Positions 1 to 64,000 of a DNA stretch of 64,000 nt are shown piece after piece; position 1 is the first letter of the stretch; every line of letters begins with the position of its first letter. Under the pieces are notes generated by a model. The model was given only the letters and a program-made list of their open reading frames with translations. It was not told the origin of the DNA and ran no database searches. The translations under genes and the position numbers were made by a program. The DNA comes from Pseudomonas sp. B21-056 (GTDB taxonomy: Bacteria; Pseudomonadota; Gammaproteobacteria; Pseudomonadales; Pseudomonadaceae), in NCBI RefSeq assembly GCF_026016325.1, contig NZ_CP087203.1, positions 5,766,001-5,830,000 on the forward strand. The letters run 5' to 3'.

Positions 1-306
1 CGCTGCGATGGCCCGACGCCGTGCCGGCTCACTCAGGTCCAGTGAGCGCATTTCCTGGCGAGCCTGCTGGATGTGACCGTCGACCACCCGACCATCGATT
101 TTCGCCAGCCGCCCCAACAAGACAAACAGCAATTCATCATTGCGCAGCGCCGGGCGTCCACCCAGGCGCTCGCGTACCTGCGCCCAGTCTTGCAGGTTCA
201 GGCGCCGGTCCAGCGCCTGCCCCAACAACGCACCGAGCATGGCCCCCGGAATACTGGCTATGGCAAAGCCCGCTCCGGCTCCGATCAGAGTCCCTGGCCA
301 CCACAT
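1..306 (-). CDS. djlA: DjlA-type co-chaperone, N-terminal part (cut by window edge)
   Basis: Read on the minus strand from an ATG at 304-306, the frame stays open to the window edge and starts MWWPGTLIGAGAGFAIAS, a glycine-rich hydrophobic segment that looks like the single N-terminal membrane anchor of DjlA. The following residues (LGQALDRRLNLQDW, then FVLLGRLAKIDGRV) resemble the TerB-like domain. The C-terminal J domain that would stimulate DnaK lies outside the window, so that part is inferred. The gene begins one base after the stop of murU, so the two are probably co-transcribed with amgK. Confidence 0.85.
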   Translation of the reverse strand, partial: MWWPGTLIGAGAGFAIASIPGAMLGALLGQALDRRLNLQDWAQVRERLGGRPALRNDELLFVLLGRLAKIDGRVVDGHIQQARQEMRSLDLSEPARRRAIAA

Positions 307-307
307 A

Positions 308-2001
<1,694 letters not shown>

Positions 2002-2131
2002 TACAAGGGTCTCCGACGGCCCTAGCCGTCAAGCGGGTCATGCTTTATTATCACGCATCTTTTTCAGACCATCGAGAGGCGTGCGGCCCACACCGCGGGC
2101 AGATGGCACGCAGGAAGCCCGGACTAATAAG

Positions 2132-4930
2132 ATGGCATTGAAATCCCCCGCGTTTCGTAGAAAATTCCCGTTGCTGGTCACCGGCAGCCTGCTGGCCCTG
2201 CAACCCCTGGCCTCTTCATTCGTTGTCGCGGCGCAGCAGTATGACTGCTCCGTCTCCGCTTCGGGTGCCTGGGACTGTTCCCCCAAGACACCGGCCGCCG
2301 CATTGCCACCGCGTCCGGTGCATGAAGGCAGTGCCGTTGCCGACAGCGGCGACACTCCGGCCGGTAGCAATTCGGTTGAAGCAGCCGGCGACAAGCCGGT
2401 GCTGGTCACCGAAGCCAAGGGCCGCGGCCTGAAGTCGCGCAGTGCAGACTACAGCCACCTGGATTGGGTTCCACGGGAGAACCTCACCCCTGCGCAATTG
2501 GCCGAAACCGGCCCTTATTGCTCCGGTGCCTATATCGAGCCGACCCGTCCTGGCATGAATGACAAGACGGCCAAGAGCGACGCCCCCACCTTCCTCGGCG
2601 CCAAGGCTTCACGCTACGAGCAGGAGCAACAGGTGGCGACCCTGGCCGGTGACGTGGTCATGCGCCAGGGCAGCATGCAGGTCGAGGCGGACGAAGCCAG
2701 TCTTTACCAAGCCGAGAACCGTGGCGAGCTGAGCGGCAATGTGCGGGTCCGCGACAACGGCGCACTGATCGTCGGCGACCACGCCGATGTCCAGCTGGAC
2801 ACCGGCGAAGCCAAGGTCGACAACGCCGAATACGTGATGCACAAGTCGCGTATCCGCGGTAACGCGCTGTACGCCAAGCGTGCCGAAAACGCGATCATCC
2901 GCCTCAAGGACGGCACGTACACCACGTGCGAACCGAACAGCAACGCCTGGACGCTCAAGGGCAACAACATCACCCTGAACCCGGCCACCGGCTTCGGTAC
3001 CGCGACCAACGTGACGCTGCGGGTCAAGGACATCCCGGTCCTCTATACACCTTATATCTACTTCCCGATCGACGACCGTCGCCAGTCCGGCTTCCTGCCA
3101 CCGACTATCGGCAGCGGCAGCGACACCGGCTTCCTGTTGGTCACCCCGTACTACTTCAACCTGGCACCGAACTACGACGCCACGTTGTATCCGCGCTACA
3201 TGAGCAAGCGCGGCCTGTTGATGGAAGGCGAATTCCGTTACCTGACCAAGTCCAGCGAAGGTCAGTTCGGCGCTGCGTACCTCAACGATGAAGAGGACGA
3301 GCGCGCCAAGCAGTCCGACTACAGCAAGACCCGCTACATGTACAACTGGCAGCACAAGGGCGGGCTGGACTCGCGCGTGCTGACGGAAGTCGACTACACC
3401 AAAATCAGCGACCCGTATTACTTCCAGGATTTGCAGACCGACCAGATCGGTGTCGAATCCAGGGATTACGTGAACCAGCAGGGTGCAGTCAGCTATCGCG
3501 GAGATAACTACACGGCGCGGGTGAATGCCCAGGCGTATCAGATGGCGACGATCTCGAAGATCACGCCGTATAACCGCCTGCCGCAGATCACCTTCAACGG
3601 CACCCTGCCACAGCATCCGTATGGGCTGGATTTCGCCTACAAGACGGAGGCGGTGCGGTTTGATCGTAATTTGCGAGACGGCCTCTACAGCGATGAAGAC
3701 GGCGTCACGACGCCGTGGCTGGATACCCGGGTCTGGGGCCTTGCCCGCGCAAATGGTAATCGCCTGAATCTGGCACCGGTCGTCAGCCTGCCGATGAACG
3801 CAAGCTATGGCTATATCAAGCCGTCGCTCAAATACCAGTACACCCAATATGACCTCGACCTTGATGGTGAGGGCAAGTCGGACATCGCCGGGCAGACTGC
3901 CGAACAAGACCGCCTGCGAGGCACCTACAGCAGCAGCCAGAGCCGTGGAGTGCCAATCGCCAGCATCGACAGCGGCCTGTATTTCGACCGCGACACGCAG
4001 TGGTTCGGTACCAACTACCGTCAGACGCTGGAGCCTCGCCTGTTCTATCTCTACGTACCGGAGAAAGATCAGAGCGACATTCCCGTGTTCGACACCAGCG
4101 AATCGACCTTCAGCTACTCCTCGCTGTTCCGGGACAACCGCTTCACCGGTTCCGACCGCGTCGGCGACGAGAACAAGTTGTCCCTGGGCGTGACCAGCCG
4201 CTGGATCGAAGAAAACGGTTTCGAACGTCAGCGCGTCAGCGTCGGCCAGGCCCTGTACTTCAAGGATCGCGAAGTCCAGTTGCCAGGCATCGACTTCAAG
4301 ACCCGCGAAGACGCCAAGTCGAACGTGTCTCCGTACGCCCTGGAATACGAATTCCGCTGGAATCGCGACTGGCGCACCACTGCCACCTATAACTGGGACC
4401 CGGACACCCACAGCCCACGCTCGGGCAGTGCGATGTTCCACTATCAGCCGGAAGACAATCCGAACAAGGTCATCAACGCCGGTTATCGCTATCGTAACGA
4501 CCAGGTCCGTTATGACGAGGCCACCGGTACATGGCAAGTGGGTGGCGGCGACTACGGTACCCCGGGCACACCTGGCTACGTGAAGGACTACTACAAGATC
4601 AAGCAGCACGATTTCTCGGTCATCTGGCCGATCGTGCCACAGTGGAACGCTATCAGCCGTTGGCAGTATGACTACAACCGCAACCGTACCCTGGAAGCCT
4701 TCGGCGGTTTCGAATACGACAACTGCTGCTGGAAACTGCGCCTGATCAACCGTTACTGGGTCGACTACGAAGAGTTTAGTCAAGCCGCCCCGGAAAACGA
4801 AAAAGGCGACCACGGCGTCTTCCTCCAAATTGTCCTGAAGGGACTCGGCGGCCTCACCGGCGCCAAGGTAGAGAGCTTCCTCGACAAAGGCATCCAAGGT
4901 TATCGTGAACGTGAAGACCAAGCTTTCTGA
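2132..4930 (+). CDS. lptD: LPS-assembly outer-membrane protein LptD
   Basis: I place the start at the ATG at 2132 ([20 protein letters not shown]), which gives a signal peptide of about 33 residues and a 932-residue protein, the usual size for Pseudomonas LptD; the open frame upstream is not coding. An LptA-like (OstA) periplasmic domain (about residues 135-280) precedes a long beta barrel rich in aromatic and charged residues. Cysteines near the mature N-terminus (YDCS, WDCS) and the CCW pair near the C-terminus are those expected for the inter-domain disulfides. With LptE it inserts LPS into the outer leaflet. surA, encoding its folding chaperone, overlaps its 3' end. Confidence 0.95.
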
Positions 4931-6227
4931 TTGTCTGCGCCCGCTGATGCTGGGCGCGCTGTTCCTGGGTACCGCGGCCAACGCCGCGGTACAGTCCATC
5001 GATAAAGTGGTGGCCATCGTCGATAACGACGTGGTCATGCAGAGCCAGCTGGACCAGCGCGTCCATGAAGTGCAGCAAACCATCGCCAAGCGCGGCGGCG
5101 GCCTGCCACCGCCGGGCGTGCTGGATCAGCAAGTGCTCGAACGCCTGATCGTCGAAAACCTGCAATTGCAGATCGGCGAGCGCTCCGGCATCCGCATCAC
5201 CGACGAAGAGCTGAATCAGGCCGTCGGTACCATTGCCCAGCGCAACAACATGACCATCGACCAGTTCCGCGCTGCATTGGCTCACGATGGCCTGTCCTAC
5301 GATGACGCCCGTGACCAGATCCGCCGCGAGATGATCATCAGTCGCGTGCGCCAGCGTCGGGTGGCTGAACGCATCCAGGTTTCCGAGCAGGAAGTGAAGA
5401 ACTTCCTCGCTTCCGACCTGGGCAAGATGCAGCTTTCCGAAGAACTGCACCTGGCGAACATCCTGATTCCTACCCCGGAAAGCGCGAACTCCGAAGCCAT
5501 TCAGGGCGCTTATCGCCAGGCAATGGATGTCTACCAGCAGCTCAAGCAAGGTGCCGACTTCGGTCAACTGGCCGTCGCCCGCTCAGGCAGTGAAAACGCC
5601 CTGGAAGGCGGCGACATGGGCTGGCGCAAACCTGCACAACTGCCGCCTCCATTCGACCGCGAACTGAGCGCCATGGCAGTAGGCGACATTACTCAACCTG
5701 CCCGTACTCCCGGCGGTTTCATTATCCTGAAGGTGCTGGAGAAACGCGGTGGCGGTACCCAGGTGCGTGACGAAGTACATGTTCGCCACATCCTGATCAA
5801 ACCCAGCGAAATTCGCAGCGAAGCCGAAACCAAGCGTCTGGCGGAGAAGCTCTACGACCGCATCGAGGCGGGCGAAGACTTCGCCGAACTGGCGAAGAGC
5901 TTCTCGGAAGACCCGGGATCGGCCCTCAACGGCGGCGACCTGAACTGGGTTGACCCGAACGCACTGGTGCCCGAGTTCCGCAAAGTCATGGCCGAAACGC
6001 CACAGGGCCAACTGTCCAAGCCGTTCAAGAGCCCTTATGGCTGGCATGTACTGGAAGTCCTTGGCCGTCGCGCCACCGACAGCACCACCCAGGCCCGCGA
6101 ACAACAGGCAATGACAGTACTGCGTAACCGCAAGTACGACGAAGAGCTGCAAACCTGGTTGCGTCAGATCCGCGACGAAGCCTACGTTGAAATCAAACTC
6201 CCTGGTGCAGACCAGGCAGCGCAGTGA
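4905..6227 (+). CDS. surA: Periplasmic chaperone / peptidyl-prolyl isomerase SurA
   Basis: This 440-residue protein has a signal peptide ([14 protein letters not shown]), an N-terminal chaperone domain and two parvulin domains (around residues 185-285 and 295-395; each carries the LHLANILI or VHVRHILI type entry strand and a GGDMGW or GGDLNW motif). SurA escorts outer-membrane proteins, including LptD. The GTG at 4905 is preceded by AAGG at good spacing; a GTG at 4911 is the alternative. The start lies 26 bases inside lptD, indicating coupled expression. Confidence 0.95.
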
Positions 6228-7213
6228 AACCCAAGCGTTTCGCGCTGACGCCCGGCGAGCCTGCCGGCATTGGTCCCGACCTGTGCCTGCTGCTCGCCGC
6301 GCAACCCCAGCCACATCCCCTGATCGCCATCACCAGCCACGACCTGCTCCTTGAGCGGGCCGTGCAGTTGGGGGTGGCTGTCAACCTGCTGCCGGTGATG
6401 CCTGGCGCCTGGCCGGATGTCCCGGCGCCGGCCAATAGCCTGTATGTCTGGGATACGCCTTTGGGCGCCCCCGTCATCACCGGGCGGCTGGACAAGGCCA
6501 ACGCCGGCTTCGTCCTGGAAACCCTGACCCGTGCCGGCCAGGGCTGCCTGGATGGCACATTCGCCGGCATGATCACCGCACCGGTGCACAAGGGCGTGAT
6601 CAACGAGTCCGGTATCGCCTTTTCCGGGCACACCGAATTCCTCGCGGACCTGACCCACACCGCACAGGTGGTGATGATGCTCGCTACCCGTGGTCTGCGC
6701 GTGGCCCTGGTGACCACTCACCTGCCCTTGCGGGACATTGCCGACGCCATCACCTCGGAACGCCTGGAGCGGGTCACGCGGATACTGCACGCCGACCTGC
6801 AGGGAAAGTTCGGCATCGCCCACCCACGCATCCTGGTCTGCGGACTCAACCCCCACGCCGGTGAAGGCGGACATCTGGGTCGCGAAGAAATCGACATCAT
6901 TGAACCTACATTGGAGCGCTTGCGCAGCGAAGGCATGAACCTGCATGGCCCGCTGCCCGCCGACACTCTGTTTACCCCCAAATATCTGGAGCACTGCGAC
7001 GCGGTGCTGGCGATGTACCACGACCAGGGGCTGCCCGTGCTGAAGTTCAAAGGCTTCGGTGCGGCAGTCAACGTGACCCTGGGCCTGCCGATCATCCGCA
7101 CTTCGGTGGACCATGGCACCGCCCTGGACCTGGCCGGCAGCGGCAAGATCGATACCGGCAGCCTGCAGGTCGCGCTGGAAACCGCCTACCAGATGGCCGA
7201 GACCCACTTATGA
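6224..7213 (+). CDS. pdxA: 4-hydroxythreonine-4-phosphate dehydrogenase PdxA
   Basis: This 329-residue metal-dependent NAD enzyme carries out the oxidation and decarboxylation step of the DXP-dependent pyridoxal phosphate pathway. It begins [13 protein letters not shown] and has the family metal-ligand regions ([10 protein letters not shown] near residue 135 and [13 protein letters not shown] near 265) and the late [11 protein letters not shown] motif. The GTG start overlaps the surA stop and the stop overlaps the rsmA start, so it sits inside one translationally coupled operon. Confidence 0.95.
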
Positions 7214-8028
7214 CCGAGCAATACCAACACCGCGCGCGCAAGCGTTTCGGCCAGAATTTCTTGCATGACGCCGGCGTGATCGATCGCATCCTGCGCTCCA
7301 TCAACGCCAAGCCCGACGACCGCATGCTGGAAATCGGACCGGGCCAGGGCGCCCTGACCGAGGGTCTGCTTGGTAGCGGCGCGCAATTGGACGTCGTGGA
7401 GCTGGACAAGGACCTGGTTCCGATCCTCAATCAGCAATTCGCCGGCAAGAGCAACTTCAACCTGCACCAGGGCGACGCGCTGAAGTTCGACTTCAACAGC
7501 CTGAACGCCGCGCCGAACAGCCTGCGGGTCGTGGGTAACCTGCCGTACAACATCTCCACGCCACTGATCTTCCACCTGCTGAGCAATGCCGGCCTGATTC
7601 GCGACATGCACTTCATGCTGCAGAAGGAAGTGGTCGAACGTCTCGCCGCCGGTCCTGGCGGTGGCGATTGGGGCCGTCTATCGATCATGGTCCAGTACCA
7701 TTGCCGGGTCGAACACCTGTTCAATGTCGGCCCAGGGGCATTCAACCCACCACCGAAGGTCGACTCGGCCATCGTCCGCCTCGTACCCCATGCCGTACTG
7801 CCCCACCCGGCCAAGGATCATCGCCTGCTGGAGCGGGTGGTACGCGAAGCCTTCAACCAGCGGCGCAAAACCCTGCGCAATACATTGAAGTTGCTGCTTA
7901 GCAGCGCCGAAATCGAAGCCGCAGGCGTCGATGGCAGCCTGCGTCCCGAGCAGCTGGATCTGGCGGCCTTCGTGCGCCTGGCCGACAAGCTCAGCGAGCA
8001 GGCCGCACCGAAAGCCGAGGCCATCTGA
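7210..8028 (+). CDS. rsmA: 16S rRNA dimethyladenosine transferase RsmA (KsgA)
   Basis: This 272-residue SAM-dependent methyltransferase dimethylates two adjacent adenines in helix 45 of 16S rRNA late in 30S assembly. Motif I is [11 protein letters not shown] near residue 40 and the catalytic motif IV is NLPYNIS near residue 108, both intact; RKRFGQNFL at the N-terminus is the family hallmark. The name rsmA here means the methyltransferase, not the CsrA-type regulator that shares the symbol in Pseudomonas. The start overlaps the pdxA stop by four bases. Confidence 0.96.
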
Positions 8029-8136
8029 CGGACGACGGCCGTCTCGGGTGGGACGCCCCTCTGGTTTACTACCCGATACTTGGCCTAGACTGATCCCTTC
8101 AGCCACGCCCGCGTCCCGCTTCTAAGGCCCTTTTGC

Positions 8137-8517
8137 ATGTCCGATCCTCGTTATCAGGTCGACGTCAGCGTCACCACCCGTTTCCTGGCAGAACAGTCGC
8201 AACCCGAACATAACCGTTTCGCCTTCGCCTACACCATTACCGTGCGCAACAACGGCTCGCTGCCGGCCAGGCTGCTGTCGCGGCACTGGGTCATCACCAA
8301 TGGCGACGGGCATGTCGAAGAGGTGCGTGGCGAGGGCGTGGTCGGCCAGCAACCGCTGATCGACGCCGGAGACAGCCACAGCTACAGCAGCGGTACCGTG
8401 ATGACGACCCGGGTCGGCACCATGCAAGGTACCTATCAGATGCTGGCCGAGGACGGCAAACGCTTTGATGCGGTCATCAAGCCCTTTCGCCTGGCGGTGC
8501 CTGGAGCCTTGCACTGA
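8137..8517 (+). CDS. apaG: ApaG (DUF525) protein
   Basis: This 126-residue single-domain protein of the ApaG fold (fibronectin-III-like) has the characteristic [11 protein letters not shown] and RHWVITN strands and the GEGVVGQQP segment. Its biochemical role is not settled. It is invariably paired with apaH, whose ATG overlaps the last base of its stop codon, and lies in the rsmA-apaG-apaH order conserved across gammaproteobacteria. A 108-base gap separates it from rsmA. Confidence 0.93.
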
Positions 8518-9395
8518 TGGCTACCTATGCGGTCGGTGATCTCCAGGGCTGTCTCACCCCACTCAAATGCCTGTTGGAGCGGGTTGCCTTCGACCCGCAG
8601 AAAGACACGCTGTGGCTGGTAGGCGACCTGGTCAACCGCGGTCCGCAATCGCTTGAGACGTTGCGCTTTCTCTTCAGCATCCGCCAGTCGCTGGTGTGTG
8701 TGCTCGGCAATCACGACCTGCACCTGCTGGCCGCCTGGCAGAACGTCGAGCGCCTGAAAAAAACCGACACCCTGAAAGAAATCCTCGACGCCCCCGACTG
8801 CACCGAGCTGCTTGAATGGCTGCGCCAGCAAAAGCTCATGCACTACGACGAGCAGCGCAACCTGGCGCTGGTACATGCTGGCATCCCGCCTCAATGGTCC
8901 CTGCGCAGGGCGCTCAAATGCGCCGAGGAAGTCGAACAGGCGCTGCGCGACGACAACCTGTTCGGTCCCTATCTGGATGGCATGTACGGTAACGATCCGG
9001 TCAAATGGGACAATGACCTCAACGGCGTGACGCGCCTTCGGGTCATTACCAATTACTTCACCCGCATGCGTTTCTGCACCCGCGATGGCAAGCTCGACCT
9101 CAAGGGCAAGGAAGGCATCGAGACCGCACCACCCGGCTATGCGCCCTGGTTCAAGCACAAGGAGCGCAAGACCCGTCACCTGAAAATCGTTTTCGGCCAC
9201 TGGGCAGCGCTGCAAGGCGAATGCGACGAACCAGGAGTCTTTGCCCTCGACACCGGCTGCGTGTGGGGCGAAGCGATGACACTGATGAACGTTGATACCG
9301 GCGAACAACTGCGTTGCGACTGCGACGAACAGGGCCACGCCAAACCCGATCACCACCCGACCATTGCATCATCGCCGACCGGCACCGCCGTCTGA
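8517..9395 (+). CDS. apaH: Symmetrical diadenosine tetraphosphatase ApaH
   Basis: This 292-residue metallophosphatase cleaves Ap4A symmetrically to two ADP and so acts on Np4A alarmones and caps on RNA. The calcineurin-type metal motifs are visible in order: YAVGDLQGC (residues 4-12), LVGDLVNRG (near 40), [10 protein letters not shown] (near 61) and later FGHWAAL. The last 20 or so residues ([16 protein letters not shown]) form a variable tail. It is coupled to apaG. Confidence 0.95.
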
Positions 9396-9425
9396 TCGAC
9401 GCCTGGCCTGCCACAGGAGCCCTCC

Positions 9426-9755
9426 ATGACTGAATTCAAACGCATTCCCCCGGAACAAGCCCAGGCCCTGCGGGAGCACGGCGCGGTTGTCGTCGACGTC
9501 CGCGACACCGCCACTTTTTCCGCCCTGCACATCAGTGGGTCCAAGCATCTGGACAACCACTCCCTGCATGATTTCATTACCAACGCCGACCTCGATGCGC
9601 CGGTCGTTGTCGTTTGTTATCACGGCAACTCCAGCCAGAGCGCAGCCGCCTACCTGGTCGGCCAGGGCTTCACCGACGTCTATAGCCTGGATGGTGGTTT
9701 TGAACTCTGGCGCACGACTTATCCGTCAGAAACGGCGCAAGGCTCCCACGAATAA
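9426..9755 (+). CDS. glpE: Thiosulfate sulfurtransferase GlpE (rhodanese)
   Basis: This 109-residue single-domain rhodanese has the active-site loop [13 protein letters not shown] containing the persulfide cysteine. It transfers sulfane sulfur from thiosulfate to cyanide or a thiol acceptor in the cytoplasm. The ATG follows an AGGAG at 9415-9419. It lies 30 bases after apaH, the same arrangement as in P. aeruginosa, and is followed by a GC-rich hairpin, probably the end of the operon. Confidence 0.92.
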
Positions 9756-9771
9756 TTTTTTACACCGTCTC

Positions 9772-9796
9772 AAACCCGCGTGAACCGCGGGCTTGA
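9772..9796 (+). terminator. Hairpin after glpE, possible terminator
   Basis: CAAACCCGCG and CGCGGGCTTG form a 10-position stem with one A-C mismatch and a five-base loop. It lies 17 bases after the glpE stop but lacks a downstream T run, so it may be only a weak terminator or an RNA-stabilising end. Confidence 0.4.
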
Positions 9797-10055
9797 GCGA
9801 CAGCAGACGAACGGTCTGCCATAACTTATTACGCATTCCACCTGTGCCTCTCCGATTCCGAACTATTCTTAGCCTCAGGCCATCCAAAACAGGGGAGAGC
9901 CGGTACACCGGCGCGCGGATCATCGGGAGTCAGTTTTCAGGGACCTTCATCCTGGAAGCATTCTGGGGGGATAAACGGCAACTGGGTTCCCAGCGGCTGA
10001 CCAGCAACGACTGATTGATCCGACACCGGCTCCACGTATCGAGCGAGGTGACGTC
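9797..10055 (+). promoter_or_regulatory. Leader region of the yeaG-yeaH-spoVR operon
   Basis: There is no gene in these roughly 260 bases. A CTATTCT at 9862-9868 resembles the -10 element used by the stationary-phase sigma factor RpoS (consensus CTATACT), which fits the known stress control of this operon in other bacteria. A GCCGGT/ACCGGC inverted repeat lies about 30 bases downstream. The promoter is an inference from one motif. Confidence 0.35.
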
Positions 10056-11978
10056 ATGAGTATTTTTAGCCACTTCCAGCAACGTTTCGAGTCCACGCGG
10101 CAGGAGGAGTACTCGCTGCAGGAATACCTCGAACTCTGCAAGCAGGACCGCAGTGCCTACGCATCGGCTGCGGAGCGTCTGTTGCTGGCAATCGGAGAAC
10201 CCGAACTGCTGGATACCTCGACCAACTCGAGGCTGTCGCGGATCTTCTCCAACAAGGTGATACGCCGCTATCCGGCCTTTGAAGACTTCCACGGCATGGA
10301 AGAATGCATCGACCAGATCGTGTCCTATTTCCGCCATGCAGCCCAAGGCCTGGAGGAGAAGAAGCAAATCCTCTATCTACTTGGTCCGGTGGGTGGCGGT
10401 AAATCGTCCCTGGCCGAAAAACTCAAGCAGTTGATCGAGAAAGTACCCTTCTACGCAATCAAGGGCTCACCGGTGTTCGAATCGCCCCTGGGGCTGTTCA
10501 ACGCCACCGAGGACGGCGCGATCCTCGAGGAGGACTTCGGCATTCCACGCCGCTACCTCAACACCATCATGTCGCCATGGGCCACCAAGCGTCTGGCCGA
10601 GTTCGGCGGCGACATCAGCCAGTTCAAGGTGGTCAAGCTCTACCCATCGATTCTCAACCAGATCGGGGTAGCCAAGACCGAACCGGGTGACGAGAACAAC
10701 CAGGACATTTCGGCCCTGGTGGGCAAGGTCGATATCCGCAAGCTGGAAGAATTCCCACAGAACGATGCCGATGCCTACAGCTACTCGGGCGCGCTGTGCC
10801 GGGCCAACCAGGGCCTGATGGAATTCGTCGAGATGTTCAAGGCGCCCATCAAGGTGCTACACCCTTTGCTGACTGCCACCCAGGAAGGCAACTACAACAG
10901 TACCGAGGGCCTGGGGGCGATTCCGTTCAGCGGCATCCTGTTGGCCCACTCCAACGAGTCGGAATGGCACACCTTCCGCAACAACAAGAACAACGAAGCG
11001 TTCATCGACCGGATCTACATCGTCAAGGTACCGTACTGCCTGCGGGTCACCGACGAGGTGAAGATCTACGACAAACTGCTGTTCAACAGCTCACTGGCCA
11101 AGGCCCACTGCGCCCCTGACACTCTGAAGATGCTGGCCCAGTTCACCGTGCTGTCGCGTCTCAAGGAGCCGGAAAACTCCAACATCTATTCGAAGATGCG
11201 GGTGTATGACGGTGAAAACCTCAAGGACACCGATCCGAAGGCCAAGTCGATCCAGGAATACCGCGACAACGCGGGGGTCGACGAAGGCATGAACGGCCTG
11301 TCCACGCGTTTCGCGTTCAAGATCCTGTCCAAGGTCTTCAACTTCGACCCCCACGAAATCGCCGCCAACCCGGTTCACCTGTTGTACGTGCTGGAGCAGC
11401 AGATCGAGCAGGAGCAGTTCCAGGCCGAAACCCGTGAGCGCTACCTGCGTTTCCTCAAGGAATACCTGGCCCCGCGTTATATCGAGTTCATTGGCAAGGA
11501 GATCCAGACTGCGTACCTGGAGTCCTACAGCGAGTATGGCCAGAACATCTTCGACCGCTACGTGCTGTACGCAGACTTCTGGATCCAGGACCAGGAATAC
11601 CGCGACCCGGAAACCGGAGAAATCCTCAACCGTGTAGCGCTTAACGAGGAACTGGAAAAAATCGAGAAGCCGGCAGGCATCAGCAATCCGAAGGATTTCC
11701 GCAACGAAATCGTCAACTTCGTGCTGCGGGCGCGGGCCAACAACAACGGCAAGAACCCCACCTGGCTCAGCTACGAAAAGCTGCGGGTGGTCATCGAGAA
11801 GAAAATGTTCTCCAACACCGAGGACCTGTTGCCGGTCATCAGCTTCAATGCCAAGGCCAGCAAGGAGGACCAGCAAAAACACAACGACTTCGTCACACGC
11901 ATGGTCGAACGTGGCTACACCGACAAACAGGTACGGCTGCTTTCCGAATGGTATCTGCGGGTCCGGAAATCGCAGTGA
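10056..11978 (+). CDS. yeaG: PrkA/YeaG-family AAA serine protein kinase
   Basis: This 640-residue protein has an AAA P-loop LLGPVGGGKSSLAEKL near residue 110 and a C-terminal kinase-like region, the length and layout of the PrkA family. It is a cytoplasmic protein induced by starvation and stress in enterobacteria, where it works with YeaH. Downstream genes encode YeaH and SpoVR, the standard three-gene module. The ATG at 10056 is preceded by GCGAGGTGAC. A REP-like repeat separates it from yeaH. Confidence 0.93.
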   Translation: MSIFSHFQQRFESTRQEEYSLQEYLELCKQDRSAYASAAERLLLAIGEPELLDTSTNSRLSRIFSNKVIRRYPAFEDFHGMEECIDQIVSYFRHAAQGLEEKKQILYLLGPVGGGKSSLAEKLKQLIEKVPFYAIKGSPVFESPLGLFNATEDGAILEEDFGIPRRYLNTIMSPWATKRLAEFGGDISQFKVVKLYPSILNQIGVAKTEPGDENNQDISALVGKVDIRKLEEFPQNDADAYSYSGALCRANQGLMEFVEMFKAPIKVLHPLLTATQEGNYNSTEGLGAIPFSGILLAHSNESEWHTFRNNKNNEAFIDRIYIVKVPYCLRVTDEVKIYDKLLFNSSLAKAHCAPDTLKMLAQFTVLSRLKEPENSNIYSKMRVYDGENLKDTDPKAKSIQEYRDNAGVDEGMNGLSTRFAFKILSKVFNFDPHEIAANPVHLLYVLEQQIEQEQFQAETRERYLRFLKEYLAPRYIEFIGKEIQTAYLESYSEYGQNIFDRYVLYADFWIQDQEYRDPETGEILNRVALNEELEKIEKPAGISNPKDFRNEIVNFVLRARANNNGKNPTWLSYEKLRVVIEKKMFSNTEDLLPVISFNAKASKEDQQKHNDFVTRMVERGYTDKQVRLLSEWYLRVRKSQ

Positions 11979-11988
11979 GGCAGTGAAG

Positions 11989-12074
11989 CGGCAAGCTTCA
12001 AGCCATGGGCTGCAAGGGCGCTCACCGTCCTTGTGCCCACGGCTTGCAGCTTGAAGCTGGGAACTTGAAGCTGC
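11989..12074. repeat. REP/REPIN-like intergenic repeat
   Basis: The gap between yeaG and yeaH is filled by inverted copies of the motif GCTTCAAGC / GCTTGAAGC with GGCTGCAAGG and CGGCTTGCAGC arms, the type of short palindromic repeat scattered between Pseudomonas genes. It could fold the transcript and tune yeaH relative to yeaG. Confidence 0.7.
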
Positions 12075-12089
12075 CCCGGAGGGCTCCCC

Positions 12090-13361
12090 ATGAGCTATGT
12101 GATCGACCGACGCCTCAATGGCAAGAACAAGAGCACGGTGAACCGTCAGCGATTCCTGCGGCGCTATCGTGACCACATCAAGAAAGCCGTCGAAGAGGCG
12201 GTCAGCCGCCGTTCCATTACCGACATGGAACATGGCGAACAGATCAGCATCCCCGGCCGCGACATCGACGAGCCGGTGCTTCACCACGGCCGCGGTGGCA
12301 AACAGACCGTCGTGCACCCCGGCAACAAGGAATTCACCAGCGGCGAGCACATCCCCCGCCCACCGGGTGGAGGCGGTGGCAAGGGGCCCGGCAAGGCCGG
12401 TAACTCCGGCGAGGGCATGGACGAGTTCGTGTTCCAGATCACCCAGGAGGAGTTCCTGGAGTTCATGTTCGAGGACCTGGAACTGCCAAACCTGGTCAAA
12501 CGCAACCTGACCGGCACCGACACCTTCAAGACCGTACGCGCCGGTATCAGCAACGAAGGCAACCCGTCACGCATCAACATTATCCGCACGCTTCGCTCGG
12601 CCCATGCCCGGCGCATCGCCCTGTCCGGCAGCAGCCGGGCGAAACTGCGCGAGGTCAAGGAGGAGCTTGCCCGTCTCAGACGCGAAGAACCGGACAATTT
12701 CGGAGACATTCAGGACCTGGAAGCGGAAATCGAGAAACTCAGCGCCAGAATCCACCGGGTACCGTTTCTCGACACCTTCGACCTCAAGTACAACCTGTTG
12801 GTCAAGCAGCCAAACCCTAGCTCCAAGGCCGTGATGTTCTGCCTGATGGACGTGTCCGGCTCCATGACCCAAGCCACCAAGGATATCGCCAAGCGATTCT
12901 TCATCCTGCTGTACCTGTTCCTCAAGCGGAACTACGACAAGATCGACGTGGTGTTCATCCGCCACCACACCAGCGCCCGGGAGGTGGACGAAGAAGAGTT
13001 CTTCTACTCCAGGGAAACCGGCGGCACCATCGTCTCCAGCGCCTTGAAACTGATGCAGGAAATCATGGCCGAACGTTATCCGGCCAACGAATGGAACATC
13101 TACGCAGCCCAGGCGTCCGACGGAGACAACTGGAACGACGACTCCCCCATCTGCCGTGACATTCTGATCAACCAGATCATGCCGTTCGTCCAGTACTACA
13201 CCTATGTGGAAATTACGCCACGGGAACACCAGGCCCTGTGGTATGAATACGAACGCATCGCCGAAGCCTTTTCCGACACGTTTGCGCAACAGCAACTGGT
13301 CTCGGCCGGGGACATCTACCCGGTCTTCCGTGAACTCTTCCAGCGCAGGTTAGTGACATGA
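12090..13361 (+). CDS. yeaH: YeaH/YhbH family von Willebrand-type protein
   Basis: This 423-residue DUF444 protein has a charged N-terminus, a glycine-rich linker ([12 protein letters not shown] near residue 93) and a C-terminal VWA-like domain whose metal-site motif MDVSGSM is visible near residue 253. It is the obligate neighbour of YeaG in stress-response operons and its exact activity is not known. A GGAGGG precedes the ATG. The stop overlaps the spoVR start by four bases. Confidence 0.92.
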
Positions 13362-14923
13362 CCGCCAAAAAAGAGCAGAAGCGCCAGCCCATCTCCACCG
13401 GCTCCGAATGGACGTTCGAGCTGATCCAGGCCTACGACCGCGAAATCAGCCGTATCGCGGACCGTTATGCCCTCGACACCTACCCCAACCAGATCGAGGT
13501 GATCACCGCCGAACAGATGATGGACGCCTATGCGTCGGTCGGCATGCCGCTGGGTTATCACCACTGGTCCTATGGCAAGCACTTCCTCAGTACCGAAAAA
13601 TCCTACAGCCGCGGCCAGATGGGACTGGCCTATGAGATCGTGATCAATTCCGACCCCTGCATCGCCTATCTGATGGAAGAAAACACCATCTGCATGCAGG
13701 CACTCGTTGTGGCGCATGCGTGCTACGGCCACAACAGTTTTTTCAAGGGCAACTACCTGTTCCGCACCTGGACCGATGCCAGTTCGATCATCGATTACCT
13801 GGTGTTCGCCAAGCAGTACATCATGCAGTGTGAGGAGCGCCACGGCATTGATGCCGTGGAAGACCTCCTGGACTCCTGCCATGCCCTGATGAACTACGGG
13901 GTGGATCGCTACAAGAGGCCGTATCCGATTTCCGCCGAAGAAGAACGCCGACGCCAGAAGGACCGTGAAGAACACCTGCAAAAGCAGATCAATGACCTGT
14001 GGCGCACCATTCCCAAGGGTGCCGACAAGTACAGCGAGAAGGACAACGCGCGTTTTCCCGCCGAACCCCAGGAAAACATTCTCTACTTCATCGAAAAACA
14101 CGCACCGCTGCTGGAACCGTGGCAGCGCGAAATCGTGCGCATCGTGCGCAAGATTGCCCAGTACTTCTACCCACAACGTCAGACCCAGGTCATGAACGAG
14201 GGGTGGGCCACATTCTGGCACTACACGCTGATGAATGACCTGTATGACGAAGGCCTGGTCACCGACGGTTTCATGATGGAGTTCCTGACGTCCCACACCA
14301 GCGTGGTGTTCCAACCCGGATTCGACAGCCCCTATTACAGCGGCATCAACCCCTATGCGCTGGGTTTTGCCATGTACCGCGACATACGACGCATGTGCGA
14401 AGACCCCACCGAAGAGGACCGTCGCTGGTTTCCGGAAATTGCCGGCTCGGACTGGTTATCCACCATCAAATTCGCCATGAGCAGCTTCAAGGATGAGAGT
14501 TTTATCCTGCAGTACCTCTCGCCCAAGGTGATCCGCGACCTGAAACTGTTCAGCATCCTCGATGACGACCAGAAGGACGACCTGCTGGTGCCCGCCATTC
14601 ATGATGAAGGCGGTTATCGCATCATCCGCGAGACCCTGGCAGCACAGTACAACCTAGGCAACCGCGAGCCTAACGTGCAGATCTACAGCATCGACCGCCG
14701 GGGAGATCGCTCGCTGACCTTGCGTCACCAGGCGCACAATCGCAAACCGCTGGGCGACTCCACCGATGAAGTACTCAAGCACCTGCATCGCCTGTGGGGT
14801 TTCGACATTCACCTGGAAACCCTGCAAGGCGACCAGGTCATGAAAACCCACCATGTCCCCCCCCGAAACGAACAGACCGAAGGCGATTACGGCCGCCTGG
14901 ACCTGGCCGTCATCCATCTTTGA
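13358..14923 (+). CDS. spoVR: SpoVR family protein (YcgB)
   Basis: This is a 521-residue SpoVR/YcgB protein. The family motifs [13 protein letters not shown] (near residue 280) and [15 protein letters not shown] are intact. Its role is unknown outside spore-cortex formation in Bacillus; in proteobacteria it travels with yeaG-yeaH as here, translationally coupled to yeaH. The operon ends at a strong hairpin that also contains the ribosome-binding site of cca. Confidence 0.92.
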
Positions 14924-14934
14924 TCCCGTTTTCG

Positions 14935-14986
14935 CCTCCGTTGACCCGACGCAAAGGTTATCCTGTCGGATCAACGGAGGTTTTTT
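14935..14986 (+). terminator. Strong hairpin plus T6, overlapping the cca ribosome-binding site
   Basis: CCTCCGTTGA (14935-14944) pairs perfectly with TCAACGGAGG (14971-14980), and inside it CCGAC (14946-14950) pairs with GTCGG (14965-14969). Six Ts follow at 14981-14986 and the cca ATG is the very next base. It has the form of an intrinsic terminator for the spoVR operon, but its 3' arm is also the Shine-Dalgarno sequence (GGAGG, 14976-14980) of cca. Confidence 0.75.
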
Positions 14987-16213
14987 ATGCAGATCTATAA
15001 AGTCGGCGGCGCCGTTCGCGATCGCCTGCTGGGCATCCCCGTCGCCGACATCGACCGGGTCGTGGTGGGTGCCACCGCCGAGGAAATGCTCGCCAAGGGC
15101 TTTCGTCCTGTGGGCGCTGACTTTCCTGTATTTCTGGACCCGAACACGGGCGAGGAGTACGCCCTCGCCCGCACGGAACGCAAAAGCGGCCGCGGCTATG
15201 GCGGTTTCGTGTTCCATGCCAGCCCTGAAGTGACCCTCGAGGAAGACCTGGTTCGCAGGGACCTGACGATCAACGCCATGGCGGAAGATGATCATGGCAA
15301 GCTCACCGATCCCTACCATGGCCAACGCGATCTTGAAGCCCGCTTGCTGCGCCACGTTTCTCCGGCGTTTGCCGAAGATCCCCTCCGAGTCCTACGGGTT
15401 GCCCGCTTTGCCGCCCGGTATGCACCACTGGGTTTCAAGGTGGCGGACGAGACCCTGGCGTTGATGCGCCAGCTCAGCGATTCCGGCGAACTGGAAGCAT
15501 TGACCGCCGAGCGCAGCTGGAAGGAAATTTCCCGCGCCCTCATGGAAAGCCAGCCACAGGTGTTTATCCAGGTCCTGCGCGACTGCGATGCCCTCAAGGT
15601 CCTGATGCCCGAGGTCGATGCGCTATTCGGCGTGCCGCAACCCGAAGCCCATCACCCGGAAATCGATACCGGCGCCCACACCCTGCGTGTGCTGGAACAG
15701 GCCGCCCTGAATCAACAACCGCTGACGGTCCGCTGGGCCTGCCTGCTGCATGATCTGGGAAAAGGCCTGACTCCCGAGCACGAATGGCCGCGACACATCG
15801 CCCATGAGCACAAGGGATTGAAACCGATCAAGGCGGTCAACGAGCGCTTCAAAGCGCCACGCGACTGTCAGGAGTTGGCGTTATTGGTTGGCCAATATCA
15901 CACCCATGGTCATCGTGCGCTTGAATTGAAAGCGTCCACCTTGCTCGAATTGCTACAGAGCTTTGATGTATACCGCCGCCCCCAGCGCTTCGAAGAGTTT
16001 ATCGCGGCCTGCGAAATGGATGCCCGAGGCCGCAAAGGCTTGGAAAACCGAAGTTATCCACAGGCGGACTATCTGCGAGGCGCAGCAGCGGCAGCGCGCG
16101 GGGTGGCGGTACAGCCATTGCTGGAGAAAGGCTTCAAAGGGCCGGAGCTGGGGGAGGCAATCAAGCGCGAGCGGCTCAGGGCGTTGAAAGCGTACAAGGA
16201 GGCGGCGAACTGA
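14987..16213 (+). CDS. cca: CCA-adding tRNA nucleotidyltransferase / HD phosphohydrolase
   Basis: This 408-residue class II enzyme builds or repairs the CCA end of tRNAs. The N-terminal [10 protein letters not shown] and the DIDRVVVG metal motif form the polymerase head, ERSWKEI lies in the neck, and a C-terminal HD domain ([11 protein letters not shown], then LLHDLGKG) is present, the longer gammaproteobacterial type with phosphohydrolase activity. The start is fixed by GGAGG six bases upstream. The SD lies in a stable hairpin. Confidence 0.95.
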
Positions 16214-16293
16214 CAGTAGTCATTTGCCTGTTCAGTCAGGCTCGCGCCCCCAGAATTAAGGCGGACCCTGATATCCGGTTCAACCACGAACAC

Positions 16294-16320
16294 TGTGGGA
16301 GCGAGCCTGCTCGCGATGGC
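16294..16320. repeat. REP element (GTGGGAGCGAGCCTGCTCGCG type)
   Basis: TGTGGGAGCGAGC followed by CTGCTCGCGATGGC is the common P. fluorescens REP sequence, with a GCGAGC/GCTCGC palindrome. It sits in the gap between the convergent cca and folK genes, two bases before the folK stop codon. Confidence 0.85.
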
Positions 16321-16321
16321 G

Positions 16322-16849
16322 TCAGGAAGACCGCAGCAATTCTGAAGACGTAAGCTGCTCGCCCCGCCACTCAAACGCCACTGGCGCCAGCACCTGATCA
16401 ATCTGCGCCTCATCCCACAACGTGGCGAAACTCTTGCCTACGCCCGGATGAATACGATCGGGTGCAATCAACGACAATGGCCACAGGACAAAAGCATTTT
16501 TCAGGATTTCCGCCCGCGGCAGAGTCAAGCCATCGAAGTTGCCGACCTGCTCTCCATACAACAACACGTCGATATCCAGCGGCAGGCCCTTGCGGCCCGG
16601 TGCATAACGACCATTGTCCGCCTCGATGCACTTGAGACGACGGTCCAGCTCCATCAGTGGCAGATCCGTGAAGGCCGACACGACGAAATTGAAGAAAGGA
16701 CCACTCTTGATGCCCACCGGCTGGCTCTCGAACACCGCCGAACAGCGGATATCCACCAGAAAGCCCGCCAGGGCTTCAAGCCCCGCGCATAAATGGGTTT
16801 CGCGCTCGATATTGCTGCCGAGCCCGAGAAAAACCTGTGTCAGCGACAT
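16322..16849 (-). CDS. folK: Hydroxymethyldihydropterin pyrophosphokinase FolK
   Basis: This 175-residue protein begins VFLGLGSNIERETHL, the HPPK start signature, and contains GPFFNFV and the GRKGLPLDIDVLLYG motif with the metal-binding aspartates. It transfers pyrophosphate from ATP to 6-hydroxymethyl-dihydropterin in folate synthesis. The tail is slightly longer than the usual 160 residues. Its start overlaps the end of folB by ten bases, placing two folate enzymes in one operon. Confidence 0.93.
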   Translation of the reverse strand: MSLTQVFLGLGSNIERETHLCAGLEALAGFLVDIRCSAVFESQPVGIKSGPFFNFVVSAFTDLPLMELDRRLKCIEADNGRYAPGRKGLPLDIDVLLYGEQVGNFDGLTLPRAEILKNAFVLWPLSLIAPDRIHPGVGKSFATLWDEAQIDQVLAPVAFEWRGEQLTSSELLRSS

Positions 16850-17193
16850 CCGCGCTCGATCTCCACACCCACCCCGCTGGCCGCCGGAACCGCACCAGGC
16901 TTGGTCACTTTCAGACGCAGCCAGGTAATCTTGAACTCGTCCATCAACTCCTGGGCCAGCCGCTCGGCGAAGGTCTCGACCAACTGGAACCGGGCCTGCT
17001 CGGCAAATGCCTGGATGCGCGACGAGACACTGGCGTAATCGAGCGCCAGATTCAGGTCATCACCCGCGGCGGCCGGGCGGTTATCCCAGGCGAAACTCAG
17101 ATCGAGCCGCAGGCACTGTCGGATGTCTCGCTCCCAGTCGTAGGCACCGATTACCGTGTCGACTTCCAGGCCCTCGATAAACACTCTGTCCAA
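16840..17193 (-). CDS. folB: Dihydroneopterin aldolase FolB
   Basis: I choose the TTG at 17193, giving [18 protein letters not shown] and 117 residues, the normal size; an ATG at 17217 would add eight unrelated residues. The GxYxWER region, the LDYASVS segment with the pterin-binding tyrosine and the [11 protein letters not shown] glutamate motif are all present. It cleaves dihydroneopterin to the FolK substrate, encoded next. It is divergent from plsY. Confidence 0.9.
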
Positions 17194-17267
17194 GCACTCT
17201 TCTCCGCAGCACGACAAGGGCGCAATGCGCCGTTAGAATCAGGGCGTCCTCGCCCGGAATAGTTAGC

Positions 17268-17837
17268 ATGTTTTGGTTACTGGCGGTCCTCGCCTACCTG
17301 CTCGGCTCGCTGTCCTTCGCCATTGTGCTCAGCCGCCTGACGGGGCATCCCGATCCGCGAATGAGTGGCTCAGGCAATGCCGGCGCCACCAACATGCTGC
17401 GCCTGGCCGGACGCAAACTTGCCGTCCTGACCCTGCTCGGCGACCTCTGCAAAGGCCTTGTGCCGGTATTGATCGCCAGCCTTGCAGGGCTTTCGTTGCA
17501 GCAACAGGCCTGGATCGGCGTCTGCGCTGTCATCGGTCATCTGTTCCCGCTGTACTTCCGCTTTCGTGGCGGCAAGGGTGTCGCCACCGCCGCCGGGATG
17601 CTGCTGGGCCTGTATCCGCCCGCCGCGCTGCTGGCCGTCGCCGCCTGGCTGCTGATGTTCTACCTGACCCGCACCAGCTCACTGGCCGCACTGATCGCCA
17701 CCCCGCTGACCCTGCCGTTGCTGGCCTGGCAGGAGCCCGAGGCCCTGGTGCCGATGACCGCACTGGTGGCGCTGATCGTCTGGCGCCACCGGGGCAATCT
17801 ACGCGACCTGTTCGCCGGGCGCGAACGACATTTCTAA
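17268..17837 (+). CDS. plsY: Acyl-phosphate glycerol-3-phosphate acyltransferase PlsY
   Basis: This 189-residue inner-membrane protein has about five hydrophobic segments. The three PlsY motifs are seen: [11 protein letters not shown] (near residue 36), [17 protein letters not shown] (near 90) and the late [18 protein letters not shown]. It makes lysophosphatidate from acyl phosphate. It converges on tsaD with only five bases between the stops. Confidence 0.94.
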
Positions 17838-17842
17838 ATACT

Positions 17843-18868
17843 TCACAACGGCGACAACTGCTCCATCGGCCAGCGCGCCTGCACGCTGATCGCCAGGCTT
17901 TCGTGCTGGCCGGCCTGCAGGCGCTGACAGCCCGCATAGGCGATCATCGCGCCGTTATCGGTGCAGAATTGCGGCCGAGCGTAGTAAACGTCGCCCTTCA
18001 TGTCGCCAAGCATTTTTTCCAGTGACACCCGCAGGGCCTTGTTCGCACTCACACCACCGGCGATGACCAGGCGCTTGAGCCCGGCCTGTTTGAGGGCGCG
18101 CTTGCATTTGATGGTCAAAGTCTCCACCACGGCCTGCTGGAACGCCAGCGAGATGTCGCAACGGGCTTGCTCATGGTCGCCCCCGGCGCCAACGCACTGC
18201 TGCCAGGTGTTCAGGGCGAAGGTCTTCAGGCCGCTGAAACTGAAATCCAGACCCGGCCGGTCGCACATCGGCCGAGGAAACACGAAACGCCCTTCAACCC
18301 CTTGGGTCGCAAGCCGTGCGATTTCCGGCCCTCCCGGATAATTGAGGCCCATCATCTTGGCGGTTTTGTCGAAAGCTTCGCCGGCAGCATCGTCCAGGCT
18401 TTCACCCATCAGCTCGTACTGACCGATACCGTCGACCCGGACCAGTTGCGTATGGCCGCCGGAAACCAACAAAGCGACGAACGGAAACGCCGGTGGCTGC
18501 GGCTCCAGCATGGGCGCCAGCAGGTGGCCTTCCATGTGATGCACGCCCAGGGCCGGGATGCCCCAGGCAAAGGCCAGCGCCTGGGCACAGGAAGCCCCTA
18601 CCAGCAACGCACCCACCAGGCCCGGGCCGGCGGTATAGGCGACAGCATCGATCTCGGTCGGCACACAGCCGGCTTCGGCCAGTACCTGCCGGATCAGCGG
18701 CAGCATGCGCTTGACGTGATCGCGAGAGGCAAGCTCGGGCACCACGCCGCCGTAGGCGCGGTGCAGGTCGATCTGACTGAACAGCGCATCGGCAAGCAGG
18801 CCGCGTTCACTGTCGTAGAGCGCGACGCCGGTTTCGTCGCAGGACGTTTCTAATCCCAGTACTAGCAT
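17843..18868 (-). CDS. tsaD: tRNA threonylcarbamoyladenosine transferase TsaD
   Basis: This 341-residue ASKHA-fold protein starts [19 protein letters not shown] and has the metal-binding [10 protein letters not shown] motif near residue 110, [16 protein letters not shown] and [13 protein letters not shown]. With TsaB, TsaE and TsaC it makes the t6A37 modification of ANN-decoding tRNAs, which include the CAU-anticodon tRNAs in this same window. It is divergent from rpsU, the conserved order in gammaproteobacteria. Confidence 0.95.
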
Positions 18869-19067
18869 GGGTTTGCGCCTTGTGGAGGCTGAATTCGAAG
18901 GCGCGCATAATAGTCGCCACGTGGTGCCCCGACCAGCGGTTTTCGATCAGAGGCTTTGCATTCCTGGCGTTGAGGGGTTAACATCCGCAACCCTTAAAAA
19001 CCGACGTCTTCAAGTGCTCTTTTGCCGCGAGGATGTTGACCCCGGTAATGAATGAAGGTAGCTCTGG

Positions 19068-19283
19068 ATGCCAGCCGTCAAAGTAAAAGAGAACGAACCC
19101 TTCGACGTAGCTCTGCGTCGTTTCAAGCGCTCCTGCGAAAAAGCCGGTGTTCTGGCTGAAGTTCGTAGCCGCGAATTCTACGAGAAGCCGACTTCCGAGC
19201 GTAAGCGCAAAGCAGCAGCCGCTGTTAAGCGTCACGCCAAGAAAGTTCAGCGCGAACAGCGCCGCGCCGTACGTCTGTACTAA
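19068..19283 (+). CDS. rpsU: Ribosomal protein bS21
   Basis: This 71-residue highly basic protein ([19 protein letters not shown] at the start) is bS21 of the small subunit, which helps translation initiation. The start is preceded by GAAGGTAG. It is the first gene of the macromolecular-synthesis operon rpsU-dnaG-rpoD. A GC-rich hairpin follows about 30 bases after the stop. Confidence 0.97.
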
Positions 19284-19312
19284 TACACAGACGTTCGTAG
19301 CAAGCTTCTGCC

Positions 19313-19336
19313 AAGCCCGGCCTTCAAGCCGGGCTT
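19313..19336 (+). terminator. Hairpin between rpsU and dnaG
   Basis: AAGCCCGGC (19313-19321) pairs perfectly with GCCGGGCTT (19328-19336) around a six-base loop. No T run follows, so it is probably an attenuator or RNA-processing element separating abundant rpsU mRNA from the rest of the operon. Confidence 0.6.
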
Positions 19337-19761
19337 ATGGCATTTGCGGAATAACGCTTGATGCTTCACTGTCAAAGCCGCAGACGCGACCGAGACAACC
19401 GCTTCATCACGTCAGACCTGGCTCTTTTGCCAGCGGTGCACGTCTCTTCTGACGAGCCTTCCAAGGCTACTGACGAGCACACCCTGATTCCTCTAACGAC
19501 GATCAGCCCATGGCACCTGCTTGCGTGCCCGCTCGATGAGCTATCCGAGGCCTGACCGGCCGTTACCGGATTCAGCGCAACATATTCAAACAGTCGAATA
19601 CTGATGGTAATTAACGTCAGTGGATTATCGGCAGATACACTTCCCGACAGCAATGATGCAGACAACCCGGTCGAGCCACCGTTTACAGTGTCTCAAGACC
19701 AGGACCCGGTTACGCCTGCTGATTCCGGGCCCCTATTTCGCGCAGTGATGATGAGAACGCC
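19337..19761. other. Gene-free gap before dnaG (no yqeY here)
   Basis: I find no convincing gene in these 425 bases on either strand; short open frames of 65 and 97 codons have no recognisable product and poor starts. In P. aeruginosa a YqeY-type gene occupies this position, and no trace of such a protein is readable in any frame here. Composition is less GC-rich than the flanking genes. Confidence 0.6.
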
Positions 19762-21720
19762 ATGGCCGGGCTGATTCCCCAGAGCTTTATTGACGACCTC
19801 CTGAACCGCACCGACATCGTCGACGTGGTCAGCTCTCGCCTGCAAATGAAAAAGGCCGGCAAGAACTACACCGCCTGCTGTCCGTTCCACAAGGAAAAGA
19901 CCCCGTCCTTCAGCGTCAGCCCCGACAAGCAGTTCTATTATTGCTTTGGCTGCGGCGCTGGCGGCAATGCCCTCGGCTTCATCATGGACCACGACAACCT
20001 GGATTTCCCCCAGGCTGTCGAAGAACTGGCCAAAGCCGCCGGCATGGAAATCCCTCGCGAGGAAAGCGGTCGGGCGCACAAGCCACGCCAACCCACTGAC
20101 TCGCCGCTCTATCCGCTACTGACCGCGGCGGCTGATTTTTATCGCCAGGCCCTGAAAAGCCATCCGGCCCGCAAGGCCGCAGTGGATTATCTCAAGGGTC
20201 GCGGCCTGACCGGCGAGATCGCCCGGGACTTCGGCCTCGGCTTCGCACCGCCCGGCTGGGACAATCTGTACAAGCACTTGAGCAGCGACACGCTGCAGCA
20301 GCGCGCCATGATCGACGCCGGCCTGCTGATCGAGAACGCCGAAACCGGCAAGCGCTACGACCGTTTCCGGGACCGGGTCATGTTCCCGATCCGAGACACG
20401 CGCGGGCGAATCATCGCCTTCGGCGGCCGCGTCCTGGGCGACGACAAGCCCAAGTACCTGAACTCCCCGGAAACCCCGGTATTCCATAAGGGCCAGGAGC
20501 TGTACGGCCTGTATGAGGCCCGCAAGAACAACCGCAACCTTGACGAGATCATCGTCGTCGAAGGCTACATGGACGTCATCGCCCTGGCCCAGCAAGGCCT
20601 GCGCAATGCCGTTGCGACGCTGGGCACGGCCACCAGCGAAGAGCACATGAAGCGCCTTTTTCGCGTCGTGCCCAGCGTGCTGTTCTGCTTCGACGGCGAC
20701 CAGGCCGGCCGCAATGCTGCCTGGCGCGCACTGGAAGCCACGCTGCCATGCCTGCAGGATGGCCGTCGGGCGCGCTTTCTGTTCCTGCCCGAAGGCGAGG
20801 ACCCGGACACCCTGGTGCGCTCCGAAGGCACCGACGCGTTCCGTGCGCGGATCAACCAACACGCGCAACCATTGGCCGATTATTTTTTCCAGCAGTTGAC
20901 CGAAGAAGCCGATCCACGCTCCCTCGAAGGCAAGGCCCACATGGTCACCCTCGCGGCACCGCTGATCGACAAGGTACCCGGCGCCAACCTGCGCACACTG
21001 ATGCGCCAGCGCCTGACCGAAATCACCGGCCTCAACAGCGAAGCGCTCAACCAACTGGCCCATAGCGCCCCGGCGGAGGCACCGCCGGCGTACGACCCGG
21101 GCATCGACTACGACGCGGTGCCGGATTTCGCCGACTATCATCATCCTCAGCAGGACTATGCGCCGCAGCAAGAGTGGACACCGAAAAAAACCGGCAGCGG
21201 CGGCAAGAAATGGGACAAGAAACCCTGGGACAAGAACGGCAAGCGCGGCGATCGCGACCAGCCACGTGCCCCACGCGTGCCGGCCGCCGTCGAACCACCA
21301 ACACTGGCCGCGCTGCGTACCTTGCTGCATCACCCGCAACTGGCTGAAAAAGTCGAGGACGCGGGGCACTTCGCCGCCGAGGACCACAGCAATACGCAAT
21401 TGCTGATCGCACTTCTCGAAGCCGTGCAGAAGAACCCCCGGCTAAACTCTTTCCAGCTGATCGCACGCTGGCATGGCACCGAGCAGGGGCGCCTGTTGAA
21501 GGCCTTGGCCGAGAAGGAATGGCTGATTGAAGGAGACAACCTTGAACAACAGTTTTTCGACACCATTACTAGCTTGTCCGCCCGCCAACGCGAGCGAAAC
21601 CTGGAACAACTTCTGCGAAAAGCTCGCCAGAGCGAGCTGACCAGCGAAGAGAAAAACCAATTGCGCGACTTACTCAACCGCAATGTTTGCGCATCAAACC
21701 CGACCTCAACTGGCGCGTGA
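19762..21720 (+). CDS. dnaG: DNA primase DnaG
   Basis: This 652-residue replication primase has a CHC2 zinc domain with C40, H43, C61 and C64, a TOPRIM catalytic core (VVEGYMDVIALAQ near residue 270, FCFDGDQAGR near 310), a proline- and glycine-rich linker with lysine repeats (about residues 430-515) and a C-terminal DnaB-binding helical domain. It synthesises RNA primers at the replication fork. The linker is long and low in complexity, as in other pseudomonads. Confidence 0.96.
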   Translation: MAGLIPQSFIDDLLNRTDIVDVVSSRLQMKKAGKNYTACCPFHKEKTPSFSVSPDKQFYYCFGCGAGGNALGFIMDHDNLDFPQAVEELAKAAGMEIPREESGRAHKPRQPTDSPLYPLLTAAADFYRQALKSHPARKAAVDYLKGRGLTGEIARDFGLGFAPPGWDNLYKHLSSDTLQQRAMIDAGLLIENAETGKRYDRFRDRVMFPIRDTRGRIIAFGGRVLGDDKPKYLNSPETPVFHKGQELYGLYEARKNNRNLDEIIVVEGYMDVIALAQQGLRNAVATLGTATSEEHMKRLFRVVPSVLFCFDGDQAGRNAAWRALEATLPCLQDGRRARFLFLPEGEDPDTLVRSEGTDAFRARINQHAQPLADYFFQQLTEEADPRSLEGKAHMVTLAAPLIDKVPGANLRTLMRQRLTEITGLNSEALNQLAHSAPAEAPPAYDPGIDYDAVPDFADYHHPQQDYAPQQEWTPKKTGSGGKKWDKKPWDKNGKRGDRDQPRAPRVPAAVEPPTLAALRTLLHHPQLAEKVEDAGHFAAEDHSNTQLLIALLEAVQKNPRLNSFQLIARWHGTEQGRLLKALAEKEWLIEGDNLEQQFFDTITSLSARQRERNLEQLLRKARQSELTSEEKNQLRDLLNRNVCASNPTSTGA

Positions 21721-21734
21721 GGTCACAGCTCAGG

Positions 21735-21740
21735 TATAAT
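21735..21740 (+). promoter_or_regulatory. Consensus -10 element upstream of rpoD
   Basis: A perfect TATAAT lies 47 bases before the rpoD start, in the dnaG-rpoD gap. No good -35 hexamer is seen 17 bases upstream, so recognition may rely on the extended -10 context. Confidence 0.5.
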
Positions 21741-21787
21741 CCTCGGCTTGTTTTTTGCCCGCCAAGACCTTCAGTGGATAGGGTGTT

Positions 21788-23635
21788 ATGTCCGGAAAAG
21801 CGCAACAGCAGTCTCGTATCAAAGAGTTGATCCTATTGGGTCGTGAGCAGGGCTACCTGACTTACGCGGAGGTCAACGACCACCTGCCGGAGGATATTTC
21901 AGATCCGGAACAGGTGGAAGACATCATCCGCATGATCAACGACATGGGGATCAACGTATTCGAGGTTGCGCCAGATAAGGATGCCCTTATGCTGGCCGAC
22001 GCCGATACCGACGAGGCGGCCGCTGAAGAAGCGGCCGCAGCGCTGGCGGCGGTCGAGACCGACATTGGTCGCACCACCGACCCCGTGCGCATGTACATGC
22101 GTGAAATGGGTACGGTAGAGCTTCTCACGCGTGAAGGCGAAATCGAAATCGCCAAGCGTATTGAAGAAGGCATCCGTGAAGTGATGGGCGCTATCGCGCA
22201 CTTCCCTGGCACGGTCGACCATATTCTCTCCGAGTACACCCGCGTCACCACCGAAGGTGGCCGCCTGTCCGACGTCCTGAGTGGCTACATCGATCCGGAC
22301 GACGGCACCACGCCGCCTGCCGCCGAAGTGCCGCCGCCGATCGACGCGAAAGCCGAGAAGGCCGACGACGACAGCGATGACGACGACGCCGAAGCCAGCG
22401 ATGACGAGGAAGAAGCCGAAAGCGGTCCTGATCCGATCGTCGCCGCCCAGCGTTTCGGCGCCGTGGCCGACCAGATGGAGATCACCCGCAAGGCGCTGAA
22501 AAAGCACGGTCGCGACAACAAGCAGGCCATTGCCGAGCTGTTGGCCCTGGCCGAGCTGTTCATGCCGATCAAGCTGGTGCCCAAGCAGTTCGAAGGCCTG
22601 GTCGAGCGTGTTCGCAGCGCCCTGGATCGTCTGCGTCAGCAAGAGCGCGCGATCATGCAACTGTGTGTTCGTGATGCCCGCATGCCGCGTGCCGACTTCC
22701 TGCGTCAGTTCCCCGGCAACGAAGTCGACGAAAGCTGGACCGATGCACTGGCCAAAGGCAAGACCAAATACGCCGAAGCCATTGCCCGCCTGCAACCGGA
22801 CATCGTTCGTTGCCAGCAGAAGCTGAGCGTGCTGGAGACCGAAACCGGTCTGAGCATCGCCGAGATCAAGGACATCAACCGTCGCATGTCGATCGGTGAG
22901 GCCAAGGCCCGCCGCGCGAAGAAAGAGATGGTCGAAGCGAACTTGCGCCTGGTGATCTCCATTGCCAAGAAGTACACCAACCGCGGCCTGCAATTCCTCG
23001 ACCTGATCCAGGAAGGCAACATCGGCCTGATGAAAGCGGTGGACAAGTTCGAATACCGTCGCGGCTACAAGTTCTCGACCTATGCCACCTGGTGGATTCG
23101 CCAGGCGATCACCCGTTCGATCGCCGACCAGGCCCGCACCATCCGTATTCCGGTGCACATGATCGAGACCATCAACAAGCTCAACCGTATTTCCCGGCAG
23201 ATGTTGCAGGAAATGGGTCGCGAACCGACCCCGGAAGAGCTGGGCGAACGTATGGAAATGCCTGAGGACAAGATCCGCAAGGTATTGAAGATCGCCAAAG
23301 AGCCGATCTCCATGGAAACGCCGATCGGTGATGATGAAGACTCCCATCTGGGTGACTTCATCGAAGACTCCACCATGCAGTCGCCGATCGATGTCGCCAC
23401 CGTCGAGAGCCTCAAGGAAGCGACTCGTGAAGTACTCTCCGGCCTCACTGCCCGTGAAGCCAAGGTACTGCGCATGCGTTTCGGCATCGATATGAATACC
23501 GACCACACCCTCGAGGAAGTCGGCAAACAGTTTGACGTGACGCGCGAGCGGATTCGTCAGATCGAAGCCAAGGCGTTGCGCAAACTGCGCCACCCGACAC
23601 GAAGCGAGCATCTGCGCTCCTTCCTCGACGAGTGA
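21788..23635 (+). CDS. rpoD: RNA polymerase primary sigma factor RpoD (sigma-70)
   Basis: This 615-residue housekeeping sigma factor has region 1.1 at the N-terminus, a very acidic stretch in the non-conserved region (about residues 195-220), region 2 ([34 protein letters not shown]), region 3 ([13 protein letters not shown]) and region 4.2 with the [23 protein letters not shown]. It directs polymerase to -10/-35 promoters. A strong terminator follows six bases after the stop. Confidence 0.98.
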
Positions 23636-23640
23636 CCTTC

Positions 23641-23667
23641 AAAACCCCCGGCCCTGCCGGGGGTTTT
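23641..23667 (+). terminator. Rho-independent terminator of rpoD
   Basis: AAAACCCCCGGC and GCCGGGGGTTTT form a perfect 12-base stem with a three-base loop and a T run within the 3' arm, right after the rpoD stop. Confidence 0.92.
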
Positions 23668-23757
23668 GTCATGTGCAGATAAAATACCCTTCGCTATGCC
23701 CCCCCGCCCCATTGCCCGTCTACACTCGAAACATCCTCCCTATGCCATGACGAGACC

Positions 23758-26700
23758 GTGATGCCCAGACTGACGGCCCTGCTCCTGCTGTCACTGATGA
23801 CCTGGTCCGCAACGGCTGGCGCATTGATGCTCACTGACGAAGAGCGCAGCTGGCTCAAGGACCACTCCGACCTTCGCTTGGGAGTCGATGCCTCATGGCC
23901 TCCGTTCGAATTTCGCGACGCTCAAGGCCGCTATCAAGGCCTGGCCGCCGATTACGTGGAGGTCATCCGTGAGCGACTGGCCGTCACGCTCACGCCCATC
24001 GAGCCCGCCAGCTGGACCGCTGTGCTGGAATTGGTCGCACAAGGCAAGATCGACCTGTTGCCGGGCATCATGTCGACCCCTGAGCGGCAGAATTACCTGG
24101 CATTTACACGCCCCTACCTGGATTTCCCGATTGTCATCCTGGCCCATCAAGGCGGGGCCCAGCCTCACAATCTCAAGGACCTGTACGGGTTGAAAATTGC
24201 CGTGGTGGAAAACTATGCGCCCCATGAGCTGCTACGCAATCATCACCCCGACCTGAACCTGGTGGCGTTACCCAGCGTCAGTTCAGCCCTGCAGGCCCTG
24301 GCGGCCGATGAAGTGGATGCCGTGGTAGGTGACCTGGCTTCCAGCGTCTGGAGCCTGCGCCAGCTCAAGCTCGAAGGTCTCTACGTTAGCGGCGAAACGC
24401 CATATCGCTATCAGTTGGCAATGGCCGTTCCTCGCGAGAACAAGATACTGGTGAGCATCCTGGACAAGGTCATCGCCGACATGAGCCCGGCCGAGATCAA
24501 TGAAATCCAGGAAAAATGGGTCGGCAACGTCCGCGACTACCGACAACTCTGGTCCGACCTGCTGCTGTATGGCCTTCCCGGGATGTTGCTGTTGATGGGC
24601 ATCCTGGCGGTAGTGATCCGCATCAACCGCCGTCTCAGCTCGGAGATCGCCCGCCGAGTCGACCTGGAGCAGGAACTGCGCAGCAGCGAATACCACTATC
24701 GCGGACTGGTGGAGAGCCTCTCGGCGATTGCCTGGGAAGCCAAGGTCAGCGACTTCACTTACACCTATGTGTCACCCCACGCCGAAGATCTACTCGGCTA
24801 TCCCCTCGCCCATTGGCTGATCCCGGGCTTCTGGCGCAACATCATTCATCCGGCCGACCTGATCCGCGCCCAGACCTATTGCGATCATGAAGTACTCGCC
24901 GGACGCGACCATTGCATCGATTACCGAGTCATCACCGCCGACGGCCGCTGCCTGTGGGTACGCGACATTGTCAGCCTGATCGAACACGGTCACGAACCGG
25001 TGATGCGCGGACTGATGATCGACATCAGCGAAGCCAAGCGCACCGAGGAGGCGTTGCGTCTCTCGGAGCAGAAGTTCGCCTCGGTATTCCGCCAGTGCCC
25101 GGACATCCTCGTGATCGCTCGCCTGTGGGACGGCTGCTTGTTGGAAGTCAACAAGGCTTTCGAAGAACAGATCGGCTTGAGCGCCGACGAGGTGTTGGGC
25201 AAGACCGCGACCGAGCTGAACATCTGGGGCATCCAGGGCGTTGGCCCGAGCCTGCTGCAACGCTTGCAGGCCGGGAGCATCCGCAACCTGGAGATGCCTT
25301 TTCGCCGCAGCAACGGCCAGGTGTTCACCGGGCTGATCTCCGCCGAACCCTTCGACCTCGATACCACGCCCGCCCTGGTCGTGGTGGTACGCGATATCAG
25401 TCAACTCAAGGAAACCCAACAACAACTGCAAACCTCCGAAGAGAAGTTCGCCAAGGCGTTCCATGCCTCACCCGACGGCCTGCTGCTGTCCCGGCAAAGC
25501 GACGGCCTGCTGATTGAAGTCAATGAAGGCTTCAGCCGCATCACCGGCTTCAACAGCGCCCTGTCGGTGGACCGCTCCACCCTGGACCTGGGGATCTGGG
25601 TCAACCTCAACGAACGCAAGCAGATGCTCGACTTGTTGCAGCGTGACGGCTACGTCAGGGATTTCAGCTGCCATATCCGACGCAACGACGGGCAGATACG
25701 GCTCTGCGAAGTCTCCAGCCGCCCACTGCCCATCGGTAATGAAGACTGCATGCTGACCATCGCCCGGGACATCACCGAACGCCATCTGATGCAGGAAAAA
25801 CTGCAACAGGCCGCCACCGTGTTCGAAAGCACGGCCGAAGGCGTGCTGATCACCGATACGCAACAGCACATCAGCGCCGTGAACCGCGCCTTCAGCGAAA
25901 TCACCGGCTATAGCGAAACCGAAGCCCTGGGCCATACGCCACGGTTGCTGGCGTCCGGTCTGCACGACAGCGCGTTCTATGCCGCAATGTGGCACCAATT
26001 GACAGCAGAGGGACATTGGCAGGGCGAGATCTCCAATCGCCGCAAGAACGGCGAGTTGTACCCCAGTTGGCTGACCATCAGCGCCGTACGCAATCGTGAC
26101 CGCCAGATTACCCATTTCGTCGCTGTATTCGCCGACATCTCCAGCCTCAAGCACGCCCAGGCCAAACTCGATTACCAGGCTCACCACGACCCGCTCACCG
26201 GCCTGCCCAATCGCACCCTGTTCGAAAGCCGCTTGCTGACGGCCCTCAACAACCAGCAGGAGAATGGCGGCCAGGGCGCGGTGCTGTTCCTGGACCTGGA
26301 TCGCTTCAAGCACATCAATGACAGCCTCGGACACCCGGTCGGCGACCTGCTGCTCAAGGGAATCGCCGTGCGTCTGCGGGAGCAACTGCGCGATATCGAC
26401 ACCGTGGCACGCCTGGGCGGTGACGAGTTCATCATCCTGCTACCGGGCCTGCAGCAACCCAGCGATGCCGAGCACATTGCCCTGAAGCTGCTGAACTGTT
26501 TCGCCGCCCCGTTCCAGGCCGGCGAGCACGAGTTCTTCATCAGCGCCAGCATCGGCACCAGCCTCTACCCGCAAGACGGCTGCGACGTCGCCACGCTGGT
26601 CAAGAACGCCGACGCAGCGATGTATCGCTCCAAGGCCAAGGGCCGCAACCGAGTGGAAAGCTACACCCGCGACCTTACCGCCCAGGCCAGTGAGCGCGTG

Positions 26701-27504
26701 GCCATGGAGTACGAACTGCGCCGAGCGATTGAACGCAACGAATTGTCCTTGTCCTTCCAACCGAAATTCAGCCTCGCCGATAACCGGCTGGTGGGCGCCG
26801 AAGCCCTGATTCGTTGGACCCATCCGACGTTTGGCGACGTGCCACCGGAACACTTCATTCCCCTGGCGGAAGAAAACGGCATGATCCTGCAGATCGGCGA
26901 TTGGGTCCTGGAACGCGCCTGCCGACAGCTGTACGAATGGAACAGCGCCTACGAAAGCCTCGGCCCGCTGTCGGTCAACCTGGCCGGAGCACAACTGCGC
27001 CAACCCAACCTGCTTGGACGTATCGAGCAACTCCTGCGGGAAAACCATCTCAAGCCCGGTTTACTGCAACTGGAAATTACCGAAAACTTCATCATGAGCC
27101 AGGCCGAAGAAGCCCTGGCAGTGCTGCACCAACTCAAGAAACTCGGCGTGCAACTGGCCATCGATGACTTCGGCACGGGCTACTCCTCCCTGAGCTACCT
27201 CAAGCGCCTGCCGCTGGACATCCTCAAGATCGACCAGTCCTTCGTCCGCGGCTTGCCCGACGACCCCCACGACGTGGCCATCGTGCGAGCAATCATTGCC
27301 CTGGGCCGCAGCATGCAATTCACCATCATCGCCGAGGGCGTCGAAACCCTGGCCCAACAGCAATTCCTGGCTGAAGAAGGCTGCGAACAGATCCAGGGCT
27401 ACATCGTCAGCCTGCCCCTGTGCGCCGACGAATTCGCCGCGACGTTTCTGCGTATGACCGTATCGGATTTTTCGGATAGCACAGCCGAGAAACCGTCGCT
27501 ATAA
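23758..27504 (+). CDS. rmcA: RmcA-type periplasmic-sensor PAS-GGDEF-EAL protein
   Basis: This 1248-residue inner-membrane signalling protein has, in order, a signal peptide (to about residue 22), a periplasmic solute-binding-protein-like domain (about 28-255), one membrane helix (about 268-290), four PAS-like repeats (about 300-810), a diguanylate cyclase domain with intact GGDEF near 887 and a phosphodiesterase domain with intact EAL near 1014. Length, domain order and position between rpoD and a CAU tRNA match P. aeruginosa RmcA (PA0575), which controls c-di-GMP in response to redox state. Both catalytic signatures are intact, so net activity cannot be read from sequence. Confidence 0.85.
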   Translation: MMPRLTALLLLSLMTWSATAGALMLTDEERSWLKDHSDLRLGVDASWPPFEFRDAQGRYQGLAADYVEVIRERLAVTLTPIEPASWTAVLELVAQGKIDLLPGIMSTPERQNYLAFTRPYLDFPIVILAHQGGAQPHNLKDLYGLKIAVVENYAPHELLRNHHPDLNLVALPSVSSALQALAADEVDAVVGDLASSVWSLRQLKLEGLYVSGETPYRYQLAMAVPRENKILVSILDKVIADMSPAEINEIQEKWVGNVRDYRQLWSDLLLYGLPGMLLLMGILAVVIRINRRLSSEIARRVDLEQELRSSEYHYRGLVESLSAIAWEAKVSDFTYTYVSPHAEDLLGYPLAHWLIPGFWRNIIHPADLIRAQTYCDHEVLAGRDHCIDYRVITADGRCLWVRDIVSLIEHGHEPVMRGLMIDISEAKRTEEALRLSEQKFASVFRQCPDILVIARLWDGCLLEVNKAFEEQIGLSADEVLGKTATELNIWGIQGVGPSLLQRLQAGSIRNLEMPFRRSNGQVFTGLISAEPFDLDTTPALVVVVRDISQLKETQQQLQTSEEKFAKAFHASPDGLLLSRQSDGLLIEVNEGFSRITGFNSALSVDRSTLDLGIWVNLNERKQMLDLLQRDGYVRDFSCHIRRNDGQIRLCEVSSRPLPIGNEDCMLTIARDITERHLMQEKLQQAATVFESTAEGVLITDTQQHISAVNRAFSEITGYSETEALGHTPRLLASGLHDSAFYAAMWHQLTAEGHWQGEISNRRKNGELYPSWLTISAVRNRDRQITHFVAVFADISSLKHAQAKLDYQAHHDPLTGLPNRTLFESRLLTALNNQQENGGQGAVLFLDLDRFKHINDSLGHPVGDLLLKGIAVRLREQLRDIDTVARLGGDEFIILLPGLQQPSDAEHIALKLLNCFAAPFQAGEHEFFISASIGTSLYPQDGCDVATLVKNADAAMYRSKAKGRNRVESYTRDLTAQASERVAMEYELRRAIERNELSLSFQPKFSLADNRLVGAEALIRWTHPTFGDVPPEHFIPLAEENGMILQIGDWVLERACRQLYEWNSAYESLGPLSVNLAGAQLRQPNLLGRIEQLLRENHLKPGLLQLEITENFIMSQAEEALAVLHQLKKLGVQLAIDDFGTGYSSLSYLKRLPLDILKIDQSFVRGLPDDPHDVAIVRAIIALGRSMQFTIIAEGVETLAQQQFLAEEGCEQIQGYIVSLPLCADEFAATFLRMTVSDFSDSTAEKPSL

Positions 27505-27505
27505 T
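27500..27505 (+). promoter_or_regulatory. -10 element of the CAU tRNA promoter, inside the rmcA stop
   Basis: TATAAT spans the last codons and TAA stop of rmcA and lies 15 bases before the tRNA 5' end. It still stands in front of the disrupted tRNA and may now drive transcription into the island's own tRNA. Confidence 0.55.
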
Positions 27506-27519
27506 CCGCGGCCTACTGA

Positions 27520-27594
27520 GGGCCTATAGCTCAGTCGGTTAGAGCAGAGGACTCATAATCCTTTGGTCCACGGTTCTTATGTGGTATGCATGTC
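27520..27594 (+). pseudogene. CAU-anticodon tRNA gene broken in its T arm (island junction)
   Basis: The 5' acceptor strand GGGCCTA, the D stem (GCTC/GAGC) and a perfect anticodon arm (GAGGA-CTCATAA-TCCTT, anticodon CAT at 27554-27556) are intact. The body resembles tRNA-Ile2, whose C34 becomes lysidine, more than elongator Met. After CCACGGTTC the sequence departs from any tRNA: the expected CCGTG T-stem arm, TAGGCCC and CCA are missing. A poor alternative T arm (CCACG/TGTGG) and a partly matching acceptor strand TATGCAT can be drawn, so some folding is possible, but I judge it non-functional. Confidence 0.65.
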
Positions 27595-27641
27595 GGTGTG
27601 GCATTTGAACCTCATTTCTGGTAGTTTTGCATCATCTCAGC

Positions 27642-27718
27642 GCCACTGTAGCTCAATTGGTTAGAGCAACCGACTCATAATCGGTGGGTCGCGGGTTCGA
27701 TTCCCGCCGGTGGCCCCA
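27642..27718 (+). tRNA. Second tRNA with CAU anticodon, carried by the island
   Basis: This is a complete 77-base cloverleaf: acceptor GCCACTG/CGGTGGC (one U-G pair), D stem GCTC/GAGC, anticodon stem ACCGA/TCGGT with loop CTCATAA (anticodon CAT at 27676-27678), T stem GCGGG/CCCGC with loop TTCGATT, and an encoded CCA. The discriminator base is C, which is unusual for both Met and Ile tRNAs. CAU can mean elongator Met or lysidine-modified Ile2; sequence alone does not decide. It lies only 48 bases after the broken tRNA. Confidence 0.85.
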
Positions 27719-27759
27719 TCTCCTTGTATATCAAGCACTTCATGAATTCTGCACAACTT

Positions 27760-27784
27760 CTCTGACAACGCTGTCGGAGTTTTT
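27760..27784 (+). terminator. Terminator after the island tRNA
   Basis: CTCTGACA (27760-27767) pairs with TGTCGGAG (27772-27779, one G-T pair) around ACGC and is followed by TTTTT, a good intrinsic terminator between the tRNA and the recombinase operon. Confidence 0.8.
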
Positions 27785-27850
27785 CGTGTGCTAAAAAATC
27801 CTCATTTCAAGACTTTTGCTTGACATGGCAAGTGCAACACCGAAAGCTAG

Positions 27851-29293
27851 ATGGGTGTTGTATTTGGAAATGCGCTCGTGAAAAATTTCATTTTGGTCGA
27901 GGCACCGCTCACAAGCGAAGCTAAACACCTATTGCTTCACCTTGACCCGGATATGCCCGACGAGCTGCGGGAATTCAAGCCTTTTACCCACTACACCATC
28001 TGGCTGGCACGTAGGGGTTATGCCCCCAACACAGCGAAGCTTTATGCCGAGCACGTGGGACGGTTTGTGGATTACGTGTATGAAGCATCAAAAACCCAGT
28101 TCGCGGCGGATGTCGACGTCACAATTGAGACCGTCATCAACAGCTACCAGGCGTATCTGCTGTTCGGTAAGGGCGCTGCGAACCCGATAGCATTGAAATT
28201 GGCTGACAGCCTAGGGAAGGAGAAGCTCACAGGCCAAAACTCCCTAGCGCAGACCATCGAATCGTCGATTAAATGGTTTCTTGATGTATCGGAAACTAAG
28301 AACAGAATAGCGCCAGACCAGTTATTCAGCGCGTTCTACACAAAGCGAGCTGAGTACCGCAGCCAGTATGAGATTTCGGCGCACAAGGCCAATTCTTGGT
28401 TGGCCGCAGTCATTCGTGACTCGATTAAGTCGGTGATGCCTAAGCGCAAGGGAGACAAACTATTTCCCCAGGCAGCACGCAGGGACAGGAAGAACGACCA
28501 AAAACCGTTCAAGACGGTAGCATTTCCCATCGAACGATCCGTGGATCTCATCAGGCAGTCAAAGCCAGCGAAGTCCAAAACTTTCTATAGAGATATGACC
28601 CTCTATTCCCTACTCGCGGCAACAGGCGCTCGTTCGAGCGAGGCCCTGCAGGTGAGGATGCCCGATATCGACGATGATGAGTTCGCAGTTTTCCTCCGCG
28701 ACCCTTTTGCACGCAAAACGCCTGGAATTACAGAGGATGAGTACCAGTTCCTTGCCTGGAAGGGACGGGTGACCGAAATGACGTTCATGATCGAACCCTT
28801 TGCCGGGATGTTCTGGGAAAACCTTGAGAAGTATTTGACCCGTGAGTACAACTCGAGCGTCGACCATGACTTCCTCTTTCAAAACCTCGATGGCAGGCCA
28901 TTCTTCGCTAGCGACCGAAGCAGTCGAGACAAAACCTTCAAGAGCTACGCCCAAAAAGCAGGGGTAGAGGACGTCACAGGCATTAGCGCTCACTCGCTGC
29001 GACATATGTACGGAACCTACACTCTTAATTACTTGCCAGTTCCCGGACAGAGCATTCCAGGACTGCCTCTAGCGTATGTAAAAATCCTAATGGGTCACGC
29101 GAGTGCCTCTTCTACCATGAAGTACGCCAAGCACGACACTGACATAATTGAAGCCTATATCCAACACGCCAATCAGTACGTATCACAACGTGGCGAAGCA
29201 TCTTTCAAGACGATTCGAGCAGACTTCCACTACCGGCAGTTAGAGTTACTCGAGGAAGAAGCCAAGCGTATTGAAGGAGAAAAAAATGATTAA
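27851..29293 (+). CDS. gmtY: Tyrosine recombinase, probable GmtY of a gamma-mobile trio
   Basis: This is a 480-residue phage-integrase-fold recombinase. It has an N-terminal SAM-like core-binding domain and a C-terminal catalytic domain with the catalytic residues visible: R261 in TGARSSEAL, H381 and R384 in AHSLRHMYGTY, the GHAS box and Y425 in MKYAK. It would cut and rejoin DNA at the island ends. It is the first of five overlapping genes. The start has a weak ribosome site, so a downstream GTG is possible. Naming it GmtY rests on the neighbours and sizes; the GInt gin operon is the other candidate class but has three integrases. Confidence 0.72.
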   Translation: MGVVFGNALVKNFILVEAPLTSEAKHLLLHLDPDMPDELREFKPFTHYTIWLARRGYAPNTAKLYAEHVGRFVDYVYEASKTQFAADVDVTIETVINSYQAYLLFGKGAANPIALKLADSLGKEKLTGQNSLAQTIESSIKWFLDVSETKNRIAPDQLFSAFYTKRAEYRSQYEISAHKANSWLAAVIRDSIKSVMPKRKGDKLFPQAARRDRKNDQKPFKTVAFPIERSVDLIRQSKPAKSKTFYRDMTLYSLLAATGARSSEALQVRMPDIDDDEFAVFLRDPFARKTPGITEDEYQFLAWKGRVTEMTFMIEPFAGMFWENLEKYLTREYNSSVDHDFLFQNLDGRPFFASDRSSRDKTFKSYAQKAGVEDVTGISAHSLRHMYGTYTLNYLPVPGQSIPGLPLAYVKILMGHASASSTMKYAKHDTDIIEAYIQHANQYVSQRGEASFKTIRADFHYRQLELLEEEAKRIEGEKND

Positions 29294-32200
29294 TCTCACC
29301 AAAGATATTCTCATTATCAAGTCAGGAGAGGACTTGGAGAGATCGATCAAGGAGGCTATTGCCAAAGCTAAGGCATGTGTTTCAAAGGTACTTTTTGAGT
29401 CCAAGCACATCGCTCCTAGCAAAATCTCAAGCGGCTCCGTTAATGAGTATTACCAGGCCTCCGTCCTACGTTTCTTTAACGACCACTTGGATCCGGTTAA
29501 CGCCCCGGTATACGATGAAGATTGGGTACACAATCTCCATACCTGCACGAAGAAAACTCCGGACGCGAAAATTGCCAAGCAGGTGGTTCCGAAGACCGCA
29601 CACGACTGGATTAACAAGTCTTCACTGGAAAGGCTTGCTAAAGATTCAATATTGATTTTGCATTTTCTCTGGCAGGAAAAAGCCGTACTTCTTCCGTTAG
29701 ATACCAAGAAGCCCACTGGCAGCAACGAAACTAAGAAGAAGCATTTCGAGTTTGCTGCAGCTGACTACACTGAAGTTCTCGCCTTGGTCAGCAAGCCTTT
29801 CGTTCCTCATGTCACATACAAGAACATTCTTGATATAACTACTGTTATGAAGCCGAGTGCCATCAAGAATTTCGAGTGGTATGCGTGGCGGATGATTCGC
29901 GCCACCGACTGGCACCAAATTGAAGACATCAGGCCGGTTGACATCTCTGATCTTATTGAACATCTAATTAAAACACGCCGTGGCGAAATCGACTGGTTCA
30001 TGTATCCAATTGCCCCTGCGGCTTTTCTGAGCTACGTCCAGAAGCTATACCCTGAAAGGTGCCAGCAAGCCACTACCCCTCCAAAAAATGATAAGACAGC
30101 CAGTAAAAAGGCATTAATCTCTGGTGAATTCAACATCCCTGCTGAACACCAAAAAAGCGTCGATCTCTGGTTGAAATATCAAGGCAAGTTTATTCAACTG
30201 CTAAAAACCAAAGGAATGAAGACTTTTAGGCACTATGAAAGCAGCTTCACGGTGCTCAACACGTTCCTATTTAGTGAATATCCTGGAAGAACTGGTCTAC
30301 TTCCACCAGGGCCTCGAGATCTCAATCGTACACACATCGAAGGAGACGGCCAGGTTGGTTTTCTAAGTTATCTTCGCAAGGGTCGGTCGGGCACAGCCGT
30401 TCAAAAGTCCCTGTATCACTTGGAAGCTTTGTTTGACTACCTGATAGTCAACTCTAGCGCCGATGAGGAATTATCTGGCTTCGTTAATCCGATTTCCCAC
30501 ATCGATTATCCAATTGTAAGCAGAAGCTTTGGCACCAACAAGCCAGCTTTCGAATCCGAGCACTTTCCCATTCTGCTGCAATACTGTTACGCAATTGAAT
30601 CTTTCTCAACGCACCTTGCCGACAGGGTTCATGAAGAGCAGATCAATCTGTATGACAAAAAATTCAGGGCAGATATACCCACAAAGAACTGGAACGAAGC
30701 CCAGAAAGTTATTCAAACTGAAAAACTCGGGTACGTACCGGTTGTTTTCTATCGCAACCCAGACTTTGACGCCAGTCAGCCAAAGTCAGATATCAACCGC
30801 CCGATGAAATATGAAGCTCTACACCTTCTCCCTAGGTTCGTAGTGCCCATTATCGAACACAGTGTCGAAAGGAATGGGCAATGGGTTTTCTATCCCCAAC
30901 TGAACTACATTCGACACAACATCGTAGCGCTGGAAACCGGCGTTCGAAGCATTCACATTCGGTGGCTGGAAAAGCTAACCTATGATATGCACATTGATCG
31001 ATCTAGACCGCTACCGCCTCTTTGTAAGTTGCGAATCAACACAGACAAGGCAAATGGCGCTTGGGATTCCACTGTTTCCAGAAACGTAATTTATGTTTTA
31101 GACCGCCAAAAGGCCATGATTAAATGGTTCAACGATCCGTCAATGGATGTCCCTGTTTGGTACGACTACCATGAAGAAAGCCCATTTGGAAAAATCACCT
31201 CCCTGTTCCCTAAGGGCGAAACTCCTGGTGTACTGACAGGAGAAGCCTATGGCAAATACTTCAAGAGGCTTGTCTATTCTTTTGATTTGTTCTGCCGATT
31301 CCAGCTGGGAATTAATACTACGAACGCGATGCCAGAAGCTGTGGGTGACCTAGAGTCAATTGATGCGCCTCTCGATTACTTGGCGGCACTGAAACTCGAA
31401 GCACAAGCCTGTAAGCTCATCGAGCATACTCCGCACTCTTGTCGAGTTTCAGTAGTATCCGAATACATCAGGGTATTGCCGCCACATATCATAGGCGCGT
31501 TCATCACGGGGCAAGCCACTGAAGAACACGTCATGTATTACGCGAAAGTCGACCCTGCATACCTGAAGTCGGTAGCCCAGTTTCAGAAGATGAGTGTCGA
31601 GCAGGGCTGGCTCATTGATCGTCCAGCAATGTCCAATATTAAAGCCGAAGATGTCTCCTCAAAGCTCCAGCAGGCTTTCCGTCGAGACAAGGAAAAGTCT
31701 CTGATTGATTTCGGCGCCATCTCCTTTGACCGCGAGATGAAGGACGATGTCGTGTCAGGCGTCAGGGCCGCAAAACAGCGCCCAATTGATTCGCTGGCTT
31801 TCATGCCCACACACATCTGCCCGTACGGCAATCACTGTCCAGCGGACGTGGTGAAAGACCTGGGTGCCATCCCTGGACTGAGTACGCCATGCGGTGGTTG
31901 CTACTACTCAGTCAAAACTGTCGACCATCTGCCTAGGATTCACGGCCATATCCGAGCTTTAACTGATGAATGCAGCGAGCTAGAGGCGTACATCGCAGAG
32001 GCCAAAAGGAATGGTGCATCGCTAGAAAGCCTTGTACAGAAAGCCAACCGTCGCAAATCCCTGGCTACGGAGATCATCTCCTGGAGCGTCACAGCACACT
32101 GTCTCGAACAAATGTATAGCGAGATTAAAACGCGTGAAAGTTTCTTGGTAGAGAAGCCTGAAATCGTGTCAGAACATCTGGAACGTCTGGAGCTGAAAGA

Positions 32201-32519
32201 GCACTCGCTCTCCAATCTCATCGCCCGCACTGCTGAAGCCAAGTCACATGCAGAGTATTTCACTCCACAACTGAACCAGCAGCTCAAGGTAGCCAGGAAC
32301 AAGCTGCTGGCGTTCACAGGAGACTTCAACCGCATGCTGGAAGAAGCCCCGACTGGTTTCACGTTAATCGATGAATTCAGGGGACTGATTCGATCTGCCT
32401 GTGAAGTCCTCGGCATTTCGCTACACGAACTGAGCGATGCAATGACCAAGCCCATGGCTTTGAATCGCCCTGATTCGATTCTGAAGCTAATTTCGAGCCC
32501 TGGGAGTGTCCCAGCATGA
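29286..32519 (+). CDS. gmtZ: Large recombinase-like protein, probable GmtZ
   Basis: The ATG at 29286 has AAGGAG at ideal spacing and gives 1077 residues, overlapping gmtY by eight bases. Although far larger than a normal integrase, it keeps the tyrosine-recombinase constellation in order: R554 (TGVRSIHIRW), H717 and R720 (HSCRVS), a GQATEEH segment in place of the GH box and Y751/Y752. About 100 residues further on, C845, C851, C870 and C873 form a possible zinc site, followed by helical, coiled-coil-rich sequence to the end. Size and placement fit the VPA1269/GmtZ family of gamma-mobile-trio islands. Confidence 0.65.
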   Translation: MINLTKDILIIKSGEDLERSIKEAIAKAKACVSKVLFESKHIAPSKISSGSVNEYYQASVLRFFNDHLDPVNAPVYDEDWVHNLHTCTKKTPDAKIAKQVVPKTAHDWINKSSLERLAKDSILILHFLWQEKAVLLPLDTKKPTGSNETKKKHFEFAAADYTEVLALVSKPFVPHVTYKNILDITTVMKPSAIKNFEWYAWRMIRATDWHQIEDIRPVDISDLIEHLIKTRRGEIDWFMYPIAPAAFLSYVQKLYPERCQQATTPPKNDKTASKKALISGEFNIPAEHQKSVDLWLKYQGKFIQLLKTKGMKTFRHYESSFTVLNTFLFSEYPGRTGLLPPGPRDLNRTHIEGDGQVGFLSYLRKGRSGTAVQKSLYHLEALFDYLIVNSSADEELSGFVNPISHIDYPIVSRSFGTNKPAFESEHFPILLQYCYAIESFSTHLADRVHEEQINLYDKKFRADIPTKNWNEAQKVIQTEKLGYVPVVFYRNPDFDASQPKSDINRPMKYEALHLLPRFVVPIIEHSVERNGQWVFYPQLNYIRHNIVALETGVRSIHIRWLEKLTYDMHIDRSRPLPPLCKLRINTDKANGAWDSTVSRNVIYVLDRQKAMIKWFNDPSMDVPVWYDYHEESPFGKITSLFPKGETPGVLTGEAYGKYFKRLVYSFDLFCRFQLGINTTNAMPEAVGDLESIDAPLDYLAALKLEAQACKLIEHTPHSCRVSVVSEYIRVLPPHIIGAFITGQATEEHVMYYAKVDPAYLKSVAQFQKMSVEQGWLIDRPAMSNIKAEDVSSKLQQAFRRDKEKSLIDFGAISFDREMKDDVVSGVRAAKQRPIDSLAFMPTHICPYGNHCPADVVKDLGAIPGLSTPCGGCYYSVKTVDHLPRIHGHIRALTDECSELEAYIAEAKRNGASLESLVQKANRRKSLATEIISWSVTAHCLEQMYSEIKTRESFLVEKPEIVSEHLERLELKEHSLSNLIARTAEAKSHAEYFTPQLNQQLKVARNKLLAFTGDFNRMLEEAPTGFTLIDEFRGLIRSACEVLGISLHELSDAMTKPMALNRPDSILKLISSPGSVPA

Positions 32520-33184
32520 GCAAGGGTGCAAAACCTGGCCAAAATCGCTTTGCAGGCTCCCAGAAGAGAAATCGCGAGTTCAGGATCAGCCGGATAAAGG
32601 ATGACGTTGTCCCGAGACTGAAGACGTTTGTGGGGAAGACATCTTTTGACGGCATTACCCCTTTTTCCAGGTTTTGTGCAGAGCTTTACAACGCCGATCT
32701 GCCCGTAAACGAGAAGAAGATAGGCTATCGCACACTGGTTCAAAGCACCGATTATTGGGCATTGATCGGCCCACTGTTCCATAGATATTGGGACTCCGCC
32801 GGCAACATGGAATCCACGAAGAACAAGCTAGTCGAGAAGCTATCAGCGCATCGGGCAGATGGGCTCCAAGCAGAGACAGAAAGGCTGAAGAAAGAAATAG
32901 AGGCTCTCAAATCAGCACTTCGTACTCACGGGGCCACCCTGGCTCCCATTTCGGATTCAAAGCACAGCGATCAAGCCTTCATGACGAAGTTTGATAAGAC
33001 CTGCCGTGCCCTTATGCTGGTGCTCAAAGCGAGCGACGGCATGTTCGTTGTTGACATGAAGGCCGGAAAAATCACCTGCACATTTGATGATCTCGAACCT
33101 GCTGAAGGGCTTGTTCCAAAAGATATTGCCGAACCCTTCGTCCTTTGGATGAAAGCCAAGGAAAGCACTAATGGCGACCGGTGA
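32516..33184 (+). CDS. gmtX: Coiled-coil island protein, probable GmtX
   Basis: This 222-residue protein has a basic N-terminus (NRFAGSQKRNREFRISRIK), a central charged coiled coil (about residues 105-140, ETERLKKEIEALKSAL) and a small globular C-terminus. No catalytic motif is visible. Its ATG overlaps the stop of the large recombinase (ATGA) and its end overlaps the next gene by 14 bases. As the third gene of the operon it matches the position and size expected for GmtX; the function is unknown. Confidence 0.55.
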   Translation: MSKGAKPGQNRFAGSQKRNREFRISRIKDDVVPRLKTFVGKTSFDGITPFSRFCAELYNADLPVNEKKIGYRTLVQSTDYWALIGPLFHRYWDSAGNMESTKNKLVEKLSAHRADGLQAETERLKKEIEALKSALRTHGATLAPISDSKHSDQAFMTKFDKTCRALMLVLKASDGMFVVDMKAGKITCTFDDLEPAEGLVPKDIAEPFVLWMKAKESTNGDR

Positions 33185-33644
33185 TCAAAAGCGCTCTCCG
33201 TACGACCGCTACAGGGACTATGTGCTGCAGCTTGAACAGGCTGGAAAAAAGTTTCCTGTGAATCAGTTTGGCGCCGTCAACTTCAGCAAAATCGCTGATG
33301 AATGTGGTAATCGTAGGCAGTGGTTTTCTGAAAGCGCCAAGAAGATCTTTTGCTCACAGGGCAAAACCCTTGAGCAGGTCATCGCGAAGGACATTCGCCG
33401 CATAGGCAGTGAGTTTGTTGCGGCCAAAGATCCTGAGTCTCTGGCGATTGATATGGCGGATTCGAAAAGTCGCGAAGCGAATCGGTTGCGAGTAATGCTT
33501 GAGCAAAAGTCGAAGGAAAACGAACTGCTCCGCGAGCAAGTTGAGCAACTCTCTGCCGAGTTGCGGTTGCTTCGCACATCTGCACAGGAAATCAGTAGCC
33601 AGCAGGACTTGATGATCGACTCCGGGCGGTCATTCATCCTATGA
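33171..33644 (+). CDS. Small unknown protein of the recombinase operon
   Basis: This 157-residue soluble protein has a basic N-terminus, a segment FSKIADECGNRRQWFSESAK that could be a helix-turn-helix, and a strong C-terminal coiled coil (about residues 105-140, many E/L/R heptads). It overlaps the genes on both sides (14 and 4 bases), so it is made with the recombinases and helicase. A role as DNA-bending or accessory factor is an inference from context. Confidence 0.6.
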   Translation: MATGDQKRSPYDRYRDYVLQLEQAGKKFPVNQFGAVNFSKIADECGNRRQWFSESAKKIFCSQGKTLEQVIAKDIRRIGSEFVAAKDPESLAIDMADSKSREANRLRVMLEQKSKENELLREQVEQLSAELRLLRTSAQEISSQQDLMIDSGRSFIL

Positions 33645-35806
33645 GCAATCTGTCGAGCGTGATCCAGGTGAGCTCGGTGAAGCCAGGCAGTTTTGGCGGT
33701 GCAGTCTTTTCCGGGCGCATCATTGGCCAAAACAAAATTTACACATGCAGAGCAAGCTATAAAGTCATCACCCGCATTCCTCAACCCGGTGAATGCTGGC
33801 AGTTCAAAGGCTCGATCACAGGGCATGATCAGTACAGGGATTTCGTTCTGATCGAAAGCTGTCACATCGTAAACCTGCCCATAGCGGCATATGTGGAACG
33901 ATTGCTGATAAAGCATCCTGCATTTCGCGGGCTGTCATTCGGCAAAGCGAAAGTCTCGAAACTGGTCAGGGCATTTGGCGCAGAAAACCTTGCTCAGGCA
34001 TTGACTGCAGGCAGAGTCAGCCACCTGGCGGAACTGATTAATCCTGATCTCGCCCAAAAGGTCGTGGATGCCTGGAGGACACTGCAGGATGAGATTTCAA
34101 CAATTGAATTTCTCATGGAGCACGACTTCGATCCTGGGCTCGCCAAAAGCGTTCTCAAGGTTTGCCAGACGGATACGGTAGAGCGCCTGAAGCTTAATCC
34201 GTACAGCCTCATTGCGTTTCAAGGCATCCACCCAAACATGTGGAAAATCGTAGACGCCGCAGCAGCCAAGCTAGGCATACCTCGTGATGACCCACGCAGG
34301 CTGGCCGGCCTTGTGGAGAATTTGCTCTATGTGCGCTTGGATCAGGGCCATACCGCATACGAAATAGAAGAGCTAAAAGCCGCCCTGATGCCGAAGCTTC
34401 CATCCGCCAGACTGGTAGACCAAGCTATCGAATGCGCCCTACAAAGGCGTGCTGTATGCGTTAAGAAGGATCAAGGGACGACGCTTATCCAGCCACTGGG
34501 AGCGGCCCTTGTCGAAAGTAAACTCGAGCAGCGAGTCGCGAGTCTACTGTCCGCTCAGGCCTCATTGCTTCACGGTTCTCCGCAGGAACTGGAGCAAGCG
34601 ATTGAAGATTACTGCGCACACGGTGAGAGCGTGCCTGGACACTCACTCACCCGAGACCAGAAAAGCGCAGTGCTGATGGCGCTTACTAATCGCATCAGCA
34701 CGCTGACTGGATTTGGCGGTACGGGCAAGACAACGGTGCTGAAAGCCATCGTTGATATAGCCTCCCAGCACCGCCCTGTGCATGTCTTAGCACTGAGCGG
34801 AAAAGCCAAGGAGCGCGCCAAGGAGTCTGTTGGCCGAGACACCTACACGATCCACAGTTTCTTGATCAAAATCAGCACTGCAAGCTCAGGGCTCAGCACT
34901 GGAGGCGACCCTCTGGTAATTATCGATGAATCCAGCATGGTAGACATCGCCTTGATGCTGAAACTGCTGAATGCCTTTGCGAAGAAAGAACTGTCTCTCT
35001 TGCTAGTAGGCGATACCGGTCAGCTATCTCCGGTTGGTTATGGAATCTTCTTCCATGCACTGGCCAAATCGAAGGCGATACCGTCAACCCACCTGATCAA
35101 GGTTCACAGGTCTACCGGCAACAGTCATCTTCAGAACATCGCCATGAAGATTAGATCTGGTCACCTGGACACCTTGCCATTCTGGAATGGCGAGCGCGAT
35201 GGGGTTTATCTGATCCCCTGCACAAACACGCAGGACATGCTGACACACCTCGCGAAGATCAAGCAGATCATCCCTGACGCTCAGATCCTGACGCCACACA
35301 TGTCTGATCGCATGCCGGATTCCGGGCACAAGATAAACAAACATCTGCAAAGCGCCCTCCAACATACAGACGAGACGCAGGGTATCTGGATGGGCAAATA
35401 CTGGCTGCGAGTTAACGACCCCGTCATCGTCACTCAGAATAGCTACGAGCATAATCTGTTCAACGGCAACACCGGGATCATGACTGGCGTTACGTCAATC
35501 GATGGCCAGACTTCAGGTGTGTTTTTCTTCAATGGGCTCGAAGTGACCCTCTCTAGGATGGACTTGTTCGGGCTGGGAATGAAGCTTGCCTACGCCATAT
35601 CCATTCATAAGGCGCAAGGCAGCGAGTACGAGACGTCGATCCTTTGCACTCTGAGTCAAAGCGAATTTGTGGAACGAAGCATGCTTTACACAGCCGTCTC
35701 ACGATCTAAGCGGCTGGCCTTGATCCTAAGCACGCATGACATCATGCAGCAGGGGGTAGCTCGCCCGAACCGAAGTGACACCCTCTGTGTGGGCTTCTCG
35801 GTTTGA
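33641..35806 (+). CDS. RecD2-like superfamily 1B DNA helicase
   Basis: This 721-residue helicase has an N-terminal OB-like region, a helix-hairpin-helix stretch (FRGLSFGKAKVSKLV, residues 95-115), Walker A GFGGTGKTTVL near residue 358, Walker B VIIDESSMVD, motif III GDTGQLSPVGYG and the late AYAISIHKAQGSEYE and YTAVSRSKR motifs of the RecD/TraA family. It would unwind DNA 5' to 3'. The four-base overlap with the preceding gene ties it to the mobility operon, suggesting a role in processing or replicating the excised island. It is a little shorter than RecD2. Confidence 0.75.
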   Translation: MSNLSSVIQVSSVKPGSFGGAVFSGRIIGQNKIYTCRASYKVITRIPQPGECWQFKGSITGHDQYRDFVLIESCHIVNLPIAAYVERLLIKHPAFRGLSFGKAKVSKLVRAFGAENLAQALTAGRVSHLAELINPDLAQKVVDAWRTLQDEISTIEFLMEHDFDPGLAKSVLKVCQTDTVERLKLNPYSLIAFQGIHPNMWKIVDAAAAKLGIPRDDPRRLAGLVENLLYVRLDQGHTAYEIEELKAALMPKLPSARLVDQAIECALQRRAVCVKKDQGTTLIQPLGAALVESKLEQRVASLLSAQASLLHGSPQELEQAIEDYCAHGESVPGHSLTRDQKSAVLMALTNRISTLTGFGGTGKTTVLKAIVDIASQHRPVHVLALSGKAKERAKESVGRDTYTIHSFLIKISTASSGLSTGGDPLVIIDESSMVDIALMLKLLNAFAKKELSLLLVGDTGQLSPVGYGIFFHALAKSKAIPSTHLIKVHRSTGNSHLQNIAMKIRSGHLDTLPFWNGERDGVYLIPCTNTQDMLTHLAKIKQIIPDAQILTPHMSDRMPDSGHKINKHLQSALQHTDETQGIWMGKYWLRVNDPVIVTQNSYEHNLFNGNTGIMTGVTSIDGQTSGVFFFNGLEVTLSRMDLFGLGMKLAYAISIHKAQGSEYETSILCTLSQSEFVERSMLYTAVSRSKRLALILSTHDIMQQGVARPNRSDTLCVGFSV

Positions 35807-35917
35807 ATATCAAACAGGTCGTTAGCCCTACAATATTGTGGGCAGGGCCTTCGCTTCAGGCGGCTTACCTTGCTTGTATGATCGCGGGATCCGCGCCCAA
35901 TGCCTCAAGGTAGGAGA

Positions 35918-36475
35918 ATGTCATTGAAGCTGTTCACAAGCCTTTGGAATCTCATCAACCCCGACAGTCGCCCTGACTGGGAGAAAGCGCGAGAACGCGA
36001 GTTCATCTTGGCAGCGAACAGCCTAAAAACCCTTTCGGTCACCGACCGGGGCGGCATGTCTATCGACCCCGAAGAGCTGCGCGACCAGATAGTCGCGTCG
36101 CGTGAGCAGTTGAAGCATCTTGTCCGCAGGCCAGAAGCGCCTAACCGATCATTCAGAGCAGCGGAAGATGTCCAGGTGGAACCGTTAGTGAGTTCCACCG
36201 TAGAGGCTCCGGCGAGCGCCATGGACTGTATTGAGGTGGTGGCATGGCGTCGGTTGCAGACCGGCGCTGCTGTGCGCTACGTGTGCCTCCAGTGTACAAG
36301 TTCGGAGCGATTCGCTGTCGCTACAGCCAGTCTGTTCACAGAGGCCATAGAGAGTCTCCCGACTTGGGTCGATGGTAATACCAACAGGCAAGTTGCAAAT
36401 ACACTTCAGAGCGGTGGACTCCATTGGTACGCGACTTTGAGTGAGGCGATGAATGCTTGGGATGCGGAGCTTTAA
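35918..36475 (+). CDS. Unknown island protein
   Basis: I prefer the ATG at 35918, with CAAGGTAGG upstream (185 residues), over the ATG at 35900. The N-terminus (SRPDWEKAREREFI) is charged and helical; the C-terminal half is a compact alpha/beta stretch (VVAWRRLQTGAAVRYVCLQC). No known family is recognised. It stands alone between the recombinase operon and a repeat. Confidence 0.6.
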   Translation: MSLKLFTSLWNLINPDSRPDWEKAREREFILAANSLKTLSVTDRGGMSIDPEELRDQIVASREQLKHLVRRPEAPNRSFRAAEDVQVEPLVSSTVEAPASAMDCIEVVAWRRLQTGAAVRYVCLQCTSSERFAVATASLFTEAIESLPTWVDGNTNRQVANTLQSGGLHWYATLSEAMNAWDAEL

Positions 36476-36496
36476 TGACCCTGAGCGTTCAGTTGG

Positions 36497-36602
36497 GGCG
36501 TGCCCCTGCGGGGAGGGGCTGTCGTAAACCGAGCCTTGGCGCGAGCGCCAGCATCTCGGCCCTTCGGGCTTCCATCCCACACGACTGCGCGCTCCGCTTG
36601 CC
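36497..36602. repeat. Island intergenic repeat, copy 1
   Basis: It shares with 37687-37788 the ordered blocks GGCGTGCC, AACCGAGCC, CTCGGCCCT, CGGGCTT, CATCC and CTGCGCGCTCCGCTTGCC. The centre can fold into short GC-rich hairpins. It has no coding potential that both copies share. Confidence 0.65.
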
Positions 36603-36698
36603 ATGCTTATCCAGCCGTGTGATCACCTTCCTTCAGTTCGAGCGGACAACCAGGCTGAGCTAGATCCAAAGCTCACTGGGTTCTACCCCTTTGAAAGT

Positions 36699-37163
36699 TC
36701 AAGCTTCAAAGAAAGCACGGTAGGCGTTCATCAAAGCAGTTGCGTCATTCAAAGCTCGGTGGTGCCTGGTTGTCGGCAGTAGGCGATAAATGTCACTTGC
36801 CGCCTCCCTACCCACCAACACCTCCAAAGGCTTCAACTCGAAGGTAGGTATCAGATCTGCTGCCTCATAAAGGACGTCGAACCAAAACACGTCTTGAGTT
36901 GAGTCGCTGCAAAGCACCTGCCCTGAAAACAGCTGATTCATTCGTTCCGCCACGGTCTTGGGGGTATCACCTTCCTGAAGCAAATGATCCTGAGTGAGAC
37001 CATGCATGTCTTGCGCATCGAACGACCAGTGCGTCCAATAGCGGGCGGGCTTAATCAGCGAGCTGTAGACGCTCTCATTCGACACGACGGCGACTTCGAT
37101 AGGATAGCTATCCGGGGCTATACCTGAGGCTTCGAAATCGATAAAAAAAGAAGGCCGTTCCAC
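36699..37163 (-). CDS. DEDDh-type 3'-5' exonuclease
   Basis: A GTG at 37163 preceded by AGGAG with a seven-base spacer gives a 154-residue protein that starts at the catalytic domain, VERPSFFIDFEASG; the open frame to 37301 upstream is not needed. The Exo I motif FIDFEASG, an Exo II-like aspartate in the middle and the Exo III motif HHRALNDATALM are present, so it is a small DnaQ-fold nuclease. A GTG start and strong SD agree. It lies 85 bases downstream of 37249-37650 on the same strand. A second exonuclease of this fold is at 50269-50709. Confidence 0.75.
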   Translation of the reverse strand: MERPSFFIDFEASGIAPDSYPIEVAVVSNESVYSSLIKPARYWTHWSFDAQDMHGLTQDHLLQEGDTPKTVAERMNQLFSGQVLCSDSTQDVFWFDVLYEAADLIPTFELKPLEVLVGREAASDIYRLLPTTRHHRALNDATALMNAYRAFFEA

Positions 37164-37248
37164 TCTGTAGCTCCTGTTTTGAGGGTGCGACTTCACCACG
37201 CTACACCGACTGCTTGTGTTTGCGCCGCCATCGCTCGAACCAGCCGTT

Positions 37249-37650
37249 TTAGGTGGTAGCAGCCTGTGCAACTCGGTGATTTTGCAGATGCTGCATCTCA
37301 TGCTGCCATTCAGTAAGAAATTTATCCCAGTCTGCGGCGTAGGGCCCTTCAGGAATTCTGGTTGATCCGATGCTTGCTTGGTGGAAACGCTCTCTCCAGG
37401 GTTGCGGAATAGTCTGCTCCAAGATGATGTCGGTTCCGGAGTTATGACGAATCACCGAGACAGAGTTACGAACATCTATGAGTTCGAGTGGCTTATCGCT
37501 ACAGGAGGTGTCACTTCGCTCTTGGTCGTCGAGATCATTGAGGATGGCAAGGAGGTCGGGTGCATTTGAATCACCGGGCTGGAGGGTGGCAAGCGCCCAC
37601 AGAACCCTTCGCCTAGTTCTCTCACGCTCGCGGAGTAAATCGCAGGTCAT
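37249..37650 (-). CDS. Unknown island protein
   Basis: This 133-residue protein has an excellent ribosome site (AGGAGG, five bases before the ATG). It is acidic overall, with an arginine-rich N-terminus (RERERTRRRVLW) and a C-terminal helix. No domain is recognised. It is probably co-transcribed with the exonuclease gene that follows. Confidence 0.6.
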   Translation of the reverse strand: MTCDLLRERERTRRRVLWALATLQPGDSNAPDLLAILNDLDDQERSDTSCSDKPLELIDVRNSVSVIRHNSGTDIILEQTIPQPWRERFHQASIGSTRIPEGPYAADWDKFLTEWQHEMQHLQNHRVAQAATT

Positions 37651-37686
37651 TTAAGCCTCCTTTTGACAAGGCTGGGCGGTGGTTCT

Positions 37687-37788
37687 GGCGTGCCGCCTTA
37701 GGCGGGTGGCTGGCGTGAACCGAGCCGTGGCGAGCCACGGCTCGGCCCTACGGGCTTTCATCCAGCACGCCTGCGCGCTCCGCTTGCC
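37687..37788. repeat. Island intergenic repeat, copy 2
   Basis: This is the second copy of the roughly 105-base element at 36497-36602. Here the centre contains a near-perfect palindrome, CCGAGCCGTGG-CGAG-CCACGGCTCGG, that can form an 11-base-pair stem. A 118-codon open frame running through it is judged spurious. Confidence 0.65.
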
Positions 37789-37869
37789 CGATACTCGCAA
37801 GGAAAGGAAAGTCTGGCGCAGCGATCCGGAAGCCGGGGCGGGTGTAAGCGTACCCTACGTACAGGACTA

Positions 37870-38427
37870 TTACTTGTGGAGCTTACTGAAGCGACTCGAT
37901 AGCGCTGCGGCTTCGGTAGTTTCCCAAGCTTCAGGATCAGACGTAGCGTTGAACATCAACAATGCCCTCCACAGGAAAAAGGCGGCAACCAAGCTCGACT
38001 CAATTACTGCAAATACCGTAGTGGTATACATATAATCTGAATTTTCTCCAAATAAGAAAAGCACTGGAAATATCGAAGCTATCCAGCCGGCGACGAAAGT
38101 TAAGCAGAATGCGATGGCCGCAGTGACCGTCAGGAAAAGCGGGACTTGATATCTATACTGGGTTGCAAATGATTTCTCGCCGTTTTGCTTCGCTACGCCG
38201 TACAAGATGCCTGTGTTTTTTTCCTTATTATTACTTTTTTTAAAAAGTCCGTACAAAGTTACACTCTCGCCGACTTCTAACTCTTCGTAAAGCTTGTTCG
38301 ACACTTGCAGATTTGGGATAACTGCACCATCAATGCTGACTTTAGCTTTATGTCCACCGTTCATTCGATCAACAGATCGAACGTAGTCAACTTTTCCTGA
38401 AACTTTCACGCAATCGAACTTCATCAC
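37870..38427 (-). CDS. Unknown two-helix membrane protein
   Basis: This is a 185-residue protein (GTG at 38427 or ATG at 38424). The first 90 residues look like a small soluble beta domain (VKVSGKVDYVRSV, GESVTLYGLFKK), followed by two hydrophobic helices (about residues 95-125 and 133-160). No family is recognised. Its product is probably an inner-membrane protein with an N-terminal cytoplasmic or periplasmic beta domain. Confidence 0.6.
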   Translation of the reverse strand: MMKFDCVKVSGKVDYVRSVDRMNGGHKAKVSIDGAVIPNLQVSNKLYEELEVGESVTLYGLFKKSNNKEKNTGILYGVAKQNGEKSFATQYRYQVPLFLTVTAAIAFCLTFVAGWIASIFPVLFLFGENSDYMYTTTVFAVIESSLVAAFFLWRALLMFNATSDPEAWETTEAAALSSRFSKLHK

Positions 38428-38729
38428 TCACTATCCCTGCCTTCGCTCAAAAATGTGGATCTGGTTCTTGCCAAGACGTCGCTCAGTGACTATTGCAGGC
38501 GGGCTCACGCGGGCCATAAACGTCGGACTTGATGAGCGCGTCTCCAATCGAGACGTCCCCGGGCGTGTCTAAGGTGCTGCTCTCATGACCAATCCATCAC
38601 CAATCCAGACATAGCGCCGCTAGGATAAAACGACTGCCTGGCAAGCCATATGTCACGATAATATCACTATGGTCTGTTTATCGAAACACGCTTGCCGTGG
38701 CTCTATCCTCAGTTTTGAGGATCCGACCC
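38428..38729. other. Divergent gap upstream of the HTH regulator gene
   Basis: There is no gene in these 302 bases. AT-rich sequence at 38650-38690 (TGTCACGATAATATCAC) and a CCTCA/TGAGG inverted repeat just before the regulator start are candidate promoter and operator elements for the two divergent genes. Confidence 0.4.
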
Positions 38730-39197
38730 ATGCATCTGAAAGAAGCGCTGGCAGGAGCATTGCGTGGAGCTCGTGCTCATCAGGGGTTGAGTTACGAAGA
38801 GTTGGCGGGGGCAACGCACAGAACGTACGTGGGGAAGCTTGAGCAGGCCCGAGCGAACGCGACGTTGGAGAAACTGGACGAGATCGCTGACTATCTAGGC
38901 CTCGACCTTTTGACTATGGTCACTCTCGTCATTGCTGCGCAGGGTGACGAACTTCCATCCGAGGCTTTGCAACGTACTGCCATGCGAATCAGGGAATTCG
39001 AGATGTCTGGAGGGTGGCAGTTGGTCGAGGAGCAATTCAGTGACGGAAAGCTCATTAAGCGCTCCCAAGGCAAGCCAAAGCGGCCCGTTAATGCGGAATA
39101 CATTCGAGCCTTGAAAGCGCAAGGTCTTGACCGGAAAACAATCGCTGAAAAACTCGGAATTGCACGGACTACCGTTCAGAAGTATTGGAATACATAA
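38730..39197 (+). CDS. Double-HTH transcriptional regulator (XRE plus resolvase-type HTH)
   Basis: The ATG at 38730 gives 155 residues starting MHLKEALAGALRGARAHQG. Residues 5-65 form an XRE/Cro-type helix-turn-helix (LSYEELAGATHRTYVGKLEQ). The C-terminal 35 residues (IRALKAQGLDRKTIAEKLGI) form a second, resolvase/Hin-type helix-turn-helix. The same two-headed layout recurs at 47248-47703. It probably represses a nearby promoter; its target is unknown. Confidence 0.75.
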   Translation: MHLKEALAGALRGARAHQGLSYEELAGATHRTYVGKLEQARANATLEKLDEIADYLGLDLLTMVTLVIAAQGDELPSEALQRTAMRIREFEMSGGWQLVEEQFSDGKLIKRSQGKPKRPVNAEYIRALKAQGLDRKTIAEKLGIARTTVQKYWNT

Positions 39198-39347
39198 ACC
39201 TCTAGGTTATCGCGATCCCTCTTTCTCTACGTGATGTCTTTCGTGCTCATGGCTGCGGTGTATCCTTGGGCAAGGTAGGCGCTTGTGGTGTTGCCCATAA
39301 CGTAGAGAGCAGGTTCGGATGGCTGAAATAGTGGGGGTATTTGGTCG

Positions 39348-40184
39348 GTGAAGCACGTCAGACTGATTCGCCACGGGGAAAGCGCCGCGAACGCTGGAGA
39401 AGCCAGTTCGGATCATGCGAGCATCCCGCTAACGCCAAAGGGTGTGGAACAAGCGCACTTGGTGGCCAGGGCATTCGCCCAGGCCCCAGATCTGATCGTT
39501 GCCTCGCCGTTCTCCCGAGCGCAAGCAACTGCAATGCAGACAGTGGCTGCTTTCCCTTCAGTGCCGTTTGAAATATGGCCCATTCACGAGTTCACCTACC
39601 TTGAACCTGCACGGTGTATCAACACGACCGTTGCCCAGAGACGAGCTTGGGTGGAGGAATACTGGGCCAAGTCAGACCCAGCGTTCACGGATGGTGAAGG
39701 CGCCGAGTCATTCCTGGACTTTATATCTAGAGCTCAGTCTTTCTTAGATAGAATTGCAAAGCATCCTGCCCAGGACGTCGCCGTGTTTTCACACGGGCAA
39801 CTCATCAATGCGGTGGCTTGGCTGATTGAGTGCAGGCCACAGAAGATTGACGGTCAAGCTATGGCCGAATGGCGAGAGTACGAGATCACTAATCACGTGC
39901 CTAACTGCTCTGGTTACAAGCTTACCAAGCACCCAGACGATGCCGGCTGGAGAGTAAGTCCTGGGGAGTTGCGAATTGGCGTAACTCAACGCGTACCAGG
40001 CAGATCCTACCAAGCGGTTCGCGATCCCGAGCGCCTGGTGATTGAGGAGCGGGCCCAGGCCCTATCGGCTGCAGGCTACCCGCTGCCAGACGATGATCCG
40101 GCTATGTACGCTGAGCAAAGGCTGCTCGAGGCAAGAGAGGCTGCAGGTTTATTACCCTCGCACTCTCCTGGCAGAAAACTGTAG
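39348..40184 (+). CDS. Histidine phosphatase (phosphoglycerate mutase-like) protein
   Basis: A GTG start gives 278 residues. The catalytic phosphohistidine motif LIRHGESAANAG (residues 6-17) and the second histidine in VFSHGQLINAVAW (near 148) are intact, so it is likely an active phosphatase. The roughly 80-residue C-terminal extension has no recognised domain. Its substrate cannot be told from sequence. It lies in island cargo after the HTH regulator. Confidence 0.8.
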   Translation: MKHVRLIRHGESAANAGEASSDHASIPLTPKGVEQAHLVARAFAQAPDLIVASPFSRAQATAMQTVAAFPSVPFEIWPIHEFTYLEPARCINTTVAQRRAWVEEYWAKSDPAFTDGEGAESFLDFISRAQSFLDRIAKHPAQDVAVFSHGQLINAVAWLIECRPQKIDGQAMAEWREYEITNHVPNCSGYKLTKHPDDAGWRVSPGELRIGVTQRVPGRSYQAVRDPERLVIEERAQALSAAGYPLPDDDPAMYAEQRLLEAREAAGLLPSHSPGRKL

Positions 40185-40215
40185 CGGGAGTGCGAAGAGG
40201 GAAGGACGTTAGCGA

Positions 40216-40242
40216 GAGGTGTCACCTGGCTGGAGACACCTC
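40216..40242. terminator. Hairpin between convergent genes
   Basis: GAGGTGTC and GACACCTC form a perfect 8-base stem, placed between the stops of the phosphatase gene and the convergent csbD-like gene. It could serve both as a bidirectional transcript end, although a T run is lacking. Confidence 0.45.
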
Positions 40243-40250
40243 CTCCCCGT

Positions 40251-40499
40251 TCAACGACGAAAAATACGATTCATCAAGATCAACGCTGCAGCACCAATCG
40301 CGAGGGCGGCGACTGGTTTTTCTTTAACGAACGTGGATACGCTATTCAGTGTATCGCCATAGGTTTTATTCAGCTGACCAGATGCTTGATGTCCCGCACC
40401 TTCAGCTTCCATCTTCGAATCACCAATCAGTTTTCCGACCGCGCTCTGCGCCTTGCCGGCCAGCTTTTCTGCTACACCTTCTACCTGTTCGCTCTTCAT
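40251..40499 (-). CDS. CsbD-like stress protein with C-terminal membrane helix
   Basis: This 82-residue protein starts MKSEQVEGVAEKLAGKAQSA, the CsbD repeat (K/E-rich amphipathic helix, GKLIGD), followed by a C-terminal hydrophobic segment (PVAALAIGAAALILMN). Such proteins are induced by general stress and their action is unknown. Confidence 0.8.
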   Translation of the reverse strand: MKSEQVEGVAEKLAGKAQSAVGKLIGDSKMEAEGAGHQASGQLNKTYGDTLNSVSTFVKEKPVAALAIGAAALILMNRIFRR

Positions 40500-40685
40500 G
40501 ATTCATCAGACCTTCGCGTGTGAGTGGGGAGTTCCATACAGCCCTGGTCGAGTGGCTACCAGCACGACTTTAGGGGCGTGCGCCTGATGATTAGTTCAAT
40601 GATGATGAGCTGTAGGGACTGTCAGGAAAGCGTCTACTCGATACCCATGACTTGCGATGATGCATTTTTTAAGGAGGCAACATAA

Positions 40686-40895
40686 ATGCCCAGTGAATAC
40701 TCGCTCTCAGACGTTCTGGAAAGGATGTACCAAAACCAGCTGGCCCTTGAGGCTGCGCTCATGGAGCTGACCCTCCAGGTGGAAGCCCAGGGACATGCGG
40801 AAGTCGGCGAGAACGTCCGTGGTGCGCTTTACACAATTGGTGAGAACGCGGGGCACATAAAACAGGGCTTGGCCCGGCTCAAAAAGCTCCCATGA
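40686..40895 (+). CDS. Small helical protein, first of a coupled pair
   Basis: This 69-residue all-helical acidic protein (LERMYQNQLALEAALMELT) has a strong ribosome site AAGGAGG eight bases before the ATG. It overlaps the next gene by four bases. The small-then-larger overlapping layout is reminiscent of a toxin-antitoxin pair, but neither sequence matches a family I know. Confidence 0.65.
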   Translation: MPSEYSLSDVLERMYQNQLALEAALMELTLQVEAQGHAEVGENVRGALYTIGENAGHIKQGLARLKKLP

Positions 40896-41389
40896 GGCAG
40901 CCGCTCTTTGATTTTGATCTCAAGCGTGTGTCACGTGAGCACTACATTACCGGCAAAGCTGCGATCAATTTTCCACATCCTGAAAGCACGACGGGCGGGT
41001 GGCATTTTCTGTCGTATTTCGACCGGGAGGCTGGGGTCGTCAAGGTATCGTTGGCGGGCATTCACTATCCAGATACCACCGACTTTTTTGGCGATGCGGG
41101 CGTAACTGACGTAACTGACCAACTGTTTCAGCGTGGTTGGTCGGAAGGGGGGCGAAAACTCTTTATGGCTGATCACTACCGAGCCGTAGCCGACATGATT
41201 GCGAAATGGGCACTCAGCGAAACGAAACATTGCAGCGTTGAAATTGACGAGTGGTTTCCGGCGTCAAATGATAAAAAGCGGTTGGTAGACCTTATTACTA
41301 ATGGGATGCCGAAGATCTGCCATCGTGCAAAATCGGAGAAAGCTGAAATCTGGTTAAACTCGCAAACGAGCCGTTCTATTTGCAGGTAA
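40892..41389 (+). CDS. Unknown protein, second of a coupled pair
   Basis: This is a 165-residue soluble protein with mixed alpha/beta sequence (INFPHPESTTGGWHFLSY) and a C-terminal basic tail (CHRAKSEKAEIWLNS). Its ATG lies in the ATGA overlap with the 69-residue upstream gene, so the pair is made together. No motif is identified. Confidence 0.6.
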   Translation: MRQPLFDFDLKRVSREHYITGKAAINFPHPESTTGGWHFLSYFDREAGVVKVSLAGIHYPDTTDFFGDAGVTDVTDQLFQRGWSEGGRKLFMADHYRAVADMIAKWALSETKHCSVEIDEWFPASNDKKRLVDLITNGMPKICHRAKSEKAEIWLNSQTSRSICR

Positions 41390-41480
41390 ACCAGGCATCG
41401 CCAGCAGCCCTCTTACACATTGCTTCAAGCTGATTTCCGGTCGCCGATGGTGAGTGAAGGAGGGGGTGTGGCAAGGACAA

Positions 41481-42281
41481 TCACCCGCCCTGACTTGCAG
41501 GACTTACAGTTAGTTGGCTATTCGATTGAGGTTCTGTCAGTGGCACCCAGCGCAACCCCAGCCCCTTGATCAAATAGCGATTAGTCCGGTCAAAGTCCTG
41601 ATCGTCCGAGACGGTGAAGCTGCCTGAGCGGAAGGATATGAGATTCATCTCCAACAAAAGAGTAATGGCCGGGCTGATGGCCGACCGAGGCACACCTGTC
41701 AGATCCATAATCCTGTCGTAGCTGACGATTGTAAGCCCATCGCGCCCTGTTAAATCTGCTTCAGAACGACGATCTTTGTTCCGAAGAGCGAGAAGCAGGA
41801 TGTAGATTTTCAGTGCCATTAGGGACAGCAAGCTGTTGAGCTTGAAAGCTCGGAGCTTGAAAAGGTGTTTTCTGCTAACCGCAGGAGCATCACCCTCTTT
41901 TCCTCTTACGCGGTAGAGCCAGCTCTTCGGAATCTTTGCGTAGCCTTCATCCTCAAGCCAACGGCAGACGTAAAGCAGCGAGCCGTCACGAGCCTTTGAG
42001 CTGTCGCTCCGGATGAGCCCATTGGCCAGAAGAATTCGCAAAGACCTGGCGATCACCAGCCGGGAATGCCCCAGCAAAATTCCAAGCTCTTCATAAGTGG
42101 TCTTCACGAGACCTGAACGAAAGTCTGCGCGGGTGCAAATAGCTATGTAGGTTTTGAGCGAAGCAATCGAAGCATTCGTATGCAGCGCGCTAACCATATT
42201 TCGAGCGTCCCTGTGCTTGAACTCTCGTAACCCCCCGGCCATTGCCCAGCGATTTGGCATCTTGGCCCAGCTCATCTTCAT
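41481..42281 (-). CDS. Winged-helix DNA-binding protein (replication- or partition-like)
   Basis: The ATG at 42281 follows AGGAGG and gives 266 residues (MKMSWAKMPNRWAMAGG). Two winged-helix units are readable, one near residues 55-115 (TTYEELGILLGHSRLVIARS) and one near 175-235 (VSYDRIMDLTGVPRSAISPA), the layout of plasmid initiators and some island regulators. The start overlaps the stop of a 36-codon gene. Function is inferred from fold only. Confidence 0.65.
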   Translation of the reverse strand: MKMSWAKMPNRWAMAGGLREFKHRDARNMVSALHTNASIASLKTYIAICTRADFRSGLVKTTYEELGILLGHSRLVIARSLRILLANGLIRSDSSKARDGSLLYVCRWLEDEGYAKIPKSWLYRVRGKEGDAPAVSRKHLFKLRAFKLNSLLSLMALKIYILLLALRNKDRRSEADLTGRDGLTIVSYDRIMDLTGVPRSAISPAITLLLEMNLISFRSGSFTVSDDQDFDRTNRYLIKGLGLRWVPLTEPQSNSQLTVSPASQGG

Positions 42282-42388
42282 TTCGACCTCCTCAACAAAG
42301 CGAAGCTGAGTACAAGGGCAATGCACAAGGCAAGGTTCAGCGGGTCTGCCGTCAGTGCCTGCTGAATCATCAAGATCATGTCGTTCAT
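42278..42388 (-). CDS. 36-residue single-helix membrane peptide
   Basis: From ATG at 42386-42388 the frame encodes MNDMILMIQQALTADP followed by a hydrophobic helix (LNLALCIALVLSFALL) and a basic end RRSK; it stops in an ATGA overlap with the winged-helix gene. AAGGAG lies ten bases upstream. Coupling, a real membrane helix and positive-inside tail make it credible. Confidence 0.6.
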   Translation of the reverse strand: MNDMILMIQQALTADPLNLALCIALVLSFALLRRSK

Positions 42389-42622
42389 CTGGAAACCACT
42401 CCTTCGAGAATTAGTGGTTCGAAAGTACGATCTTCCAAACAATGTATCTAGATATAGGCGGATTGACTACTCAACTGAGCGAATGCCTATTTTTATTGGT
42501 TCATTGGGCTTCTACGCTCAAATCCATCAGTTCATCTGATATCTAACTATTTCAATCAGAATTGACATTCTGATGTTCAAAGTATTAAAAATGATTAACT
42601 CATTTTTCCGGAGGGTGAACGA

Positions 42623-43051
42623 ATGATCCCAGTTACGGCGTTGCAGCTGCCTTTTCATCTGGCCATCCCTGGTGCCAGGGTTCAGCTAGTCGAGCAATCT
42701 GATGGATTTGTCATGAAGGTCTATCACAGTGGTGTCACTCACATACTGCACGCCCAGCGTCAGCACGTGCGCCTGTTCATATCGTTGAACAGGGCTGCGG
42801 CTTTCCTGAGTCGTCATAACATCCATATCTTTTCCGTCGCCACATCGAGTGCCACGCCCGCTGCCATTGAGAGCGACCTCGTACGCGAATTCGCTGTGAC
42901 AACCACTTCGATCCCTACAACAATAAGCAAGCCTGGCCCATACCCGATCAAAAACGCGAGCACCATTCTTAAACACAGTGGTTCAGCCTCAGACGACGAT
43001 CTTGCGGATCACTTCCTCCAAGAGCTTGAGGACTACAAGGACTCTCTTTAG
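42623..43051 (+). CDS. Unknown island protein
   Basis: This 142-residue protein starts after GGAGG. The N-terminal 75 residues look like a beta-rich domain (RVQLVEQSDGFVMKVYHSG), followed by a Ser/Thr/Pro-rich linker and an acidic helical tail (DDDLADHFLQELEDYKDSL). It is divergent from the 36-residue peptide gene across a 234-base AT-rich gap. No family is recognised. Confidence 0.6.
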   Translation: MIPVTALQLPFHLAIPGARVQLVEQSDGFVMKVYHSGVTHILHAQRQHVRLFISLNRAAAFLSRHNIHIFSVATSSATPAAIESDLVREFAVTTTSIPTTISKPGPYPIKNASTILKHSGSASDDDLADHFLQELEDYKDSL

Positions 43052-43371
43052 CCCCACGTCGGTTAAAAGAGGCAGAGGTGATTAGTCATCACAACTGATA
43101 CGCAGGACGCCCTTCCTGACTAGACCTCCAAAATCACTCTCCTCCACAGCTTCGCAGCAAGGCTCTGGGTCGTTGGAAGCAGGCGACAGTCTCAAACGTC
43201 GCCATCCGTCCCAGCTGTATCTACGAGCAAGAGAAACTGCTATACGAGGTCATCTGGTGGCTATAGGTTTGTTGCAAATAGTCCGGTTCTGTTTTGTGGA
43301 GCCGTGACGAACCTGACCCTATAAGTTAGGCAGTTTTCTCTCATTTTGACTTTCTCAGCTCAGGGCTAGAC
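43052..43371. other. Gap before the Gabija-like operon
   Basis: There is no gene in these 320 bases. A CCTATAAGTT at about 43318 and TTGACT at 43348 are weak promoter-like elements in front of the nuclease gene. No repeats or structured elements stand out. Confidence 0.4.
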
Positions 43372-44934
43372 ATGCACACCATAAGGAAAGTGGTAATTCA
43401 GAATTTCAAGAAATTCAAATCTCTCACGCTCGATTTCGAAGCTGGGAAGAATGTGTTGATCGGCAACAACGAGGCAGGAAAAAGCAGTATTTTGCTTGCC
43501 CTAGACCTCGCGCTCGGCGGGAGTCGCAACCGCATTGAAGCTCTGGGTGCAGAAGCTCTGCTCAACAAGGATTCGGTTGACACTTTCCTTGCTGGGGAGA
43601 AGAGCCTGGAGAAACTACCTGAGCTGATAGTCGACGTTTTCCTAGAGGAAGGTGACGACGAAGGCCTGTATGGAACCAACAACTCCCACCAGCGCCAGAC
43701 TGACGGCGTGCGCATGATCCTTGCGGTGATGGCCGAGTATGGCGAAGCGGTGCAAGCCATCTTGGCTGATGATCAACCGAACTTCCCATTCGAATATTAT
43801 GCGGTGCGGTTTGAAACGTTCGCCGGCAGGCCCTACGCAGCATTCAACCGCCCCATTAAGCACATGATGCTAGACGGTTCACGTATTGATGGCGATCACG
43901 CGTCTCGTGAATACACCCGAGCCGTTTACGCTTTCAACGCCCCCGTTGAAGACCGCTATAAACTTGAAAACCTGTACCGCCAAGGCAAGCAGGCTTTTAC
44001 AGGACAACATCTCGCAGCGCTCAACGCTGACCTACCCGCGTATCAGTTTGACGTACGGAGTAGCGTCCGGTCGAACCTGGAAACTGACCTAATCATCACG
44101 GAAGACAATATTCCGCTTGAGAACCACGGCAAAGGAAGGCAGTGCTTCATCAAGACTGAATTTGCGCTGAGCAAGCACAAGCAAGGCGGCTTGGATGTAA
44201 TGCTCTTGGAGGAGCCTGAGAACCACCTCAGCCATTCCTCCATGAAAGCACTTGTCGCCAAGCTAGCGGAGAACGAGAGCACCCAGCTTTTCATTGCAAC
44301 CCACAGCAGCCATATCTGCTCAAGGCTTGATCTTAGGCATGCCCTTTTGATCGGCCCGAATGCAGCTGCTGGCTCACTTAAAGCCCTATCACCTGACACC
44401 GCAGAATTCTTCATGAAGGCCCCGGACAACAACGTCCTGGAGTTCGCGCTCTCGAAGAAGGTGATATTGGTTGAAGGTGATGCCGAATTCATCCTGGTGG
44501 AAGAGTTCTATAAGCAATGTACAAATGGGCGTCTACCGCATGTCGATGACGTTCACATAATCTCTATTGGGGGCACCAGCTTCAAAAGGTACATGGAGCT
44601 CGCTAACCTGCTCGGAATTCGAGTCGCAGCCATACGAGACAATGACAAGGATTATCAGAAAAACTGCGTAGAAAACTACGTCGACTTCGCTTCGGATAAT
44701 GCCAAAGTCTTTGCCGACAAAGACAATGACCGTTCAACCTTCGAAATAGGGTTGCACAACGACAACGAGGAAACCTGCAAGGCCGTCTTCGGCCCAGGAC
44801 GAAAAACTCTCTCCCCCTTGGAATACATGCTGGCAAACAAGGCAGAAGCCGCGTTTGAGCTGCTCAAGGGAAAGCCAGGCGAGCTCACCGTTCCTGCCTA
44901 CATCGCGGAGGCAATCCAATGGATAAACGAGTGA
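43372..44934 (+). CDS. OLD-family ATPase/TOPRIM endonuclease, GajA-like
   Basis: This 520-residue protein has an ABC-type ATPase at the N-terminus (Walker A IGNNEAGKSSIL near residue 31, Walker B LDVMLLEEPENHLSHS near 277, H-loop FIATHSSH near 305) and a C-terminal TOPRIM nuclease domain (KKVILVEGDAEFILVEEF near 365 and AAIRDNDKDY near 421). The TOPRIM glutamate and DxD residues are intact. With the helicase gene overlapping its 3' end this is the layout of Gabija (class 2 OLD), where GajA nicks phage DNA. It is about 50 residues shorter than typical GajA. Confidence 0.8.
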   Translation: MHTIRKVVIQNFKKFKSLTLDFEAGKNVLIGNNEAGKSSILLALDLALGGSRNRIEALGAEALLNKDSVDTFLAGEKSLEKLPELIVDVFLEEGDDEGLYGTNNSHQRQTDGVRMILAVMAEYGEAVQAILADDQPNFPFEYYAVRFETFAGRPYAAFNRPIKHMMLDGSRIDGDHASREYTRAVYAFNAPVEDRYKLENLYRQGKQAFTGQHLAALNADLPAYQFDVRSSVRSNLETDLIITEDNIPLENHGKGRQCFIKTEFALSKHKQGGLDVMLLEEPENHLSHSSMKALVAKLAENESTQLFIATHSSHICSRLDLRHALLIGPNAAAGSLKALSPDTAEFFMKAPDNNVLEFALSKKVILVEGDAEFILVEEFYKQCTNGRLPHVDDVHIISIGGTSFKRYMELANLLGIRVAAIRDNDKDYQKNCVENYVDFASDNAKVFADKDNDRSTFEIGLHNDNEETCKAVFGPGRKTLSPLEYMLANKAEAAFELLKGKPGELTVPAYIAEAIQWINE

Positions 44935-45953
44935 TGTTCGCCGTGGCAGGGTCAGGGAAGACCACCCTGCTAGTGAAGCGTCTGAGCCTAGAAAAGCGCG
45001 CACTGATAATCACCTACACGGAGAACAACTATCGCCATTTGCGCGATAGCATCATCAAACGGTTTGGCCATGTCCCAAAAAACATCAACCTGCTGAGTTA
45101 TTTCACGTTCCTTTATAGCTTCTGCTATCGCCCTCTGCTGCAAGTGCATATGCAGACGCGGGGAATCAGCTTTCGAGCTCCGCACGCCCGTACGTTAAAG
45201 CTCAAACGGGACAATATGGCGTATTACGCCACTACAAGCGGCAGCGTTTACCACAATCGCCTCGCAAAGCTCCTAGAGACCGTTAATGCAATTCCTGACG
45301 TGATGGCGCGAATGGAGCGCTTTTACGATGAGTTTTATGTCGACGAAGTTCAAGACCTAGCAGGTCATGATTTCAACCTGCTAATGGCATTAGCGAAAGC
45401 CAAGGTTGAAATGCTATTTGTAGGTGACTTCTACCAGCATACGTTCGACACCAGTCGTGATGGAAACGTGAACAGCTCGCTACACGCCGACATTGGGAAA
45501 TACGAAAAGCTTTTTCAAAAGGCGGGTGTGACTATCGACAAGGAAACACTGAGCCGAAGCTGGAGGTGTGGTGTCACCGTATGTGATTTTATTCGAACAC
45601 ATCTGCAGATTGATATGCAGTCACAGCATACCTACGAAACCGAAATCATTCCTCTGGCCAATCAAGTGGATGCTAACGCCGTACACGCCGATAGCAACGT
45701 GGTGAAGCTGTTCTATCAGGAGCATTACAAGTACGGGTGCCTGTCTAACAACTGGGGCGCCAGTAAGGGTTTGGATCACTACAACGATGTGTGCGTTGTG
45801 CTAGGTACTACTCACTGGAAGATCTATCAGACGTCCTCGCTCGCCGCGCTCCCCCCACAGACAAAAAACAAGCTTTATGTTGCGTTCTCACGGACTCGCG
45901 GAAGGCTGTACCTAGCGCCCGAAAAACTTTTCAAACCATTTAAAACGGACTAG
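44919..45953 (+). CDS. Compact UvrD-like helicase, GajB-like
   Basis: This 344-residue SF1A helicase overlaps the nuclease gene by 16 bases. All core motifs are present: Walker A AVAGSGKTTLL (residues 8-18), Ia IITYTENN, II FYVDEVQDL (near 141), III LFVGDFYQHTF, IV SRSWRCG (near 212), V WGASKGLDHYNDV and VI YVAFSRTRGRLY (near 320). GajB is usually around 490 residues; spacing suggests that the accessory 1B/2B insertions are reduced or absent. In Gabija the helicase regulates GajA; here it could be a minimal version. Confidence 0.78.
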   Translation: MDKRVMFAVAGSGKTTLLVKRLSLEKRALIITYTENNYRHLRDSIIKRFGHVPKNINLLSYFTFLYSFCYRPLLQVHMQTRGISFRAPHARTLKLKRDNMAYYATTSGSVYHNRLAKLLETVNAIPDVMARMERFYDEFYVDEVQDLAGHDFNLLMALAKAKVEMLFVGDFYQHTFDTSRDGNVNSSLHADIGKYEKLFQKAGVTIDKETLSRSWRCGVTVCDFIRTHLQIDMQSQHTYETEIIPLANQVDANAVHADSNVVKLFYQEHYKYGCLSNNWGASKGLDHYNDVCVVLGTTHWKIYQTSSLAALPPQTKNKLYVAFSRTRGRLYLAPEKLFKPFKTD

Positions 45954-46047
45954 GTCGTAGCCATGGGTGGTGATGTCTGGCGTAAGACCTTGTCCAGAAA
46001 GTATGCTCAGTATGAAGGGGAACCGCTGGGCATGACACCTAGCGTGA

Positions 46048-46674
46048 TCAGTCGAAAGACTGGCCCTGCTCCATCTCCCCAATCCAGCTGTATGTGCCGT
46101 TTAGCCAAACGAAGACGCTGTTGAGCACCTCGCGCAAGTGCCGGATGTTGATATGCGTAACGTCTGGGAGATGGTCTTTACCACTGTTGGTCGTCGCATA
46201 CCGAAACGCCATCGAGTCTGGGTCGACGTTGTCCAACTGGCGAATGAATTCGTGAACAGCAGTAGCGTTGACGTCAGAGCGCTCTAGCCCCAAGTCCTTG
46301 AGCAGATGCCGCAACTCCGACCACAGAGGCATCAACGGATGCTTATCGTAGTTCTTGGGCTCTTTGCCTGTCAGAGCGCGAGCACTCTTTAGCATCAGCT
46401 TGAACTGCAGCTCCAAGGAATGGCGGTACAGAAAAAGCAAAGGATAAATGCCGCTGTCCAATGGCACCTGACGATTCGCCATCGCCTCCACAAGACCGTC
46501 GGCGGCATCTTTGTATGCAAAAGCATAGAGGTCGGCACGAAAGTGAGACCAGTTCAGCATCGCGTTGTACTGCCAATCCTCACCCTGGATAAACAGCTGC
46601 TGGCCGGAGAAGTCTGCCGGCCACTGGATGGCCTCAAGCTCCGGTTCGAGCATCGGTAGCGATTCCTCATCCAT
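46048..46674 (-). CDS. Unknown helical protein, HEPN-like
   Basis: This is a 208-residue largely helical protein. The central stretch YPLLFLYRHSLELQFKLMLK resembles the core helix of HEPN-type proteins found near defence genes, but the canonical RNase R-x4-6-H motif is not clearly present. It is convergent with the Gabija-like operon, 94 bases from its end. Function is unknown; an abortive-infection role is only a guess from location. Confidence 0.55.
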   Translation of the reverse strand: MDEESLPMLEPELEAIQWPADFSGQQLFIQGEDWQYNAMLNWSHFRADLYAFAYKDAADGLVEAMANRQVPLDSGIYPLLFLYRHSLELQFKLMLKSARALTGKEPKNYDKHPLMPLWSELRHLLKDLGLERSDVNATAVHEFIRQLDNVDPDSMAFRYATTNSGKDHLPDVTHINIRHLREVLNSVFVWLNGTYSWIGEMEQGQSFD

Positions 46675-46848
46675 ATCGTCTCCTCACACTGGCCAGTCCA
46701 GGGTGTAGAACTTTACGAATCTGGGTGGACTACTGGCAACCTGTAAGTGGTTTTCTAGCGTGGACTACTGTGCGAGAAAGCGTGATCCAAGGCTGAGGTC
46801 ACATTGTCCTTTTTGCTGGATACTGACATCGAAAAATGGCTCTGATCC

Positions 46849-47241
46849 ATGCTGGGCACGGTTTGGTGCCTAATTGAGCCTCAGAGGGTACGTTATCGCG
46901 GTAGCCAGGTAGTCATTGAGGTAGGTGACTACCAGGACTTCACAAAGGCACTCGACAGATTTGAGCAGGCTGCGGATGAGGCTGAGGAAATGGCGTCATC
47001 TCTAGACCAGGCAAGACTGAATAGTGAGATGAAAAAGGTCGCGGAGACGGTTTCCAAGGATCAAGGTTTCATTTCCCTTCGTGACAAGCGAAAGCGGGCG
47101 ATGTACGTCCTAAAGCATTACCGACAGGAGATTCCTGAGTCTCCATATCTTGAGCGACCCGATCAGGGATCAGAACCTATTGATCGGAACGTTGTTCTCG
47201 TTGCAGGGCAGGCCGCTGATATTCTTGAGTTTGAGACCTGA
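46849..47241 (+). CDS. Unknown island protein
   Basis: This is a 130-residue charged protein with a central coiled-coil helix (KALDRFEQAADEAEEMASSL). The ribosome site is weak, so the true start may be a few codons later. It converges with the regulator gene at 47248-47703, with a gap of six bases. No family is recognised. Confidence 0.5.
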   Translation: MLGTVWCLIEPQRVRYRGSQVVIEVGDYQDFTKALDRFEQAADEAEEMASSLDQARLNSEMKKVAETVSKDQGFISLRDKRKRAMYVLKHYRQEIPESPYLERPDQGSEPIDRNVVLVAGQAADILEFET

Positions 47242-47247
47242 ACAGGG

Positions 47248-47703
47248 TCAACCGCCAACGTACCACAGCCGGTTAACTGTGCTCTTGGGCAGTTCTAATT
47301 GCCGGCAAACCTCCGCTTGAGAAAGGCCTTCCGCCTTGAGATCGCGCACCGCTTTGAGTCTTTCTGCGGCAGCGATTCTCTGGGGCGTAGTGAGCTTTTG
47401 GGGTTCGGCAGGTAGCTGCTCATCAAGAACACCAAGCTGCATGAGTTCTTTCATTGTGTCATTCAGAACTGAGCGCGCGGTCTTGCCTTCATCGGCTGCG
47501 GCCACCAGTGTGAGAAAGGAGAGTGGCATTAGGCCTAGCGCTTTAGCTAAGTCGGCACTGAGATCGACGGTAGCCGATGTCGTCGATGCTTCCAAGCGGC
47601 TTATGTGTGCTTGGTCAGTATGATGCTGGAGGTCTGCTTGCGACAACCCATGTCGAACCCTCAGCCACTGTAGCGTTGCCGCATATGCCTTCCGCAAAGA
47701 CAT
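47248..47703 (-). CDS. Second double-HTH regulator (XRE plus resolvase-type HTH)
   Basis: The ATG at 47703 gives 151 residues starting MSLRKAYAATLQWLRVRHG; the upstream extension is not supported. An XRE-type HTH (LSQADLQHHTDQAHISRLE, near residue 20) is followed by a linker and a C-terminal resolvase-type HTH (LKAEGLSQAEVCRQLELPKS). Organisation and length parallel the regulator at 38730-39197, so the two look like distant paralogues. It is divergent from 47861-48256. Confidence 0.7.
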   Translation of the reverse strand: MSLRKAYAATLQWLRVRHGLSQADLQHHTDQAHISRLEASTTSATVDLSADLAKALGLMPLSFLTLVAAADEGKTARSVLNDTMKELMQLGVLDEQLPAEPQKLTTPQRIAAAERLKAVRDLKAEGLSQAEVCRQLELPKSTVNRLWYVGG

Positions 47704-47860
47704 CCAGCGCACCTCTCCACAAAAGGAGACGGTATGCCCCGTTTGATGAGTTCCACACAAATGTATATAGTCATTGCGATGGGACGACAGGTGCGCCACC
47801 TTTGCGATCTGTACGTGCGCAGAGCCCTATTTTCTTTGTCGCCAAGAGGATCATCAATTT

Positions 47861-48256
47861 ATGACTAATTCTTCTGAGCACGAGCTGCTGCGGGAAGGGG
47901 AAATCTCCTCTGCTGGCACGTCGCTGTCTCATGCAGAAGTGGAAGTATTGGTCGCGGGGCGCTTCGGTCGTAAGCCTTTTTGCACCGTCGAGGACTGGGT
48001 CATCTTCCACGTCGACGAGTCCCCAGAGTCGCTCGCGAAAGTACGAGCTACCGGTCTGGAACCGCTGTTCATGTATGCCCATTGCGTCATCCATGACGGT
48101 CATGGCCGGTTTCCGCCAGGGGGCTGGGTGCGCTCGACCCTGTGTAAATCGTTCGACGGTATTTGCCTGTTCGAGACGCGAAACACGGTGTACGTGCTCG
48201 TGGGAAAAGGGCGCGAGATGACTGCCTCGCTGAAGACAATATTTGGCTTATGTTAA
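47861..48256 (+). CDS. Unknown small island protein, beta-rich
   Basis: The ATG at 47861 gives 131 residues. The C-terminal half (RFPPGGWVRSTL, LFETRNTVYVLVGKG) is a compact beta fold that also appears, more diverged, in the product of 48772-49161. It probably opens a three-gene set with 48299 and 48772 on the same strand. No function is known to me. Confidence 0.55.
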   Translation: MTNSSEHELLREGEISSAGTSLSHAEVEVLVAGRFGRKPFCTVEDWVIFHVDESPESLAKVRATGLEPLFMYAHCVIHDGHGRFPPGGWVRSTLCKSFDGICLFETRNTVYVLVGKGREMTASLKTIFGLC

Positions 48257-48298
48257 TCGCAGGCGCACTTCGCGGGCCTGCTCAACACGAGATACACG

Positions 48299-48769
48299 AT
48301 GTTCAGGATTAGCATGCAAGACCAGGCCGGCCCGGTGGGAATGTTCGGGGATGGTCTCGCTCACTTTCACGCCATGTCGCGATCCTTGGTTACCCATTGG
48401 TATCACGTGAGCCTCAAGCGCCGGCATGAGGGGCGATTCGTAGCTTATGAAGAGATGCTGAACGATGAGCCTCGCTTGGTAGAGCTGCTGGTCTCCCAAG
48501 ACGAGAGCATGGTCATTCAAGATGTCCAGGTCGTTACCCCGGCATGGATGAACAAAGGGTCAGGCTGGAAGATGGAAATGCTGAAATCACTTTCCATGGG
48601 GTTCAACCAGGCAGAAGTGCCAATCTGTGTTCTGCAGGTCGAGAGTGGTGATGTGTACGTCAATACCCATCAACGCGACCTGGATGTCGATGCCTTGGTT
48701 GGGGTCAGGGAGCTATATCGGCGCAGTGCTCCAACCGCCGGCGTGGCCTCAGCGTCGGAGGCTCTGTAG
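48299..48769 (+). CDS. Unknown island protein
   Basis: This 156-residue protein is in the middle of a same-strand run of three genes. Mixed alpha/beta sequence with aromatic and histidine-rich N-terminal part (LAHFHAMSRSLVTHWYHV). The ribosome site is weak; an ATG at 48314 is the alternative. It ends two bases before the next start. No motif is recognised. Confidence 0.55.
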   Translation: MFRISMQDQAGPVGMFGDGLAHFHAMSRSLVTHWYHVSLKRRHEGRFVAYEEMLNDEPRLVELLVSQDESMVIQDVQVVTPAWMNKGSGWKMEMLKSLSMGFNQAEVPICVLQVESGDVYVNTHQRDLDVDALVGVRELYRRSAPTAGVASASEAL

Positions 48770-48771
48770 CT

Positions 48772-49161
48772 ATGGACGACATCAATACCGTCGCAGTCGA
48801 TTTACACGAAAAGCGCTACTCGGACTTCGACCTTCTTCGCATCGCCAAAGCAGTGAATCAAGACTACGACGGGCTGGTCACGGCCTACCTAGTGAATGTC
48901 CATATTCATGCATGCAGTGCCGTTGGCGTAGTTTTCAGTCACATTTGCCCTGGGCCGTACCAACGATTTGCAGATGGTAGGCTGATTCGGACATCGGACA
49001 TTCAGTCCGTTACGAAGGAGGGAAAGTTTTGGGTTATCAACACGGTCAACTCCAAGTACGTGATTGCGACGTTTAGGCGTGATGTCGGGCGCCGCAGCTT
49101 GCGTGAGTTCTTACGTATAGCAGGCGCCAGGTATCTGCCAACGCCTGATCGACTGCAATAA
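48772..49161 (+). CDS. Unknown small island protein related to 47861-48256
   Basis: This is a 129-residue protein. RFADGRLIRTSD and VINTVNSKYVIATF align with RFPPGGWVRST and LFETRNTVYVLVG in the 47861 gene product, so both seem to share one fold. GGAGG lies about ten bases before the ATG. It ends a three-gene run. Confidence 0.55.
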   Translation: MDDINTVAVDLHEKRYSDFDLLRIAKAVNQDYDGLVTAYLVNVHIHACSAVGVVFSHICPGPYQRFADGRLIRTSDIQSVTKEGKFWVINTVNSKYVIATFRRDVGRRSLREFLRIAGARYLPTPDRLQ

Positions 49162-49244
49162 ATCCTGCATCGTTGTTGTACGGTAGCCCTTTGCGATGTT
49201 CTGCTGCGGCAAAAGGCTTTAAGGCGATCAGCCAGTACACGGAA

Positions 49245-50006
49245 CTATCTCAGAGTCGGTCTCTGCCGGAGTGTAGGGCCGAACCGCGTGGACAGATACC
49301 GCTTGGCGTACCCGCTGATGAATTTATAACCTTCATCGATAGTCAGAGATGCTGTCTTGATTTCCTTCGCCTGCTGCTTGAATCCATGCCGCGACTCAAA
49401 GCCACTGATCGAAAAATTGTTAGCAGTCAGCTCAAAGCTTTTCTGAATCTTTTTGTCTACAGGCACAGTTAAACCGTACTTCGCCGTATAGGACTCAATT
49501 GTTTCGAGAATCTTGTAATAGGTAGTCCAACCGCCCTTTTGCTCAAACAGCTTGACCAAGTGGTAAGCGTCTTGGTACTCGCAAGCAAGCGATACAAGGT
49601 GAAAAACTAACGCGCTATCTTCGCGTTCCCTGCCTCGCGTCGCTGAGGCTGGGAGAGCACCGAGAAGGCCATGCAAATTACGCTTTTCGACGTAGTTTAC
49701 GCTCCGGCCCTCACGCAAGAGGCGCGCAATCCGGAAGGGGTGTCGCTGGTTCCACAGCAAAGCCATTGCTCCGTTGAACAGCGACAGAAGCTCGTGCGCT
49801 ACCTGCCAGGCCACATCAGGGTCATCTTCGATATCGCCGAAATGTGAGGAACTGAAGCTGAAGTGGTCATTTGTGCAGTCGAGGTAGTCGTCGACTCCTC
49901 CCCACACCCAAAAATGCCCGTTGTTATCGTTCTCGCGAGAAAGCTGATGCAAGTACATCGGAATGCCGCTGGTAAGTTCGACTTCCCATTCAATTGTGGA
50001 GCTCAT
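49245..50006 (-). CDS. Unknown island protein
   Basis: This is a 253-residue soluble protein without signal peptide or membrane helix. The N-terminal part is aromatic and acidic (HFWVWGGVDDYLDC), the middle helical (LLSLFNGAMALLWNQRHPF, EYQDAYHLVKLFEQKGG). No domain is recognised. It stands between unrelated genes and faces 48772 convergently. Confidence 0.55.
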   Translation of the reverse strand: MSSTIEWEVELTSGIPMYLHQLSRENDNNGHFWVWGGVDDYLDCTNDHFSFSSSHFGDIEDDPDVAWQVAHELLSLFNGAMALLWNQRHPFRIARLLREGRSVNYVEKRNLHGLLGALPASATRGREREDSALVFHLVSLACEYQDAYHLVKLFEQKGGWTTYYKILETIESYTAKYGLTVPVDKKIQKSFELTANNFSISGFESRHGFKQQAKEIKTASLTIDEGYKFISGYAKRYLSTRFGPTLRQRPTLR

Positions 50007-50268
50007 TTAGGGTCGTAACCTCAGAATCCTGGAATTGGCAGCCTGCTGCCATGCTTAAAAGGCAGTGAATCTAAGACAGGCTGCTGCAGGTCTGCAATAG
50101 GGATGCGTTCTCTCACAACCAACCCTGCCACCGAATTAGCTAAAACGGAATTGGTCGTCAAACTGGATCTACGCCTTTCTAGACACCGGCGGGACGGTCA
50201 AAGACGACACTACAAATAGATCAATGATGTCCTCTGCGCTGGTCAGGATACCCCCTCCCTCGGCTCAC

Positions 50269-50709
50269 TCACGAGAACATGCCGGCGATAATCCTGGCGT
50301 CGAGCAAGGCGTGGTGAGGCAGCTCTTCACCCTCGCTAGTCGGAGAAAGCGTCGTCGCATCGGTAGGAAAATTGCGAACGATTCTGGGCCATCGTCCGTC
50401 CTCATATGCCAGGTCGCAAAAAAGCTCCCAATCGTACTGAGGGGCATCCGTGACGATCTCGACCTCATTTTTGAACAACGTCAGAAACTTGAGCAGAGAC
50501 AACCTGGCTTCAGCTGTGGGTAGCGAGTAGCTCCCTCCCCACAGCTGCGGAAGGACGACTTGTACGACGAAATCGCTACAGTCTTCTTCTCGCCATGAGT
50601 CGAGCAATTCCACGTAGAATTCGCGCCCATCCTCAGCCACCAATGCGAGTGATATCAGCTTCGCTTCTGCTGATAGCCGGGTAAACTCGCAATCAAGAAA
50701 GAGCCTCAT
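50269..50709 (-). CDS. Small 3'-5' exoribonuclease-like protein (DEDDh fold)
   Basis: The ATG at 50709 gives 146 residues that start at the fold: MRLFLDCEFT (Exo I with D and E), an ITD-type aspartate in EVEIVTDAPQYDWELF, and HHALLDARIIAG (Exo III). It resembles the Rv2179c-type exonuclease family. It is divergent from 50724-51089, with only 14 bases between the chosen starts. Confidence 0.7.
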   Translation of the reverse strand: MRLFLDCEFTRLSAEAKLISLALVAEDGREFYVELLDSWREEDCSDFVVQVVLPQLWGGSYSLPTAEARLSLLKFLTLFKNEVEIVTDAPQYDWELFCDLAYEDGRWPRIVRNFPTDATTLSPTSEGEELPHHALLDARIIAGMFS

Positions 50710-50723
50710 GTTAGAACTCCGCA

Positions 50724-51089
50724 ATGGCTAGGGCTCGCCTGGATATGGCGCAGGAAGGTCAGCTATGGGAAATGGCCCTCGAGCATCTTGGCTCAGACGG
50801 ACTCCTCCAAGCGGTCATCGAAATGTGGAGCCGCGCCGCGCCTCCGCCCAGACCGTTGGTAGAGCACCTGTCCATCAATCAGGTGAGTCAGGACGTCTTG
50901 AGCATACTGAAAATTGCCCAGCAGCGGGTAGGTGCCATCGTGCCAGGTCGAACGCATGATGCAGGCACAGTCACGCTATACGCTCGTCACGCTAGCAACT
51001 TAGTTGATGGGCTCATTACACTGCTGCCAAAGGCACAGCTTTCGCGAGCCTTGCGAGGCTCTTGTATTGAAATCGAATTGGGGATTTGA
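50724..51089 (+). CDS. Unknown island protein
   Basis: This 121-residue protein may start at 50724 or, more plausibly given the divergent neighbour, at the ATG at 50745 (114 residues). It has helical N-terminal and alpha/beta C-terminal halves (IVPGRTHDAGTVTLYARH). No family is recognised. Confidence 0.5.
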   Translation: MARARLDMAQEGQLWEMALEHLGSDGLLQAVIEMWSRAAPPPRPLVEHLSINQVSQDVLSILKIAQQRVGAIVPGRTHDAGTVTLYARHASNLVDGLITLLPKAQLSRALRGSCIEIELGI

Positions 51090-51172
51090 CGTCCCCGCAG
51101 GCTCCACGAACACAGGTCAGCAACAATCCTATTAGAGCTTTCCCAGCGAAATGCGTCCCTTTGAGATGTTCT

Positions 51173-51508
51173 ATGAACTCTGATTTAACTGAAGAAGAAA
51201 TGCGTCGTGCCCTTTTCGGCACACCTCAGCCAGAGGAGCAAGTTTCTACCCCGCTAGTGCCGGAGCCTGTGGAAGAAGTTGTGCTCACCAAACCGGTGGT
51301 CGCTCCAGCAGCGAAGAAGAAAGTGGCAAAAGCACTTACGCCTAGGCTGCGGGTCACGCTTCGGGTTGGTAACGAGTTTGAAGGGAAAATGGTCGAGTTG
51401 ATTCACGAGGCTGATACGTTGAGCTCGTTGCTTGCTGAGCAAGAGGCTGTGAAGGCGGCTAGGAAGAAATACAAGTATGTTGAGGTGGTATCGGTTAAAT
51501 CGATGTAG
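51173..51508 (+). CDS. Unknown island protein with Pro/Ala-rich linker
   Basis: The ATG at 51173 (MNSDLTEEEMRRALFGTP) gives 111 residues. A short acidic N-terminus, a V/P/A linker with KKKVAKA and a small C-terminal alpha/beta domain (LRVTLRVGNEFEGKMVELI) are seen. A short hairpin follows the stop at 51510-51532. It is the last gene before the fluoride block. Confidence 0.55.
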   Translation: MNSDLTEEEMRRALFGTPQPEEQVSTPLVPEPVEEVVLTKPVVAPAAKKKVAKALTPRLRVTLRVGNEFEGKMVELIHEADTLSSLLAEQEAVKAARKKYKYVEVVSVKSM

Positions 51509-51651
51509 ACGCGCCAACTGACCTAGTTGCGCAAAGGGTCGGCCCGTACCTTGATAATTGATCAAGCATCTTGCCTCGCCAAAGGCGCCTTAAGATCGCC
51601 CGCATGTATGGCTCTTGATGCTATTGACGCAGATGCTATAGGATCAGATCA

Positions 51652-51724
51652 GGAGATGGCATTCCTCCTTTAACCGCCTTCGTGCTGATGATGCCTACGT
51701 GAACCCTGGACAGGGTGCGTAGGT
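51652..51724 (+). promoter_or_regulatory. Fluoride riboswitch 1 (crcB motif)
   Basis: GGAGATGGCATTCCTCC, then TTAACCGCC and GCTGATGATGCCTAC, is the conserved core of the fluoride-sensing crcB RNA motif, with the pseudoknot-forming stretches in place. CCTACG (51693-51698) then pairs with CGTAGG (51718-51723) around a nested ACCCTG/CAGGGT hairpin. It lies upstream of crcB and should switch it on when fluoride binds. Confidence 0.93.
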
Positions 51725-51734
51725 GTATCCGCTT

Positions 51735-51756
51735 CCTGTCCCCAATCTAGGACAGG
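51735..51756 (+). terminator. Hairpin between riboswitch 1 and crcB
   Basis: CCTGTCC (51735-51741) pairs perfectly with GGACAGG (51750-51756). It follows the aptamer and may be the expression-platform terminator, though the T run after it is weak. Confidence 0.5.
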
Positions 51757-51842
51757 ATTATGATCCTACTACCCCAGTCGTCACTCCCGCGTTGTGCTTA
51801 CCTGGTATCTACTTGGCCTAGGTCTGACGAGGTGAGCCCGCC

Positions 51843-52226
51843 ATGCTGAAATCACTTGTAGTTATCGCCGTTGGCGCGTCACTTGGTGCCTGGTTGCGCT
51901 GGCTCTTGGGCATGAAGCTAAACGCTCTGTTTCCGACGATTCCCCCAGGCACAGTGGTTGCAAACATGGTTGGGGGCTACATCATTGGCCTAGCCATCGC
52001 GTTTTTGGCCGCATCTCCCACCCTGAGTCCTGAGTGGCGTCTGCTGATCATCACGGGTTTCTGTGGCGGGCTTACAACCTTTTCCACGTTTTCGGCAGAA
52101 ACAGTTGCCCTGATCCAGGAAGACAGGCTGCTGTGGGCGCTCGGTTCGGTTTCATTGCACGTCGTGGGCTCGCTGGCGATGACGGCTGCCGGGCTTCTGT
52201 CCTATCAAATGATCGGTACGCGTTGA
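51843..52226 (+). CDS. crcB: Fluoride channel CrcB (Fluc)
   Basis: This 127-residue four-helix membrane protein has the Fluc signature [16 protein letters not shown] and the [13 protein letters not shown] stretch with the phenylalanine and Thr/Ser residues lining the pore. As an antiparallel dimer it lets fluoride leave the cell passively. It follows riboswitch 1 by about 120 bases and is four bases from the next gene. Confidence 0.96.
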
Positions 52227-52230
52227 GGAG

Positions 52231-52560
52231 ATGAAAATGAAAGGTTTTCTGGTGATTTTCTTTACCCAACAGAACCGTCGTTATCAGGGAAAGATGCTCG
52301 GCGACTGGATCGTAGATTTGGCGAAAGAAATGGGACTACGTGGTGCGACCCTATCTACGGGTATCGAGGGTTTTGGGCATACCGGTCGGCTACACTCCTC
52401 CCATTTTTTTGAACTGGCGGATCAGCCTACCGAGATTCGCATGGCTATCACCGAGGACGAATCTGAACGGTTGTTCGTACGATTGGAGCTTGAGGAAATC
52501 TCGGTGTTTTACATAAAGACTCCAATTGAAATGGGCTTCGTCGGCAAAAAAACCACCTAG
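52231..52560 (+). CDS. DUF190 (PII-like) protein 1
   Basis: This 109-residue protein of the COG1993/DUF190 family has the LGDWIVDLAKEMGLRGATLS helix and the GIEGFGHTGRLHSSHFF loop, a ferredoxin-like PII-type fold that assembles as a trimer in solved relatives. Such genes commonly sit next to crcB, but their ligand and role are unknown. It has the GAGGAG ribosome site and is co-transcribed with crcB under riboswitch 1. Confidence 0.85.
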   Translation: MKMKGFLVIFFTQQNRRYQGKMLGDWIVDLAKEMGLRGATLSTGIEGFGHTGRLHSSHFFELADQPTEIRMAITEDESERLFVRLELEEISVFYIKTPIEMGFVGKKTT

Positions 52561-52665
52561 TCCGGCATCCTTTTACCAAGCAAGGCTTCAGGAGATCTTC
52601 CTGTGCTTACTGCCTCCGTAACATGATTTTACATTTTGAGCGGAGCTAGCTAAGATCGACGGATT

Positions 52666-52750
52666 GGAGATGGCATTCCTCCATTAACCAACCGTTGCGC
52701 CCGTAGCAGCTGATGATGCCTACAGAAACCTGATCAATCAGGTCTGTAGG
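52666..52750 (+). promoter_or_regulatory. Fluoride riboswitch 2 (crcB motif)
   Basis: GGAGATGGCATTCCTCC, ATTAACCAACCG and AGCTGATGATGCCTAC form a second fluoride aptamer, almost identical in its core to riboswitch 1 but with a different inner loop. CCTACAGA pairs with TCTGTAGG via an ACCTGAT/ATCAGGT inner hairpin, ending at 52750. It precedes the CLC gene by about 60 bases. Confidence 0.93.
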
Positions 52751-52808
52751 CGTTCGCGCTCAGATTCCCTTTTTGGTCAGGCCCACTTACTTTTTTGTGG
52801 CTGGCCAA

Positions 52809-54155
52809 ATGTCTAAATTTCGACGACCTGAACAACTCGACTTACTGCCCTATATAGCGAAATGGCTTGCGCTTGCTGGTCTTGTAGCTCTTTTGGCAGG
52901 CTCTGCTTCTGCGTTATTCCTCCTTTCTTTGGATCATGCCACCCAGTGGCGAGAAACCCATCCCTGGGTAATCTGGCTCCTGCCAGTGGCCGGCTTTGCT
53001 GTGGGACTTGCATATCACTTGATAGGCAAACCCGTTGATGCCGGAAACAACCTGATCATCGATGAGATCCATGATCCTAAGAAGATCGTGCCTTTGCGCA
53101 TGGTGCCGATGGTGCTGATCGGAACCGTGGTTTCCCACCTTTTTGGTGCATCTGTGGGACGTGAGGGGACGGCGGTGCAAATGGGCGGTGCCCTTGCCGA
53201 TCAACTGACGCATGTCTTCCGTCTGCGCCGCGAAGACCGTCGGGTGATTCTCATGGCCGGCATTAGCGCTGGCTTTGCGTCCGTCTTCGGCACACCCCTC
53301 GCTGGAGCTTTGTTCGGACTTGAAGTGTTGGCCATTGGACGTATGCGTTACGACGCGCTTTTTCCATGCGTAGTTGCGGCAATCGTTGCTGACCAGGTGG
53401 GGCAAGCCTGGGGGGTGGTTCACACGCATTACGTCATTGGCGAAGTGGTTCCAGTACAGCTCTGGAGCGTCATGGCTGTCGTAGCCGCTGGGATTGTCTT
53501 TGGCCTTACCGGTCTGCTATTCGCGACAGCGACCCACAAGCTCGGTGCTTTGGTTAAGCGGCTTATCACCTATTCACCATTAAGACCCTTCGCCGGCGGC
53601 CTGCTGATCGCAGTCGCCGTGTGGGCGCTCGGTAGTAACCATTACATCGACGTCGATAAGTACATCGGACTGGGTATTCCGAGCATCGTCCAATCCTTTC
53701 AAATGCCAATGGCCCCTTGGGATTGGCTTGGAAAGATGGTGTTCACCGTTGTCTCCTTGGGCACTGGATTCAAAGGCGGTGAAGTGACACCGCTGTTTTA
53801 CATCGGTGCCACCTTGGGGAATTCGCTGGCTCCCCTCTTGCACCTTCCCTTCGGCATGCTGGCTGGTATCGGCTTTGTCGCCGTCTTTGCCGGTGCAGCT
53901 AATACGCCACTGGCAACCATCGTCATGGCCATGGAGCTCTTCGGGCCCGAAATTGCTCCGCTTGCAGCCATTGCCTGTATCGCCAGTTACCTCGTATCCG
54001 GACACACCGGGATCTATCACGCCCAGCGCGTCGGCCACAGCAAGCATCACCGTCCTCTTCCGGAGGAAATCCGGCTCTCTGATATCAAGCAATTTCATGC
54101 TGAAAGTGAATCCGCCAGCGAGCGGAAAGTGACTCTTGTGGGGGAAGAGAAATGA
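52809..54155 (+). CDS. CLC-F type fluoride/proton antiporter (EriC-F)
   Basis: The ATG at 52809 gives 448 residues; a TTG at 52773 would extend it by 12. About ten or more membrane helices. The fluoride-specific clade features are seen: GNNLIIDEIHD where chloride CLCs have GSGIP, and VGREGTAVQMGG with the gating glutamate and threonine rather than proline. It pumps fluoride out using the proton gradient. It is controlled by riboswitch 2 and coupled to the next gene by a four-base overlap. Confidence 0.92.
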   Translation: MSKFRRPEQLDLLPYIAKWLALAGLVALLAGSASALFLLSLDHATQWRETHPWVIWLLPVAGFAVGLAYHLIGKPVDAGNNLIIDEIHDPKKIVPLRMVPMVLIGTVVSHLFGASVGREGTAVQMGGALADQLTHVFRLRREDRRVILMAGISAGFASVFGTPLAGALFGLEVLAIGRMRYDALFPCVVAAIVADQVGQAWGVVHTHYVIGEVVPVQLWSVMAVVAAGIVFGLTGLLFATATHKLGALVKRLITYSPLRPFAGGLLIAVAVWALGSNHYIDVDKYIGLGIPSIVQSFQMPMAPWDWLGKMVFTVVSLGTGFKGGEVTPLFYIGATLGNSLAPLLHLPFGMLAGIGFVAVFAGAANTPLATIVMAMELFGPEIAPLAAIACIASYLVSGHTGIYHAQRVGHSKHHRPLPEEIRLSDIKQFHAESESASERKVTLVGEEK

Positions 54156-54517
54156 CCGAACATCACCAAGATCGCCTGACAGCTTTGCAACTCTATTTTC
54201 CTGGCGCTAGCCGGGCTCGGGTTACCAGCTTCTGGCACCACCTAAGCGCACCTGCACTAGCCCAGCACCTCCTTAAAGTTGCTCAAAAAGCAAAAATTGA
54301 GCAGGTCATGCTCAAGACGATTTCTGCAGGTTATTTGCCAGGCCATCGCATCTCCCATCATCACCCGGAGCTTGGCGATATGCGTCATCCCCAGTGTCTG
54401 GAATTACTGGATACAGAGGGCAAGCTGCGCACCTTCCTGCGCGACCACGCTGACGAGTTGCGCAAGGTGCGAGCAGTTCTCCTCTTATGCGAGTTACCGC
54501 TCGGTGACGCCCTGTAA
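54152..54517 (+). CDS. Possible divergent DUF190-like protein
   Basis: This 121-residue protein overlaps the CLC gene (ATGA). Its pattern of an opening strand (LTALQLYFPG), a helix (LAQHLLKVAQKAKIEQVML), a GYLPGHRISH loop and LELLDTEGKLRTFLRD parallels the DUF190 proteins on either side, but core glycines are changed. It may be a degenerate family member or heteromeric partner. Family membership is my inference from the pattern. Confidence 0.55.
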   Translation: MTEHHQDRLTALQLYFPGASRARVTSFWHHLSAPALAQHLLKVAQKAKIEQVMLKTISAGYLPGHRISHHHPELGDMRHPQCLELLDTEGKLRTFLRDHADELRKVRAVLLLCELPLGDAL

Positions 54518-54551
54518 TTCAGTCGCTCTCGCCACATTAGAGGATGTTGCC

Positions 54552-54875
54552 ATGAATGGCTTTCAACTGACGTTTTTCACTGAGCAGAGTACCAACTACC
54601 AGCACCTTACACTGGGAGAGTGGTTGGTCGAGTTCGCCAAGCGAGAGGGAGTGCTGGGTGCGACGTTAGTGAGCGGTACGGAGGGGCTGGATCATTTGGG
54701 ACATTTGCATACCGCGCATTTCCTCAGCGGTGCTGATCATCCGGTCACAGTGACGATATCCACTGATGAAATTGGGTGCGACAGGTTGCTGGAGGCATTG
54801 GCCAAGGAGTCGTTTTCACTGAGCTATATCAAATTGCCCATCGAATACGGTCGAGTGGGCAAGGCGAAAAACTAA
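54552..54875 (+). CDS. DUF190 (PII-like) protein 2
   Basis: The ATG at 54552 gives 107 residues: FQLTFFTEQSTNYQHLTLGE, then WLVEFAKREGVLGATLVSGT and EGLDHLGHLHTAHFL, a clear DUF190 protein. It is related to but well diverged from the one after crcB. It follows the CLC and the DUF190-like gene in one transcription unit. The longer open frame upstream is not coding. Confidence 0.85.
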   Translation: MNGFQLTFFTEQSTNYQHLTLGEWLVEFAKREGVLGATLVSGTEGLDHLGHLHTAHFLSGADHPVTVTISTDEIGCDRLLEALAKESFSLSYIKLPIEYGRVGKAKN

Positions 54876-54917
54876 AAAACGCACCTTGTTGGACAACCAA
54901 TAAAAAGGATAAACGCC

Positions 54918-55184
54918 ATGTACCGAGTTTATAACCTACGTCCACAGCCAGCCCCTGCTAACTGGGCTCGTGACAACAAGCCGCTTCTCGTAGGACTGGT
55001 TTTTTGGTCGCTTTTCCTGGCGGGCATTGCAGGCAGCCAAAAAGTATCGAGCGATGGTTGGTACATCGTCATCTCGCTCGAAGGTGCCTTAGTAACGATG
55101 CGCATGCCCAGTGAGAAGTCCTGCAAGGCCGACGTGACCCACACCTGCCTGCCGGGCTACGAGCTGAGAGCACAGCAAAATTGA
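54918..55184 (+). CDS. Small single-pass membrane protein of the fluoride block
   Basis: This 88-residue protein has a positively charged N-terminus, one membrane helix (PLLVGLVFWSLFLAGIAG, about residues 22-40) and a short extracytoplasmic tail with two cysteines (KSCKADVTHTC). AAAAGGAT precedes the ATG. No family is recognised; location suggests a helper for fluoride export. Confidence 0.65.
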   Translation: MYRVYNLRPQPAPANWARDNKPLLVGLVFWSLFLAGIAGSQKVSSDGWYIVISLEGALVTMRMPSEKSCKADVTHTCLPGYELRAQQN

Positions 55185-55287
55185 GCGTCATGAGCGCGAT
55201 GTCCATGTGTAACCCAAAGATGAGACTGCGAAATGGGGCTCAGCGACGCCGGCTCATTAAAACCACTTTAGAAAATTGGGAGACCAC

Positions 55288-55629
55288 ATGAGCGCAGTGA
55301 TGCTGAGCATCGTATTCGGGCTTGTGATGGGCAGGTTTCTTACAGGATCCGTGTATGAATTCGCCGTGCTTTTCATCGTAAGCATTGGAGTGTCGTTGCT
55401 GACTTTTCATCTGCTAGATCAAAGGCGGGCTAGGCTGCAAGCCCAGACTGCGTACTGCTGCTCTGTGATGGTTGCGTCAAACCAAATGCTGGAGCTTTTC
55501 AAGATGGCCAAGGGAGGGCAGTTCATGCCCTTGGTGGGAGAGATTCCTGAGCTAATTATTGGAGGCTTCTTGGTTCCCGCAATTGCGGTGTCGGCAGTGC
55601 AGCTGTTCAGGATACTCATGGAGAGCTGA
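55288..55629 (+). CDS. Small multi-pass membrane protein of the fluoride block
   Basis: The ATG at 55288, preceded by GGGAG, gives 113 residues with two N-terminal membrane helices (VMLSIVFGLVMGRF, VLFIVSIGVSLLTF), a cytoplasmic loop and a C-terminal helix (IIGGFLVPAIAVSAVQLF). Its family is not recognised. Confidence 0.65.
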   Translation: MSAVMLSIVFGLVMGRFLTGSVYEFAVLFIVSIGVSLLTFHLLDQRRARLQAQTAYCCSVMVASNQMLELFKMAKGGQFMPLVGEIPELIIGGFLVPAIAVSAVQLFRILMES

Positions 55630-55672
55630 CATCCGACATAGAGGCCTCTCAACGGATTCACATGGTTAATGA

Positions 55673-56986
<1,314 letters not shown>

Positions 56987-57102
56987 CATCCTATAGCCGG
57001 TAAACCTGTTGGACTGGTTACCGTAACAAAACCGAACCACGTGTAGCTGTTGGCAAAAACGTCAGCGGCATTGGCCTTTCCTAGACGCTTGGAGATATGA
57101 GC

Positions 57103-57633
57103 ATGAGCTACGCAGACATCCCTGCTGGTAACGCCATCCCCGATGACTTCTTCACCGTTATCGAGATTCCTGCAAACCACTCGCCGATCAAGTACGAGGT
57201 GGACAAGCCGAGTGGACAAATTTTCGTAGACCGCTTCCTCAGCACGCCCATGTTCTATCCGGCCAACTACGGGTTCATTCCAAATACGTTGAGCGATGAC
57301 GGAGACCCGTTGGACGTCTTGGTGATTTGCCCTTACCCGGTATCGCCTGGCGTTGTCATTCGTAGTCGCCCGGTTGGTGTGATGTACATGACGGACGAAG
57401 CTGGAGCGGATGCCAAGGTGATCGCGGTGCCTCATGAAAAACTCAGCTCTATGTACAGCAACGTAAAGGAATGCTCTGACCTCCCTGCGTTACTCCTCGC
57501 ACAGATCCAGCACTTCTTCGAAAACTACAAGGCATTAGAGCCGGGTAAGTGGGTGAAGATGGGCCGCTGGGGGAGCGCGGATGAAGCGCGGGAAGAGATT
57601 CGCAAGTCGGTAGCGGCGTACATTCCGAAATAA
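57103..57633 (+). CDS. ppa: Family I inorganic pyrophosphatase, probably a fluoride-tolerance copy
   Basis: The ATG at 57103 has GGAG at the better spacing (176 residues); 57097 is in frame too. [35 protein letters not shown] and the metal-binding DGDPLDVLV motif are intact. It hydrolyses pyrophosphate and is the classic fluoride-inhibited enzyme, because fluoride replaces the nucleophilic water. Its pairing with an extra enolase behind fluoride riboswitches suggests replacement of poisoned targets. Confidence 0.94.
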
Positions 57634-57741
57634 GTCATCCGCAAGATTGACTGCGTCAGCCAGGAGTAGGTGCTGAGGGGAAAGTGATCTGTGATTGGCC
57701 TCTCAGTCGCTTGCAACATCAATGTTCAGGGAAATACACGC

Positions 57742-58167
57742 ATGGAAAAATGGGTGGCTTATGCCTTCATCTCAATGTTTTTTGCCGGGTTTACTTCTGT
57801 GATCGCCAAGATGGGACTCGCAGGCATTTCAGCTGAGCTTGGTCTAACAGTTCGCACCCTGTTCGTGTGTGCCTTTGTACTCGTATTCGCGACCTGGGCT
57901 GTTCCGACACAGGAAGTGGCCAACATCACAAGCCGAAATCTGTATTGGCTGGGACTGTCTGGCGTTACCACTGCCTTGTCATGGATCTTCTACTACAAGG
58001 CACTGAAAGTAGGGGATGTCGCCACGGTTGCACTGATCGATAAAGGTAGCGTGGTCGTTGCCATGCTGCTCGCCGGTCTTGTGCTTAGAGAGGTCATTAC
58101 GTTGCGCATGATTGCAGGCGCGGGCCTGATCGTGGCGGGGCTGCTGGTCATAGCCAAGAAGCCCTGA
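57742..58167 (+). CDS. Half-size EamA/DMT transporter
   Basis: The ATG at 57742 gives 141 residues with five hydrophobic helices and the single EamA repeat (LYWLGLSGVTTALSWIFYYK, ALIDKGSVVVAMLL, EVITLRMIAGAGLIVAGL). One repeat must dimerise to make a transporter. EamA genes often accompany fluoride-riboswitch regulons, but the substrate here is unknown. Confidence 0.75.
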   Translation: MEKWVAYAFISMFFAGFTSVIAKMGLAGISAELGLTVRTLFVCAFVLVFATWAVPTQEVANITSRNLYWLGLSGVTTALSWIFYYKALKVGDVATVALIDKGSVVVAMLLAGLVLREVITLRMIAGAGLIVAGLLVIAKKP

Positions 58168-58280
58168 CATGGATGAAAAGTGAATGCTCAGCGATGTCGC
58201 TAAAACATTGGCGGTCTTAATCAGCACCGATCCAAATGGAGATTGCGACGATTTCAAGAATGCCCACGACTTCATATTTC

Positions 58281-58290
58281 GAACATGTTC
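58281..58290. promoter_or_regulatory. Palindrome in the promoter region of the acetyltransferase gene
   Basis: GAACATGTTC is a perfect 10-base palindrome, with a second TGTTCAA 30 bases downstream, both in the gap before the acetyltransferase gene. A repressor site is possible. Confidence 0.35.
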
Positions 58291-58342
58291 AAAGCTAAAC
58301 TAAAAAGGGTAATGTTCAACTTTCGAATCAGGGACGACATAC

Positions 58343-58894
58343 ATGGCTTTGAAAATCCGTACGGCAGTGGTGGCAGATGCTGTTGCCATCCAGCGCATTT
58401 ACGCCCCCATCGTTTCTAAAACAGCGATCTCGTTCGAAGAGACTCCGCCAAGCGCTGAGGAAATCGCTCAGCGAATAGAGACAACGCTTCAGATATATCC
58501 CTACCTGGTGGCCGAAGAAGGTGGGGAGATCAAGGGCTACGCCTATGCCAGCCAGCATCGCGCACGTCCGGCCTACCGCTGGGCGGTGGACGTGACGGTT
58601 TACATAGCTGAATCGGCTCGCCGACAGGGCGTTGGCCGTGAGCTCTATGAGACTTTGCTTCCGATCCTTGAAAAACAATGCTTTCGCGCAGCTTACGCCG
58701 GAATTGCTCAGCCCAATGAAGGCAGTGTGGGTCTGCACGAGTCGCTGGGATTCGTCCATATCGGCACATATCCGGAGGTAGGCTTCAAACTTGGGAGATG
58801 GCACGACGTCGGCTACTGGCGGCTCGGGCTGTGCCAGACAACACCTCCACAGGAGCCAATTCTCTTCCCTGAGCTTGAAGTCACATCACAGTAG
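58343..58894 (+). CDS. arsN1: ArsN1/phosphinothricin-type N-acetyltransferase
   Basis: This is a 183-residue GNAT protein of the PAT/Bar family: IRTAVVADAVAIQRIYAPIV at the start, the family tryptophan and tyrosine motif YRWAVDVTVYI, the acetyl-CoA loop RRQGVGRELYE (near residue 95) and GFVHIGTYPEVGFKLGRW. In ars clusters this family (ArsN1) acetylates the arsenic antibiotic arsinothricin; related PAT enzymes act on phosphinothricin. It stands next to, but divergent from the end of, the ars operon, which supports the ArsN1 reading. Confidence 0.72.
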   Translation: MALKIRTAVVADAVAIQRIYAPIVSKTAISFEETPPSAEEIAQRIETTLQIYPYLVAEEGGEIKGYAYASQHRARPAYRWAVDVTVYIAESARRQGVGRELYETLLPILEKQCFRAAYAGIAQPNEGSVGLHESLGFVHIGTYPEVGFKLGRWHDVGYWRLGLCQTTPPQEPILFPELEVTSQ

Positions 58895-58920
58895 GCGCAC
58901 TCGATTTGCGTCGCGAGCGA

Positions 58921-59994
58921 TCAGGCTTCGCTTGTAAGATAGCTTTGGACTTGGTTGACTACATCTCGAGCGGTACGGGTTACTCCGATCAATGTGGCGG
59001 AAGCAAGCCCCGTCCAATCGCCGTAGCCCACCAGCCACAGATTAGGTGAAGCAACACTCCGGTTTTCATTCACGGCGACTTTACCGTCATCGTCAACGAT
59101 ACCCAGGTTGCCCAGGTGGTTGAGCGCTGGAGAAAATCCAGTGCACCAGATGACAGCATCAATTTTCGTCTCGGCTCCCGATGGCCACACAACACCTGTT
59201 GAGGTGAAATGCGTGAATGGCCGTACCGCGTTCAACACGCCGCGTTCGCGAGCTTCCTTTACCGGTGGCACCATCACAATGTCTCCCAGCCCTCCAACGG
59301 GCTGTTGAGGCTCCATCCCTTCTTGTTGCGCCTTCAATTTAGCAGTTGCCCGCTCGAACAGGACGCGGCCATCGACCTCATCTGGAAGATACTTTGGCGC
59401 TTGCTGAGTCACCCAAGTTGCGTGAGCTACTTTCGAAACTTCGGCGTAAATCTGGGCACCCGAGTTACCACCGCCGACGACCAGCACTGTTTTTCCCTCG
59501 AACTCACTCGGCCCAACGTAATGAGCGGAATGGATCTGCTGCCCCTCGAAAAGCTCCTGTCGTGGATAGGTTGGAATAATCGGACTGCTCCACGTGCCTG
59601 TTGCACTGATGACCGCTTTGGCATCCCAGAAAGTATCCCCGGAAAAAACGCGTAACCCGCCTTCGATGTTCTCGACGTGGGTCACCCGCGTGGAACGGAT
59701 GATGGGGAAGTCATATCGGCGTTCGTACTGAGTTAGATACTCGACAACATCGCCCCGCCCAGGAGTCCCCTCGGGTACTGCTGGCATGGGCCAGCCGGCA
59801 ATTGAGCTCCAAGCAGACGGCGAGAATAGTCTCAGAGAATCCCACCCATGCCGCCAGGCCCCTCCCGGTGCAGACTCGGCGTCGAGTAATACGTAGGAAA
59901 GGCCTGTACGCCTCAAAAAATAGGCTACGGTGAGTGCGGATTGGCCACCGCCAATGACCACTACATCAAATTTCGAGTTTTGATTCACCAGCAT
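58921..59994 (-). CDS. arsO: ArsO flavin-dependent monooxygenase
   Basis: This is a 357-residue FAD/NADPH enzyme with two dinucleotide-binding motifs: [19 protein letters not shown] near residue 11 and [18 protein letters not shown] near 170, and the [10 protein letters not shown] stretch of the ArsO family. ArsO is a recurrent last gene of Pseudomonas ars operons; its exact substrate among arsenicals is not firmly established. It is last in this minus-strand operon. Confidence 0.85.
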
Positions 59995-60023
59995 CCCTCC
60001 AGGCCCATCTGCTTTACATCGGT

Positions 60024-60446
60024 TTAAACCCTGCGGCCATTCTCATCAATGACGACTTGTCCGTCTTCTTTGACGAAGCTGCCGCGCTGCTCTTGCGGCA
60101 GAAGGTCGAGGACTGCCTCTAACGGACGACACAAGCGTGTACCCAAGGGCGTCACGACGATGGGGCGATTGATCAGGATGGGATGAGCCATCATGGCACC
60201 GATGAGCTGGTCATCAGTAAGTGACGTATCGCCGAGTCCTAGCTCCTCGTAGGGAGTGCCTTTAATACGAAGCAGGGCCCGCACCTCGATACCCATATCT
60301 TTGATCAGCCTGACAAGCGTGGTGCGGTCAGGTGGGGTCTGTAGGTACTCGATAACCGTCGGCTCTTCTCCGCTGTTGCGGATCAGCTCCAAGGTATTGC
60401 GAGAGGTGCCACATTGCGGGTTGTGATAGATCGTGATCTGACTCAT
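60024..60446 (-). CDS. arsC: Arsenate reductase ArsC, glutaredoxin-dependent
   Basis: The ATG at 60446 gives 140 residues ([20 protein letters not shown]); the open frame extends upstream only as noise. C12 in HNPQCGTSR is the catalytic cysteine and [11 protein letters not shown] lies in the arginine cluster region. It reduces arsenate to arsenite with glutathione and glutaredoxin. It is a different fold from the other two ArsC in the operon. Confidence 0.93.
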
Positions 60447-60465
60447 ACCGTTTCCTCGCGGTGAG

Positions 60466-61179
60466 TTAAATGGAGCGCTGGTTGACGCGCTTGGACAGCT
60501 CTTCAGCTGACTCTTTACGCTCGGAGTAGCGATCAACCAAGTAGTCCTGGCGACCCCGCAACAGCAGCGTGAACTTCATCAGCTCTTCCATCACGTCCAC
60601 CAGTCGGTCGTAGTACGAGGACGGTTTCATACGGCCTGCCTCGTCGAACTCGGTGAACGCCTTGGCCACCGAAGATTGATTTGGGGTGGTGAACATGCGC
60701 ATCCACCGCCCCAATACCCGTAGTTGGTTGACCACGTTGAAAGATTGCGAGCCGCCACAAACCTGCATTACTGCAAGGGTCTTTCCTTGCGTAGGTCGAA
60801 CAGCACCAATCGCAAGCGGAACCCAGTCGATCTGGGCCTTGAATACTGCGCTCATGGAGCCGTGCCTTTCAGGCGAACACCACACCTGTCCTTCAGACCA
60901 TTGCATGAGTTCGCGCAACTCCGCGACCTTAGGATGTGTATCCGGAGCATCGTCCGGCAGCGGCAAACCCGAGGGATCGAAGATTTTGGTATCGGCGCCA
61001 AACTCCTCCAACAAGCGTGCTGCTTCCTGAGTCACCAATCGGCTGAAAGAGCGCTCTCGCGTCGATCCATACAGAAGCAAGATTCGAGGCTTATGGAGTG
61101 ACGGTGTACGCGGCTCCAGTTGCTCCAACGACGGAATGTCGATCAGGTCGGCGTGTACGTTCGGCAATGTATCTTGCAT
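60466..61179 (-). CDS. arsH: ArsH NADPH-dependent organoarsenical oxidase
   Basis: This 237-residue flavodoxin-like protein has the FMN phosphate loop [13 protein letters not shown] near residue 35, the [15 protein letters not shown] segment and [17 protein letters not shown]. ArsH oxidises trivalent methylated and aromatic arsenicals to less toxic pentavalent forms. It is located between two arsC genes in the operon. Confidence 0.95.
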
Positions 61180-61226
61180 AAAAACTCCTACGGCGGCGCC
61201 AGGTTGGGCACCGCCTCGGTTGATCT

Positions 61227-61697
61227 TTAAAGCGAACCGATGCGATTCAGTTCAGCTTTCAACTGTTCAGCGCTGATGGTCTTCAGTGGCAGCGCAAGAA
61301 ATGCGCTCACGCGCTCGTGAATTTTGGCCAGTGTGGTTTCGAACGCTGCGCTAATGTCTGCTTCCGACCCGGTCGCGACGGACGGATCAGCCAGCCCCCA
61401 ATGCGCCTTTAAGGCTGGGCCGAAGAAGATAGGGCATGCCTCACCCGCTGCCCGGTCACAGACAGTGATCACGATGTCTGGAGGTGAGCCTTCAAAAGCA
61501 TCCGAAGCCTTGCTGCTCAAGCCCGCCGTGGAGATACCCGCCGCCTCCAGCGTTTGCAATGCCCGTTGATTCACCCGGCCACTGGGAAAGCTTCCTGAGC
61601 TGATCGCTTCTACACCCTCGGGCGCCAAGTGGTTGAAAAGCGCCTCGGACAGAATGCTGCGGCAGCTGTTGTGGGTGCACATGAACAAGACTTTCAT
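61227..61697 (-). CDS. arsC: Arsenate reductase ArsC, thioredoxin-dependent (LMW-phosphatase fold)
   Basis: This is a 156-residue protein. The P-loop CTHNSCR holds the catalytic C7 and R13, and the redox pair appears in [14 protein letters not shown] (near residues 79-90), as in the arsenate reductases rather than in plain tyrosine phosphatases. It converts arsenate to arsenite for ArsB. The C-terminal part (about 120-156) is helical. Confidence 0.92.
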
Positions 61698-61713
61698 CAG
61701 GCGATTCCTTGAT

Positions 61714-62997
61714 TCAGAAACTGAGGCGCAGTGCCAGGGCGGACAATGTGGCGACGAGGATCGGCACGGTCAGCACGATCCCGGTCTTGAAGTAGTAACC
61801 CCAGCTGATCGTTATGTTTTTCCGTGCGAGCACGTGCAGCCACAACAGAGTTGCCAAGCTCCCAATTGGGGTGATCTTCGGGCCCAAGTCGCAGCCGATG
61901 ATGTTGGCGTAAATCATCGCTTGCTGGACTACACCATCGACTTCGGCGGCATGAATGGATAAGGCGCCTACCAGAACGGTGGGCATGTTGTTCATGATCG
62001 AAGACAGCAACGCTGTTAGCAGCCCTGTACCAAGGGACGCGCCCCAAACGCCATAACCGGCGAACACGTTCAGGATCTGCGCGATGTGGTCGGTCAGGCC
62101 GGCGTTCTTCAGGCCATAAACAACCAGATACATACCCAAAGAAAAAATCACCACCTGCCATGGCGCCTCTTTGAGCACCTTGCTTGTGTTGATGGCGTGA
62201 CCACGAGCCGCGATGACGTAAAGAATGAATGCACAGACCGCTGCAATGGCGCTGATTGGCACCCCCAATGGCTCAATGACAAAGAAGCCGATCAGCAGTA
62301 GTGCCAGCACCCACCAACCGGCTACAAAAGTCGCCCGGTCGTGGATTGCCTCGTCCGGATTGTCCAGTTGGTTGAGGTCATAGGTCTTTGGTAAATCTTT
62401 GCGGAAAAACCACAGCAACATGACTAATGTCGCCGCCACGCTGACGATGTTTACCGGCACCATGATCGAAGCATATTCGTTGAAGCCGATATCGAAGTAG
62501 TCGGCAGAAACGATGTTGACCAGGTTGGAAACCACCAGCGGTAAGCTCGCCGTATCGGCGATAAAACCGGCTGCCATAACGAATGCCAACGTAGCAGCAG
62601 GAGAAAAACGCAGCGCCAGCAACATCGCGATCACAATGGGTGTGAGGATCAATGCTGCTCCGTCATTAGCGAACAGGGCAGACACCGCTGCGCCCAGCAG
62701 GACGATAAATGCGAACAGCTTGCGGGTGCTCCCGCCTCCCCATCGGGCCACATGCAGCGCAGCCCATTTGAAAAGGCCTGCCTCATCAAGCAACAGACTA
62801 ATGATAATGACCGCGATGAACGTTCCGGTAGCGTTCCAGACTATGCGCCATACCTCCGGTATGTCTGCGAGCGTAACGACACCTGCCAGCAACGCCACGA
62901 TGGCACCGAATATCGCACTCCAGCCAACCCCAAGCCCCTTGGGTTGCCAGATGACAAGGACGATGGTGGCAATAAAGATCAATACGGCAATCAGCAT
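61714..62997 (-). CDS. arsB: Arsenite efflux pump ArsB
   Basis: This 427-residue inner-membrane protein has about twelve helices, starting [20 protein letters not shown], with the conserved [19 protein letters not shown] and [20 protein letters not shown] regions of the ArsB/NhaD ion-transporter family. It expels arsenite and antimonite. It is 16 bases from the next arsC. It belongs to ArsB, not the Acr3 family. Confidence 0.95.
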
Positions 62998-63021
62998 TTC
63001 ATTAATCCGGTTGGGCGTGAA

Positions 63022-63378
63022 TCAGCTACACACGGCTTGGTTGATCGGACGGTCGTTCATGCCGCAGAGGCGCTTAGCCTCGGTTTCCAGCCATTGCTGA
63101 TTGGCGTCTACCACTTCCTTCAAAACTGCCGTCACCCACTCGGGCAAATCAGGATTCAGTCGGTAATACACCCATTGGCCTTGGCGACGATCCAACAGCA
63201 AACCGGCGGAGCGCAGCAGCGCCAAATGACGAGAAATCTTCGGCTGACTCAGGTCAAGTGCTGCCGTCAGCTCGCATACACACAGCTCACCTTCACTCAC
63301 GACAAGCAGCGAAATTTTTGCTCGGGTGTCATCCGCTAGGCACTTGAATAAGGTGGTGGGGTTCATGGGTTCTGTCAT
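63022..63378 (-). CDS. arsR: Arsenic-responsive repressor ArsR
   Basis: This is a 118-residue winged-helix SmtB/ArsR protein. The arsenite-binding ELCVCEL motif (C33, C35) lies at the start of the recognition region and LSQPKISRHLALLRSAG is the DNA-reading helix. Binding As(III) releases it from DNA. Its ATG overlaps the stop of the damaged upstream arsC (ATGA), and GGAGG gives a good ribosome site. Confidence 0.95.
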   Translation of the reverse strand: MTEPMNPTTLFKCLADDTRAKISLLVVSEGELCVCELTAALDLSQPKISRHLALLRSAGLLLDRRQGQWVYYRLNPDLPEWVTAVLKEVVDANQQWLETEAKRLCGMNDRPINQAVCS

Positions 63379-63795
63379 AGATCCTCCAGGTGTTTGGTCT
63401 TGACCAAAACGAAGAGCTTGATGCGCTCGTGGATGTCGTGGAGCGTGTGGCGAAATGCGCCAGGATCATCGCTAGCTACTGGGTCAGGAAAATCCCAGGC
63501 AATGACTTCACCTGCACTGGGCATTGGTAGGCACTCGCTTGCGGATTTATCACAAAGAGTGATTACGTAATCGAATCGATCAGCTTGAAACTCGCTGATG
63601 GACTTGCTGTGCAGGCCCGTAGCATCGACTCCAACTGCCTCCAATGCTTGAGTCGTGCGCGGATCAACCTCTGACGGTTCAGATCCTGCGCTGAAGGCCG
63701 AAGCGCGGGTCGGTGTGCCGCAGCAAAGCCTCTGCAAGCAGGGAGCGGGCTGAGTTGGCAACGCACACGAAAAGCACTTTGATAGCAGGGCTCAT
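63375..63795 (-). pseudogene. arsC: Third arsC (LMW-phosphatase fold), frameshifted
   Basis: The ATG at 63795 reads MSPAIKVLFVCVANSARSLL, with the P-loop cysteine and arginine, but stops after 38 codons at 63679. The rest (AFSAGSEPSEVDPRTTQALE onwards to 63375) continues in another frame, and the two parts join at about 63698. One extra or two missing bases there would restore a normal 139-residue ArsC. The catalytic cysteine and the remainder are thus split, so the product is probably non-functional unless this is a sequencing error. Confidence 0.8.
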
Positions 63796-63821
63796 GGTGG
63801 AACTCGATGTATATGGAAAAT

Positions 63822-63860
63822 CGAATATACGCTTTGGCGAATATTCGGTAAAGCGAATAT
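63822..63860. promoter_or_regulatory. Three CGAATAT repeats, putative ArsR operator
   Basis: CGAATAT occurs at 63822, 63838 and 63854, each exactly 16 bases apart; the middle copy extends to the perfect palindrome CGAATATTCG. They lie between the ars operon start and a divergent gene, the expected place for ArsR binding. Confidence 0.6.
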
Positions 63861-63924
63861 GATGTCTGCTGTTTCGGCATGTGCCCTAACGTTCCATGCG
63901 TGTCGGCATAACGGAGATGAGAGG

Positions 63925-64000
63925 ATGGAGGGGGATATGATGATCCAGGCAACGGAAATAGCTGGAGGGCAGTCGCAGCGATTTCGCGATGCGCTGAAAT
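63925..64000 (+). CDS. Start of an unidentified gene (cut by window edge)
   Basis: An open frame begins at ATG 63925, or at 63937 after a GGAGGGGGAT ribosome site, and reads MMIQATEIAGGQSQRFRDAL before the window ends. It is divergent from the ars operon and shares its operator region. Too short to name. Confidence 0.45.
   Translation, partial: MEGDMMIQATEIAGGQSQRFRDALK

Follow-up and report, generated by a model that had tools for sequence, protein, structure and literature searches.

Genomic islands of a recombinase family in Pseudomonas very probably insert by breaking a single-copy tRNA gene of the host and supply, inside one island end, a complete replacement tRNA of the same isoacceptor, on which the cell would then depend. 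One such island occupies a large part of the window, i.e., the whole stretch of 64,000 nucleotides of Pseudomonas sp. B21-056 that was analysed, which is part of a complete 6.45-Mb genome. A previous, sequence-only reading had placed a mobile-type island at a CAU tRNA, with two tyrosine recombinases, a small third protein and resistance and defence genes as the cargo that follows. These points stand, whereas its assignment of the island to the gamma-mobile-trio (GMT) does not.

The island spans window position 27577 to genome base 5835734 and its right end thus lies beyond the window. Its extent of 42.2 kb (27577-69734 in full coordinates, i.e., window numbering extended into the next 60 kb of the genome) assumes that the 6-bp spacer is the exchange region. 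The following features were found, positions labelled L006 being located in the flank to the right of the window:

27520..27576, plus strand: 5' part (positions 1-57) of the split host tRNA-Ile2(CAU)-type gene, running into TTATGTGGTAT
27571..27576, plus strand: attL spacer of 6 bp, CGGTTC; the attR counterpart TGGTTC is at L006:5735-5740
27577..27587, plus strand: left island end TTATGTGGTAT; the right end has the reverse complement ATACCACATAA
27642..27718, plus strand: complete replacement CAU tRNA (ARAGORN; Rfam, 72.2 bits), 65 bp inside the left end and co-directional with the split gene
27760..27779, plus strand: terminator-like hairpin 3' of the replacement tRNA (one found versus 0.7 expected by chance in the stretch)
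27851..29293, plus strand: tyrosine recombinase, 480 aa (Pfam PF00589, E 4.4e-14)
29271..32519, plus strand: large recombinase, 1082 aa from a TTG start (1077 aa from the conserved ATG at 29286), recognized by alignment and a weak GmtZ match
32516..33184, plus strand: third protein of the trio, 222 aa, of no known family, its gene overlapping that of the large recombinase
33171..33644, plus strand: 157-aa protein, encoded by an overlapping gene after the trio
33641..35806, plus strand: RecD2-like helicase, 721 aa, its gene overlapping that of the 157-aa protein
35900..64000 and on to L006:5734, no strand assigned: cargo with Gabija GajA/GajB, fluoride and arsenic resistance and a PD-Lambda-5-type pair near the right end
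L006:5736-5760 (genome 5835736, full coordinate 69736): host tRNA positions 53-77, preceded by ATACCACATAAT, 42 kb from the 5' part

The intact replacement tRNA, the right end outside the window, the 157-aa gene and the helicase gene go beyond what the sequence-only reading had described. Its broken tRNA next to the trio is borne out by the CAU tRNA split at 27520, with positions 53-77 found 42 kb away. The host gene is cut within the T-loop and intact through position 57 (...CGGTTC). Both junctions were read and the tRNA is rebuilt at neither of them, so that the junctions show what distinguishes tRNA-dependent integration, namely insertion into a host tRNA gene that is not rebuilt. Since the missing half is present on neither island end, the insertion would have destroyed the host tRNA. 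A guessed tRNA 3' end gave no match when searched in the own genome; the actual host 3' half, located in the flank right of the window, differs from it by one base. Among 66 tRNA matches in the host genome (Rfam), those with a CAU anticodon comprise three initiator tRNAs, one elongator tRNA-Met, the split gene and the island tRNA. The split gene has C4-G69 and C5-G68, a combination that we take to indicate the tRNA-Ile2 type, and it is the only tRNA-Ile2(CAU)-type gene of this host. In the window genome, tRNA-Ser(UGA) and tRNA-Gly(CCC) are single-copy genes as well.

The replacement tRNA is divergent. Only 55 of 78 aligned columns are identical between it and the host tRNA, and it therefore did not originate from the target at insertion. 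It is intronless and carries C at discriminator position 73 (window 27642-27718), which is unusual for an isoleucine or methionine tRNA, so that charging of the intronless form with isoleucine is uncertain, although isoleucine is the presumed identity of the CAU replacement. The same intronless sequence is present in L054 and, as judged by eye, in other intronless loci. Part-length matches to the replacement tRNA (27646-27715) were found in 595 phage records, the best being a Morganella phage with 91% over 70 bases; there are hints of a phage origin. A TATAAT hexamer ends 14 bp upstream of the split gene and is present in 12 of 12 Ile2 loci, while a consensus promoter scan detected no full sigma-70 consensus at the locus. 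Judging from position and direction, the replacement may be transcribed from the promoter of the host tRNA.

With respect to the recombinase module, the open reading frames 27851-29293, 29271-32519 and 32516-33184 confirm the overlapping proteins of 480, 1077 and 222 residues described before. Most relatives of the first recombinase start ten residues later. The large recombinase conserves R559, K593, H722, R725 and Y757, presumably the tyrosine-recombinase set, together with four cysteines (13 aligned proteins with 17-77% identity to the window protein), and both enzymes are predicted to be active recombinases. The predicted structure of the large recombinase had a mean pLDDT of 31 and was left out of the analysis. 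The 157-aa protein and the helicase occur together in eight of 11 close loci; they are absent from L056 and L093, and L091 ends before both. Between the window genome and G032 they are 99% identical while the trio reaches only 74-76%, and for this reason the two genes seem to move separately from the trio. The third proteins of the Ile2 clade could not be shown to be homologous to those of the Ser clade (hhalign probability 10%). In Gly-clade islands (L103:7091-9348, L104:7005-9364) the trio is followed by a small protein, 23% aligned to the 157-aa protein of the window, and a 618-619-aa protein without Pfam family.

The cargo after the helicase amounts to about 34 kb, in agreement with the resistance and defence genes expected there. 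It includes Gabija (GajA, E 4e-108; GajB, E 3.7e-49) and, close to the right end, the PD-Lambda-5 pair (B, 9.6e-125; A, 4.4e-248). A fluoride block at window 51643-57633 encodes CrcB, a DUF190 protein, a CLC-type transporter and additional copies of enolase and pyrophosphatase, both established targets of fluoride, and contains two fluoride riboswitches. Arsenic genes encode ArsB, ArsC-family and low-molecular-weight-phosphatase-type proteins, an FMN reductase and an ArsR-type regulator. No phage structural genes were found among ten open reading frames scanned with PHROGs or among the subset scanned with Pfam and PADLOC.

Relatives of the large recombinase are present in 31 of 398 sampled Pseudomonas genomes, with close relatives (65-100% identity) in eight of the 31, window genome included, and distant ones at 23-31% identity. 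In a named genome collection, the protein was found in P. alliivorans (93%), Pseudomonas sp. ICMP 561 (70%) and P. matsuisoli (67%). It had no match on plasmids or in phage records of the collection searched, and a class-wide set of 369 genomes yielded no match at E 1e-20 apart from the own genome. A search for the left-end string GGTTCTTATGTGGTA returned 11 of the 398 genomes, as compared to none of 398 for a backward control; ten of these matches are located in split tRNA-Ile2 genes, and the remaining one (G226, locus L119) lies outside any tRNA and is due to chance. Comparison with strains lacking the island, as had been proposed, is provided by the 388 of 398 sampled genomes that are without the insertion by the left-end pattern; the segment is thus not common to all related strains, which would have refuted the earlier reading. 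None of the ten sampled genomes with the insertion contains an intact full-length host tRNA-Ile2, the next best match being the elongator tRNA-Met. The tRNA query matches all 398 genomes, and among the matches listed the island-free G007 and G023 have a whole tRNA gene with 90% identity to the query.

A split tRNA combined with a full replacement of the same isoacceptor was found in 21 of the 31 genomes. Eight of these concern tRNA-Ile2, five tRNA-Ser(UGA) (G258, G226, G338, G247, G098) and eight tRNA-Gly(CCC) (G186, G038, G183, G153, G026, G051, G264, G326). The split tRNA-Ile2 with the same island end is found in all eight close genomes and, of the three named records, in L054 and L055; in the third, L056 from P. 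matsuisoli, the host 3' half is at 14322 and the left end was not recovered. The string search for the island-end pattern also revealed G168 and G192, where the islands measure 8.8 kb and 12.2 kb and the recombinase module is lost, G168 retaining a truncated first recombinase only and G192 no recombinase, while both keep an intron-type tRNA. Together with G168, G192 and the RefSeq records L054 and L055, the 21 genomes make up 25 resolved loci. In all 25, the replacement has the anticodon and the direction of the broken gene. Its start lies 65-66 bp from the island edge for Ile2 (12 loci), 62-65 bp for Ser (five) and 42-44 bp for Gly (eight), and it is found at the 5'-half end even in G038, G098 and G264, in which the orientation of the module to the tRNA is inverted. 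Ten of the 31 relatives are without the full arrangement in the stretches read, which counts against the proposed reading. Five of them have a tRNA 3' half alone at the island end (G015, G152, G299, G074, G112), the left half having been sought in these and others without success, and five show no tRNA arrangement in the stretches read (G126, G167, G257, G359, G391; G126 and G167 are on short contigs).

The Ile2 replacements occur in two forms. Six of the eight close genomes and L054 carry the intronless form, while in G094, G033 and L055 the anticodon loop of the replacement is interrupted by a group I intron; G168 and G192 likewise have the intron type. Coordinates of intron-bearing island tRNA-Ile2 genes are:

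L055:8050-8368: island tRNA-Ile2, group I intron in the anticodon loop
L092:2320-2641: island tRNA-Ile2, group I intron in the anticodon loop
L093:2865-3178: island tRNA-Ile2, group I intron in the anticodon loop

At Rfam gathering thresholds there was no match to the intron; a targeted search with RF00028 (gathering score 50) gave E 2e-6 and 2.5e-5 (31.5 and 27.8 bits) for two of the five intron-type loci, and the assignment in G094, G168 and G192 is based on ARAGORN and similarity. A tRNA-Gln with intron called in L206 and L211 was discarded as spurious because of its position inside the recombinase region. In L056 (1280-1340, at 1311), a 3' piece of an intron-type replacement is joined to unrelated sequence, perhaps by another element nested inside the replacement tRNA. 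In G338 and G247 (Ser) and G026 and G326 (Gly) (L096, L098, L209, L216), the tRNA split at the native locus itself has island-type sequence, which suggests either serial replacement or that this is the native form in those lineages.

Phylogenetic analysis of 32 family rows and five GmtZ proteins, leaving out G004, whose protein is truncated at a contig end, and G359, which lacks a long open reading frame, yielded one recombinase clade per tRNA target. The Ile2 rows form a single clade (ten rows, 100/100), in which L056 is labelled by its 3' half. The same holds for the Ser rows (nine rows, 100/100; five resolved, three with a 3' half and one without resolved arrangement) and for the Gly rows (13 rows, 100/99; eight resolved, two with a 3' half and three without resolved arrangement). 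The order of the three clades is unsure, as long branches meet according to a program warning. A profile built from 13 of the 32 members scored gave 376-1473 bits for these members and at most 27 bits for GmtZ proteins. Conversely, the window protein scored 45.7 bits with GmtY (two distant relatives, 44.3 and 41.1) against an NCBIfam cut-off of 340, and 23.1 bits with GmtZ against a cut-off of 600; among five relatives scanned with GmtZ, three scored 27.5, 50.4 and 52.7 bits and two had no match. The 222-aa protein matched no NCBIfam model at E 10 in a library for which the presence of the GmtX model was not confirmed. True GMT modules exceeded the GmtZ cut-off in 13 of 249 genomes, and with one further locus just under it a tRNA was present in the left flank of 0 of 14, a count that applies to about 6 kb each and would miss a left end further off. 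The string GTTCTTAT is found also in four of the 14 GMT loci, never within a tRNA. Membership in the gamma-mobile-trio, which the sequence-only reading had favoured, is thus ruled out by GmtY and GmtZ scores far under the cut-offs and by the separate clade; by these comparisons the module is a distant relative and not a member.

The border sequences bear on the mode of exchange. The left 6 bp read CGGTTC in ten and AGGTTC in two of the 12 Ile2 loci, and in 10 of 10 islands with both ends read the attL spacer matches the partner base of the host T-stem. In seven of the ten the attR spacer differs from attL, the first base being T in G000 and G052, G in G207 and G032 and A in G094 and G168, while G033 has GAGTTC; in G367, G004 and G192 the two are the same, so that these three are uninformative. 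Wherever the two spacers are informative (all seven islands), attL has the base of the host and attR the foreign one. The islands thus share with SEs a 6-bp spacer between inverted end repeats, with the host spacer at attL and a foreign one at attR. As described for SE/Tn554 in the text consulted, the circle carries 6 bp of the previous left flank to the new right end, and no empty site has been detected for SEs (PMC10214605). On this indirect evidence, integration of the islands probably follows a strand-biased route of this kind.

Taken together, we propose that the element is a tyrosine-recombinase island for which the T-loop of a single-copy tRNA gene would serve as insertion site, in this case that of tRNA-Ile2, the reader of AUA. 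Insertion would proceed by exchange in the 6-bp spacer and would destroy the host tRNA. A complete tRNA of the same isoacceptor would be brought in by the island at a fixed distance (about 65 bp) from the end next to the 5' half and with the orientation of the split gene, such that the host tRNA's own promoter would transcribe it. The cell would live on the island tRNA and could not lose it, and strand-biased, SE/Tn554-like integration would not readily return an empty site. More tentatively, the swap of an essential tRNA could be the normal life cycle of this recombinase family. Strand-biased insertion would keep the host gene unreturned, the cell would be tied to the island without a toxin through an indispensable RNA, each clade would have evolved with one tRNA both targeted and carried, and host tRNA genes would in time be exchanged for foreign ones.

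Several other explanations have to be weighed against the proposed swap. One is an ordinary tRNA-targeted island, with a portion of the tRNA on attP, a target that integration rebuilds and an incidental spare tRNA. A rebuilt tRNA at the junction is given as the usual rule for tRNA islands in the texts consulted (PMC4383910, PMC8371274), but for the resolved loci this explanation is refuted by the two junctions, neither of which restores the tRNA, and the limited agreement of replacement and host gene (55 of 78 columns) also speaks against it, so that we consider it hardly credible. It is also very unlikely that the host simply tolerates the loss, AUA being a rare codon, and that the island tRNA is a passenger serving AUA-rich island genes. 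AUA is indeed rare in the eight host open reading frames counted (4/5525 codons) and tenfold commoner in the nine of the island (32/4422), the latter being our own selection, and the intronless tRNA is phage-like and has C73. On the other hand, a mere passenger is at odds with an isoacceptor that agrees with the broken gene at all 25 resolved loci and across three different tRNAs, with the near-fixed spacing at the 5'-half end and with retention of the tRNA in the two islands that lack a full recombinase module (G168, G192). In addition, tRNA-Ile2 is, to our knowledge, essential in the bacteria studied so far.

That the module is a divergent gamma-mobile-trio, SE or GInt for which the tRNA target is a local peculiarity appears rather improbable. 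Such a classification would fit the overlapping genes for two tyrosine recombinases and a small protein, the weak GmtY and GmtZ matches and an SE-like 6-bp spacer with inverted end repeats, but scores far below the curated cut-offs, the separate clade and the absence of a tRNA from all 14 GMT loci in the stretch read argue against it, and tRNA is nowhere mentioned in the consulted text of the SE (PMC10214605) and GInt (PMC5385486) papers. A serious alternative, though still an unlikely one, accepts the swap and holds that ordinary cut-out and paste-in recombination restores the host tRNA on excision, which would make dependence reversible. The two host halves would in fact rejoin into a full tRNA, and GInts leave empty sites in some strains according to the part of the report consulted (PMC5385486); against this, the distribution of spacer bases in seven of the ten islands, foreign at attR and host at attL, is that of SEs, for which the consulted text reports no detected empty site (PMC10214605). 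We therefore prefer the swap with strand-biased integration.

Breaking and replacing a tRNA is already known from phages. Mycobacteriophages show tRNA-dependent lysogeny (Guerrero-Bustamante and Hatfull, 2024; PMC10865867): these phages are temperate, have a single integrase and a core of about 10 bp, and their need for the tRNA was shown by experiment. The islands differ by two recombinases, a 6-bp spacer, a replacement fixed beside the 5' half, a separate recombinase clade for each of three tRNA targets and a group I intron in some replacements. In the text consulted, the authors of the phage study leave prevalence beyond their own phages open and call for a survey; Pseudomonas and genomic islands have 0 occurrences there. 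In S. meliloti, two prophages inactivate tRNA-Leu(UAG) and carry a similar tRNA, and thus resemble the islands in combining a broken tRNA with an element-borne substitute, but these are two instances, both prophages, without a recombinase family or fixed architecture described in the part consulted (PMC11476347). Tycheposons are reported to be bordered by tRNA-Met (PMC10872708). As far as other recombinase systems are concerned, the islands resemble the gamma-mobile-trio in having a smaller and then a larger tyrosine recombinase, accompanied by a small protein, and in a weak profile similarity. The islands share with SE/Tn554 two tyrosine recombinases, one of them large, inverted end repeats, a 6-bp spacer, target specificity and the host 6 bp at attL with foreign 6 bp at attR, and Tn554, like the window module, has three proteins (PMC10214605, in the part consulted). 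SEs, however, have the four core proteins IntA, Tfp, IntB and Srap (PMC10214605), whereas the window order is recombinase, large recombinase and small protein instead of intA-tfp-intB-srap; this distinction is one of gene order, not of sequence. With GInts, the islands have in common a recombinase operon at one end of a cargo island and a staggered exchange of about 6 nt, but GInts encode three integrase-type proteins plus GinD (ginABCD), compared with two recombinase genes here by gene content, and the group studied targets an ABC transporter gene (PMC5385486, in the part consulted).

No report of tRNA break-and-replace by non-phage islands was found in the open-access literature searched. 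What appears to be new is that the tRNA-dependent principle is applied, with fixed architecture and target-bound clades, by a lineage of recombinases that has no close relatives among the phages of the collection searched. The finding would mean that tRNA-dependent integration is not confined to phages but is also used by islands whose cargo includes genes for defence and for metal or fluoride resistance, and it points to a likely role for island-borne tRNAs. The combination of a half tRNA, a fixed gap and a full tRNA of the same isotype provides a search signature, and island finders that assume a rebuilt tRNA may misread such loci. The arrangement suggests a toxin-free means for an island to become indispensable as well as a route for the horizontal replacement of essential tRNA genes and, should the strand-biased route prove correct, the swap could hardly be reversed.
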